A DNA stretch of 64,000 bases from Mactra quadrangularis (lineage: Eukaryota; Mollusca; Bivalvia; Venerida; Mactridae). The notes under the pieces are model-generated. The model saw only the letters and a program-made list of their open reading frames with translations, was not told the DNA's origin and ran no database searches. The first letter of the stretch is position 1. Each line of letters starts with the position of its first letter. Below are positions 1-64,000 of the stretch, in pieces. The translations under genes and the position numbers were made by a program. The DNA lies in the NCBI GenBank assembly GCA_025267735.1, contig CM046301.1, forward strand, positions 15,560,190 to 15,624,189. Reading direction: 5' to 3'.

Positions 1-389
1 TGACTATACCACTGGACTATGGCGTCACTAATGTTATAGTTTCTACAAGAAAAAAGTAAAGAATCTGCCTTAGCTCAGAGATTTAAAAAGCTGTAAGTAT
101 TTTAATTCTTGACAGATTTCAATGATACCCTTGAACATTTTCCAAACCCTAACTATTTGAAGAAAATGGTGACAAATCGAAACTGAAGCGAGCTGAAAAA
201 ACTGGTGTTGGAGATGTGCAGCAAATAGTACACACTTCTCAGCTTAGTCTTGCATAGGTATCATGGAAATGTGACTAAAATTAAAATATCTACAGCTCTG
301 TAAATGGCTGAGTCCTGGTAGATTCTTGACTTTTTTCTTTTCGAAACCATAGCATTTGTGACCATAGCATGGTATTGCCACCATATATA
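1..389. other. AT-rich sequence, no gene seen
   Basis: I see no open frame of useful length, RNA gene or clear repeat here. It could be intergenic DNA or the intron of a gene that lies beyond the left edge. Confidence 0.5.
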
Positions 390-1009
390 CATTGCCATCC
401 AAAAATACCTTTACACTTTACACTTTTTTACAATTAAATTTCATTTCATATGTATTTAGCTATTATGATTGTAATAATTGATAGTAGCAACATTTTAAAG
501 GGGATCCAGGGGTGCAGAATTCCTATGCCTGACTTGTCCGACTTGTACATTTATGTCTGCGGACAAGTCAATATTTCCATCCCATGAATAAGTAATATTT
601 TTAGCTAAATATTATATTAAATATACTATATTGTACATGTGTCATAGCAAAACTTAATAATGTGGAAGTCTCAATGTTTTAATAAACTATCTCTGTGTCA
701 ATAATTTATCATAACTTACAGTATATATTTTATGTCATAGTTTTCAATATTTAGTTTCCAGTATTGAACATCTGGGCAAGTGCATTTTGATTTCGTACAA
801 GTTGATTTTTAGATTTCTTTTGTCTGAAGACAAGAAGAAACAACTTTGAATTCCACACCCCTTGAATCAAAAAATGATACTTTATAAAAATGTTATTGTT
901 ATACATGTACATGTATTTAAGAGTAAGTTTTTAATTTCTTAATTATTAGTGAAATTAAAATACAAATAAAGTATTCACAAGAGTATAAAGGAAATTATGG
1001 ATGGCACTG
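390..1009. mobile_element. TA-flanked MITE (Tc1/mariner type), interrupted by a second element
   Basis: The left end CATTGCCATCC and the right end GGATGGCACTG are inverted copies, each bordered by TA (88-89 of the 381 block, i.e. 388-389, and 1010-1011). Similarity between the arms continues inward for about 35 bp. TA duplication and a terminal CA(G/T)TG are usual for Tc1/mariner-type elements. No transposase frame is present. Without the inserted 507-864 segment it would be about 260 bp long. Confidence 0.7.
507..864. mobile_element. hAT-like MITE nested in the TA-flanked MITE
   Basis: Termini CAGGGGTGCAGAATTC and GAATTCCACACCCCTTG form an inverted repeat of about 17 bp with a few mismatches. 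The CAGGG start is common in hAT elements. The inside carries ACTTGTCC / GGACAAGTC inverted motifs, also seen in the element at 36989-37385. I could not find a matching 8-bp target duplication, so the superfamily is tentative. Confidence 0.55.
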
Positions 1010-1195
1010 TATATGGGCTTGTAGTGGTCCATTAGCATTAAGACTTCTTCCTTGACAACATCTTACCTGGTTTTATAAAGGGGTCCTAGCAGTTTTATAC
1101 TTTTCTCTGCTAGCCTGAACTAAATATTATCTGTTCATGTATAAATAGATTTTGCTGTTTAAGAATATAAGTTAAAAGTTAATAAATTCATACAG

Positions 1196-1596
1196 CAGAG
1201 GTGCGTTCAACAATGCCAACGCTCAGGGCGACACCGAGCGCTTTGGTTCTGAACCCGGGCGCCCGCGCAAGTGCTCGCGATTCAGCTCAAGAGGTGTTTC
1301 GCTTAGATGTGAAAGATGGCGGCTGAACGGAATTAAGTATTGTATCTCAAAGAATTATCCCTGAAAATGGGATGCAAATGTATGTGTTACTTGTTCCTCA
1401 TAACATATGCACGCAATGCATAGAATTGAAGCATTTTGGTACAGAAAATTGTGTCATAATGATTCATGTGAAATGAAATAGGTGAAATATTGTATCAACA
1501 GCAATAATTGTTCCTCTACCCGCTATTTAAATAATGTGCTGTTTGAAGCCATCTTAGATTTTACAGCAAGCGCTTCCATTGTTGAACACACCTCTG
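1196..1596. mobile_element. Inverted-repeat MITE with CpG-rich interior
   Basis: The ends CAGAGGTGCGTTCAACAATG and CATTGTTGAACACACCTCTG are inverted copies with one or two mismatches. A short GC-rich block (about 1225-1290, with GCGC, CCCGGG and CGCGC) lies just inside the left end, in sharp contrast to the AT-rich surroundings. No flanking duplication was recognised. Confidence 0.6.
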
Positions 1597-1674
1597 GTTA
1601 GATCACCATGATTCCATTTATAATGTTGAAATAAAAATTGAATCGAAAAAGAAAACTGTTTACCATGTTCTTAA

Positions 1675-1971
1675 GGTAGAATTCCCCTTACACAAATCTA
1701 TGTAAAAATCTGATATTTTACTTGTACAGATTCTTAAATTATGTAAACTAGAATCTATTACTGACAAATTTCATATCAAAGGGAGATAATTATTCACTTC
1801 CATTAAAAACAATTAATCAGTAACTTTGCAACAGACTTTTGTTTGATCAATCTTGATTCATGCTTGATTATAAACATGATGTAAAGAATGAAAAATATTA
1901 TGTTTTGTAATAATTTATCGTGATTTTGAAAAATATAAATGACTGTTAAATAGGATTATGGGAATTCTACC
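1675..1971. mobile_element. piggyBac-type MITE with TTAA target sites
   Basis: GGTAGAATTCCC at the left end and GGGAATTCTACC at the right end are perfect inverted repeats, each directly bordered by TTAA (1671-1674 and 1972-1975). A TTAA duplication is the hallmark of piggyBac elements. At about 297 bp with no frame, it is non-autonomous. Confidence 0.8.
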
Positions 1972-2128
1972 TTAAATAGTATTGCTTGTTTTTTCAAAAC
2001 ATGAATAATTTCATGTGTTAAATGATAATTGTATAATAAGCCAAGGTATTTTAGTTAGGCCATGGGTGTATTTATAAAATCATCCTACAATTTTGAAAAT
2101 TTAACTGTAAATACAAAGAATTAGAAAC

Positions 2129-3177
2129 CACAGGTGACAGACTCAATTTTTCCTTATTATAGTATATTATTATGCATTATTCATTCATTCATATAAAGAA
2201 AAGGTCTCTAACGCATATTCAATGGTAGTAGTTTTCAACTCGTCACCAAGCTCACAAAAACGGCCCGATCGTCAAATCTTTTTCACTATCCGCTCCAGAA
2301 AGGATAATTACGCACAAAAATACTTTTTATTTGAAGAAAAACGACCAAAAATTGATGAAATGGTGCCAATATATCCCCAAAAAGCCTTAAAATTCGTTCT
2401 ATGTCAAACAAGTCGTCCAAAGAGAATATAGAGTGAAACGGACTATTTCGTCCGCTTTGAGCAAATAAAACAAAAACTATCATAAATTTTACATACTTTC
2501 AATAAATTAATCTATTTTCTATCGATCCACGTCGTAAAAACTTTCTAACAGGCCTCTAGAACACTTAAACCCACGAATATTGTTCTACATGCCTACTGTT
2601 TTGACAAGATGACCTCCATTTTGTTAGATTTCCACAGTGAATTCTAGACGCGTTTTGATTGGTCAACGTGATTTTCGACCAATCAAAACGCGTCAATTGG
2701 AAATGTAACAAAATGGAGGTCATCTGTCAAAATAGTAGGCATGTGGAACAATATTCGTGGGTTTGAGTGTTCTAGAGACCTGTTAGAAAGTTTTTACGCC
2801 GTGAGTCGATAGAAAATGGATTTATTCATTGAAAACTTGTAGATTTTATGGTAGTTTTTGTTTTATTTGCTCATAGCGGACGAAACAACCCGTTTTACTA
2901 TACGTTCTATATGGACGACTTGTTTGACATAGAACGATTTTTAAGGCTTTTTGGGGATATATTGCGACCATTTCATCAATTTTTGATCGTTTTTCTTCAA
3001 ATAAAAAGTATTTTTGTGCAAAATAATCCTTTCTTGAGCTGATTGTGAAAAAGATTTGACGATCGGGCCGTTTTTGTGAGCTTGGTGACGAGTTGAAAAC
3101 TACAACCGTTAAACAGGCGTTAGAGACCTTTTCTCTATATATACTATAATAAGGAAAAATTGAGTCTGTCACCTGTG
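2129..3177. mobile_element. Foldback element, ~1.05 kb, with 8-bp target duplication
   Basis: The two halves are near-complete inverted copies meeting at a short centre around 2650-2690 (TTGATTGGTC / GACCAATCAA). The ends are CACAGGTGACAGACTC and its complement. A perfect 8-bp direct repeat TTAGAAAC flanks the element at 2121-2128 and 3178-3185. An 8-bp duplication fits the hAT superfamily, though the end does not begin CAGGG. Short frames in the two arms are mirror copies of each other, not genes. No transposase is present. Confidence 0.85.
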
Positions 3178-3189
3178 TTAGAAACTAAT

Positions 3190-3338
3190 GTTCAATTTTA
3201 TTCAACTTTCAGTGATGCATAAATTAACCCTATTGATTTGAATATTCACTCCAGTACTTCTGTACTCTTGATTGATAAAATCAGATTTAAATCAATGGAG
3301 GTAATGTATGCACCTCTGACAGACAAATGAAGTTGAAC
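3190..3338. mobile_element. ~150-bp MITE, family copy A
   Basis: The left end GTTCAATTTTATTCAACT and the right end complement GTTCAACTTCATTTGTCT are diverged inverted repeats; the arms contain TTGATTTGAATATTC and GATTTAAATCAATGGAG. Related copies lie at 14872-14990 and 31925-32071. Its closeness to the 2129-3177 foldback is probably coincidental. Confidence 0.6.
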
Positions 3339-3663
3339 ATTACATCTCGGGTTTTGCACAATATGGTTGTAACTCAATATAAGAAGAGTGAGTTACGACC
3401 GTATTGCCCTAAATTTGCAACATGTATTATGAAATGATGCTCACTTATGTTTATATTTATACCTATTGATAGGTATCTTCCTTTGTTATTACAGAACTAG
3501 AATGTATTTAGTGAAGTTATGAATGGTCATGGTAACAATAAAACAATGAATCTCTACTCTCAAGATACAACTGTAAGAAACAGGTACTTTATTCTTTGTT
3601 TTATATTATATATATAATCCAAGTACAGTATCCGGTTGGATACAAAATAAATATACACTCACT

Positions 3664-3912
3664 AAATTTTTCTCCTTATAATGACGTTTCGGCATTTTGC
3701 TATCCTATATAAATTTTGACGTTATGGGTATTTTGGCGCAATTTTTAAGACGTTGTTTTGAGGTTCAAATGATGACGTCCCTGACATCAAAAAACAATTA
3801 TAAGTATTCATTGTCATGTTATTGTAACAAGAAATAATGTAGTTGGATTTTTATAAATATCTGTGTTAGAAGAAGGCAAAATGCTGAAACGTCATTAAAA
3901 GGAGAAAAATTT
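3664..3912. mobile_element. ~250-bp MITE
   Basis: The first ~37 bp (AAATTTTTCTCCTTATAATG onward) and the last ~37 bp are inverted copies with two or three mismatches, both including TGACGTTTC and the CATTTTGC core. No clear target duplication was found, so the superfamily is not assigned. Confidence 0.65.
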
Positions 3913-4317
3913 ACAGAGCTTATAAATATTATATAGACTATGTTTTGTCAGGGTCCAGTACAACTCCACTCATCGACAACTCAACCCTGTGAGATAACTC
4001 AACCTGTGGACAACTCTGATCCTGTATTATTCATTATTGTTAGTTTATTGTGTATCGAAGATATTGAGGAATAAAATTAATGAATATTTGATATTTATAG
4101 TTCTTTAAAAAGTAAGGATAACATTTAATATCAATTTTGATTTAAACTTATCAAATTTTCAATCAAATAAATAATAATATATGATACAGATTGAGATGTT
4201 CTGGTGTTGTATTGTCTTTGGGTTGAGTTGCCCCGACTGGCAGCATGAGTTGTCCTGATCAAGTATTGTACAATTGCGACCTGAATGGTTTGAAGTCAAA
4301 GACAGTACATAGTTATA

Positions 4318-4721
4318 CAGTGGCAACCAAATGTTTGGAGACATTTTTCCTCTGTAGGCCTTCTAGTAGCTTTTATTGAAATTGTGAAAATGCTTATTTA
4401 AAAATGTTTTCAGTTATGGTTAAGTATACAAAAGTAATATAAAACTTTGTTTATAAGAAAAAGCATTTCATTGATCATAGTTTTGGAGGCTTCATTATGT
4501 CAGATGCTGATTCTTATAAATGTAATGCATTTATTAAAATTGTTTTCATTTCATCACCAACCTTACAATATGTACTTAAAATAATGTTTCTACTAATGCA
4601 AACCGGCGCGATATGACCTTTTTGTGTTGGTGCGCCGTAAAACCCAAACAAACAAACTAACTACTAAAGCAATCAATGAAATTAAAGAATTTTAACAGTT
4701 AATTTCGATGTCTCCAAACTG
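4318..4721. mobile_element. Tc1/mariner-type MITE, degenerate copy
   Basis: The left end CAGTGGCAACCAAATGTTTG, preceded by TA, continues into GAGACA. The right end TGTCTCCAAACTG is followed by TA but lacks about 11 bp of the terminal repeat. The interior (GTTTTGGAGGC...GATGCTGATTCTTA, 4482-4515) is the reverse complement of the inside of the element at 16013-16365, so the two are members of one family. A GCGCGATATGACC...GCGCCGTAAAACCC block (4605-4640) near its right side may be a separate short insertion. Confidence 0.6.
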
Positions 4722-5621
4722 TAGTTTGTCCAAAATTGTAATTCAGCCTCAACTGACAATTTTTGTCCAAATATATTGCCACTTCGCTGATTTGTCAATT
4801 TGGAAAATCTGTCCGATTCTAAAATTAAAAACATCTTTAATAACAATGCCATAGATTTTCGATTAAAAATCACTTCTTTCCAGAATGACCAAATGATTTT
4901 TGTTACTTTTCTGGTGAACATAAAACAATTTGATAGAAATGCTCAATGGCGGCCTACATATGACAAAATGAAAACCCATTTCAAGCGTGCGCTGAGTCAT
5001 ATTTGCATTTTAGTTATACCGCAAGGGGCGTACCTCGTGTGATCAATTAGCATAGTGAGTCACTCATTATACACAGAGTATATAGTCAGCAGCAACTGTA
5101 CGTGCTACGCACCTGTTTATCACAAATAGCCAATGGTGTCATGTGTTTTATCCATTTCTTTATACCGTAAAGGATTTTCATTGGACAAACAGCTATGGTA
5201 GAGAAAATTGTAGTGGTTAAAATATAGGTCAAAAGTTTGCTTAGACAGCAATAAAGGGAAAATGTTTTAGTTAGTTACCTTGTTAAGATGGATGGTTTTA
5301 CATTTCTCTTGAATTAACTTGTAGTAATTACAAGGGGTAGTTAAAACATTCTTTGGTTGATGTATTGCATGTGCTTTTTTATTGGACTAAACAAAATCAA
5401 CTTTGATTGTAGAGAAAATGTGTTAAATGTTTTGATACAGTAATCTGTGCTTAAAAAATGTAGTACAGTCTGTCAAAATATCTCACTTCAGTTAAAGTTT
5501 GTTTGTTTTATTTCAGATTGTTATGAACAGAACTGCTCATCAAGCATATCAATCTGGTGAATGAAATCAAGCTGAAGAATCAACCCATTGAATTTCATGT
5601 ACATTAGGTCCCTTTTTTTAA

Positions 5622-5870
5622 CAAGATGCTTGTTGTCCATTTACGCGTGTCCTGCTGAAATTGAACAAGTCGTCTCGGACCTCTTGTCCTTGAGATGTTT
5701 GTTGTCCACTTACGCGTGTCCTGCTGAAATTAAACAAGTCATCTCGGACTTCTTGTCCTTGAGATGTTTGTTGTCCAATTTCATGTACTTGATATACTTT
5801 GGTCTGTTCATATTTAACAAGTCATCTCGGACTGTTAGTCCTTGAGATGTTTGTTGTCCAAGTAAATTCA
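5622..5870 (+). repeat. 69-bp minisatellite, 3-4 units
   Basis: TGTTGTCC recurs at 5631, 5700 and 5769 (exact 69-bp spacing) and again at 5852 in a diverged last unit. Each unit includes ACGCGTGTCCTGCTGAAATT and a CTCGGAC...TTGTCCTTGAGATG stretch. Because 69 is a multiple of three, one frame stays open with a 23-residue repeat (RCLLS-YACPAEI). I see no start context, splice structure or known family, so I do not call it a gene. Confidence 0.75.
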
Positions 5871-5914
5871 TTAAATTGTGTTGTTGTTTTATCATTTAAA
5901 AAAATAATCAATAT

Positions 5915-6660
5915 AAAGGATTCGTCCCATAATTTTGTACCAATGAAATTAACTTGAGAACATTTGTCGAAAAACAATTTCGAACCCAACATTTTTCTGG
6001 TAACGAAATTATTAAGGGACAATTATTTGTTTACATGTTGATTCGTCCCTTAGTTATTTCTAACCAGAATTATGTCGGAAGTTGATTGATGACGAATATT
6101 TGTTAACATTTTCATTTGTCCCCAAGTTGTTTCGAACCAGAATGTTTTTGGTTACGAAAATATTTGGAGACGAACTTTGTTTTCATATTGATTCGTCCTC
6201 TAGTAGTTTCGAACCTGAATAATTTGAGAATCGAAATGACATTGGGGCGAATCTTAATTTACATTTTGATTTGTTCCCGAGTCATTTCGAACCAGATATT
6301 TTCCGGTTACGAAAATATGTAGGGACGAATCTTGTTTACACTGATTCGTCCCCGAGTTATTTCGAACCAATAATATATCTTGCACTGATTCCTCCCCGAG
6401 AAATTTCGAATAAGATTCTGATCGGTTGAACCCAACTTTCCGGGTACGAAAATATTTGGGAACGAATCTTCGTTTACATTTTGATTCGTCACAGAGTTGA
6501 TTCGAATCGGATTTTTTTCAGTTTCGAAAATATCTGGGGACGATTCCTTGTTTACATTTTGATTCGTCCCCAAGAAATTTCGAATCGGAAGAAATTTGAT
6601 GGCCGTATTTTCTATGTACAGATCATAAGTATTCGTCCCCAATCTTTTCGTACGCAAAAT
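5915..6660. repeat. Degenerate ~77-bp tandem array of an inverted-repeat unit
   Basis: About nine diverged units. Each holds GATTCGTCCCC...TTTCGAACC followed by GGTTACGAAAATATTTGGGGACGAATC, so each unit is itself an imperfect palindrome (TTCGTCCCC against GGGGACGAA, and TTTCG against CGAAA). GATTCGTCC-like landmarks occur near 5920, 6041, 6112, 6190, 6269, 6343, 6388, 6482, 6562 and 6630. A single copy of the same motif lies at 41448. Short frames on both strands are by-products of the repeat. Confidence 0.7.
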
Positions 6661-6767
6661 AATTTGGTAAGATATTTGTTAGTTATAGATTAAAACACAT
6701 TAAATTTGGTTGCTCTTGACATTTAAAGTGAATGAGTATCTGCATGATTCAGTTCGTAGTTCTATGA

Positions 6768-6978
6768 AACTAAAGCGAATGGTGTAACCCCGAATACGAT
6801 TTGCGCTAAACGTGGTTACAAGATCTGCATTGGCCATCATGAAATCAACGTGTACCGGTGTACCCAAGAGTGCAAAACCGAAGTGAATGGCGTAACCCTG
6901 AATACGATATGCGCTAAACCAGGATACAACAAGATTTGTCATTGGCTGTCATGAAATCAACGAGTACTGGTGTACCCC
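6768..6978 (+). repeat. ~108-bp tandem duplication
   Basis: Two diverged copies share GCGAATGGTGTAACCCCGAA / GTGAATGGCGTAACCCTGAA, TTTGCGCTAAAC / TATGCGCTAAAC and ATGAAATCAACG followed by GTAC-GGTGTACCC. Nothing else is recognised. Confidence 0.65.
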
Positions 6979-7071
6979 ACAGGCTGCCGGCATAATATAT
7001 GTATAATATTTATGTGTGTGTATACAATATTTTTGTGGGTTCTGTTTTATGCCGGCAACCTGTGGTGTACC
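6968..7071. repeat. Short inverted repeat with TA/TG-rich loop
   Basis: GGTGTACCCCACAGG-TGCCGGCATA on the left pairs with TATGCCGGCA-CCTGTGGTGTACCC on the right, around a loop rich in TATGTA and GTGTGTGT. It overlaps the edge of the preceding 108-bp duplication, which uses the same GGTGTACCC ending. It may be a small MITE. Confidence 0.6.
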
Positions 7072-7209
7072 CAAGAGCGCAAATGTCGTCATCCTAATGC
7101 CGGTGATTGGTAATATGGGATTTCTGAATTTCCCCTTATTTGTAAAAATGTTACATATACAGGTCGTCCACATAAACATTGCGTACACAAACATTGCCTT
7201 TTTTTACAC

Positions 7210-8717
7210 TATTATTTAGGGGGACTTTTTTACAAATTAATGGTTTAGTAAGTTTACACTTATTTAATTAACACATCATTATACAAAATTTATTATGTGC
7301 ATATACACTAATTAAAATAAATGTAAAATATCAAAGTGATGTGTTTATATCAGGAAAATGCTGTTCATGAATTAGCTAATTCACCTATTTAGAGGGCAAG
7401 TCCATTGTTTAAAGTACAAAAACACGCATGATCTAGAATACGACCTGTAGTACATGAAGTACAATGAGTACGCATATGTATATTTGATAACACCAAACTG
7501 TATATATAAACTGTAGGATGAAATCATATAATGATATTTCTAAAGCAGATTTAAACTCCACTATTATATTAAGTAATCATTCAATTTAAAAACTATTTGT
7601 GAATTCATTAAAACCTCACAGTCATTCTATAACAGAACGACCTCACAGTAGCAAGTATCATAAATTGTCTACATTGGTCAATACAGTTTAACTTGATATA
7701 GTATAAGAGCCATGAAACCCCAATATTATCTAAATAGTACTCTACAGTCTAAGCAGTAGGGCCATTTTGCCAACCGATGGTAATAGAGTTGTAGTCTGCT
7801 ACTAACAATCTACTTTTAGACACACAAAATATTCTGAGGGTGCTTATTCTTTCGGACTTATAATGATATTGACCAAGTTATCCACATGATATTTTCCAGT
7901 ATATTAATTGAACTGGATTAGTTTCCTTTACAAGAGCCAATACAAATTGCTAAAACCACTCATTGTTAACTCTGTAAGGTACCCAGGTAATGTACAGTCA
8001 AAAATGAAACATAAATGGGTTACAAATAGTGATAGAAATAAAGATATACGTAACTTTAAAGAAGTGAATAAGTATAAAACCAAAATATTCGTGTATCAAA
8101 TTAGCTAAAGCTAAGAGTCAGTTGTACAATGTTCAAGAAGTAAGAAATGTATATTGAATGAGCTCTCTCCACACACCATTGGAACAGGGCGTAAAACAAA
8201 GCGAATTAAAAATTTAAAAAATTAATGTAAAAATATTTTATTTGTTAGGTGTTTTGAAAACTAATACAGATTAAACCGAATTAGTGTACAGACATATCCA
8301 TTGACTTGTTAGATAAGTGAGTGAATTAACCAGTGTAAAAAAAGAATAGAATATCAAACAATCAATACACTTGTATTTGTATACGTTCAAAGTGAAAAGT
8401 ATAAATTATGGTAAAACTATCTCCTACTACATTTACGATAACACGTCGTTAATTCAACTACCTTTACATGCAGTCTAATCAATAAATTGAAATATTGTAA
8501 AAATATAAACCCGTAGATTGTCCCAATTCTACAATATATCGATCACTATCGTGTATACCTCGGGTATTAACTACAAAATAATGTGTTATCGTTTGGTTTA
8601 AGATTACGATGGTTTAGACATGTAGTGCAGTTATTTATACATGCAGTTTGGATTTAAGGATTTTACTTTCGGAAGTTTGCGAATAATCAATGAAATACGA
8701 CATTTAGATTGCTAAAA
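7210..8717. other. Intergenic DNA upstream of the DHHC gene
   Basis: AT-rich DNA with no frame, RNA gene or transposon end that I can support. It should contain the promoter and 5' UTR of the palmitoyltransferase gene. No convincing TATA box or start site can be picked by eye. Confidence 0.5.
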
Positions 8718-9830
8718 ATGTCTGTCCGAACATTGCTATTTCGACGAAATATTTCAAGAAATATTAGAACTCAAGCATGGCTAAATGTCGCCTGTGCCGT
8801 ATACATGTGGACAATGACACTTTCCGTGACACAGCTAACGTTCTTTCTGATAATTCCTGAATGTTATGAAGGAAATGATGGACTAATATTTTCACATAGA
8901 CTATTTGTTTGGTATATTTTCTCGTCGGTGATTGGAAATTATGTCACATGCATAGCAACTGACACTAAACCGAAAGTAAGATCGAAGAAAATCAAAGCAT
9001 TGAAAGTGCAGAAAACTACTGATACGATGGAAGTCTCAAACGGGAGTAAAGACGAGTCGTCTGCTGCAGAAACTAATAATAAATCTGCAGTTATATCGAA
9101 GTACCCCACCAAGTCAAAGAACGCGCAATCTTCCGGTACCTCAGAAGTCACTCAGAGGAATAAACAAAAGTCGTCTGTTGTCAAAACTGACGGTAAAACG
9201 AAAGATTTGAAGATTGAGCAAGCTTCCGGATCCTCAGAAGTCAACCAGAAGAACCAATCTGTGTCGTCTGCAGTACACACTAAAGGGCGATATTGTCTTC
9301 CATGTGATAACCATGTTCCTCCAAGAGCACACCATTGTTTCCTGTGTGAGAAATGTGTCTTAAGACGAGATCATCATTGTTTCTTTATGGGTGTTTGTAT
9401 AGGACAAACAAATCATATTTATTTTATACTCTTCACTCTGTATATGGGTATAGGAACATTTTATGGAATGTTGATGGTTGCCAAATATATGCATTTTCAA
9501 TACAGTATTCAATTCTATGGACCTCAAACATTTATCACCTTATTCCTTGGGACTATTTTCTCTTTACTACAGGGACATATCCCTACGCTGTTATTTCTTA
9601 CATGTTTTGTTTTCTTATATGTAAGTTTAGCTGGATCATTATTTGCCTTTGGATTTTTCTTCTGGCACATCATGATTACTAGCAGAGGACAGACTACCTT
9701 TGAGGCTAGACGTGGACACAAACAGTTTTCTGAAAAAAGTATCATAGCTAATATGAAACAAGTATTGAACAAAAATTTGATTCTTTCAACGTTTATTCCT
9801 TTCTGGGATTATACAATGAATGTCAATTGA
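8718..9830 (+). CDS. DHHC-type palmitoyltransferase, ZDHHC22/24-like
   Basis: A 370-aa protein in a single uninterrupted frame. The upstream in-frame TTG at 8709 is not a plausible animal start, so the ATG at 8718 was chosen. The zinc-binding Cys-rich domain begins at C193 (CLPC, PPRAHHC, CEKC) and holds the catalytic DHHC at 218-221, followed by FFMGVCIG and N-H-F; the TTxE motif is TTFE at 326-329. Four hydrophobic segments are seen (about 22-46, 61-79, 236-256, 288-316), the family's usual topology with the DHHC domain cytosolic between TM2 and TM3. Family members S-acylate protein cysteines with palmitoyl-CoA on ER, Golgi or plasma membranes. DHHC followed by FF resembles ZDHHC22 more than the common DHHCPW enzymes, from memory only. 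Residues ~85-188 form a Ser/Lys/Thr-rich insert of three diverged repeats (SEV at ~142 and ~173, MEV at ~104), which makes it longer than typical ZDHHC22/24. Substrates are unknown. A polyadenylation signal lies 114 bp downstream. Confidence 0.9.
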   Translation: MSVRTLLFRRNISRNIRTQAWLNVACAVYMWTMTLSVTQLTFFLIIPECYEGNDGLIFSHRLFVWYIFSSVIGNYVTCIATDTKPKVRSKKIKALKVQKTTDTMEVSNGSKDESSAAETNNKSAVISKYPTKSKNAQSSGTSEVTQRNKQKSSVVKTDGKTKDLKIEQASGSSEVNQKNQSVSSAVHTKGRYCLPCDNHVPPRAHHCFLCEKCVLRRDHHCFFMGVCIGQTNHIYFILFTLYMGIGTFYGMLMVAKYMHFQYSIQFYGPQTFITLFLGTIFSLLQGHIPTLLFLTCFVFLYVSLAGSLFAFGFFFWHIMITSRGQTTFEARRGHKQFSEKSIIANMKQVLNKNLILSTFIPFWDYTMNVN

Positions 9831-9943
9831 TTTTCATCAATGGTAGAGTTGTATTAGTTCTTGTTGTATAAAGTTATATTATTATTGTATTATTGTCTAG
9901 TTCTAGACAATCATTGAATTTGTGTTCAATTTACGTTTTCCGA

Positions 9944-9949
9944 AATAAA
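9944..9949 (+). terminator. Polyadenylation signal AATAAA of the DHHC gene
   Basis: An AATAAA hexamer lies 114 bp after the TGA stop at 9828-9830 and is followed by a T-rich stretch (AACTTTTTTGAG). This is the normal arrangement for a cleavage site and suggests a 3' UTR of roughly 130-150 nt. The site is inferred by eye. Confidence 0.5.
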
Positions 9950-10312
9950 TAACTTTTTTGAGCTCGTATCTCAGTTATGTTTTACTATTTAAAGTTTTAA
10001 ATTTCACATAGCATTCACATTCTTTTTCTATTATGCATACATGTCCTAGGGTCGAGTACGAGAACAAGCCAAACACCGAAGTAAATAGAATTAGTATCAT
10101 AGCTCAGACCATTAAATTAAAGGGAAAATGCAGAAATATGAAAATGCAGGTAGGGACCTAAATGAATCGCTTATAAATATATATAGATGTTGACGGAAAG
10201 GTTATAAATTATCCCATGAGGTAGATTCAGTTTACAGGTTTTCAAATCATCTTAAGAATCGCACCATTTAAGTGAAATTATTGTTATGGAAACTTTAAAT
10301 TTTAAAGGGTTT

Positions 10313-10433
10313 AAGCATGCAAACCCGATCACAAACACATTTTGAATATTAGTACAAATTAATTTGGTTTTACATCTAAGCATGCAAACCCGACCACAAA
10401 CACATTTTGAATATTAGTACAAATTAATTTGGT
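10313..10433 (+). repeat. 65-bp tandem duplication
   Basis: AAGCATGCAAACCCGA(T/C)C followed by ACAAACACATTTTGAATATT occurs at 10313 and again at 10378. The copies are nearly identical, so the duplication is recent. The rest of 9950-10892 shows nothing I can name. Confidence 0.85.
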
Positions 10434-10892
10434 CTAGGTTATTTTAATGTTGTATCGTTTTTTCGTACAAGGCATATCTGCACTACCGACAAGTTTAAGT
10501 CTTTATCAGTTATACTGTACATGTGTGGTACTTGACATTTTGAGTCGTGCAGAAGGCGTGATACGAATAAAACTACACGTATCTGTCTTTTCTTAGAAAC
10601 CTGATGTAATTGATTGGAAAGGATTAAGAGTGTTCCTCTCCACATCAAAGGCATTTTAAAACCAAGCTTGTCCAAACATCTATTTGAAAAGGGCTTTAAC
10701 ATTGGAACCTTCTGCATGTATTAGATCTAAATATATATAGCTTTGCGTAAATTCTTGAACCGTTGACATAAATGCAAAACATGCCCACAATTGTCTTTTA
10801 CATTATTTTTGAAAACAGCAACGTGATTTGAAAAGAAACTCAAGCTATGTGTCATTTTTACGGGAAAATAAATCGGATGAAATATCATTATA

Positions 10893-11347
10893 GGTTACAT
10901 ACCACTACCTACCACTAAATGGTAACCGGAAGTGAGCATTATTTATTTTTTGAGAGTGCATGCATGGATACCTCATTTGTGGTGCTTTTTAATATTGAAT
11001 AGTATGTATGTCTTTGACAATGCTTTTCCTATGAAAGTATGCAAAAATTCAATGGATCTGATTTGTTTAGTCGCGAAAACTGGTTAAAAGGGGAGATGAC
11101 TCTGTACGGCTGGTGAAGAGTTAAAAACCAGGACATTTTCAGGGTAGGAACTTTCAATCGAAATTTATTTTCTTATAAGTAGCTTAACTTTTTTTCTAAT
11201 ACTGATCATTTTGAGGGGAATAGATAGATCTTTCAGCCTATATATGGTTTGGGGTATCTTACGTACCTTGGTCATAGTGTAATTTGTCATTGAAAATGAG
11301 ACTTTTTATATACAACAAAGAAGGATTTTATTTAGTGGTATGTAACC
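10893..11347. mobile_element. ~455-bp MITE with TTATA flanks
   Basis: GGTTACATACCACTA at the left pairs with TAGTGGTATGTAACC at the right. TTATA stands on both sides (10888-10892 and 11348-11352). The left end carries a second ACCACTA. A 5-bp duplication, or a TTA/TA duplication within it, cannot be told apart. The element lies just upstream of C1D and could reach into its 5' region. Confidence 0.7.
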
Positions 11348-11540
11348 TTATACTATGTAAAGGGACGTAACTTTGAAGGCATTTGTGTTCTTTTTGTTAA
11401 ATGCATTTACTGTGGTTGAACTAATATCTTTGGGTTTATTTATCTTATTGATCTGCATCACCGAGACGCTTATTGACAGAGAAGATAATTCTACTTTCAG
11501 TTTACCCATGTGATTTATGATTTAATTTTGTTCAGTTAAA

Positions 11541-14500
11541 ATGGCAACAGCAAATAAACGATCTGAAATCCCTCAAGAATTGAGAGGCAAAATTTCTGCA
11601 TTAGATTCTGCTTTAAATACAGTTGAAAATGAATTTGAACCTTTGTTAAAAAGATCACAAATTGAACTGAATACTGAGGTAAACATTACTCATGTTACTC
11701 ATTAGATCTATTGTCAGTAAAACACTTCATATATTTTAAAGTTAGATTTGTGGTGGATTCTTTCACTAGGTGAGAAAATATGCAGCATGATTGGGAATCA
11801 AACCCAGGACCTCTCGCTTACAATGTGAGTCCTCTCACTACTGAGCTGTCATGTAGTCCTAAAAATAAGACCCTATGATACAGGCCTATGTAACTTTTTT
11901 ATCATTTGGACATTTTTCTGTTACGTAACAGAAGAACGTCCGTATGATAAAAAAGTTATGTAGTGTCTTATATTTAGGACTAAGCTGTCCTGCAACTTAC
12001 ATAGGGTGAGTTGCCTTAACATATTACTATTGCTGGTACCCTGGTAGTTTGATATCACTCATCGATTCATTTTGTTGTTGGAGCGGTACCAGGGCACAAA
12101 GTGATATGTAGGGATATGCTTAGGCAACTTGCCCATAGTCAATAGTTCTCCCCTTAATGTAAACAGGTAAGTACCGTGAGTGACATTAGATTACGGCTAA
12201 GCATCTTTTGTCTTATATCTATACCTACCTGTCATATGTTTCAGCTAAGTACAGTATCAATTATGACTATTCTTTCAGCTGGTTTTATATTTAAAGAAAA
12301 TTAGGTGGGTAAAAAACATAGCCCTATATGTAGCTTTTTATTGGACACGGTTTTCCCAGGTGGTAGGTGTGACATTCAACCATGTTGCTTACAGTAAAAC
12401 TGTTGGCAATGACTATTTAGACATCTCTGAACAGTCACAATACAGACATCTCCTATCAGTCTGTCAAAATATAACATGAATTTTTACATAGTGAAATTTT
12501 CAATTAGGCTTGACCTAACAGGACTCAAATCCAACTCAACCTGGAAAGCATAACCAACATTAAATCTGTAAATTTATCAAATGTAGATATTAGTATCTTG
12601 CTTAAGCTGGGTAAAAAGGACATCTATTTTCTTTGAAGTACTTGAAACTTCTTATTCCTGCAAAAAACTCAGCAAACTGGGACTATTTTATTGCTCTCAT
12701 ATACTTTTAGTCTTAATTGTTCTGTTTTGTGCAATTATTTAAACTGTCTATAAATCTTGTATTTTTCTTGTTCTTTTCAGTTAAGTCCGTTAGATAAGGC
12801 CAAACTAGATCTTGTTGCTGCATATTCTATAAATTCATTGTTTTGGAGTAAGTATATTAGGCCACAACAAGTTGATGATATGTTCTACCGATTTTTCCAG
12901 AAAAAAATGGGGCGAGCGGAGAAAAAAATTAAAAAAATCTTAATTCAGTTGCTTTATTATATATAGCGGTTTGACCAAATTTTTATGAGCGAGCCAGGAA
13001 ATAAAAATATATTTTTTGTCAAAACAGTCAAAATTAAGGTGCAAGCGAATCCATAGAACATATGATCAATTTGTTGTGGCCTTAACTGTATATTATCTGG
13101 GACAATTTTATCAATCTTTTTTTTTGCAGAAAAAAACTTCTATTTGTGCACAAATAACTATCTAGAGTATTGTAAAAGTAAAGTCACACTTGTCTTTGTC
13201 ATCTTGCTATGTCCATTTAAAATGCAAGTTATGTTTAAATCTCCATTTAGTAAATAATGATAAGTTAAAATATTATTGAATTTACAAGTTCTGTGATATA
13301 TCATTTGGTTTTGAAAGTCACACACGTATAGTATAGTTATGCTTTAAACCTAGTCTTATAGCTGACTGTCATGCACTCAAGTTTCTTATCAGAGCAGAAC
13401 TAGTCAACATCCTTCTTTAATTACATGTAGTTTTATACCCATCAGCGTTTAGCAATAAAATTGAGAATGTGTAAATAATTTTATTACTTGTTTTTTGTAT
13501 GATTTCAGTGTATCTTAATGTATGTGGTGTCAATCCAAAAGATCATGGTATAAAACAAGAACTGGTATGTAGTTTGTACATTTTATTGTACTTTTTTAAT
13601 GTACATGTGTTAAATGATCCTGAATATGTGGTGATATATTAGGTTGTTTCATTTTTAAAAGCCATTATTATGATAGGATAAAATGATTGGGCTTATTTAG
13701 CACATTAGGAATTATAAATCAGTTTTAGACCACATTTTCGGACCAAAACCAGTTTAACCCCCTATTATACAGAAATGGCAATTGCTGCAAGTGTAAAGAA
13801 AATATGGCTCGCCATTAATCTCAAGCAAAAAAATAGCAGATTTCAGCTTTTAGTAATTGTGACAGCCTTAGTTTTTAAAAGGCTTGGTACTTTTCCAAAT
13901 TAATCAATATGCTTTGCCTTTTTGTGTAAGTATTTCAATGTTCTAGAATTTCATGACAAGAATTATTCATTAAGTTCTGACTTTTGAGAAAGAACATTGC
14001 TTTACTATTGGACCATCGACTGTCATTTAAGTACTTTTGAACATACAGTAGATAAGAAGTGATAGATATTTCCTTAATTTTGTTTTGAACTTTTAGGATA
14101 GGATAAGAAGCTATATGAACCGAGTGAAAGAAATTCAAGATAAAGAAAAAGCACCTAAACTTGATGTTCCAGCTGCAAAACGATTTGTTAAAAGTGCATT
14201 GTGGCAATCTGCTCAGAAACAGGACAATGAAAAGACTGACAAAGGTAAATTTTACATGAAAGGGGCATAAGGTGAATTTCTTAACATGGTTTTCTGGAAT
14301 GCCGGCACCATAATAATAATTCAGTAGTAAATAAGTATATCCTAAGTTTTGTATGATTAAATTGTACAAGAACTGCTAGATTTTTAAAATGAGGTCTTTG
14401 GTATCAATATTTTCTGTGACTGATTTGAGGATGTATAGAGCCCAGATGTTCACAGTTTATACTTAATGATATTCAGAAAAGGGCAGGGAGGCAGAAAAAA

Positions 14501-14803
14501 GGGGTGAGGCACAACTGAGGGTTGTTGTTTTAAAGTAACTAGTTATGCATTGGAAGGAGCAAAAAAGGGCAAGGAATAGACATAAGGGCCGGGCCCAGTG
14601 CCCTGCTATTCTGCTTTGAAATAATCAGTTGTACTTGGTCTTTTTTTTCAGACAAAGCAGCAGAAAATTCTAGCAAGAAAGAATCACAGGATAAAAAGGG
14701 TACAAAAAGATCTAAAGACAAAAGTGACACAAACAATCAATCTAAAAAACCTAGAAATAGATATATGGATAAAGTTGTGGAAAGAAATTTACATAAAAAA
14801 TAG
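11541..14803 (+). CDS. C1D: Nuclear nucleic acid-binding protein C1D (exosome cofactor)
   Basis: Five coding exons: 11541-11678, 12781-12847, 13509-13564, 14097-14244 and 14652-14803, all with GT/AG borders and consistent phases, giving 186 aa. A further 5' UTR exon is possible, since a TTTTGTTCAG acceptor lies just before the ATG. Residues ~10-110 match the Sas10/Utp3/C1D domain: [20 protein letters not shown], then [29 protein letters not shown] and RFVKSALW, all characteristic C1D segments. C1D, like yeast Rrp47/Lrp1, binds the nuclear exosome subunit EXOSC10 (Rrp6), guides 3' processing of rRNA and other structured RNAs, and binds nucleic acid. The C-terminal ~50 residues are a Lys/Ser-rich tail that makes it longer than human C1D (141 aa). 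Introns carry several MITEs, one starting within 13 bp of the exon 2 donor. The gene is convergent with CFAP36. Confidence 0.93.
11775..11853 (-). mobile_element. tRNA-derived SINE head, interrupted by a MITE
   Basis: Read on the minus strand, it has an A-box-like GACAGCTCAGTAGTGAGAGG and a B box GGGTTTGATTCCC (11793-11805), spaced as in a tRNA promoter. The 11854-11982 MITE landed in the A-box side, and the duplicated target AGCTGTC belongs to the SINE. It lies in C1D intron 1. Confidence 0.65.
11854..11982. mobile_element. Mutator-type MITE, 129 bp, 10-bp target duplication
   Basis: TAGTCCTAAAAATAAGACCC at the left and GTCTTATATTTAGGACTA at the right are inverted copies, and almost the whole element is two arms meeting at CTGTTACGTAACAG. 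Direct repeats AGCTGTCATG (11844-11853) and AGCTGTCCTG (11983-11992) differ at one base. A 9-11 bp duplication with long terminal repeats fits the Mutator (MULE) superfamily. A larger relative lies at 42968-43760. Confidence 0.8.
12002..12136. mobile_element. ~135-bp hairpin MITE, related to 20184-20329
   Basis: The left arm (TAGGGTGAGTTGCCTTAACA ... CTGGTACCCTGG) pairs imperfectly with the right arm (GGTACCAGGGCACAAAGTGA ... AGGCAACTTGCCC). The right arm aligns with that of 20184-20329 (GGTACCAGGGGACAAAGCGC), which indicates one family. It lies in C1D intron 1. Confidence 0.65.
12860..13081. mobile_element. PIF/Harbinger-type MITE next to the C1D exon 2 splice donor
   Basis: GGCCACAACAA at the left and TTGTTGTGGCC at the right are perfect inverted repeats, extending about 30 bp with few mismatches (GATNATATGTTCT). 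Each is flanked by TTA (12857-12859 and 13082-13084), the 3-bp duplication usual for PIF/Harbinger. The insertion begins 13 bp after the last base of C1D exon 2 and leaves the donor GTAAGTAT intact. Confidence 0.8.
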
Positions 14804-14871
14804 TTAAATATATTTGTGTTAATGTTTGTTTTTATATATTGTTAAATTCTGTATGATTGTTAGTTGTGCAT

Positions 14872-14990
14872 ACATTAACACAGTTGATTTGAATATTCAG
14901 TATATAATTTCTGTGCTCACGATCAATAAAATTAGATTTAAATCAGTGGAGTTAATGTAAGCACCACTGACAGTTGAATAAAATTGAACA
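14872..14990. mobile_element. MITE family copy B, partial
   Basis: Contains ATTGATTT-like TTGATTTGAATATTC, AGATTTAAATCAGTGGAG and GTAAGCACCACTGACAGTTG, matching copy A at 3190-3338 and copy C at 31925-32071; the left terminal repeat is missing. An AATAAA at 14935-14940 inside it, 132 bp after the C1D stop, could serve as the C1D polyadenylation signal. That use is an inference. Confidence 0.6.
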
Positions 14991-15599
14991 ATACTTGGAT
15001 GGCTTGGCAGTAGACAGTTGTAACTGTTGTTTTCAGAGCGAGACAAAAATCTGTCCAAAATTTTTTCTATAACATTTAAGTGTAAAGTTACTACAGTTAC
15101 ACTGACTTTATTTTGGCTGTGTGATTGAAATATTTTACTGATACGGAGGTAGTTACTTCATTTTTGTCAAGACTGGTGTTTGTATGAATGGTCCAACTAT
15201 GCAGTGAGACGACCCCATTAAGATCCTTTTGTCTAGCTTGATGATTACAAGGAGCATATGTTCAACAGATACAACTCTTTATCTACTAGATATCTCCATA
15301 GCAACTCCTTCAACACTCTGTTCTGCAGGAGATAATACTTCCACCAGTTATTCTTTCCATCCATTTCCAATGAATGGAACCTATAAACTTTTACGAAGTA
15401 AAAATTGTATTAAAATAAAACAAAAACTTAAATGATTTTACACAAAATTATAATTCTCACATATAATTGCAAACAAACATGAAGATAAGATTGTATAGAC
15501 ATGAGGTAAGACATACATAATATATCTATATCATAGAATAATGTATGTATACAACAAAAACAAAGCATTCACTAACATAGGTCATTCAACAACAATAAA
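14991..15599. other. Intergenic, nothing recognised
   Basis: AT-rich sequence after C1D. A 68-aa frame at 15229-15435 (+) has no recognisable domain, no splice context and a low-complexity Ser/Thr composition; I do not call it. Confidence 0.5.
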
Positions 15600-15868
15600 T
15601 CTGTGAGCTAATGCTCACTAGTGATACCCCCGCAAAAATCTAAAAATATGCGACAAACAGGAAGTAGATGAGCAAGGAGCATGAAATCGCTTTACACCAC
15701 ATGGGACTATGGGATGAAGCAATATTCAAAGTATTAGGCTGCTACATGTTATAGTTGCTGAGAAAAATGCGACGGAAATTTTGTAACGGACGGACGGACG
15801 CACACACGCACGCACGGACAAGGGTAAAACAGTATACCCCCCTCTTCTTCGAAGGGGGGGTATAAAAA
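15600..15868 (+). mobile_element. Pearl/Helentron-like element, 3' part
   Basis: An ACGG-type run (GGACGGACGGACGCACACAC, then CGCACGGAC, 15788-15818) is followed by a strong 3' hairpin, ATACCCCCCTC ... GAAGGGGGGGTAT, and the tail TATAAAA. The 27009-31386 element ends in the same way (ACGG run, hairpin, GTATAAAA). A microsatellite followed by a 3' hairpin and no terminal inverted repeat is the described layout of bivalve pearl elements. The left boundary is uncertain. Confidence 0.6.
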
Positions 15869-16012
15869 GTGATAAAATGGAAAGCAATAGTGTAAACCAC
15901 CTCGTTTTCAATGATTTACAATCCAAGTTTTTCAATTGACTTACACAACCATTTATCACCTTAACTATTCTCAAGCACTGGCCTGAATTATTGTGTTATG
16001 TAGGGAACTATA

Positions 16013-16365
16013 CAGTACCCACCAAAAGTTTGGAGACAAAAGAAATTTACTACAATTCTTGAATTTTGATATTATTTTTTATATATTTAAGCATGGTTTG
16101 TGAACAAATGATAACATTTCATGAACGCAACTTATAGATCTAAAAGATTCAGCATCGGATATCCTAAAGCCTCCAAAACCATGTTGATTGTAAATGTTTT
16201 TCATAACATAGCTTTTATGCTATTTTTGAAGTCTCAGTTATAATTACCATGATAACTAAAACTAAACTAGAAAGCATTTCAAAATAAACAGTAATCAAAT
16301 TTTAGATAGAAACTAATCAATAGGCATACAAAGTAAAAATGTCTCCAAACTTTTGGTGTGTACTG
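16013..16365. mobile_element. Tc1/mariner-type MITE with TA target duplication
   Basis: CAGTACCCACCAAAAGTTTG ... and its inverted partner CAAACTTTTGGTGTGTACTG form ~26-bp terminal repeats including GGAGACA/TGTCTCC, each bordered by TA (16011-16012 and 16366-16367). The inside matches 4318-4721 in reverse. At 353 bp with no transposase, it is non-autonomous. Confidence 0.85.
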
Positions 16366-17769
16366 TAGAAAATAAGTTATTTTATAAGTTACAGGCTCTT
16401 GGCTAGTAGGTTAAGGCAATGACGGCACAATACAACATTAATTACCATATAGCAGGTAAAACATGCGTGAAAAGACTGAATTGTTTTATGACAGAATAGA
16501 CACTCATAAGAGTAATATGACAAGTTATTTAGGAAAAAATGTAAAATAGCAATTCATGGTCACTCATCTCTAATGGTTACCCTGACTCAGTATCTCTTAT
16601 ACATGATCTTAGAGTGCCTCTTAAGGTCACCTCTTAACTTCAATCACACCAAAAACATTATTGCTGTTTCTTATGAAAATTACCAAAGACACAGTCAACT
16701 ATCTATTGCACTGAGTTTCGCACAATTCTGATATGCATTATCTACAAAAAAGGTTCCAATGAAATGGATTTTGGGTATTGCAAAGATTGGCCTAATGACT
16801 TTTCTGATTTAGGTTCAGTTATGTACCAAAAGCCAATATTATTACAGTACAGAGTTTGTATATTGACAGACACTGCAAAACTCAATTATTTATTACTGGA
16901 CAATAGATCCTGAGAAGATCAAAATTTCACAGGACTATACCAAGTCTTAAAGGACCAGACATTTTACAGACATGTATTATAATGAATTGACTACAAAACA
17001 AATTTTACAATTCAAATATAAGCATTTGAGTATAGTTTATACTGATTGATTTCAAATAGGACCATACAAGTGTTGGCCTAGAAGGAGTTATGTTTCAGAA
17101 ACATAACTCTATGGCCTTAATAAAAACTTCAAAGGTGGATGAGATCAATTTTTTCGCCAGACAGTTGGTTCTGTGAACCTGCATAAGCTAGACAGGCGTA
17201 TGTATATTAAGTGTTTTCGACTCAGAACAGTGCCTGCTGCCTGTATACAAGTATGACTATATTCTACCAAGTAAGAAAAAGGTAGAGAAAAGACGGAAAA
17301 TTAGGCCTATTTGACAGCCTGTAAGCTTCAAGTAAATATAATATCAGATAAAATGTAAAGGTAAAACAATGGACGGAGTAAGAGAGATATGTAATATAAA
17401 TATCACATGTATTGAATACTTGACTAATCTGAGTGACTGTGTAGAATCAATATATAATACAAATATTTTTCTCACATTTTTAAATGAAATGTTACGCTAT
17501 TCAGAGAAAAATGTGAAATTTCATATTTCAACCATAGTGATTAGAATAAATATAAAAATATGGCATTTCAACATGTATTCATCAAACATAGAAACACATA
17601 AAAATAAGATATTTGTCCATATTAAAGGAATAAGACCAGCAATCTTTCAATTTCAAAGCACAGAATGATACTTCTACTTGTTGCTTTGCCTTATAAAATG
17701 TTCTCCAAGCTCATTATGTCAAACAAAAACAGTCCACAGACAACGCACTCGACTATTCAGGGTATTCGT
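16366..17769. other. Intergenic, nothing recognised
   Basis: AT-rich DNA. A 99-aa frame at 17369-17668 (+) has no domain that I recognise and is Ile/Asn-rich, as expected of translated AT-rich DNA, so it is not called as a gene. Confidence 0.45.
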
Positions 17770-18210
17770 GTAACAACAGCAACAACCAATCAAAACTCTT
17801 GCTTGAGTTATGCAACTTGATATTTGACCTTCATTCTTAACCCCGTTGACATGTGGGAAGTTTCAAGTAAATCTCTTCAGTAGTTTCAAAAATAAAATGT
17901 TGCACCAAAAATTCACCAAATTTTTTTTAAGTATTAGAGGGCCGTAATTCAGTCTAAATTCATGCTAGAGTTATGCAACTTGGTATTTGATGTCAATTAG
18001 TAACCCCGTAGACATGTGTGAAGTTTCAAGTGAATCCCTTCAGTAGTTGCAAAGATAAAATGTTGCACCTAAAAACGTAAGTATATAAGGGCCATAATTC
18101 AGTCCAAATTCATCCTAGAGTTGTTACTTGGTATTTGAACTCCTATGGTAACCCTGTAAACACAAATAAAGTTTTAAGTGAATCCCTCCAGTACTTGCAA
18201 AGATATAAAA
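17770..18210 (+). repeat. ~150-bp tandem units, three copies
   Basis: Landmarks GGGCCGTAATTCAGTCTAAA / GGGCCATAATTCAGTCCAAA, TAGAGTTATGCAACTTG, GTTTCAAGTGAATCCCTTCA and TTGCAAAGATAAAATGTTGC recur about every 150 bp, with increasing divergence to the right. GGGCCATAA units of this sort resemble core monomers of pearl-like elements, but no ends are visible here. Confidence 0.7.
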
Positions 18211-20183
18211 GAATATCGTTGAGCTAATAAAAATCAATCATACACTAAAAATGACAAATATCCTTCAAATATTTAATTGGTCCCATAATTTAAAAAAAAA
18301 GTTTTTGAGTAAAATAAGCAATAAGGCTAATATAATTTGTATTGATATGCATACCATATGAAAATTACATACTAAGCAATAAGCATACATCCATAGATGA
18401 AAATAAATACACATTAATTTCATAGAGTATTATGCTAAAATATAATATACAGGTGCAAACATCTATTATTGGTGTAAAATACTTTACACGTATACTTTGT
18501 GTCTTCAGAAGATGGAGGCGTTCTGGTCCCTTCCAGGTGTGAAGATAATTCCATTAAAACTAGAAAATTAAAACCACTATGATACTAACTAGGGTGAAAC
18601 ATCTTTGACTTGTACAAGACAAAGTAATGATGAATAAATTAGAATAAATCATGACAGATGAAACAATGATACCAGTAATTATATTGAGTATAAAATTAGT
18701 ACACTTAGCAAACTAAAAATACTAATGAAAATATTTCTCTACCATTAAAAATGCCCCAAAAGTATGACAATTTTATGGCTGCCACAGTTCACTAGCTTTG
18801 CGGTTCAGTTAGAATGATGGTATAGGTGCTATGGTTCGCTTTGTATCATGGTTCACTGAAAATGACTACCCGGTATTTCACTCATCTTTCACTCAAATGC
18901 TCTTGAGTCATTTGACATTTAACAGCAATTGAAACTGACAAACCAGGCATAAATAGACTTTAATTCTGACATTGGTGATGATTTAAACCCTCAATGTCTG
19001 TCTGAACCATGAATTAAACTGTTAATTCTGAACTGTTGTATAATACCATATCATATATTGCAGCAGTCATAAAATATTCACTAACCATTTATCTAACTAC
19101 AATTGTTACATCCAGTAAATATTTATACTGGGCAGAGATTCAGACATTTATGATATGATACATATCAATTAAAGGAGATGTGAGGTGTACAGCCGAACAA
19201 AAAACATGAATATTGTAACATCATTCATCTTTGGTTTTATATGACTATTTTAAACAACCAATGTTCCATATATTGAGGTAACTTAATCCCAACCTGGTCA
19301 TGAAGTCAGTTAGGTAAAGAAGGATCACTTATAAAATAGGTTTTTGTCGTTAGCCAAATACTATGCAAGGGTTTTACTTCAAGGAAGCAAAACCAAGATT
19401 GCAGTCTTCAAAAATTTGTCAAATGTTTGGAATGTATTCAGAATTTCAGATACCAAAAATGATTTGGCTTAGCTAGGGCTACAATGTAGCAAATCATTGC
19501 AAATGAATTTGCAAAGTTGTGCTAAGTAGTGATACTGACTTCTGATTTATCAAATGGCTTTTATTAATGTTGAATTTTTTACATCACTTTTTTGATTTCG
19601 AGCACAACAATGAAAAAAGAGACTTAAAAATTAATAAAGCTATGAATATCTATATAGACTGATAAATATTTGCGTTAAATAAATGTACTGCATTTGTATT
19701 AATTTGTACTTGTACAATAGTTTTCAATAATGAATGAAAAATGGGAGCACAACGCACAGTGTATAAACATTCAACCTCAATTGCACTTTTTATCTTTTTT
19801 TTCAAGTATACAAACTTTTTTATTACATAGAATACTATCACAATATGGTTGATAAAATTGCAAGACAGTATTTAAAACATGACACCTTGGAATAAAAACA
19901 ATAATAAAGAATTAAATTAACACATAAACATTGAAAAAATAAACATAATTGGTTGATAATAAAGAGAAATTATCTCATATAACAAACATTAAAGGGTCAG
20001 CACAACACTAGTCTAGGTACATGTAAAAAAAGAAGGGTGTAGACTAGTTTTGCACTGATCCATTGACATGTGATTTAATTTGAATTAAGAACTTCAGAAC
20101 ATAGCTGTAAGTTTTTAGGTTGAAAAGGGGAAATAACTCTGTAATTAAGCAAACCAGAGTTATTGGACTTGTGCCCATCATGT
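18211..20183. other. Intergenic region between convergent C1D and CFAP36
   Basis: AT-rich sequence with no supported gene or named repeat. Short frames (for example 19650-19841, minus) show no domain. The CFAP36 3' UTR may extend into the right part. Confidence 0.4.
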
Positions 20184-20329
20184 TAGGGCACGTTCCGCAA
20201 GGAAATCGCTAGATAGCGCTTTGTCTTCTGGTACCTTTCTTGAACCAAAAGTATTTACTATGTGACACCAAATCGAGGGTACCAGGGGACAAAGCGCTAG
20301 CTAGTAATCGCCTTGCGGAACGTGCCCTA
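20184..20329. mobile_element. ~146-bp hairpin MITE
   Basis: TAGGGCACGTTCCGCAAGG at the left pairs with CCTTGCGGAACGTGCCCTA at the right, and the arms stay complementary through TAGCGCTTTGT and CTGGTACC towards a short loop near 20240-20265. It is much better preserved than its relative at 12002-12136. No clear target duplication was seen. Confidence 0.8.
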
Positions 20330-20726
20330 TGATAAGCCTTCAGAACACCTCAACCATTCAATGAATAAATGAATAATCTCAGAAGGATTCATAGGGGGTC
20401 AATCAAGACTGTTGAGTTTTTGCTACAGTTCATAAGCAAGAAGAAGCATGTACAAGTTATGCATTTAAAATTAAATATGTCTAAGGTTATTTGAAGTGTA
20501 TGGCTGAGGAGTTCCAAATGTTAAGATGGGCACATAGAACAAGTGTGTGAAGTTTTAATTCATTCCCTTTATAAGAGACAGGGACATTGACACAGATGAC
20601 AGCGAAAGCTTGAATATTCAATAAATATTTAATTATAGTCACACTAAAAATCATGAGACAAAAAAAAACAGAAATCAATAAATAGAACCGTATCATCCCT
20701 ATCAGTCACACACATATAAAATTTCC

Positions 20727-23700
20727 TTATTTCTCATTCATTAACTCAGCTTTTAACTTATTAGCTATTTGTCTTCTCATTTCTATCTTTTTCTGATCTT
20801 CTGCTGACACAGTGGGTTGTTGTTCCGGTGTAGATTTACTAGTGTCTAACATCTGTCTGGCTGCACGTGCTGACTGGGGTCTCTCAGGGTTACTCTGTTC
20901 AGCTGATAATAGTTGCTTTTCTCTCTCCTTCTTCTTCATGGCAATAAGTTTATCTCTCTGTGCTCTAAGATATTCTTGACGTTTTTTAATCTCATCTGCA
21001 CTCATGCCAGCCATGGCAGCCTAGAGAAAATAAAACATTGCAAGGAGTTAGGGCAATACTAGTCTGAACAACATGTAAATAAAGAATGGTGTAGACACAT
21101 TTTGCACAAAGCCATCAAGTTTAAAATATTATGTTCAGTATTTATTTTTCTTTTGTATCAATATGAAATAGATATATGTTTTGTCCAGTGTTTTACTGAA
21201 ATCGTGGAAAATAATGCTCTGACCAAATAAAACAAGAGCACTGTGCAGGGCATTATATGCCTGTGTGATGTCCAAACCAGGGACATGAAGCAGATAAAAG
21301 ACCTGCAACAATGAAAATGGCGGGAAGCTATTGATATGACAAGCGTTTACCATTATGGATTTCAAGAGACCTATAACTTGTCCTCACCATAACCTTCCAC
21401 ATGGTCGACAACTTCTGCATATACCTTATTGATGAAGGAAAAACCAACATTATCGTCAAATTTTCATGGAAGGGAATGACCAGTTTGGATAAGGTTTGAA
21501 ACAGCAAACCCTTCAAGCTATAGATTTGAAATCCTGCCTGTAGCATACAGTGCCACAGACCCTGATCATAATGTTAAAAATGTATCACAACAGCAAATTT
21601 CTTGCCATAGCAAGATTTATAACAACAAAAACTTGCATAAAAAACTGTTCCTATATATACATGTATATACATAGCCTTCTGCACAATAGATCTGTGTATG
21701 CAAACAAATTAAGTGTAATAGAAAAAAACACCAACTTACTGCAGCTTTCTTTATTGCATCAGATTGGCCTGGTCCAGAGGCTGTCTCTGTTTGAGCAGAT
21801 TTTAACCAGTTAGCCGCGGCTTCACTACTACTTATACCAGGTAACTTTGCCATTGGTGGTAAACCAGGTCCTACAGCTGTCTGATCTATTTTTGGTTGAC
21901 CTGAACTGGCGCCAGCACCAGCTTTAGGTTTACCAGGTTTTGATTTTTCCTCAGCCATACTGACAGTAATACCTGGTGTGGTTATAACAGGCTGAAATTA
22001 TAAAATGTAGTTGACTATAAAATATATACACATGAATGAACCAATCTCCATAAACAGATATCCTGTAGAGCATTGTCGTACAGGATCTCTAAGATCTAAA
22101 TGGAAGGTCCCGTCGAGATGACCTTTATGTCAACCAATCAATGCGTAGCTTTCATCTAGACGAAACACTATTAATAACATTTTGATTTCATAATTTCTAT
22201 CTTTAGACCAAGGTTTGTGAGCTAATTAAACAGCAGTATTATTCACAGTCTGCGATTGGACGGGTCATTTCAATTTGCTTGACGTAGACGATGTAAACAA
22301 GTTACTTATCATAACAATTTTGTCATAAATATTATGATGAGAAAAGGTCACCTGGACATGACCCCCGTAAGAATACTTCCAGATCTAAATTAGCGAGTGG
22401 AAAATTTTAGATTGGGTTTTAATCAGATTGTAAATGAACTGGCAAAGAAGAGGATATTACTTTTACTATTTGCACTTGATCATGACCAATCTCCACAAAG
22501 ATATGAAGATTGCATCTGGGAATTGAACCTACAACCCCTGGATTCATAATTAGCTGAGCTACCCACTCAGCTGAGTGGGTACTTTGCATTATGAATCAAC
22601 TGAAAACACAAAATCCAATAATCATTTTCAAAGGAGAAGATTCAGAGAAATGGTTGATGGTTGAAGACAACTTTGTACCAATCACTGCAAACAGATATTC
22701 TATTGACTGCTGTCGTATAGGATCTCTTAGGGTTGCTCCGAGTGTCACATTGAGATTACCTTTGATACAACCTATCAATTCATAGCTTTTATCTAGAAGA
22801 AACACTATATAGTACTATCTTGATTTCATAATTACTATTTTTAAACCAAGGTTTGCAAGCTAATTTGATGGTAGTGTTATTCACAGACTGATCGGAGGGC
22901 TCTTTTCAAATTGAGTGACATAGATGATGTTAACAAATAACAAACCATAATGATTGTGTCATGAATATTATAATGAGAAATGGGCACCTGAATGTGACCC
23001 TCATAACGAAAAGTCACATCTTAAATTTGTGAGTAGGTGAGCAGAGAATTTTAGATCAGGTTTTAATCAGATTGTATTCGTACTTCATTTTCTTTTTGTT
23101 TAAAAAAGAGATCTTTTTAACTATCATTACTTACTGACAAATAGTATCCATACATTGTACCTGAAATTGTGTGTACTCTTAAGATATTGTATGTATGGAA
23201 ATGAAAAATGACGCCAGTGAGTATTATATTATATTAGCTTAATAATTATTGTAATAATATCAAGGTGTAAAATGTGTTATTCATTAGAGAAGTCCAGTCT
23301 TACCTGTTCAGTTTTGGGTACAGTTGGTTTTGCTGGAGCAGGTACTTGTATAGGTACAAGAGGAGGCATTTCATTCTCTATAACTAGATTCTTCATTACC
23401 TGTACAAAAATATATAAATATTCCATATGTATTTAATAGAGAATATTCGTCGAAATCTGTGTAAGATCGATTTATATTTCACCAAGTGAGCTCAAAAAAC
23501 ATATTTTCACGAGTGAGACAGGACATATTTTATAAGTAGCTTAGCCACAAGTAGATGTCATTTTCTGAGATCTTGAGTTGAAATAAAATGATTTTTTTTA
23601 TTTCATGCCTTTTTTCTGTTGCAGATATTTTTACATCAATATAACACTACATAGTTTATTTTCTAAGTTCATATAATGTATCTTTTAAAATGATGTCATT

Positions 23701-26700
23701 TTGACGTTATAATTATTTTAACTACAATGAAATTTTTTATATTTTCATTGTATATAAATTTCATTGTATATATTTTCAGTGATTAACACCACATTTCACT
23801 GAAAAGCATGAAAGAAATTTTTATAATTGGAAATAAATATGTATTGATCCTCTATGACCATGTCTATGTGACATACACGGCATGAACAGGGATGGGGTAC
23901 TCGTACTTGCACTCGAGTATTATGAGTACAAGTACCACTTTTTCCAGTACTCGCCTGTACTCAGTACTCAGGAAAATAAATTGTACTCGTACTCGTACTT
24001 ACTCAAGTACTGAACTAGCAGTACTCGATACTCGTGAGTATTTCTGAGTACTGACCATTTTATTTCTATCTAGTTACATTCTTGATTGAGTTTTCTTTAA
24101 AACTACTTTAGAAATGATAATGCATAGTACATGTAATTGGTTATCTGATTACAAGTTTTATAGGTAGCTATTGTTATGGGATTATGCATATCAATGGGAT
24201 GTCTGACACCTTTTTGCAGTTTATACCTCTTAATAAATTGTGAAAACAATGTTTGTCACAGTTTGTTCCTCATATAGCTTTTAAATTATTAAAATCATCA
24301 GCTAGTTATATGCATCAGTCATAAGAATTTTTTAAGTGAATGACGAGACATTACATTCTCTGAAACAGTCACTTTTGTGGTGAAAAAACCCTGCACAATG
24401 TTTTGATATAAATTAAGATGAAATGTCATGCAAATTTCTAACAATAGCTAATTCAACAAAGATTTTAGTTTTGTTTTTCATAAGTTAGTTAGTTAACTAA
24501 AAAAGATAAACTAAAAACTCAATTATTTTAAGCTGAAACATACTATCAGCTGTCTTTTTTTTCAAAAAATCTTTTGTTTAAGTTTAATTTGGATTTAAAC
24601 TTAATCTTAAACTTCTTCGTTTGATTAAACGCCTATTTCTATATTACATATTCAATGGTGTTATACAAAAGATAAATTATAAAATCTAAGTAAGTAAAAA
24701 CCCTCCACCATAAATATATAAAATAACACAGAATAAAATAAAATTCATTCGCATGATTTTATATAGTGTGATTATGCATTCAGTTTTCATATATCAAGTT
24801 TATAAGACATATATTAATCTTAGTTCATGAATTGATTTTATTCTTACATTTGTTTTTACTAATTTGATAAGTTGTTGTCCTGAAACTGAAATGTGGGAAA
24901 AAAGATTCGATTTTAGAATGAGAATATAGCCCTTAGACGGCAATAGAACTGACCAGAAATAAACACTGTTGCATAAAATATTTGCAGCAACATTTTGACT
25001 GTCTTGTTCAAAATTGAATTTGAAGCTTGATTTGATGTTTAATTGAATAGATAAATAAAATTAGTCTCTTTTGTTTCTACTAAAAATCTTTAATATGCTC
25101 ATGCAAAACAATCTGGTACTCAAAAATACTCATGAGTACTTAAGTACTACTCGAGTACTACTCGAGTACTGAAGAAAAACCAGTACTCATTACTCATAAG
25201 TACGAGTACAAAATTTGAAATACTCAAGTACTACTCGAGTACTGGAATCCAGTACTCGACCCATCCCTGGGCATGAAACATTTTATAACAATAGTCACCA
25301 GTAATTAAAACTTGCTTTATCTAGTTTGGCAAAATAGTGTGAGGATCTTTAAAATGCATGTCATGCTAACATAATTCTGTCAGTCCACCTACTCACTGAT
25401 CATGGAAAAGTTAAATCGCTGGATTAAGCTGTTAACCAGTTACAAGGAGCATACTTCGGTCGGTGACCGACACCTATAATACATGATTTAGAATCAGTGG
25501 CAGGAGATATGGCCATAGAAATTATTTCATGACCAGACTCCACTAAAGTATGCCCTGCTTGGAATTAAACCCATGACCCCTTGATCATCAGACTTGTGTA
25601 CAACTGACTGAGCTAGCTGGGCAGTGCCGTTTTCCTGCTTCTCTGCCCTTTCCTTACTTCTAGAATAAACACTGGCTCTACACTAGATAAATCACTAACA
25701 ACAGGGACCAGGAAATTGCAGATTCATCTGAATTTTGAACAAAATTTAATCCATCAATATACGAATGTTAGTTTTATCATATGAAATATTAGACTACCAC
25801 AATACATACAACATTCAGTTTCTCTTGTTCAGTCTTTTTCTGTATTTCAAGTAGTTGTACTTCAGCTTGTGATAATTTCATTGTTTCCTCCATTGCTTTT
25901 TTATCTTTTGTTTCTTGTCTTTTTAATCTTTTCTGTTCTTCTTCATATTCTCTTTTAGATTGTCTGGAAATGGGAAACATTGATTTACAAATATATTCAT
26001 ATGTACGCGAAGTAGGAGCAGGGGTAGGACCGGCGCTTAGGGGTGAATAGATACATGGTAAAAACCTAGGTCTGGAGATCTGAACCACTATGTGGACTAA
26101 ACAGTGTGATATGAAGTAAAAATATACTATAGCTTTTGTTAAGGAGCAGTGGTCCAGTGGTTGGACACAGGCTTAGGGATTGAGGGGTCCTGGGTTCGAA
26201 ACCCACTTAGGGCACTGCTAACTTCCTTGAGCAAGAAATTTGCCTAGAGTTGTTTAACTCCACCTAGGTGTAAATGGGTACAAAGAGGGGTCATCTGTCT
26301 GAAGATGATTTAGATGATCAGGGGTTATCGAACAAAATTGTTAAGTCATCTGAACATGTATATGGAAGCAGATTATAAACTGCACTTTTAACTTTTTAAA
26401 TTCTGTTTTTCCATGATTTTTCCCCTGTGTTTTCTGTAAGGTCAGTATAAGAGAGCAGTTTAACCTCAAGTTAATAAAAAGGATGAAGATTAGTTCAGAG
26501 TTGATATATTGAAATGTTATCTGCAGTTACTACTTTTGTTCTGTGAAATTCAATATTACATTTTTTTATCTATGACGCTACACTTTAAAAGTATGCAAAA
26601 ATCATGTACATGTATGTATTATAATTATAAATATGTAACATTTAAATGTCAATGTAAATACTATGATAAAAATATCTTCTACCACGCAGTTGTTCAATTT

Positions 26701-29700
26701 TTCTTCTCATTGAAGTAGACCCAAACAGTACTTCATGTTTGGAAATGATTTTGAAATAAACTAAATGAACTATTTTATAGCTCTTCATAGATAACAGAAT
26801 AATTTCAACATACAATGTACTAGATCCTAACATGTGTATAAGAAAATCAATATTAAGAGTAAACAAATCAACCCCATAAAATATAAATATAGTTTTAAGA
26901 ATAGGCAATAACTGAAATACTAGGAATTGAAGTCCAATTCTTTTTACAGGAAAATTTTTCATGTCTCTGTTTTAATGAGCAATATAAACTTCCCGGTACA
27001 TGCAAGCTTAACAAGAGCTCCGCTGGGCGGGGCATTATACGCCCGTGTGCAGTCCATGCTGTGTTCTATCTCATATAAAGTCACTGTGACCTTGACCAAT
27101 GACCCCGGGATCTCAGAATAGGTCCCATTCTTAACAGGAGGGCTATCCAAAGCAAAGATTTTGAGAACCTAGGTACAGCCATGGTTGACTTATCACCGAC
27201 ACAAAGTTTTCCCATACAAACTTCCAGTGACCTTGACCCTGGGGCCTCAGAACCAAAAGTTCTCGCCCTTGACCCAAAGAGTATTGATACATAAAATTTG
27301 GTAAATCTTAGGTAAAGTTGGTTGTTGGACAAGGTTTTTCCTCATGATTTTTCTTGTGACTTTAACCTTTAACCCAGGGACCTAAAACAAAAGGGGCATA
27401 TGCTAGACATTAAGGCTACCCTTAAATAAAATTTGGAAAACCTACAATGTAGGTACAATTATTATTGAGTAACTGTCCTGAAAATGTTTCAATATGAATT
27501 ATATCCCTGTGACCTTGACTTTTGTCCCTTGGGTTTCCAAATCAAAAGAGAACATCAAATACCAAATAGCTATCAACACATTACATCTTGACAAATGGGC
27601 TGATCCACATAAAATTTGGTTAACCTAGGTACAATCACTGTTTAGTTGTTGTCCGGACAAGGGTTTTCCATATGATGCCCCTGTGACCATGACCTTTGAC
27701 CCAGTTTTGACCAAAAACCAATTGGGAACATCCTTGACACATGGGCTACCCTCACATAACATTTGGTGAACTAAATTCATTTTACTTATTAAATATAGCA
27801 TTATTTCCATGGTTTGCCATTTTGACTTTGTTAACATATTGATTGAACATTTGAAGTCTCTGCTTGGTAATTTGATATATTCTGGATGATGAGTTAAACT
27901 TGACCCAGGGGCCCTCAAATCAATAGGGAACATCCTTGACACATGGGCTACTCTCACATGAAATTTGGTGAACTTAAGTGCAGTCATTGTTGATTTACTA
28001 CACGGACAATGATGCCCCTGTGAACTTGACCTTTGACCCAGGGGCCCAAAAAACAAATAGGACATAACCATGACACATGGGCTACCTTCACATAAAATTA
28101 AGTGAACCTAGGTACATTGGTTGTTCAGTTATTGTCTGGACAAGGTTTTTCCATATGATGCCTCTGTGACCTTGACCTTTGGGTCTGGGGCCCCAAAACC
28201 TATTGGGAACATCCTTGACACAAGGGCTACATTCACATAAAATTTTATGAACCTAGGTACAGTCCTTGTTGAGTTATTGTCCAAACAAGGTTTTTCAATA
28301 TGATGCCTCTGTGACCTTGACCTTTGACCCAGGAGCCCCAAAACCAAAAGGGCATATCCTTGACACAAGGGCTACCCTCACATAGAATTTGATGAACCTA
28401 GGTAAATTGGTGGTTCAGTTATTGCCTGGACAAAAGTTTCATTGTTTGCCATTTTGACTTTATAAAAATATTGATAGAACATATGAAGTCACTGCTTGGT
28501 AATTTGATATCTTCTGGTTGAAGGTTTATACTTAACCCTGTTTCCCCAAAACTGATAAGGCACATCCTTGACACATGGGCTACTGTCACATGAAATTTGG
28601 TGAACTTAGGTACAGTCATTGTTGAGTAATTACCCAGACAATGCTTTTCAATATGAAGCCCCTGTGACATTGACCTTTGACCAAGGCGCCCCAAAACCAA
28701 TAGGGCATAACCTTGACACATGGGCTACTTTCACGCCAAATTTAGTGAACCTAGGTACATTGGTTGTTCAGTTATTGTCTGGACAAGGTTTTTCCATATG
28801 ATGCCTCTGTGACCTTGACCTTTGGGTCTGGGGCCCCAAAACCTATTGGGAATATCCTTGACACAAGGGCTACCTTCACATAAAATTTTGTGAACATAGG
28901 TACAGTAGTTGATGAGTTATTGTCCAAACAAGGATTTTCAATATGATGCCACTGTGACCTTGACCTTTGACCCAGGAGCCCCAAAACCAATAGGGCATAA
29001 CCTTTACCCAAGGGCTACTCTCACATAAAATTTGGAGAACCTAGGTACATTGGTGGTTCAGTTATTGTCTGGACAAGTGTTTCAATGTTTGCCGTTTTGA
29101 CTTTATAAACATATTGATAGAACATTTGAAGTCACAGCTTGGTTATTTGATATCTTCTGGTTTAAGATTTAAACTTAACCCTGTTTTCCCAAAACTTACA
29201 AAGTACATCATTGACACATGGGCTACTCACTCATGAAATTTGGTGAACTTAGGTACAATCATTGTTGAGTAATTACCCGTACAAGGTTTTTCAATATGAT
29301 GCCCCTGTGACCTTGACCTTTGACCAAGGTGCCCCAAAACCAATAGGGCATAACCTTGACACATGGGCTACTTTCACGCCAAATTTAGTGAACCTAGGTA
29401 CATTGGTTGTTCATTTATTGTCTGGACAAGGTTTTTCCATATGATGCCTCTGTGACCTTGACCTTTGGGTCTGGGGCCCCAAAACCTGTTAGGAATATCC
29501 TTGACACAAGGGCTACCTTCACATAAAATTTTGTGAACCTAGGTATAGTAGTTGATGAGTTATTGTCCAAACAAGGATTTTCAATATGATGCCCCTGTGA
29601 CCTTGACTTTTGACCCAGGAGCCCCAAAACCAATAGGGCATAACCTTTACCCAAGGGCTACCCTCACATAAAATTTGGAGAACCTAGGTACATTGGTGGT

Positions 29701-32700
29701 TCAGTTATTGTCTGGACAAGTGTTTCATTGTTTGCCGTTTTGACTTTATAAACATATTGATAGAATATTTGAAGTCACAGTTTGGTAATTTGATATCTTC
29801 TGGTTTAAGATTTAAACTTAACCCTGTTTTCCCAAAACTTACAAAGTACATCCTTGACACATGGGCTACTCTCACATGAAATTTGGTGATTTTAGGTACA
29901 ATCATTGTTGAGTAATTACCCGGACAAGGTTATTCAATATGATGCCCCTGTGACCTTGACCTTTGACCAAGGTGCCCCAAAACCAATAGGGCATAACCTT
30001 GACACATGGGCTACTTTCACGCCAAATTTAGTGAACCTAGGTACATTGGTTGTTCAGTTATTGTCTGGACAAGGTTTTTCCATATGATGCCTCTGTGACC
30101 TTGACCTTTGGGTCTGGGGCCCCAAAACCTATAGGGAATATCCTTGACACAAGGGCTACCTTCACATAAAATTTTGTGAACCTAGGTACAGTAGTTGATG
30201 AGTTATTGTCCAAACAAGGATTTTCAATATGATGCCCCTGTGACCTTGACCTTTGACCCAGGAGACCCAAAACCAATGGGCATAACCTTTACCCAAGGGC
30301 TACTCTCACATAAAATTTGGAGAACCTAGGTACATTGGTTGTTCAGTTATTGTCTGGACAAGTGTTTCATTGTTTGCCGTTTTGACTTTATAAACATTGA
30401 TAGAACATATGAAGTCACAGCTTGGTAATTGTATATCTTCCGGTTTAAGATTTAACTTAACCGTGTTTTCCCAAAACTGATAAGGTACATCCTTGACACA
30501 TGAGCTACTCTCACATGAAATTTGGTGAACCTAGGTACAGTCATTGTTGAGTTATTACCTGGACAATGTTTTTCAATATGATGCCACTGTGACCTTGAAC
30601 TTTGACCCAGGGGCCCCAAAATCAATAGGGCATATCCTTGACACATGGGGTACTCTTACATTAAATTTGGTGAACCTAGGTACATTGATGTTTCAGTTAT
30701 TGTCTGGACAAAGTTTTTCAATATAATGCCCCTGTGACCTTGACCTTTGAACCTGGGGCCCCATAAACCTGTAGGGCACATCTTTGACACATGGGCTACT
30801 CTTACATAAAATTTGGTGAACCTAGGTACAGGCATTGTTGAGTTATGGTCCGGACAAGGTTTTTCAATTTGATGTCCCAGTGACCTTGACCTTTGACCCA
30901 GGGGCCCCAGAACCTATTGGGAACATCCTTGACACATGGGCTTCTCTCACATAAAATTTGGTGAACCTAGGTAGATTGGTTGTTAAGTTATTGTCAGGAC
31001 AAGTTTTTTCCCCATATGATGCCACTGTGACCTTGACCTTTCATGCAGGGGCCCCAAAACCAATAGGGAACATCTTTGACACATGGGCTACTCTTACATT
31101 AAATTTGGTGAACTTAGGTACATTGGTGGTTCAGTTATTGTCCGGACAAGTTTTACCTATTTTAAGTCCCAGTGACCTTGACCTTTAACCCTGGGGTCTC
31201 AAAATCAATAGGGAACTTCCTTCACCCAAGGGCTATCCACACATATAATTTTAGGAACCTAGATATATCCTTTCTTGAGTTATCATCCGGACAAGCAATT
31301 GTCCACGGACGGACAGACTGACAGACGGACGGACAGACGGACAACATCATAACATAATACGACCGTTTTTTCAAAACGGGCGTATAAAAAATGTAATTCT
31401 TCATAGCTATTCAATCATGCTTTAATTCCTACACATTAAACTTGTGCTGATATTTTATTTATTTCATGTTACATATAGACAGATAACAGTTTTTTACACT
31501 GAGTTTAATGCTGTGTCAACACAATTTAGCTTACTTTACGGTGACCAGCACACCTAACCTAGCTTTCCTGGACCCTTGTCTATAACCAGTACTCTCCTAC
31601 CCTTCCACAAGGCCGGCATCTTCTTCACACACCTTATTTATATAATAATGGAGTAAAATTGACATTGTCACTTTTTCATGGACAACAGTAAGTTATTTCT
31701 AACTGTATTAATAAATACATGTATATCATAATTACAAATAAGATGCCATGTAAGAACAATGAATTATCTTTATCCAGATTAAATATGAGAATTTATAAAT
31801 AAAAATGTGAAAAGACTCAAATAATTAAAACAAACCATGAGTAAAACATTTGAAATGAAATTTCAAACTGTGTACAAAAATGTATAAGTGTTAATTCAGG
31901 CTGAATTTTGATAAATTTTGTTACAGTTAAATTTTATTCCATGGTCAGTGGTGCTTACATTAACCCTACTGAGTTAAATACTCAATGTTTGATGGATAAT
32001 ACCCGAAAATCAGATATCTTTTTCATGGATTGTGAGAACAGAAATACTGTGGTGAGTATTTAAATCAGCAGGGTTTTGTGTGACAATGAAATTTATACAT
32101 GCAAATACGACATTGATCATGAAAATTGTGTATAACAAACTATCAAGTATTTTTCTGTAGTTGAAGACAACAGAGTTGGGCATCATCAGTAAAAAAAAGA
32201 ATAATAGAAATCACTATGTATCACATAATAACAATAAGTGAATTACATCCTGCATTGATACTTATTCAAGTTATAGTGGATACATAAGTAAACAAACAAT
32301 TATTTGATTTGAAACAAAACTAACATATTTGCTAATAAGTCTGACCCTATTGGTTGCACAAGTGATTTAAATCTTTTCCCTAGAAGTGTTAAGATAACAA
32401 AAAACATGACACTAATTTTTAATACAGAATATGGGCCTATATTATCATCTGTCGTAAACATGATTCGTTGTACATCTTGCAATACCAGTATGTTATCATA
32501 CTTTTTCATTCATAGTAATATTTTAATAATATTTTGCTCTAGATTATATGTTTTACTATGGATAAATAATACATTTTCCAGACTATTGTTCAATGAAACT
32601 TACTAACTATCAAAAAACAGAAGTAGGCATGGCTGAGTGTTAACATCATTGAACTGGTAATCATTGGATTGCCAGCTCCATGTTGGTTTGAATCTCTTCC

Positions 32701-35700
32701 AAAATCTGCTACCTGACGTTTCTTTGAGAAAGAAATTTTATTGTACAATCTCAGTACTGAGGGGCCAGGATGTGGACTCAATGGAGATTAATATAAGTTG
32801 TAAGAACTTGTTTCACAATCAAGCTAAATACATGTATAAATGGGTATAATCTGAACTATCAGATAACTTGCACGAATTAGGAAAAAGAATAAACAACATG
32901 TATATCAAGTCAATAAGGATCAAACAGTGTAACAACATAGTGTGTATTTCAGGCATTAAACATATTTCATAATTTGTGACAATCATTGCTGAAAATTGAA
33001 ATCATGTACAATAACAAGTTAAGTAGTGTTTTAAATACATGCATTTTGAAACACCCATACCCTGTTTCCACATTGCTTTGAACGAATTGTAATTCAGTGT
33101 CCATGTTGCTTTAAACAAATTGTAATTCAATTAACAATAAGTTTAAACAGATCATAGTTTTTTTTTTAAAAAAACCCTCTTTCATGCTATAAGTAAATTT
33201 TCAATCTTTATTTTCCAAAATTTTGAAAATATTTGTATGATAATTAGTAAAATATTAGAAAACAATAATTGCTGAAGGTAAATACTGTCACACTATAAAA
33301 CTGTTCTAATACAATTACAAAGAATAATTGTGTATATTTGCCTCTTAAAGGAAAGTCGACAGGCCTTTGAACAGGAAAATATTGATTAAAAAGGAAATAA
33401 GGGAAACAATTTTTTGCTGCATTTTCAATACATAAGATGACAACCAATAACACAGTTACACCTTCCATTTATTTCATATGTAATTCTGTATTTCTATTTG
33501 AAAATCTTTCAATCATCCAACTTTCCTTCTTGATGCAGAAGAAATAGGCCAAAACCCAATCAGTACAGACATAAAATTGTCAGGAAAGGGGAAAAATACA
33601 TACTTTTGGGGAACAAAATGGGGCCCAATAGACCTATTTAAGAACTCCAATTATGGGTTTTTCCATCTGTGCATGGAAGGTGCAAACACATTTTGTAACA
33701 CATTATGGCTAAAAGGCACCAAACACAAATTAAATCCTTTTGTATTTAAATTTCTGATATAGTCTATTTTGCCCCTTAAAATGTGCAAAATAAAACCCAC
33801 AGTACACTTACTCTAAAACTTTTCTCATAATTTCATCTTCGCTATCTCTAGGGGCTGGTGGTGGGGTTGTAGGGTCAGTGTCCCCTGCAGTTAAACTCTC
33901 AGGTAAATGACCTGTTGTTTTCATAATTAACATTAAAGCTTGTTGCTGTAATTCTATATTCTTTGTCGTCATCATTCTAACAAATACTTCATAATCATCC
34001 ATAGCTATAACCAGCTCAAACAAACCCTACAATATAAGTACATGACCTTAACTTAGACTTTTAAATAAACGATTGATCATCATTTTTGAACAAGACAGAA
34101 AAATCAGTCACCTGACTCTTACGACTGTCTGAAAACGACTTCAGTTGTTACTGTGAAAATCAACATGTGTCTTTATGATAAAAATAAACTATCATGAGTC
34201 AAGCTTTAAGTGTTGAATGGTTCTCTGTATATTTCAAATAGTGGTAGCCTAACTAATAAGTTATAACATACATGTTTAGGTCAATGATCGGGAAAAATAG
34301 CTGTAAAATTGGTAAATGTGCATCAACATGAAACTTACACTATAAAATGCAAAACACAGCATTTAAAACTTAAACCAGAAAAGTGTTATTATAATAATAC
34401 AAATATAAATTTTACCTGGAATACTTCTCTGATATCTTTCTTTTCATTCATATCTTTGAGAGCTTGCAAAACTTCATCATGTGATAATTTAGAATCTTTA
34501 CAGAATGCAGTCAGTAAAGCCTCTATCTAGAAAACAAATATAACAAATATTCATTAATGATGTAATATACAAATTTCCTTCAACATAAAACCATAAGCCT
34601 CCAGCCCTTGACACAAAAACAGAATCAACAAATGATGATACAAATAACAGTTCAATCACCACCAAACATGATGGACCGATGGCCAAATCCTGTAAAGAAT
34701 TAGGAGGTCCCTCTAGATCTGCAAGTTTACAGGACAGACTCTCTGGCAAAGAATTTGATCTTATTCACACAATTTTCAATTCATCAATAAATAAGTAAAA
34801 TGTCTTCGATCCTGTAAGAATTGATTAGGTCCTGTAAAGTCTGATCTTCGAAGAACCTACCGTCCAGTAATAAAAGGTAAAGTTTCATGGTAACTGAATC
34901 ACATATTACAAAATACAATTATTACATATACCAAATGACAACTTACTAAGGGCTTGACATTAATGTTTTAAGTAAGTTGAATGGTTGGACAATCAGCTAT
35001 ATGTTTAACTTGCCTAAACCATTGTTAGCTAGCAGTAACAAGCTGCCCAAACCTAAATGTAGGTTGTAAGGGGCATTAGAACCACCTTTGATGTCTTGAA
35101 AGCTCTGCATACCTGTTCATACCATAATTGCAAAATACAGGTTCATAACCAACAGTGTTATTTTTTAACCATCCAGAGATGCACCAAAGGCAGAATTGTA
35201 GAGTAAATTACCTTATATGTATAAATTGTGTTTTTAAGTGGATCAGGATCATACAGGCCACTTAATTAGCGGCTTAACACACTTTTAGCCAAGGCCAATA
35301 TATAGGACAGCTATTAAATTATTCTTGCACGTAAAAGTTTAGCTTTGGCAACTAACATTTTACAACACTATCATTAGCAACCCCAGCTGAATTTTATTTT
35401 CTTAATTACTGTACAAATTACTATTTTAATACACAGATCTCTATAAACAAAGCTTAGAACACTTTAAATTTTTAAGACATTTATTGTAGAAAAAAATTTT
35501 GAAGTTGGCAAGTAAGTGCCAAATTTTACATGCGTTATTGCTTGAAATTTCAACAAAACAATGGCATCATAAAGAAAGTAGCTAAAAAGGCAGTTTCAGG
35601 CAACTACACTTCAAATCAAGCTTAAGGCCATTCTATATAAACACAGATATAAATAATGGTAAGACAAATCTATGGGTCAGCACAAAACAAGTCAACATCA

Positions 35701-38700
35701 ATCTTCATTAATATGTAGTACTGTAAGATTAGTTTTTACAAGACCTGGTGAAATGATACAAAGCTTATTTAAGGATATTTATTGCTGTAATTAACAAGTT
35801 AATCAATGACTTCTTCACTTCCATACAAAATGTGATAAAAGTCATTACACAGAAAGTAGTACTGGCACAAATGTATGAATACATCAATTTAATGATAAAA
35901 TCAATAGAAAATAAAGCCTGATGAAGTGAAATAGAAATAAGCTTCAATTAATCAATGTTAGACCAATAGTGTAAGGTTATGTATATGTACAAACAAGCTC
36001 TATAGCTTCTAGTTCCATTACTGAGAATTATATTGATTCCATTAACACTTGAATTCTTTTATCTCACTTCAATTGACAGGGTAATACAATATTAATGATA
36101 TGCTGACACAAGAGAAAACTTTCACTGCATAATAAAACTGATGGAAGTTTAACAAAACTGAATAGCTCATTCAAAAATTAAATGTTATGAGGTACACATT
36201 GGAAGCTTATAGTGTATAGACTGGACAGAGGACAGGACTAAGTGTATAGGCCCATCAATAGTACAAAAACACACATGATCTTAATACAAACACTTACATT
36301 TGAGTGTTTTGGCAAGGCATATCTTAAACCAAGTGCTTCCAAGACAGAACTTAATTTTAAAATGAAACATAGGCAGATCAAGCGGAGGGGGGTCAGGGGG
36401 GTCCGGACCCCCCCCCCAGAATTTGGAAAATGTACCTGTCCATTAGTGTATTTCTTGCCTGTAAGTCATTTTTAAGTAGTATGAAGCAATTTTTTCAGTG
36501 CTTAACATAGATTTAATGGTTATGTAGTTTTTATTATCAATGTTGCATTTTTACTGCAAAATGTGTATAATGTGGTTCGAGGTTTGGACCCCCCCCTAGA
36601 AAAGTTCAGACCCCCCCCCCCCCCCTAGAAAAAATTCCTGGATCCGCCCCTGTGAAAATAGCTAAGATAAGCAATAATTACATTAGACATATTTTTAATA
36701 TCTAGAATGAAAGGGGCATAACTCCAAAACAATTACATTTAGTTGCATTTATTATAGATGTGTCAACTTAGTTCACACAAATAAGCATACCAGCTACCAT
36801 TCAAATATTTTGATAAGTACAATAAAGATATATAAATCAATTTATTTGAAAAACAACCCTAAAATGTGCATTATATTAAGGGACATAACTTAAAATTAAT
36901 TGATCCAAAATTCTGGCCCTTCATAGTAAATGTAGATAGTAATGTAGTATTGATGAACTATCATCTCAACTTTCAGTAACAGGCTAATCAGTGTTAGAAA
37001 TAAGCACTTGCCCAGCCAAGTTAAAAAAACGACAGGGCAAGTTGGTTACAATAACAGCTGTTCTGTCGGACAAGTCAGCATTCCTTAAAACACAATTTTG
37101 CATATATTCATTATTTGAGTTTCGTTGGTTGTTCCTTGAATGACTGCAATTTACTTGTTCTTCTCTATCTTTCAAAGATAAAGTACTAAAATGCAGTAAT
37201 AAACTATTTCTTATAATAAGAAAATAAAAAGATCAAAGTTAATACTGTCTAAGTGTATATTCAGTTATAAAAATGGCAAAAATAGGTGATAAATGTTGGA
37301 GCAGCCGAAAGGTACTGGGGGCAAGTTAATGTCAGGTTTAACTTACCTCAGGGCAAGTTGGTCTGAAAAATTAAATCTAACACTGGCCAAATTATAAACT
37401 AGCTCAACTATATGAAATAAAAAACTTCTACAAGCTTGAACCAATTTGCACTGTCCCTGGGTATACAGCCTACAGGTAGTTGTTGAGGCAAAGACTTTAA
37501 AAACCCTCTGTCACTAATGATCTCAATTGGTCTTTCAATACAGGTTAGAATGTATAAGTTATTAAGTTTATATACTTACTATTTGTTTATACTCATGATG
37601 AACTTTCTTGTATTCTTCTGAATCCTCAACACTGGGATCAAAAACTGAAATATAAATAGAATTACATACAACTTAATTCTATTCAATCTTGGTTAAATTC
37701 ATGTCTTTAGAAAGCCCTATTTCCATGTAGATCAAAAATGATGTGCGTTTGGCGCAACTTTATTAGGCTCCAAAAAGCCATAGAATATAATTAATTTGCT
37801 TCAGTCAATACTGAATATGTCATGTTTCCATTTACACCTTTTAAGGTGCTAACAATTCTATTAATAGTGGGTGCTAAGAAAATTTGTCATAAGGACTTGA
37901 AGAAGCAAAATTTTCTGCATGTCTGCAGAAAAAGATGTTGTAAGTGCAAAACGTGATGTTACAGGCTTGGCAATAACTTATAAAGTAGTTTGCAAGGTTT
38001 GACAACCAGATTTACATTTCATATGCCACGGAGGCCCATGGTGCTAATATGACTTGTCCATGAAGGAACATAAAGACCATAATGCTCCAGAAGAACATCT
38101 GTTTTCAAGAAAAGGCCAAGGAGATAAATAAAGAATCCATGTAAAGTAAGTAAAAAACATGATGTTCTGTCCACATATGTGGAAGTATACTTTTGGAATT
38201 CATTAAGGGATCACTTTTTTAATGTTGAAGCATAAAAATGGTCAGAAATAAGTAACCTATATCTGTGTTAACATTTTCTTTTTTTTTTATACAGTTTTGG
38301 GTTCCTCTGCACCTAATAATTCTGTGCTGAAAAAATATACTCCATAGATACTGGGTTAACATTGGATGTTGACTGATTTGATTAAGCCAATCAAATTGCT
38401 GTTTAAAATGAGGTCATTACAGGATTTGAGGAAAAGTGAAACAAGATAGTGGTGTCAGATTGTATGCTAAAAGATGGATTTAGCTTTTCTTTTTGGGAAT
38501 GCAATTTAATGTTGTGATAAAACAGTTTATTTTCTCCATTTACATGTATGCTTTAGTTATTAAGTTCTGATCGAGTTTAAGGCTCATATTGTTTCATATA
38601 ATTGTCATCCTGATTTAATTTACAAAGCAATGTGTTTTTATTGAATTTACATACAGTGAACTCGACAGTTCCGGGTCAGTAACGAAACAAACGATGCATG

Positions 38701-41700
38701 TCTCTTAAAAATGAAAGTTGTGGGAATCAAACCTAAATAAATTGATTAACAAATACTTCCACCTTACCATGCTATAATAAATTAATAGTGTTTATTTGCT
38801 TGTAATTTTCTACAATTTTTCGAAAATTGCATGTTGCAAACTCGATAGTTACGGGTCGCACTTGCCAATTCCGGGTCACATGACAGATGCTTGTCTTTTA
38901 AATCCGGAGTGACTGTGGTCTCAACAGGGTTAAAATCAATAAAACAGCCGACTTTTGTCAATAAAGACTTTAATTATCTCATATTTTCTTCCAAGTTAAA
39001 CAAAAATAAAGCTCGTACAGCGTTTTTTCCTTCTTAAAATGGGTCCGGAAAACGGACCCATTCCCAATGACGACCGGACCCTTCCCAATCACGCCAACGG
39101 ACCTTCCCAATTGTGTCAACGGACCCTTCCCAATCGTTTCTTTTATTGGTATTTTGCAAATCAAAAGAAAAAACAGCATAAGTTGTCAAAACTAAAAAAA
39201 ATCGGCAAAAAAACGGGTTTTGAAATTAACAAAATTTTACTTTTGTTTATTTGTCCAAGTATCCTTACTGACAGTTATTTAATGACCGTGTGTCAATTAT
39301 CACTTAAATGGGCAAGAGTCGGCAAATTTCAATAATCAATATCACTTATCATCAATTAAAAATAAATTAGAATCTTTATTCATGCCGTTCTTTACGACAT
39401 CGCTAATCCGTTAATGTTGGTGAATAGCGTCATCTTGTATAATTATCATCTGAGAGTTTGTGTAATCACTCTTTCACACGTTCATTGTTCCGCTTCATTA
39501 GTTTTACAATCAAACTAATGATGTAAAATTTAATGTTTACAAACAAACTCCTTTGTCTTACAGCATAGAATTGTGCTTAAGTTTTATTTCCGGTCAAGGT
39601 CATTACATTGACTAATTTCTCACGGACCCGTGATTTTTCCGATTTTTTTATGAAACTAGCTGCCATTAAGCATAGAAATTGAAAGCTGTTCATGTCATGA
39701 TGATTTCGCGATAATTTTCTCAATAATTCAGCAATGGTTGAAATAATCCAGCAGTAGTTTAATTGTTACTCAGAGTAAATTGTAAAGGCAGTGTCAACGG
39801 ACCCTTCCCAATTGTTTCTTTTATTGGTATTTTGCAAATCAAGAGAAAAAACAGCATAAGTTGTCAAAACTAAAAAAAATCGGCAAAAAAACGGGTTTAG
39901 GAATTAATAAAATTTTACTTTTGTTTATTTGTCCAAGTATCGTTACTGGCAATGGCTAGAGTTACGGTACCGTAACTCTAGACCCAGGTTCTAGAGTTAC
40001 GGAAGTTCTGTAACTGTAGACAACCCTGTCAGGGTTGTCTAGAGTTACGGAAGTCAAATAACATGCGTATGATTCAACTTTTTAACATCGAAAAACTTGT
40101 TTATATTCATTACTCAAAATAAACAAATATTTACCGACGTGACGTATCCAATTGTTATTTCATCGGCCATTTTGGATATGACTAATAAAATTACCGGATG
40201 TTTAACATACGGCGATATGACGTTGTCGTCTTCAAAGTGTCACATACTTAGTTTACTTTTCAAGAGCGATTTGTTATATGGAGTGGGATTTTAATTTGGA
40301 CCGAATATGTCTAATTTGGACAGAATTAATATATTTTTATTAAATTGACGATTCTTTAGTTTTTTATTTATTAAAATTTTTTAATTGTCCTGTAAGAAAA
40401 AACGGTGATTTTCGAATGCAAAATCGACCATATTTTTGGACAGAATCAAAAGCAAAATGTCTTCAATTTGATAAAAAAATGTTGATAAATGGTATATTTT
40501 TACATTGTCACATTTAAAAGCGGCGATCTTTACATAAAACATTGACCAATTCATTGAATTTAAAAATCTCGGCAATTTTCCCCAAGATTTGCATACTAAA
40601 GAATCACGGCGTTTAATTACTTACATGTATATTGTACGAAAAGTATACTGAGTTTTTTTGGTGGAATTAGCGAATTTAATTGAAAAGATAAAAAAACACG
40701 ATTTTTTTACTGGATAACTGCCGAGTTTTTAGTAAAATTGCTGACTTTTGGTTATGAATATGAATTGGTATTTTTTAATGAGATTGTTTATATTTTCGTT
40801 AAAATTTAAAGATTTGGTGAGGAATGACAAGCTGGATTTTTTTACAAAAACATCGACTTCTTAACTATTCATTTAACGTTTTCCCCCCAAGTACTAAGCT
40901 CTTTTTATCAAGCTAAATTCCCATTTTTGTTCACGAAATTTAAGTCAATTTAACGTTCGAAAATCGCCGACTTTCTTACTAGACACTTGCAAATTATTCA
41001 CAATTAAAATTACTCTAAGAATCGACTATTTCCTATAAATATTTCCTTTAAATTCCGTACACAATTATACATATTCGGTCCAAATTATAATCACACTCTA
41101 TAACTTCTCGCTCAAGTAAACTTATTATGTAACACTTTGAAGACGACAACGACATATCGCCGTATATCAAACATCCGGTAAGTTTATTAGTCTTACCCAA
41201 AATGGCGGGTGTAATAACAATTGAATAGGTCACATCGGTAAATATTTGTTTATTTCGAGTGATATTGAATATAATCAAGTTTTTCGATGTTAAAAAGTTG
41301 AAACATAGGCATGTTATTTGACTTCCGTAACTCTAGACAACCCTGACAGGGTTGTCTACAGTTACGGAAATTCCGTAACTCTAGAACCTGGGTCTAGAGT
41401 TACGGTACCGTAACTCTAGCCACTGCCAATTGTAAAACATTCGTCCCCAATAATTTCGTACCCGACAGTTTCGGACATTTAATGATTTTTAACGATTTAT
41501 TATTGTGGGAAAATGAGACATTTTAAAACAAAGCTGAACTGCTTTTCAGGAAGATTTTGAGTAAAAACTATAAGAAAGGTTATTTGATTAAATTGATCAT
41601 AACAGATCTAAAAACGACTCAGACACTGAAATACTGGTAGCCTCCTTATTTCTGAATTATGTTGTGGTCTATCAGATAGTTATATTACATAAGAAGATAA

Positions 41701-44128
41701 GTTGCTGGTAACTTTGAACACATTTCCATCAAGCTTGAGTATATAATGTGACTGGAGATAATTTTTAATGACATTTCCCAAATGTTATGATAAACAGCTT
41801 GTCACATAACCTGGCTCGCGTATACCCTCTTTCTTTTTGGCCTATTGACAATGGCACTTTATTGTTGTTTGGAGTGTTCAAATTCTAGGCGTTATTATAT
41901 GGATGGCCAAATTCTAAAGTTCCTTTATTTGTGTAATTTAATTACCTCTGCAAGTCTCAAAAACTACAAAATCTAGTTTAATGTAACTGTTAAAAGGCAG
42001 AATGATGCAGATATTTTACAATTTAGAACTGTATTTAAACACTTGTTTATTAATATTCCCAATTTATTCTAAGTTGTGCATGATTTTCCCAATTTTTCCT
42101 ATTTCACGACTAACGAAATTCCCAATCGGAGGGGTACAGGACCCATTCCCAATCGGGTGAAAAAAACCGCTGTCGTAAATGAAAGATCTAATCATGTCAC
42201 TTGCAATAACCTATTGCAAATAAAACAAGTACCATAAATACAATTAGTTGCGTGTAAAAAGTAAAACTCAAAATATCAAACAATAATTGTATTTAATTGA
42301 CAAATATATTACATATGGGATAGAATTATGTATAAAATCAGTTTTAAATGTTAAAAAATACTTTTTAATTAAAATAAATGATTGTATATAATACGGGTTA
42401 AGTTTTGACCCGAAATTGTCACATGCTTACCAGGTCAAATTGTCTACATAATTGTCAAACAGTAATTAGATGAAACAAATCTATGAGTTATATCATGTTC
42501 ACCGATAAATTTCCAGCAAAATGATGTGCATTAAGGACTTATTTGATCTAAATTGTGGATATAAATCGCTGTTTTTCCGAACGCATGGACGAAACGTTCA
42601 CATACTTTCGCATTGGATGGAAAAGACGCTGTTTAGTGTTTCATGACTATGACTTCGGGTAGAAAAATGTCAACAATGAAAGTTTGTGTAACGGTAGCTT
42701 AGAGTTAGTGTACATGACTTAACTATCATATAATCAAAATATTGCATTATTAAGGAATCATCTGTATTATTTAATAATACTTTTATTATAAAATAAATTT
42801 ATTATAAAAAAGTGACCTGGAATTGTCAATGACCCGGAATTGTTGAATTCACTGTATCATGATGCATTTATTATGAATATGAGAAATGTCGGACTCCAGG
42901 ACCAAGTGATGATAACTATGTATCATGAAAAAATAGTTGTAGGACTAAGGTCATCAACCACAGGTGCTAGTCCTAAATATAAGACCCTTCATAACTATTT
43001 TATCATACGGACGTTCTTCTGTTATGCAGGGTCTTAACGGATTGCTTCAAAAACGCATAGCAAAATATTTTTTTTCAAAAGTAAATGAATGTGGGTCAAA
43101 TTAGCACCAATCGATAGATAAAAGTTTACTTTTATTCTTTCCATAAAGCAAAAGATAAAAATCAGTTTTTTCCCATATGAAAACACCAATTACTTTTCCT
43201 GCTATCCAGGATTGTCGCCGCTTGCCTCCATTTTGAACTGAATTCGTGTCGGTAAATAAAGTTTCGAATCGCTTACAGTTTACTTAAACGAATTTTAATC
43301 TCTCAAGAGTAGTCGTTCTTACTGTCAACAGTCACAAGTATGCACGGAACGGTCCGGATACTGGCTTTTATACTGTACCTAATATATTCGTTCAAAATCA
43401 TTTCTTACAAATGGCGTGACCAAATTTAAATTCGGATTGCTTTGGCTATTATTGCACGATTATTGTGACAAACTGAAAGTACTCGTTAATAAAGGATTTT
43501 AAATGGATTTTTCGACTGTCTAAGGTTAACATTTGAAATTATTTTACTTTCATCATGTGTATTTTTCGTTTATCTTTCTATTGGTGTATCGTTTTATTGC
43601 AAATTTTTCGAATTAAAACGAGTAGAACGTTCAGACCCGATTCGATGTCTGTACACTAAAATTTTTGCTATGCGTTTTTGAAGCTATCCGTTAAGACCCT
43701 ACGTAACAGAGAAATGTCAAAATGATAAAAAAGTTACGTAGGGTCTTATATTTAGGACTACCACAGGTGCCAGACGCAAATTTAATAGGGAAATTTGTGT
43801 CCAACACCAGTAGTCATCAACAGTCGAAAATTAAAATGCTGTTAATAAATAAACGAATCCCTATTAAGGCAGAATCTTATTTCTAATGAAGATGACATTG
43901 TCAATAATATAAAATAATGACTTGACAAGCAGGCAACAGTCTGGACAGGTCACTAAAATTGTTTTGCGTTTTGCAACAGAGATTTTTTTTCATCAACAAA
44001 GGCAATCAAATGTTTTACTTACTCAAACATTTTGCTTCTATAAACCCATCTACGGGCACGTGAAAGAATGGACTGCCCAGGAAACACAGTAACTCGTCGT
44101 AAACCCATTCTGACTTTTTTCCAGACAT
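20727..44128 (-). CDS. CFAP36: Cilia- and flagella-associated protein 36 (CCDC104/BARTL1)
   Basis: Eight coding exons read right to left: 44128-44023, 37644-37580, 34526-34416, 34026-33812, 25963-25810, 23399-23304, 21991-21740 and 21020-20727 (stop included). All have GT/AG borders and matching phases, giving 430 aa. Residues ~1-135 form the BART-like domain (SEWVYDELLCFLGSP, FFHVPVDGFIEAKC, EYKKVHHEYK, FELVIAMDDYEVFVRMM, KNIELQQQALMLI). In the family this domain binds GTP-loaded ARL3, linking the protein to traffic of lipidated cargo in cilia. A charged helix follows (exon 5, ~166-217), then a Pro/Ala-rich linker (exons 6-7, ~218-333) and a conserved C-terminal coiled coil (IKKRQEYLRAQRDKL, exon 8). 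It is longer than human CFAP36 (342 aa), mainly through the linker. The exon 5 donor could lie 3 bp earlier (GTTGTA in place of GTATGT), which would drop one Val. The introns are large and full of mobile DNA; about 5.5% of the span is coding. Confidence 0.93.
21228..21310 (+). mobile_element. Pearl-like element, 5' end fragment
   Basis: ACAAGAGCACTGTGCAGGGC followed by ATTATATGCCTGTGTG matches the 5' end of the long element at 27009 (ACAAGAGCTCCGCTGGGCGG, ATTATACGCCCGTGTG). Only a short 5' piece is present, in CFAP36 intron 7. Confidence 0.55.
22040..23080. repeat. Two diverged ~400-bp copies in direct order
   Basis: 22060-22440 and 22690-23080 align along most of their length: GTCGTACAGGATCTCT / GTCGTATAGGATCTCT, AGCTTTCATCTAGACGAAAC / AGCTTTTATCTAGAAGAAAC, TTGATTTCATAATT and ACCAAGGTTTG, and GTTTTAATCAGATTGTA at the end. 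They appear roughly 70% alike by eye, which points to an old duplication or two insertions of one family. A SINE head lies between them. The region is in CFAP36 intron 6. Confidence 0.65.
22503..22585 (-). mobile_element. tRNA-derived SINE head
   Basis: On the minus strand, GTGGGTAGCTCAGCTAATT supplies the A box and GTAGGTTCAATTCCC the B box, about 35 nt apart. It is tRNA-like in promoter spacing but lacks a full acceptor stem, so a SINE head and not a tRNA gene. It stands between the two diverged 400-bp copies and may be part of that repeat. Confidence 0.65.
23887..25269. mobile_element. hAT MITE, 1.38 kb, perfect 8-bp target duplication
   Basis: It starts CAGGGATGGG(G) and ends (G)CCCATCCCTG in perfect or near-perfect inversion, with the direct repeat GGCATGAA at 23879-23886 and 25270-25277. 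An 8-bp duplication and CAGGG ends are standard for hAT. Both subterminal regions (about 23900-24060 and 25105-25255) are crowded with palindromic ACTCGAGT/AGTACT and GAGTAC motifs, the likely transposase-binding sites. No transposase frame is seen, so it is non-autonomous. It lies in CFAP36 intron 5. Confidence 0.92.
25440..25625 (-). mobile_element. tRNA-derived SINE
   Basis: On the minus strand the 5' end reads GCCCAGCTAGCTCAGTCAGT (A box), and the B box GGGTTTAATTCC follows after about 35 nt. About 110 bp of non-tRNA body lies downstream (towards 25440). Located in CFAP36 intron 5, next to the hAT MITE. Confidence 0.7.
26143..26345 (+). mobile_element. tRNA-derived SINE
   Basis: AGCAGTGGTCCAGTGGTTGG is the A-box side and CCTGGGTTCGAAACCC a canonical B box (26190-26205). 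AGCAGTG (26145-26151) can pair with CACTGCT (26213-26219). Seven extra bases between the T arm and that stem exclude a functional tRNA. The body (CTTGAGCAAGAAATTTGCC, CACCTAGGTGTAAATGGGTA) looks like the conserved central domain of bivalve SINEs. It is in CFAP36 intron 4. Confidence 0.75.
27009..31386 (+). mobile_element. Pearl/Helentron-like element with ~145-bp tandem core
   Basis: A 5' segment (ACAAGAGCTCCGCTGGGCGG, then a GGGCG...CGCCC hairpin) is followed by about 22 diverged core units carrying GTGACCTTGACCTTTGACC, and then by an ACGG-type run (CGGACGGACAGACTGACAGA, 31303-31340) and a terminal hairpin (CGACCGTTTTTTCAAAACGG) ending GCGTATAAAA. Core spacing is about 145, 145 and 352 bp, repeated, so a higher-order unit of ~643 bp is visible from 28440 to 30590 (CATTGTTTGCC spacers at 28440, 29085, 29730 and 30370). 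There are no terminal inverted repeats. Bivalve pearl elements have this architecture. No Rep/helicase frame is present. Short frames on both strands mirror the repeat unit. It lies in CFAP36 intron 4. Confidence 0.8.
31925..32071. mobile_element. MITE family copy C
   Basis: GTCAGTGGTGCTTACATTAACCC at 31942 onward corresponds to the right arm of copies A and B read in reverse, and a partly complementary arm with AGTATTTAAATCAGCAGGG closes it. The copy is diverged and its ends are approximate. Confidence 0.5.
32626..32850 (+). mobile_element. tRNA-derived SINE
   Basis: GGCATGGCTGAGTGTTAACA provides an A-box-like start and GTTGGTTTGAATCTC the B box (about 32684-32698). The body includes TTTGAGAAAGAAATTTTATTG and ends near ATGTATAAATGGGTATAATC, the same ATAAATGGGTA signature as in the SINE at 26143. 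It is in CFAP36 intron 4. Confidence 0.65.
34527..36371. other. CFAP36 intron 2, right-to-left proximal part, no element named
   Basis: AT-rich intron sequence. I find no paired ends or coding segments that I can support. Confidence 0.45.
36372..36652. mobile_element. Poly-C/poly-G-rich MITE
   Basis: GGGGGGTCCGGACCCCCCCC near the left and several runs of 8-14 C with CTAGAAAA near the right lead to the end CTGGATCCGCCCCTG, whose complement CAGGGGCGGATCCAG looks like a hAT-type terminus. The left end (GGCAGATCAAGCGGAGGGG) is a degenerate partner. No target duplication was found. It is in CFAP36 intron 2. Confidence 0.55.
36710..36988. repeat. Remnant GGGCATAACT-type units
   Basis: GAAAGGGGCATAACTCCAAA (36710) and TAAGGGACATAACTTAAAAT (36878) start two similar stretches about 165 bp apart. 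They resemble core units of pearl-like elements but are too decayed to assign firmly. Confidence 0.4.
36989..37385. mobile_element. ~400-bp MITE with CAGTGTTAG ends
   Basis: CAGTGTTAGAAATAAG at the left faces ATTAAATCTAACACTG at the right. Subterminal ACTTGCCC / GGGCAAGT and GGACAAGT motifs occur on both sides, as in the element at 507-864. The flanks GGCTAAT and GGCCAAAT are similar but not identical, so an 8-bp duplication with later changes is possible. It is in CFAP36 intron 2. Confidence 0.6.
39113..39270 (+). repeat. 158-bp direct repeat (partner 39791-39947)
   Basis: GTGTCAACGGACCCTTCCCA begins both copies, which then run nearly identical through the CGGCAAAAAAACGGGTTT stretch to GTCCAAGTAT and TTACTG. 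The second copy stops where the innermost inverted element begins, so one copy may mark a duplication linked to that insertion. A 98-aa frame across the first copy is not supported as a gene. Confidence 0.85.
39947..41428. mobile_element. Inner shell of the nest: palindrome-tipped inverted-repeat element, 1.48 kb
   Basis: The arms 39947-40310 and 41068-41428 are inverted copies over about 360 bp, at roughly 85-90% by eye. Each tip begins TGGCA-TGGCTAGAGTTACGG and contains the perfect palindrome GAGTTACGGTACCGTAACTC and a second one, GACAACCCTG(T)CAGGGTTGTC. The ~750-bp centre is AT-rich and without a frame. The short frames of the two arms are translations of the same inverted sequence. No target duplication was found. 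Confidence 0.8.
42968..43760. mobile_element. Mutator-type MITE, 793 bp, perfect 10-bp target duplication
   Basis: TAGTCCTAAATATAAGACCC and its exact complement form the tips of terminal repeats about 110 bp long (running through CTATGCGTTTTTGAAGC / GCTTCAAAAACGCATAG). The direct repeat CCACAGGTGC flanks it at 42958-42967 and 43761-43770. No transposase is present. It is the longer relative of the 129-bp element at 11854-11982. It lies in CFAP36 intron 1, next to exon 1. Confidence 0.9.
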
Positions 44129-44147
44129 TTTTGGCTTCCCCGATATC

Positions 44148-44173
44148 CAGGAAGTTATGATATCAACTTCCTG
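44148..44173. promoter_or_regulatory. ETS-like inverted repeat upstream of CFAP36
   Basis: CAGGAAGTT and AACTTCCTG form a perfect 9-bp inverted repeat around ATGATATC, 20-45 bp upstream of the CFAP36 start codon. GGAAGT is the core recognised by ETS-family factors, which often act at TATA-less housekeeping and ciliary promoters. That it functions here is an inference; the transcription start is not known. Confidence 0.4.
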
Positions 44174-44531
44174 TGAGCGTGACATCAACTACAGCGTGAA
44201 AATTACACCGGGCTAAACTACACTTTATCTTGAATACGTGTAATTCGCTAAATAAACTTTTCAAAAATCAAGGGCCCATTTGATTATCGAAACGTTTTTT
44301 TAGAGAACGTATTATAATTCTCATTTGAATCAATTACCTTATGGAATTAAGCATTCCACTTATAATAACACACTTGAAAATTCCTAATAAGCATCATTTT
44401 ACCTATTTCTTTTCAACTCTGTGATATTTTTCTAAGTCATTTCGGTCTGCGAAAATCTTAATTTGATCTTTCATAGCCCCGAATTTTTAGTTTATTATTG
44501 TCTTTTAAAATGCATTATGTTTAAAGAAGTA

Positions 44532-44860
44532 TGAACGTAAAGTTGGCAGACTCAGCAGACACAGCAGACACAGCAGAAGGAACGATCCTTCTGCTGTGTC
44601 TGCTGGCAGAAGGATAAATCTACAGCAGAAGGAACGATCCTTCTGCTGTGTCTGCTGGCAGAAGGATACATTTACAGCAGAAGGATCAATCTTTCTGCTG
44701 GGTCTGCTGACAGAAGGATTGAATTATAACAGAAAGATGTGTCTGTTGGCAGAAAGATTTTATAATAACAGAAAGATGTGTCTGCTGGCAGAAGGATTAA
44801 ACAACAACAGAATCAATCTTTCTGCCACGTCTGTTGGCAGAATAATTGAATTATAATTTC
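44532..44860 (+). repeat. Left outer domain of the giant foldback element
   Basis: Short repeats of CAGCAGAAGGA / TCCTTCTGCTG, separated by spacers such as TAAATCTA, TACATTTA and TTGAATTATAA, so the domain is itself full of small palindromes (AGAAGGAACGATCCTTCT). An 86-aa frame here only translates the repeat. It matches the right outer domain in reverse, with about two differences. Confidence 0.9.
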
Positions 44861-47800
44861 AAGCCTCAATTTAAGCAAAACATGTGATATTATGCATCAT
44901 TTTAAAGCTGATAGTTATGAAAATGTTTTGATGAGTACATTTTGAACAGTAAATAAAGAATAAGGGCCTGGTGAGTAAACAAAACAGGCCCATTTCGAAT
45001 GTGAATTTTGTGTTCGACTGACATCCTTCTGCTGTTATTTAACACATGTTTTATTAATCATTTTATCTATCTGTTCACAAAATCAAATTTTATACAGAAC
45101 AAGCTTTAATCTGGTATATAGATGTGCGATAAACTCTATTTAATTGCGACAATTTGAACGTTAATATATCGAGTACGAAAATTCTCAGTGCGGAAGTTCG
45201 GTTCGATATTTTCATTAGAAAAGTGACAATACATGCTATTTACCGAGTCTTATTTTAAGCCACATTTAAGACAAAATATGCGATATTATGCATCATTTTA
45301 AAGCTTATACATAGAAAAAGGTTTAGACAGGTCGATTTTGAATTTTTGTAAAAGAATAACAACAAGACGAGTGTATAAAGTAGCCCTATTTTCGGACGTA
45401 CATTTTGGTTTGAGTGACATCCTTCTGCTATAAATAAATACACGTATTCTAAATTAATTTAAAAACTAAATCACAAAATCAAACTGGCAATAGAATAAGC
45501 TTTCTTTTGATGTATATATGAGTGAATAACTCGACTTAATTTGGACAAAATATATGTTTATATGTCAAGTTCGTAAATTCACCCGACCACAGATTGGTTT
45601 GATTTTTTCATTGAAATGTGCGAAAACATGCTAATTACCGAGTCTTATTGTAAGCCTTAATTTAGGCAAAACATGTCATATAATGCATCATTTTAAAGCT
45701 GATTGTTGTAAAAATGTTTTGACGGGTACATTTTGAACAGCAAATAAATAATAAGGGCCTGGTGAGTAAACAAAACAGGCCCATTTTCGAATGTGAATTT
45801 TGTGTTCGACTGACATCCTTCTGCTGTTATTTAACACATGTTTTATTAATCATTTCATCTATCTGTTCACAAAATCAAATTTTATATAGAACAAGCTTTA
45901 ATCTGGTATAAAGATGTGCGATAAACTCTATTTAATTGCGACAATTTGAACGTTAATATATCGAGTACGAAAATTCTCAGTGCGGAAGTTCGGTTCGATA
46001 TTTTCATTAGAAAAGTGACAATACATGCTATTTACCGAGTCTTATTTTAAGCCACATTTAAGACAAAATATGCGATATTATGCATCATTTTAAAGCTTAT
46101 ACATAGAAAAAGGTTTAGACAGGTCGATTTTGAATTTTTGTAAAAGAATAACAACAAGACGAGTGTATAAAGTAGCCATATTTTCGGACGTACATTTCGG
46201 TTTGAGTGACATCCTTCTGCTATAAATAAATACACGTATTCTAAATTAATTTAAAAACTAAATCACAAAATCAAACTGGCAATATAATAAGCTTTCTTTT
46301 GATGTATATATGAGTGAATAACTCGACTTAATTTGGACAAAATATATGTTTATATGTCAAGTTCGTAAATTCACCCGACCACAGATTGGTTTGATTTTTT
46401 CATTGAAATGTGCGAAAACATGCTAATTACCGAGTCTTATTGTAAGCCTTAATTTAGGCAAAACATGTCATATAATGCATCATTTTAAAGCTGATTGTTG
46501 TAAAAATGTTTTGACGGGTACATTTTGAACAGCAAATAAATAATAAGGGCCTGGTGAGTAAACAAAACAGGCCCATTTTCGAATGTGAATTTTGTGTTCG
46601 ACTGACATCCTTCTGCTGTTATTTAACACATGTTTTATTAATCATTTCATCTATCTGTTCACAAAATCAAATTTTATATAGAACAAGCTTTAATCTGGTA
46701 TAAAGATGTGCGATAAACTCTATTTAATTGCGACAATTTGAACGTTAATATATCGAGTACGAAAATTCTCAGTGCGGAAGTTCGGTTCGATATTTTCATT
46801 AGAAAAGTGACAATACATGCTATTTACCGAGTCTTATTTTAAGCCACAATTAAGACAAAATATGCGATATTATGCATCATTTTAAAGCTTATACATAGAA
46901 AAAGGTTTAGACAGGTCGATTTTGAATTTTTGAATAAGAATAACAACAAGACGAGTGTATAAAGTAGCCCTATTTTCGGACGTACATTTCGGTTTGAGTG
47001 ACATCCTTCTGCTATAAATAAATACACGTATTCTTAATTAATTTAAAAACTAAATCACAAAATCAAACTAGCAATAGAATAAGCTTTCTTTTGATGTATA
47101 AAAGAGCGAATAACTCGACTTAATTTGGACAAAATATATGTTTATATATCAAGTTCGTAAATTCACCCGACCACAGATTGGTTTGATTTTTTCATTGAAA
47201 TGTGCGAAAACATGCTAATTACCGAGTCTTATTGTAAGCCTTAATTTAGGCAAAACATGTGATATTATGCATCATTTTAAAGCTGATTGTTGTAAAAATG
47301 TTTTGACGGGTACATTTTGAACAGCAAATAAATAATAAGGGCCTGGTGAGTAAACAAAACAGGCCCATTTTCGAATGTGAATTTTGTGTTCGACTGACAT
47401 CCTTCTGCTGTTATTTAACACATGTTTTATTAATCATTTCATCTATCTGTTCACAAAATCAAATTTTATATAGAACAAGCTTTAATCTGGTATATAGATG
47501 TGCGATAAACTCTATTTAATTGCGACAAATTATACGTTAATATATCGAGTACGAAAATTCTCAGTGCGGAAGTTCGGTTCGATATTTTCATTAAAAAAGT
47601 GCCAATACATGCTATTTACCGAGTCTTATTCTAAGCCACATTTAAGACAAAATATGCGATATTATGCATCATTTTAAAGCTTATACATAGAAAAAGGTTT
47701 AGACAGGTCGATTTTGAATTTTTGTAAAAGAATAACAACAAGACGAGTGTATAAAGTAGCCCTATTTTCGGACGTACATTTTGGTTTGAGTGACATCCTT

Positions 47801-50800
47801 CTGCTATAAATAAATACACGTATTCTTAATTAATTTAAAAACTAAATCACAAAATCAAACTGGCAATAGAATAAGCTTTCTTTTGATGTATATAAGAGTG
47901 AATAACTCGACTTAATTTGGACAAAATATATGTTTATATGTCAAGTTCGTAAATTCACCCGACCACAGATTGGTTTGATTTTTTCATTGAAATGTGCGAA
48001 AACATGCTAATTACCGAGTCTTATTGTAAGCCTTAATTTAGGCAAAACATGTCATATAATGCATCATTTTAAAGCTGATTGTTGTAAAAATGTTTTGACG
48101 GGTACATTTTGAACAGCAAATAAATAATAAGGGCCTGGTGAGTAAACAAAACAGGCCCATTTTCGAATGTGAATTTTGTGTTCGACTGACATCCTTCTGC
48201 TGTTATTTAACACATGTTTTATTAATCATTTCATCTATCTGTTCACAAAATCAAATCTTATATAGAACAAGCTTTAATCTGGTATAAAGATGTGCGATAA
48301 ACTCTATTTAATTGCGACAATTTGAACGTTAATATATCGAGTACGAAAATTCTCAGTGCGGAAGTTCGGTTCGATATTTTCATTAGAAAAGTGACAATAC
48401 ATGCTATTTACCGAGTCTTATTTTAAGCCACATTTAAGACAAAATATGCGATATTATGCATCATTTTAAAGCTTATACATAGAAAAAGGTTTAGACAGGT
48501 CGATTTTGAATTTTTGTAAAAGAATAACAACAAGACGAGTGTATAAAGTAGCCATATTTTCGGACGTACATTTCGGTTTGAGTGACATCCTTCTGCTATA
48601 AATAAATACACGTATTCTAAATTAATTTAAAAACTAAATCACAAAATCAAACTGGCAATAGAATAAGCTTTCTTTTGATGTATATATGAGTGAATAACTC
48701 GACTTAATTTGGACAAAATATATGTTTATATGTCAAGTTCGTAAATTCACCCGACCACAGATTGGTTTGATTTTTTCATTGAAATGTGCGAAAACATGCT
48801 AATTACCGAGTCTTATTGTAAGCCTTAATTTAGGCAAAACATGTCATATAATGCATCATTTTAAAGCTGATTGTTGTAAAAATGTTTTGACGGGTACATT
48901 TTGAACAGCAAATAAATAATAAGGGCCTGGTGAGTAAACAAAACAGGCCCATTTTCGAATGTGAATTTTGTGTTCGACTGACATCCTTCTGCTGTTATTT
49001 AACACATGTTTTATTAATCATTTCATCTATCTGTTCACAAAATCAAATTTTATATAGAACAAGCTTTAATCTGGTATAAAGATGTGCGATAAACTCTATT
49101 TAATTGCGACAATTTGAACGTTAATATATCGAGTACGAAAATTCTCAGTGCGGAAGTTCGGTTCGATATTTTCATTAGAAAAGTGACAATACATGCTATT
49201 TACCGAGTCTTATTTTAAGCCACAATTAAGACAAAATATGCGATATTATGCATCATTTTAAAGCTTATACATAGAAAAAGGTTTAGACAGGTCGATTTTG
49301 AATTTTTGAATAAGAATAACAACAAGACGAGTGTATAAAGTAGCCCTATTTTCGGACGTACATTTCGGTTTGAGTGACATCCTTCTGCTATAAATAAATA
49401 CACGTATTCTTAATTAATTTAAAAACTAAATCACAAAATCAAACTAGCAATAGAATAAGCTTTCTTTTGATGTATATAAGAGCGAATAACTCGACTTAAT
49501 TTGGCTAAAATATATGTTTATATATCAAGTTCGTAAATTCACCCGACCACAGATTGGTTTGATTTTTTCATTGAAATGTGCGAAAACATGCTAATTACCG
49601 AGTCTTATTGTAAGCCTTAATTTAGGCAAAACATGTGATATTATGCATCATTTTAAAGCTGATTGTTGTAAAAATGTTTTGACGGGTACATTTTGAACAG
49701 CAAATAAATAATAAGGGCCTGGTGAGTAAACAAACCAGGCCCATTTTCGAATGTGAATTTTGTGTTCGACTGACATCCTTCTGCTGTTATTTAACACATG
49801 TTTTATTAATCATTTCATCTATCTGTTCACAAAATCAAATCTTATATAGAACAAGCTTTAATCTGGTATATAGATGTGCGATAAACTCTATTTAATTGCG
49901 ACAAATTATACGTTAATATATCGAGTACGAAAATTCTCAGTGCGGAAGTTCGGTTCGATATTTTCATTAAAAAAGTGCCAATACATGCTATTTACCGAGT
50001 CTTATTCTAAGCCACAATTAAGACAAAATATGCGATATTATGCATCATTTTAAAGCTTCTACATAGGAAAAGGTTTAGACAGGTCGATTTTGATTTTTTG
50101 TAAAAGAATAACAACAAGACGAGTGTATAAAGTAGCCCTATTTTCTGACGTACATTTCGGTTTGAGAGACATCCTTCTGCTATATATAAATACACGTATT
50201 CTTAATTAATTTAAAAACTAAATCGCAAAATCAAACTGGCAATAGAATAAGCTTTCTTTCGATGTATATATGAGTGAATAACTCGACTTAATTTGGACAA
50301 AATTTATGTTTATATGTCAAGTTCATAAATTCACCCGACCACAGATTGGTTTGATTTTTTCATTGAAATGTGCGAAAACATGCTAATTACCGAGACTTAT
50401 TGTAAGCCTAAATTTAGGCAAAACATGTGATATTATGCATCATTTTAAAGCTGATTGTTGTAAAAATGTTTTGACGGGTACATTTTGAACAGCAAATAAA
50501 TAATAAGGGCCTGGTGAGTGAACAAAACAGGCCCATTTTCGAATGTGAATTTTGTGTTCGATTGACATCCTTCTGCTGTTAATAAAAACATGTTTTATTA
50601 ATTATTTCACCAATGTATTCACAAAATCAAATTTTATATAGAACAAGCTTTAATCTGGTATATAGATGTGCGATAAACTCTATTTAATTGCGACAAATTT
50701 TACGTTTATATATCGAGTACGAAAATTCTCAGTGCGGAAGTTCGGTTCGATATTTTCTATAAAAAAGTGCCAATACATGCTATTTACCGAGTCTTATTCT

Positions 50801-53800
50801 AAGCCACAATAAAGACAAAATATGCGATATTATGCATCATTTTAAAGCTTATACATAGAAAAAGGTTTAGACAGGTCGATTTTGAATTTTTTTTTAAGAA
50901 TAACAACAAGACGAGTGTATAAAGTAGCCCTATTTTCGGACGTACATTTCGGTTTGAGTGACATCCTTCTGCTATAAATAAATACACGTATTCTTAATTA
51001 ATTTAAAATCTAAATCACAAAATCAAACTAGCAATAGAATAAGCTTTCTTTTGATGTATATAAGAGCGAATAACTCGACTTAATTTGGACAAAATATATG
51101 TTTATATATCAAGTTCGTAAATTCACCCGACCACAGATTGGTTTGATTTTTTCATTGAAATGTGCGAAAACATGCTAATTACCGAGTCTTATTGTAAGCC
51201 TTAATTTTGGCAAAACATGTCATATAATGCATCATTTTAAAGCTGATTGTTGTAAAAATGTTTTGACGGGTACATTTTGAACAGCAAATAAATAATAAGG
51301 GCCTGGTGAGTAAAGAAAACAGGTCCATTTTCGAATGTGAATTTTGTGTTCGACTGACATCCTTCTGCTGTTATTTAACACATGTTTTATTAATCATTTC
51401 ATCTATCTGTTCACAAAATCAAATTTTATATAGAACAAGCTTTAATCTGGTATATAGATGTGCGATAAACTCTATTTAATTGCGACAAATTATACGTTTA
51501 TATATCGAGTACGAACATTCTCAGTGCGGAAGTTCGGTTCGATATTTTCTATAGAAAAGTGCCTATACATGCTATTTACCGAGTCTTATTTTAAGCCACA
51601 ATTAATACATAATATGCAATATTATGCATCATTTTAAAGCTTATACATAGAAAAAGGTTTAGACAGGTCGATTTAGAATTTTTGTAAAAGAATAACAGCA
51701 AGACGAGTGTATAAAGTAGCCCTATTTTCGGACGTACATTTCGGTTTGAGTGACATCCTTCTGCTACAAATAAATACACGTATTATTAATTGATTTAACA
51801 AACAAATCACAAAATCAGACTGGCAATAGAATAAGCTTTCTTTTAATGTATAAATAAGTGAATAACTCGACTTAATTTGGACAAAATATATGTTTTTATG
51901 TCAAGTTCGTAAATTTACCCGACCACAGTTTGGTTTGATTTTTTCATTGAAATGTGCAAAAACGTGCTAATTACCGAGTCATATTGTAAGCCTAAATTTA
52001 GGCACAACATGTGATATTATGCATCATTTTAAAGCTGATTGTTGTAAAAATGTTTTGACGGGTACATTTTGAACAGCAAATAAATAATAAGGGCCTGGTG
52101 AGTAAACAAAACAGGCCCATTTTCGAATGTGAATTTTGTGTTCGACTGACATCCTTCTGCTGTTATTTAACACATGTTTTATTAATCATTTCATCTATCT
52201 GTTTACAAAATCAAATTTTATCTAGAACAAGCTTTAATTTGGTATATAGATGTGCGATAAACTCTTTTATATTGCGACAATTTGAACGTTAATATATCGA
52301 GTACGAAAATTCTCAGTGCGGAAGTTCGGTTCGATATTTTCATTAAAAAAGTGCCAATACATGCTATTTACCGAGTCTTATTTTTAGCCACAATTAAGAC
52401 AAAATATGCGATATTATGCACCATTTTAAAGCTTATACATAGAAAAAGGTTTAGACAGGTCGATTTAGAATTTTTGTAAAAGAATAACAGCAAGACGAGT
52501 GTATAAAGTAGCCCTATTTTCGGACGTACATTTCGGTTTGAGTGACATCCTTCTGCTATAAGTAAATACACGTATTTTTAATTCATTTAAAATTTGAATC
52601 ACAAAATCAAACTGGCAATAGAATAAGCTTTCTTTTAATGTATAAATAAGTGAATAACTCGACTTAATTTGGGCAAAATATATGTTTTTATATCAAGTTC
52701 GTAAATTTACCCGACCACAGTTTGATTTGATTTTTTCATTGAAATGTGCGAAAACATGCTAATTACCGAGTCATATTGTAAGCCTAAATTCAGGCAAAAC
52801 ATGTGATATTATGCATCATTTTAAAGATGATTGTTGTAAAAATGTTTTGACGGGTACATTTTGAACAGTAAATAAATAATAAGGGCCTATTGAGTAACCA
52901 AAGCAGGCCCATTTTCGAATGTGAATTTTGTGTTCGACTGACATCCTTCTGCTGTTATTTAACACATGTTTTATTAATCATTTCATCTATCTGTTTACAA
53001 AATCAAATTTTATCTAGAACAAGCTTTAATTTGGTATATAGATGTGCGATAAACTCTTTTATATTGCGACAATTTGAACGTTAATATATCGAGTACGAAA
53101 ATTCTCAGTGCGGAAGTTCGGTTCGATATTTTCATTAGAAAAGTGCCAATACATGCTATTTACCGAGTCTTATTTTTAGCCACAATTAAGACAAAATATG
53201 CGATATTATGCACCATTTTAAAGCTTATACATAGAAAAAGGTTTAGACAGGTCGATTTAGAATTTTTGTAAAAGAATAACAGCAAGACGAGTGTATAAAG
53301 TAGCCCTATATTCGGACGTACATTTCGGTTTGAGTGACATCCTTCTGCTATAAATAAATACACGTATTTTTAAATTATTTCAAATTTGAATCACAAAATC
53401 AAACTGGCAATAGAATAAGCTTTCTTTTAATGTATAAATGAGTGAATAACTCGACTTAATTTGGACAAAATATATGTTTTTATGTCAAGTTCGTAAATTT
53501 ACCCGACCACAGTTTGGTTTGATTTTTTCATTGAAATGTGCAAAAACGTGCTAATTACCGAGTCATATTGTAAGCCTAAATTTAGGCAAAACATGTGATA
53601 TTATGCATCATTTTAAAGCTGATTGTTGTAAAAATGTTTTGACGGGTACATTTTGAACAGCAAATAAATAATAAGGGCCTGGTGAGTAAACAAAACAGGC
53701 CCATTTTCGAATGTGAATTTTGTGTTCGACTGACATCCTTCTGCTGTTATTTAATACATGTTTTATTAATCATTTCATCTATCTGTTTACAAAATCAAAT

Positions 53801-56303
53801 TTTATATAGAACAAGCTTTAATTTGGTATATAGATGTGCGATAAACTCTATTATATTGCGACAATTTGAACGTTAATATATCGAGTACGAAAATTCTCAG
53901 TGCGGAAGTTCGGTTCGATATTTTCATTAAAAAAGTGACAATACATGCTATTTACCGAGTCTTATTTTTAGCCACAATTAAGACAAAATATGCGATATTA
54001 TGCACCATTTTAAAGCTTATACATAGAAAAAGGTTTAGACAGGTCGATTTAGAATTTTTGTAAAAGAATAACAGCAAGACGAGTGTATAAAGTAGCCCTA
54101 TTTTCGGACGTACATTTCGGTTTGAGTGACATCCTTCTGCTATAAGTAAATACACGTATTTTTAATTTATTTAAAATTTGAATCACAAAATCAAACTGGC
54201 AATAGAATAAGCTTTCTTTTAATGTATAAATGAGTGAATAACTCGACTTAATTTGGACAAAATATATGTTTTTATGTCAAGTTCGTAAATTTACCCGACC
54301 ACAGTTTGGTTTGATTTTTTCATTGAAATGTGCAAAAACGTGCTAATTACCGAGTCATATTGTAAGCCTAAATTTAGGCAAAACATGTGATATTATGCAT
54401 CATTTTAAAGCTGATTGTTGTAAAAATGTTTTGACGGGTACATTTTGAACAGCAAATAAATAATAAGGGCCTGGTGAGTAAACAAAACAGGCCCATTTTC
54501 GAATGTGAATTTTGTGTTCGACTGACATCCTTCTGCTGTTATTTAACACATGTTTTATTAATCATTTCATCTATCTGTTTACAAAATCAAATTTTATATA
54601 GAACAAGCTTTAATTTGGTATATAGATGTGCGATAAACTCTATTATATTGCGACAATTTGAACGTTAATATATCGAGTACGAAAATTCTCAGTGCGGAAG
54701 TTCGGTTCGATATTTTCATTAAAAAAGTGCCAATACATGCTATTTACCGAGTCTTATTTTTAGCCACAATTAAGACAAAATATGCGATATTATGCACCAT
54801 TTTAAAGCTTATACATAGAAAAAGGTTTAGACAGGTCGATTTAGAATTTTAGTAAAAGAATAACAGCAAGACGAGTGTATAAAGTAGCCCTATTTTCGGA
54901 CGTACATTTCGGTTTGAGTGACATCCTTCTGCTATAAGTAAATACACGTATTTTTAATTTATTTAAAATTTGAATCACAAAATCAAACTGGCAATAGAAT
55001 AAGCTTTCTTTTAATGTATAAATAAGTTAATAACTCGACTTAATTTGGGCAAAATATATGTTTTTATATCAAGTTCGTAAATTTACCCGACCACAGTTTG
55101 ATTTGATTTTTTCATTGAAATGTGCGAAAACATGCTAATTACCGAGTCATATTGTAAGCCTAAATTCAGGCAAAACATGTGATATTATGCATCATTTTAA
55201 AGATGATTGTTGTAAAAATGTTTTGACGGGTACATTTTGAACAGTAAATAAATAATAAGGGCCTATTGAGTAACCAAAGCAGGCCCATTTTCGAATGTGA
55301 ATTTTGTGTTCGACTGACATCCTTCTGCTGTTATTTAACACATGTTTTATTAATCATTTCATCTATCTGTTCACAAAATCAAATTTTATATAGAACAAGC
55401 TTTAATTTGGTGTATAGATGTGCGATAAACTCAATTTAAATGCGACAAATTATATGTATATATATCGAGTACGAAAATTCTCAGTGCGGAAGTTGGGTTC
55501 GATATTTTCAATAAAAAAGTGCGAATACGTGCTTTTTACCGAGTCTTATTTTAAGCCACAATTAAGAAAAACACGTGATAGTATGCATCATTTTAAAGCT
55601 TATACATAAAAAAAGGTTTCGACAGGTCGATTTTGAATTTTCGTAAAAGAATAACAGCAAGACGAGTGTAAAAGTAGCCCTATTTTCGGACGTACATTTC
55701 GGTTTGAGTGACATCCTTCTGCTACAAATAAATACACATATTTTAAATTAATTTACCAACCAAATCACACAATCTGACTGGCAATAGAATAAGCTTTCTT
55801 TTGGTGTATAAATGAGTGAATAACGCGTCTTCATTTGGACAAAATATATGTTTATATATCAAGTTCGTAAATTCGCCCGACCACAGTTTGGTTTGATTTT
55901 TTCATTGAAATGTGCGAAACATGCTAATTACCGAGTTTTATTTTAAGCCACAATTTAGACAAAACTTGTGATATTATGCATCATTTTAAAGCAGATTGTT
56001 TGAAAAATGTTTTGACAGGTACATTTTGAACAGTAAATAAATAATAAGGGCCTGGTGAGTGAACAAAACAGGCCCATTTTCGAATGTGAATTTTGTGTTC
56101 GATTGACATCCTTCTGCTGTTAATAAAAACATGTTTTATTAATTATTTCACCAATGTATTCACAAAATCAAATTTTATATAGAACAAGGTTTGTTTTGGT
56201 GTATAAATGTGAGATTAACTCATTTTAATTGCGACAAAATATATGTATTTAAATATATCAAGTACGAAAATTCTCAGTACGAAAGTTCGGTTCGAATTTT
56301 TCT
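44861..56303 (+). repeat. Left satellite array, ~14.5 units of 792 bp
   Basis: Landmark CCTTCTGCTGTTATTTAA (with variants) occurs about every 792 bp from 45025 to 56110, and CCTTCTGCTATAAATAAA (with variants) halfway between from 45420 to 55715. The 792-bp unit is thus a dimer of two diverged ~396-bp monomers. Each monomer shares a CATTTTAAAGCT box, an ACCGAGTCTTATT box and a GACATCCTTCTGCT box. Units at 2,376-bp distance in the left part are more alike than neighbours, which indicates a three-unit higher-order repeat. Divergence rises towards 55.4-56.3 kb. Frames of 62-67 aa recur in every unit; I treat them as by-products. Confidence 0.93.
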
Positions 56304-56545
56304 CACATTTGTATACCAAAAGAAAGCTTGTTCTATATATAATTTTATTATAGATTGAATAGATTGGTGAATTAATTTTATAAAAGATGTATTTATTAAT
56401 AGCAGAAGGATGTCGATCTGTCGAACAAAAGTTTACATTTGAAAATGGGTCTGTTTTGTCCACTCGCAGTGCCCTTATTGTTGACTTATTTTTCAAAATG
56501 TACCCGTGAAAACATTTTCCAAACAATCAGCCTGAAAATGATGAA
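56304..56545 (-). repeat. Short satellite fragment in reverse orientation
   Basis: At about 56303 the array switches strand: the sequence CAAAAGAAAGCTTGTTCTAT, then AGCAGAAGGATGTCGATCTG and AAAATGGGTCTGTTTTGTCC, is the complement of the array consensus. About one diverged half unit is present before the central region begins. This switch is the tip of a local palindrome. Confidence 0.8.
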
Positions 56546-59480
56546 ATTCTGACAGTAAGGCTTTACTGCTGTACTGCTGTACTGCCGTTACTGCTGTCTT
56601 CACATACATGCACTAATTGACACTTATTTTTTTTAAATTGAAAAATGTTCACTAGAAAACTGAGGACCTTAAAAGATTCTCCTTAAAAATCAATCACAGT
56701 GATTGTTACTTTTTGTTTTAGATACAAATGAGTACAAAGTTATTTACTTCTTGATCAAAGGTTGAAGCACATAGTGCAGAAACCTCAATCAAAAAGCAAA
56801 ACAATATTTGTACATGAAATACATTTATTTCTATGGTTGCGGGGATCCAAACAGAGTGCAAGTACCAAGTAATTACCCCGGTTATTTTTAACGGGGTAAT
56901 TGGATCTTTAGGATTGGAGATCCTTTTCTATTTATTAAGTTTAAAGCCAAATTTTGACATATTGATGTAGAAATCAAAACTATTTAGGGAAATAAACTTT
57001 AATTGTATAAACTATATATACTTATAAAGGTTTTTTAAGATTAATATTCCAGCTATTTTCATTTCTAGGGTGGAATATAATGTTAACAAAGTGTGAAAAA
57101 TCTAAAATATTGAGAATTTTAGTTCTGAAATTTGAAATTCTTATGTTTTTAATATTGTTAATGTCATTTGGTTTATATTACAATGCTTCCATTGATACTA
57201 TTATGTTTAATGACATCTTTATATGTCTCCAATCCATAAAGAGTGATTTTTTTGTAAAAATTTAAGGTTTTTAACCCTAATATGCAGTCTTTTATTGAAG
57301 GAGATGGGCAAAAAATTGTCCTTTTTGTCAAAAATATCATACTTTTCAGTATTTAGTATATGTAAGGTAGTAATTAAATAGAAGAAATAATAAAATTGGT
57401 GTTTTCCAAACCCGGAAAGTTATTCAGAATGATGTTTTTAAAGAATTTGACCCTGTTTTGTTTAATAATTTTTGGTTTTAGGTCTATGTATTTTGCTATT
57501 TAGTAAAAATCACTTGAATTTTAAACAAAACTAGTGGATAACAGTTTATATAAGAGGTTTAAATTACCTCATTGTTATAGTTTTATAGTTTATTATGTGA
57601 AAAATAGCCATTTAAATGGTATTTTCTGCATTATGGTGTTATGTATACAGATTTCATTGAAACTCTTGAGGTACTTGCACTTATATTGGGTGATATAAAT
57701 GAAATAGACTGAGAATGGGGGCTCTAGATCTTATCGGTCATTTGGCAATCAACTATATAAGTTTCTAGAGCCATATAGACTGAACTCCTGACCGCCTTGC
57801 TTGGATCTAGTAGGATCTGGATGTCAAAGGGGACATCACTGAAACCCATTGTTGCCTTTAGGAGCTCAATTTTGGCTCCAAATGGTGTAGGAGTATTTTG
57901 GAAGCTCCTGTGGCAGAATGAACCAGTCCCAATGATGGCATTCTGGTTTTTTTTTAATTTTTTTGGTTTGAGCCCTGGCCCAGAATTTAACAGCCTGCCC
58001 AGACCTGAAAATGAGTGGCATGACTCCTGCCTCTGCTTCTAAAAGATGCTGTGGGGTGGTTGGTAAGGCCCTTAGAGCAATTCTCAATGCTTAATTCTGT
58101 ATAATATTTAGTCTTTGGAGTTGGGAGGGGCTAGTTACAGAATAAATTTCAGCTCCATATTCATTTTTTGATCTTGTGAGAGATTTGTACATTAGTAATA
58201 GACTGTTTTAATCAGTATTCTAAAAAGTAAAAAGTAAATCAGTATTCAAAAAAATCCGAGCACGTTAAAAGATTCCTTGTAAAAAATCACATTGACTGGT
58301 ACCTTTAATTTTTGTAACAAAAGATTAAAAGTTACACACAATGTAGTGTACTTTTTGAATGAAATCTTCTGTACAGAGCACAAAAGACTCAATCCATAAG
58401 TACTATAGAAAAAGTTAAACAATAGTATTGTATTATTAATTGCGGGGATCCCAAAATAGTGCAAATACCAAGTAACTACCCCGGTTTATTAAACATATCC
58501 GGGGTAATTGGATCTTATGGACCGGAGAACCTGTTGATATATTAGTATACATATGTCAGTTGTTGACATATTTTTGAAAACTCTATAATATTTTCTTAAG
58601 AGTTATTCATTTTGATAATTTTTTTCAGTATTGGAACAGAAAATGAACTTTAATAGGTGTTCCAATAGATTTTTTGTTGATTTTTTAGTAAAAATATAAT
58701 GTGAAATTCTAAAACCTAAGACATTTTAGCTCTAATTTAAAAGAATTTTGTCATTAGGTATATTAATGAAGTTTTTGATATATATATTACTGTGTTTAAG
58801 ATGGTAATTTCAGGTCTTTTGTTTCTTTTACAGGTTCCTAACCCATAATTAGTTTAAGAAATTGTTGAATTAAAGGTTTTAAAGCCTTTTAATAGGCTAA
58901 ATTGTATAAAATTTGTATTAAAATAGACAAAATAATGTCTTTTTGTAGTAAAAAACATAAATTTCCACATTATATGATTAAAATATATATATTCTTGTAT
59001 AGTAGGAATTTAATAATGTAAAATAATTTTAAGATTCAACAGCTTTGTTGAATATTTGTTAAATTTATGGGTTTTAGTAACCCGGCAAGTCTGGTAATAG
59101 TGTTTTATCTGGGTAAAAAGACCCTGATAATGTATATTTAAGTAGGATTTGCATCCTAGGATATATCTAATTACAATGAAGTTAAGGCATTTTTAATTTT
59201 GCTAGTAAATAGCATTAAAATTAGAGGTTTTGGGTACCTCAGAATTGATTTTAAGTCTTTTCAGTACTTTCAAATAAGTTTAATTCGATGTTTTAACTGC
59301 ATTTTGGTGTTTTTATGCAGTGTATATGTAACTCATATGGTATTTGCACTTAATTGGGTGGAATAAATGAAATAGACTGAATTTGTGGGACCTAGATTTT
59401 GTCTTTCATTGTAGATTACTATGTAGATCTCTAGAGCCCTATAGACTGAGGTTCTAACTGCCTTGCTAGGATCACCACCA
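56546..59480 (+). repeat. Central domain: diverged ~1.6-kb tandem duplication
   Basis: Two units, about 56640-58240 and 58245-59475, share TTGCGGGGATCC, a TACCCCGG ... hairpin ... GGGGTAATTGGATCTT block (56871-56905 and 58475-58515), AATGAAATAGACTGA and a final CTAGAGCC-TATAGACTGA segment leading to GCCTTGCT-GGATC. Similarity is patchy, so the duplication is old. Frames up to 81 aa occur but none shows a domain. This is where a transposase would be expected in a complete foldback element, and I see none. Confidence 0.7.
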
Positions 59481-62400
59481 AATAACACCAAAATAAATCT
59501 TATTCTATTGTTAGTCTGATTTTGCGAATAGGTTGGTAAATTAATAAAAAAAATCGTGTATTTATTAATAGCAGAAGGGTGGCAGTCAAACCCAAATTTA
59601 TATCCGAAAAACAGGGCTAACTTCTACACTCGCCATGCTGTTATTCTTTATTATTTTTTTTCCCAAATAGACATTTCAAAACATTTTTAATTTGATGCAT
59701 AATGTGTAAGGTTTAAGTCGAAACATTCTCGAAAATTGCTCTCGAAAATAGACCTGTTACTAGTCATTTCACAAAAAAGACCGAACCCAAATATCATTTA
59801 GAAAAAACTCAAACATCGATCCAGTTAGTATCGTTCGGCCTTATAAAAATCGAGTTTTGTATGTTAATATATATCAAAAGAAAGCTTGTTTTATCTTCAA
59901 TCTGATTATGTGTATGGATTTGTAAAATACATAGTCAAACATGTTTTTGTTTACAGCAGAAGGATGTCAGTCGAACACAAATTCACATTCAAAAATTGGC
60001 CTGTTTGTACACTCGACAGGCCCTTATTGTTTATTTATAGTTCTAAATTTACCCGTCAAAACATTTTCCAAACAATCAGCTTGAAAATGATGCATAAAAG
60101 CACATGTTTTAACTTAGTTGTGGTTTAAAATAAGAATCGGTAGTCAGCATGTATTTGCACATTTTTTGAAAATATCGAACCGAACTTTCGTTCTGAGAAT
60201 TTTCGTACTTGACATATTTAAATACATATATTTTGTCGCAATTAAAATGAGTTTATCGCACATCTGTATACCAGATTAAAGCTTATTCTATATAAAATTT
60301 GATTTTGTGAACAGATAGATGAAATGATTAATAAAACATGTGTTAAATAACAGCAGAAGGATGTCAGTCGAACACAAAATTCACATTCGAAAATGGGCCT
60401 GTTTTGTTTACTCACCAGGCCCTTATTATTTATTTGCTGTTCAAAATGTACCCGTCAAAACATTTTTACAACAATCAGCTTTAAAATGATGCATAATATC
60501 ACATGTTTTGCCTAAATTAAGGCTTACAATAAGACTCGGTAATTAGCATGTTTTCGCACATTTCAATGAAAAAATCAAACCAATCTGTGGTCGGGTGAAT
60601 TTACGAACTTGATATATAAACATATATTTTGCCCAAATTAAGTCGAGTTATTCGCTCTTATATACATCAAAAGAAAGCTTATTCTATTGCCAGTTTGATT
60701 TTGTGATTTAGTTTTTAAATTAATTAAGAATACGTGTATTTATTTATAGCAGAAGGATGTCACTCAAACCGAAATGTACGTCCGAAAATAGGGCTACTTT
60801 ATACACTCGTCTTGTTGTTATTCTTATACAAAAATTCAAAATCGACCTGTCTAAACCTTTTTCTATGTATGAGCTTTAAAATGATGCATAATATCGCATA
60901 TTTTGTCTTTATTGTGGCTTAGAATAAGACTCGGTAAATAGCATGTATTGGCACTTTTTTAATGAAAATATCGAACCGAACTTCCGCACTGAGAATTTTC
61001 GTACTCGATATATAAACGTATAATTTGTCGCAATTAAATAGAGTTTATCGCACATCTATATACCAGATTAAAGCTTGTTCTATATAAAATTTGATTTTGT
61101 GAACAGATAGATGAAATGATTAATAAAACATGTGTTAAATAACAGCAGAAGGATGTCAGTCGAACACAAAATTCACATTCGAAAATGGGCCTGTTTTGTT
61201 TACTCACCAGGCCCTTATTATTTATTTGCTGTTCAAAATGTACCCGTCAAAACATTTTTACAACAATCAGCTTTAAAATGATGCATTATATCACATGTTT
61301 TGCCTAAATTAAGGCTTACAATAAGACTCGGTAATTAGCATGTTTTCGCACATTTCAATGAAAAAATCAAACCAATCTGTGGTCGGGTGAATTTACGAAC
61401 TTGATATATAAACATATATTTTGTCCAAATTAAGTCGAGTTATTCGCTCTTATATACATCAAAAGAAAGCTTATTCTATTGTCAGTTTGATTTTGTGATT
61501 TAGTTTTTAAATTAATTAAGAATACGTGTATTCATTTATAGCAGAAGGATGTCACTCAAACCGAAATGTACGTCCGAAAATAGGGCTACTTTATACACTC
61601 GTCTTGTTGTTATTCTTATACAAAAATTCAAAATCGACCTGTCTAAACCTTTTTCTATGTATATGCTTTAAAATGATGCATAATATCGCATATTTTGTCT
61701 TAATTGTGGCTTAGAATAAGACTCGGTAAATAGCATGTATTGGCACTTTTTTAATGACAATATCGAACCGAACTTCCGCACTGAGAATTTTCGTACTCGA
61801 TATATTAACGTTCAAATTGTCGCAATTAAATAGAGTTTATCGCACATCTATATACCAGATTAAAGCTTGTTCTATATAAAATTTGATTTTGTGAACAGAT
61901 AGATGAAATGATTAATAAAACATGTGTTAAATAACAGCAGAAGGATGTCAGTCGAACACAAAATTCACATTCGAAAATGGGCCTGTTTTGTTTACTCACC
62001 AGGCCCTTATTATTTATTTGCTGTTCAAAATGTACCCGTCAAAACATTTTTACAACAATCAGCTTTAAAATGATGCATTATATCACATGTTTTGCCTAAA
62101 TTAAGGCTTACAATAAGACTCGGTAATTAGCATGTTTTCGCACATTTCAATGAAAAAATCAAACCAATCTGTGGTCGGGTGAATTTACGAACTTGATATA
62201 TAAACATATATTTTGTCCAAATTAAGTCGAGTTATTCACTCTTATATACATCAAAAGAAAGCTTATTCTATTGCCAGTTTGATTTTGCGATTTAGTTTTT
62301 AAATTAATTAAGAATACGTGTATTTATTTATAGCAGAAGGATGTCACTCAAACCGAAATGTACGTCCGAAAATAGGGCTACTTTATACACTCGTCTTGTT

Positions 62401-62899
62401 GTTATTCTTATTCAAAAATTCAAAATCGACCTGTCTAAACCTTTTTCTATGTATAAGCTTTAAAATGATGCATAATATCGCATATTTTGTCTTAATTGTG
62501 GCTTAAAATAAGACTCGGTAAATAGCATGTATTGGCACTTTTCTAATGAAAATATCGAACCGAACTTCCGCACTGAGAATTTTCGTACTCGATATATTAA
62601 CGTTCAAATTGTCGCAATTAAATAGAGTTTATCGCACATCTATATACCAAATTAAAGCTTGTTCTATATAAAATTTGATTTTGTGAACAGATAGATGAAA
62701 TGATTAATAAAACATGTGTTAAATAACAGCAGAAGGATGTCAGTCGAACACAAAATTCACATTCGAAATGGGCCTGTTTTGTTTACTCACTAGGCCCTTA
62801 TTCTTTATTTACTGTTCAAAATGTACTCATCAAAACATTTTCATAACTATCAGCTTTAAAATGATGCATAATATCACATGTTTTGCTTAAATTGAGGCT
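59481..62899 (-). repeat. Right satellite array, ~4.3 units of 792 bp, reverse orientation
   Basis: The complement of the left array: AGCAGAAGGATGTCAGTCGA near 60354, 61144, 61936 and 62727, alternating with AGCAGAAGGATGTCACTCAA near 60749, 61541 and 62333. The first copy (59500-60130) is diverged and the outer ones nearly match the left-array consensus. The arm is about 8 kb shorter than the left one. Confidence 0.92.
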
Positions 62900-63229
62900 T
62901 GAAATTATAATTCAATTATTCTGCCAACAGACGTGGCAGAAAGATTGATTCTGTTGTTGTTTAATCCTTCTGCCAGCAGACACATCTTTCTGTTATTATA
63001 AAATCTTTCTGCCAACAGACACATCTTTCTGTTATAATTCAATCCTTCTGCCAGCAGACCCAGCAGAAAGATTGATCCTTCTGCTGTAAATGTATCCTTC
63101 TGCCAGCAGACACAGCAGAAGGATCATTCCTTCTGCTGTAGATTTATCCTTCTGCCAGCAGACACAGCAGAAGGATCGTTCCTTCTGCTGTGTCTGCTGT
63201 GTCTGCTGAGTCTGCCAACTTTACGTTCA
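62900..63229 (-). repeat. Right outer domain of the giant foldback element
   Basis: The reverse complement of 44532-44860, including every spacer. Differences seen by eye are GGAATGATCC against GGAACGATCC, and one G/A in GCTGGCAG against GCTGACAG. Such identity points to a recent insertion or to ongoing correction between arms. Confidence 0.9.
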
Positions 63230-63240
63230 TTAAAGAAGTA

Positions 63241-64000
63241 GACATTGAGTGCCTCGCTAGGACATGTATTAATTTATTTAAGGACGACAGTGGAAACAAT
63301 GTAATCCACATTACCCTTTTGTAATCCTTAATAAATGAAAATATGTCATAGGCTAGCACAATGAATGTATTATTCATACAGTATTTATATTTTATGTTTT
63401 TACTGTACTTTTAATCATCTGTGTGCTATGTATGTACATGTATCATTTTCATTTATTAAATAAATTCTATCTCTATGTCTGTCTCCAAATCCCACGTCCT
63501 GGCTTGATAAGAAAAATACCAAAAATATTGATATGTATTTATACTCAATTATTTCAGCTCGGTTGACTAACCACTTACACAATTATATTAATCACTTTCG
63601 AGTGTAATTCCTGGTTCCTGAGTGCTGGTTAAGCAAAATAATATTTCTTGCTCAAAGAAACAATGAGGGGGGGGGGGGGTGGAAGTGATTCAAACCAACG
63701 CGGAGATTGCTTTCCAATGATAACCGACGTCGTAATTAATCGGTTTCTCGGCCTTTTTTAAAGTGAAAAGTGAAGTTCTGGCGGACACTATCGCCACATA
63801 ACGCATTGTTCAAGTATTGTAAGCATATATAATTATAACACGAGCTTGGAAAATTAAATGCTTTTTACGAAGCCACAATTCTCAGTATCAGTAATTTTAG
63901 TAGGTACCAGATAATGTATTAGCACCATAAATGAAAAGAGTAGGTTCATTTACCACCAAAATTGGCATAATTTCAACCATGTCTATTTTTCATTAGACAT
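63241..64000. other. Flank beyond the giant element, no gene seen
   Basis: AT-rich DNA with a 13-G run at 63667-63679 and no supported frame or repeat. It is presumably the original intergenic sequence upstream of CFAP36, moved ~18.7 kb away from that gene by the insertion. Confidence 0.5.

What the first reader, a model, noticed from the sequence alone, without database searches (positions are those of the whole stretch)
44532..63229. An ~18.7-kb foldback transposon built from opposed satellite arrays, with a perfect target duplication
Seen: inverted outer domains with near-identical sequence, satellite arrays in opposite orientation inside them, and TTAAAGAAGTA directly repeated at both outer borders. 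The duplication shows that the whole structure entered as one unit and was not assembled in place. Known: foldback elements (fly FB and Galileo, sea-urchin TU) have tandem-unit terminal repeats, but are usually much smaller with short units. Inference: this is a mobile satellite, possibly a new foldback family that spreads long-unit satellite DNA.
Basis: partly seen in the sequence, partly recalled or inferred. Interest (0 to 1): 0.92.

Follow-up and report, generated by a model that had tools for sequence, protein, structure and literature searches.

The report
Satellite arrays that jump as transposons
In a clam-like genome, long tandem-repeat arrays are built into the two arms of a large jumping-DNA element, and many copies carry the insertion footprints expected if the whole array-bearing unit moves from place to place.

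Summary
The element is 44531-63230 (18,700 bp): inverted 330-bp terminal domains (2 mismatches in 329 bp), opposed arrays of 396-bp monomers in two alternating types (29 left, 8-9 right) and a core with dead LINE pieces. The end 20-mer occurs 163+162 times in the 979-Mb genome (control 0). Of 28 pairings of opposed ends 5-40 kb apart, 23 have perfect 9-bp duplications; some of the largest include other inserted DNA. Two 14,375-bp copies 47 kb apart differ at 2 bases, with different flanks and duplications: recent movement of a whole array-bearing unit. The motif CAGCAGAAGGAT, clustered in the terminal domains, recurs in nearly every monomer, so arrays may multiply transposase sites (inferred). 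No copy read encodes a transposase; Mutator-type help in trans is inferred from the 9-bp duplications. No empty site was tested. Tetris of Drosophila is the nearest published kind; here much longer arms remain mobile, so I call it a new variant of a known kind.

The parts
44522..44530 (+). left target-site duplication TAAAGAAGT
   Evidence: 9-bp direct repeat; same length in sibling copies
44531..44860 (+). left terminal domain (ATGAACGTAAAGTTGGCAGAC..., then units of about 52 and 39 bp holding clustered CAGCAGAAGGAT motifs in both directions)
   Evidence: 99.4% identical to the right terminal domain
44861..56303 (+). left satellite array, 29 monomers of about 396 bp, alternating types A and B, last one truncated
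56303..56559 (-). inner junction: a partial monomer in right-arm orientation, kept at 95-99% in the sibling copies where it was read
56544..56609 (-). CTGTACTG-type tail matching the 3' end of a non-LTR retrotransposon found in another copy
   Evidence: 94% over 66 bp
56560..59484 (.). core without a recognisable gene; two related halves made in part of degenerate LINE 3' ends
   Evidence: kept at 93-98% in the sibling copies that have it
57833..58215 (-). relic of the end of a LINE open reading frame 2, with stops
   Evidence: 71.6% DNA identity to L092; tblastn E 2e-36
59485..59952 (-). innermost right-arm stretch: a strongly diverged monomer and junction
59953..62900 (-). right satellite array, 7-8 monomers, opposite to the left array
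62901..63230 (-). right terminal domain, inverted copy of the left one
63231..63239 (+). right target-site duplication TAAAGAAGT

Best explanation
This is a non-autonomous DNA transposon of foldback architecture. A transposase supplied from elsewhere (most likely of the Mutator superfamily) recognises the 330-bp terminal domains and moves everything between them, including two satellite arrays and a dead core, leaving a 9-bp duplication. SHOWN: the structure, a family of copies with the same ends, the 9-bp duplications, kept ends and core with varying array lengths, and a pair of near-identical array-bearing copies at two different sites. INFERRED: that movement is cut-and-paste, that arrays grow and shrink by unequal exchange or slippage between moves, that the two arms correct each other, that the motif shared by ends and monomers is a transposase site, and that the transposase is Mutator-like. 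The result is a satellite DNA dispersed along chromosomes by transposition.
For: End 20-mer 163 forward + 162 reverse, reversed-letter control 0+0. Perfect 9-bp duplications at 23 of 35 pairings and 3 of 5 new pairings (23 of 28 among pairings 5-40 kb apart); cross-pairing left and right flanks of different copies gives 9/9 in 2 of 1190, both from C1_102/C2_111, which share one target. Two copies of 14,375 bp with 2 substitutions and no gap, duplications GAAAAATCC and CATGTACTT, and about 1 kb of non-matching flank on either side. Seven copies of over 5 kb read in full (window included) have both terminal domains, the six others at 95-99% of the window's; six of the seven (not C7_5.8) have all or part of the core, while monomer-box counts run 29+8, 17+10, 17+10, 8+5, 4+14, 7+5, 7+4. 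Probes of four copies of 26-38 kb (20 probes) show satellite in one direction on the left and the other on the right in all four. CAGCAGAAGGAT (up to 1 mismatch) occurs 50 times in the element and 0 times in the rest of the window. Left and right ends of one copy are on average more alike (96.0%) than ends of different copies (93.4%), 0 of 5000 shuffles as high.
Against: No transposase is linked: no own open frame of 120 aa or more in the window element or the copies, and the eight best of 43 MULE-domain matches lie in about 3.3-kb stretches without these ends. No empty site was tested. Two large pairings (C6_15.1, C8_23.2) show no duplication and one (C11_17.0) an 8-bp one; 32 of the 100 ends listed had no opposed exact end in my pairings (one of them, C1:36557598, was later paired). 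The copy's own right end is the closest right end to its left end in only 5 of 23 copies, so arms are not strictly paired lineages. Six of seven mini-copies under 0.6 kb lack a duplication. Some of the largest units contain other inserted DNA (C3_37.9 about 20 kb, C4_26.5 about 5 kb), so their full length need not have moved at once.
Confidence: 0.86

Rival explanations
1. The transposase belongs to another superfamily (P/Galileo-like, IS4EU-like or an undescribed one) and only the architecture and duplication length resemble Mutator foldbacks.
For: No coding partner with these ends was found; the genome's eight best MULE matches lie in stretches without them. The Tetris paper notes that foldback shape may evolve in different lineages (section read).
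Against: 9-bp duplications at 26 of the 40 pairings examined (two of the 26 share one target) fit the 8-10 bp of Tetris and 9 bp of Tm1, which their authors place in Mutator, and the 9-10 bp of FB4, which PMC8277862 holds to be more likely a MULE.
Confidence: 0.3
2. Copies spread mainly by segmental duplication or ectopic recombination between satellites, not by transposition.
For: C1_102 and C2_111 share target and near flanks, and three 0.2-kb mini-copies share flanks (sequences printed), so duplication does occur in this family. Many ends are closest to another copy's end.
Against: Different 9-bp duplications at the other perfect sites are what insertion makes and duplication does not; about 1 kb of flank of the two near-identical 14.4-kb copies does not match.
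Confidence: 0.05
3. Assembly artefact: opposed satellite arrays joined by the assembler.
For: Only one assembly and no reads were seen; near-identical repeats longer than a read can be mis-placed.
Against: A false join does not make matching 9-bp duplications at both borders of 23 of 28 large pairings, nor the same order of parts in several copies. Array lengths could still be off.
Confidence: 0.02
4. The motif shared by ends and monomers is only a relic of how the monomer arose, with no role in movement.
For: Between monomer types the motif is not the best-kept stretch: a 24-bp box is longer, and a second-longest run of 15 or more arises in 9% of shuffles. In other copies a few monomers lack it within one mismatch (one in C6a, two in C1_11.2, one in C7_5.8, by gaps in the positions).
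Against: All 29 left monomers and all 8 monomers of the right array carry it in the window, as do most monomers elsewhere; a like layout was found for transposase-domain sites in Galileo (abstract).
Confidence: 0.47

Closest known systems
Tetris (Drosophila virilis foldback, PMC4079207; abstract, three sections and passages read)
   Same: Flanking domain, then tandem units (TIR-220), then a non-coding middle; no transposase; 8-10 bp duplications; a stretch shared by flanking domain and tandem unit.
   Different: Its TIRs reach 1.7 kb and three structurally complete copies were found; longer TIR-220 arrays (up to 66 copies) exist, but the authors suggest that larger arrays may have disrupted transposition. 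Here the complete window copy has 29 monomers of 396 bp in one arm, and a copy with 27 monomer boxes is present intact at two different sites.
Tm1 (root-knot nematode Mutator/foldback, PMC3169594; abstract and passages read)
   Same: Composite inverted repeats with variable tandem units; 9-bp duplications; non-autonomous forms.
   Different: Units of about 14 bp, asymmetric end motifs, and a known transposase-coding copy (Phantom type).
Galileo and FB (PMC3688188 abstract; PMC8277862 passages)
   Same: Long internally repetitive inverted ends; in Galileo further transposase-domain sites lie in the tandem repeats; FB4 has 9-10 bp duplications.
   Different: Galileo is of the P superfamily, with 7-bp duplications (recalled). 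Smaller elements (recalled; FB4 TIRs about 700 bp).
Oyster Cg_HINE Helentrons (PMC7492417; passages read)
   Same: Bivalve mobile elements that disperse satellite-like tandem repeats.
   Different: Helentron type with a central array between two modules, not opposed arrays in inverted arms with target duplications.
Ising TE of Drosophila (named in PMC6431247, passage read)
   Same: Foldback elements said to bound mobile segments of hundreds of kilobases; compare the C1_102/C2_111 unit.
   Different: A composite of chromosomal DNA between foldbacks, not satellite arms.

Membership tests
Foldback-type DNA transposons | Long inverted ends containing tandem repeats around a middle domain | tested here: met
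Foldback-type DNA transposons | Dispersed copies with target duplications | tested here: met
Mutator superfamily | Target duplication of about 8-11 bp (range recalled; 8-10 in the Tetris paper) | tested here: met
   9 bp
Mutator superfamily | MULE transposase in an element with the same ends | tested here: inconclusive
   43 MULE matches in the genome; the eight best loci, about 3.3 kb each, lack these ends; the other 35 were not read and the list of ends was incomplete
Tetris | Tandem unit shares a stretch with the outer flanking domain | tested here: met
   CAGCAGAAGGAT in both; 12 bp here, 37 bp in Tetris
Tetris | Sequence homology | not tested
   No Tetris sequence was fetched; different phylum
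P superfamily / Galileo | 7-8 bp target duplication (recalled) | tested here: not met
   9 bp
Helentron / HINE | No target duplication, no terminal inverted repeats (recalled) | tested here: not met
   Both are present
Classical satellite array | Free tandem array not bounded by transposon ends | tested here: inconclusive
   The arrays of the window and of the copies read are inside elements, but these were found through their ends; a search for free arrays could not be run

The most novel reading that the evidence does not exclude
An active family of mobile satellites in which each satellite monomer is itself a transposition signal. Arrays then expand because more transposase sites make a better transposon, satellite growth is driven by transposition, and the same ends can carry units from about 1.4 kb to tens of kilobases and possibly about 100 kb.
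Probability: 0.25. Interest if true: 0.88.

Novelty: new variant of a known kind. Interest (0 to 1): 0.72.

Why it matters
How satellite DNA reaches new chromosomal sites is a long-standing question. The Tetris authors suggested that foldback elements seed satellites but may lose mobility as arrays grow. Here a copy with 27 monomer boxes is present intact at two sites, and about two dozen independent footprints were seen in one genome from a partial list of ends. Dispersal, array growth and arm-to-arm homogenisation could therefore be measured from copies that share ends but differ in array length. It also bears on the size that a DNA transposon can reach without genes of its own.

Tried and rejected
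Artefact and duplication readings were tested and set aside (see rivals). The 11-bp duplication was replaced by 9 bp after comparing copies. A gene in the core: no Pfam match for the core frames; the core is at least partly LINE debris. The inside of C3_37.9 was suspected to be an autonomous parent and read in part: it holds an inserted non-LTR retrotransposon with endonuclease and reverse-transcriptase domains, with satellite of right-arm direction on both sides, not a transposase. The 102- and 111-kb pairings were suspected to be giant copies or parents: 20 interior 1-kb probes show no satellite, terminal or core match, none of the 43 MULE matches falls in them, and the two look like one duplicated locus. 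Pairings C1_21.6 (explained by a nested end) and C1_58 were rejected as pairs; C1_21.6 and C6_15.1 were nevertheless among the 23 copies. Viral-contig scans for two motifs found nothing. Rfam at gathering score and the tRNA scan were empty. A search for free satellite arrays, empty sites, the source of the 102-kb interior and the complete list of ends could not be run (tool busy). Literature searches for a published description; I saw none in the listings, and subscription papers are not held.

Full report
WHAT IS THERE. The window is G000:C9:15560190-15624189 of a 979-Mb, 447-contig genome. A DHHC protein in the window matches a Mactra antiquata protein best (65%); the next named hits are Ruditapes, Mercenaria, Mya and Dreissena, so the organism is a clam-like bivalve. 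The element reads, from left to right: 9-bp duplication; 330-bp terminal domain; 29 satellite monomers; a short inverted monomer piece; a core of about 2.9 kb; 8-9 monomers in the opposite direction; the inverted terminal domain (2 mismatches in 329 bp); the 9-bp duplication.

THE SATELLITE. Monomers are 396 bp and alternate between type A and type B, about 70% alike. Within a type, L01-L28 and R01-R07 are 90-100% alike; the innermost copies are the most diverged (L29 86-92%; R08, which runs into the junction, 62-73%). Block copying is visible: L03-L08 and L09-L14 match at 96-100% position by position. L01 and R01, the outermost copies of the two arms, are 99% alike while L01 and L03 are 96%. 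So the arms share their outer ends by descent or by correction, while the middles have expanded separately (inference).

THE MOTIF. CAGCAGAAGGAT (up to 1 mismatch) occurs 50 times in the element and nowhere else in the window: six times per terminal domain in both directions, once in each of the 29 left monomers and each of the 8 right-array monomers at near-constant 396-bp spacing, and once in the inner junction. The other copies examined have it in most monomers; gaps in the positions show one monomer without it in C6a, two in C1_11.2 and one in C7_5.8. It is not the only kept stretch between monomer types: a 24-bp box is longer (reached in 1.7% of shuffles), and the motif's 15-bp run alone is not significant. 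The case for a transposase site rests on its presence in both terminal domain and monomer and on the Galileo precedent (PMC3688188, abstract), and stays an inference.

THE FAMILY. The end 20-mer occurs 163 times forward and 162 reverse, control 0. Only the first 100 places were listed there, and the first of 154 in a second list. From the 100 I made 34 pairings of opposed ends (68 places; 32 left over), plus the window: one search examined these 35, with 23 perfect 9-bp duplications, 3 with 8 of 9, and 9 with none. One search examined 5 new pairings, 4 and one using a left-over end: 3 perfect, one with an 8-bp repeat, one with none. Among the 28 pairings 5-40 kb apart, 23 are perfect, 1 is 8 of 9, 1 has an 8-bp repeat, 1 was a nested end wrongly paired (C1_21.6, whose right end belongs to the 36.4-kb pairing), and 2 have none. 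Cross-pairing flanks of different copies gives 9/9 in 2 of 1190 and 8/9 in 1; the two come from C1_102/C2_111, which share a target. The 22 duplications tabulated have 31% G+C against 32% for the window; there is no full consensus, though position 5 is T in 14 of 22 and position 3 is A or T in 20 of 22. Ends were chosen by an exact 20-mer, so diverged copies are not counted.

RECENT MOVEMENT. Two copies on contig 6, about 47 kb apart, are both 14,375 bp, differ at two bases and have no gap. Their duplications are GAAAAATCC and CATGTACTT, and about 1 kb of flank on each side does not match. Each has 17+10 monomer boxes. This is hard to explain except by transposition of the whole satellite-bearing unit. 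Cautions: one assembly only, and no empty site tested.

ARRAY LENGTH VARIES, ENDS AND CORE ARE KEPT. Copies of over 5 kb read in full have monomer-box counts of 29+8 (window), 17+10 (twice), 8+5, 4+14, 7+5 and 7+4, with terminal domains at 95-99% of the window's and, in six of seven, all or part of the core at 94-98% (C6b judged from its near identity with C6a; C7_5.8 has no core match; C6_7.9 has most of it; C5_12.5 has a 3.3-kb insertion in it). Twenty probes in C3_37.9, C6_27.8, C4_26.5 and C4_26.6 show satellite in opposite directions on the two sides in all four; the core was hit in C6_27.8 and C4_26.5. The largest units are not all satellite: C3_37.9 has about 20 kb of other DNA in its right arm, including a non-LTR retrotransposon, and C4_26.5 about 5 kb in its left arm. 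In C4_26.6 all four probes are satellite. C1_17.2 belongs to a more distant branch: its ends are 97% alike to each other but at most 84% to any other copy, which points to arm-to-arm correction or recent rebuilding. as a whole: own left-right mean 96.0%, other pairs 93.4%, 0 of 5000 shuffles; but the own partner ranks first in only 5 of 23.

THE CORE. It has two related halves (74-76% where alignable) and contains LINE 3' debris, including a stop-ridden piece of ORF2 at 57833-58215 on the minus strand. The retrotransposon in C3_37.9 is much fuller (ORF1 613 aa with a zinc knuckle scoring just under Pfam's cut-off, endonuclease and reverse-transcriptase domains). The core looks like a passenger.

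TRANSPOSASE. None is carried in what was read: no open frame of 120 aa or more in the window element or in the seven copies, save one 127-aa frame running in from the flank of C6b, and apart from the retrotransposon. MULE domains match 43 times in the genome; the eight best loci have no such ends within about 1.5 kb, which is a narrow view. The superfamily is inferred from the 9-bp duplication and from what the Tetris, Tm1 and Pack-TIR papers say of their elements (sections, abstract and passages read).

COMPARISON. Tetris is the nearest published design. Its authors suggest that larger arrays may have disrupted transposition (section read). The present family is a counter-case: long arrays and, by the contig-6 pair, still moving recently. 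Hence new variant of a known kind. Six literature searches listed no description of this family that I could see; subscription papers are not held.

ASIDE. Two pairings 102 and 111 kb apart (C1, C2) also have a perfect 9-bp duplication, but share it, and alignments at 96-98% run through 300 bp of flank and about 1 kb of end on each side. Their interiors agree at 97.6-99% in the three spots where my samples overlapped, and flanks 4-5 kb out do not match. They hold no satellite in 20 probes. This looks like one locus, copied once, in which these ends bound about 100 kb of other DNA. Whether that unit was inserted whole is open.

Noticed in passing
L061-L064, L069-L088, L128-L137 (G000:C1:33786033-33888089 and C2:34839499-34950303): Ends of this family bound 102 and 111 kb of non-satellite DNA with a shared 9-bp duplication TGTTTTGGG; the two look like copies of one locus with short shared flanks. 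Possible macro-transposon.
   Followed up: partly
L109:4896-9000, L092, L110:1-434: A fuller non-LTR retrotransposon (ORF1, endonuclease/RT ORF2) sits in the right satellite arm of the 37.9-kb copy; it is a relative of the debris in the window's core.
   Followed up: partly
L009-L015 (mini-copies of 0.18-0.54 kb): Very short copies with both ends; six of seven without a target duplication, three with shared flanks, so these three lie in another repeat.
   Followed up: partly
L101:688 to L102:791 (G000:C4:17466688-17471791): About 5 kb of other DNA with inverted TCCTAAAACACTGACC-type ends (by eye) inserted in a satellite arm.
   Followed up: no
L021:6527-9841: A 3.3-kb insertion with inverted TGCGCAACG/CGTTGCGCA ends (by eye) in the core of the 12.5-kb copy; no frame of 80 aa or more.
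   Followed up: no
L020 (G000:C8:18855500-18856900): Three right-end motifs of the same orientation within 1.1 kb; the 893-bp spacing of two of them recurs at C8:33554434/33555327.
   Followed up: no
window 28009-31262: Array of 145-bp units (also reported as 291 bp) in five blocks; no relation to the element was seen.
   Followed up: no
window 8694-9830: Uninterrupted open frame for a DHHC palmitoyltransferase, best match Mactra antiquata.
   Followed up: partly
window 5977-6369: Tandem repeat of about 78 bp with GGGACGAATC units; a similar-looking frame pattern in L079 inside the 102-kb unit (by eye, untested).
   Followed up: no
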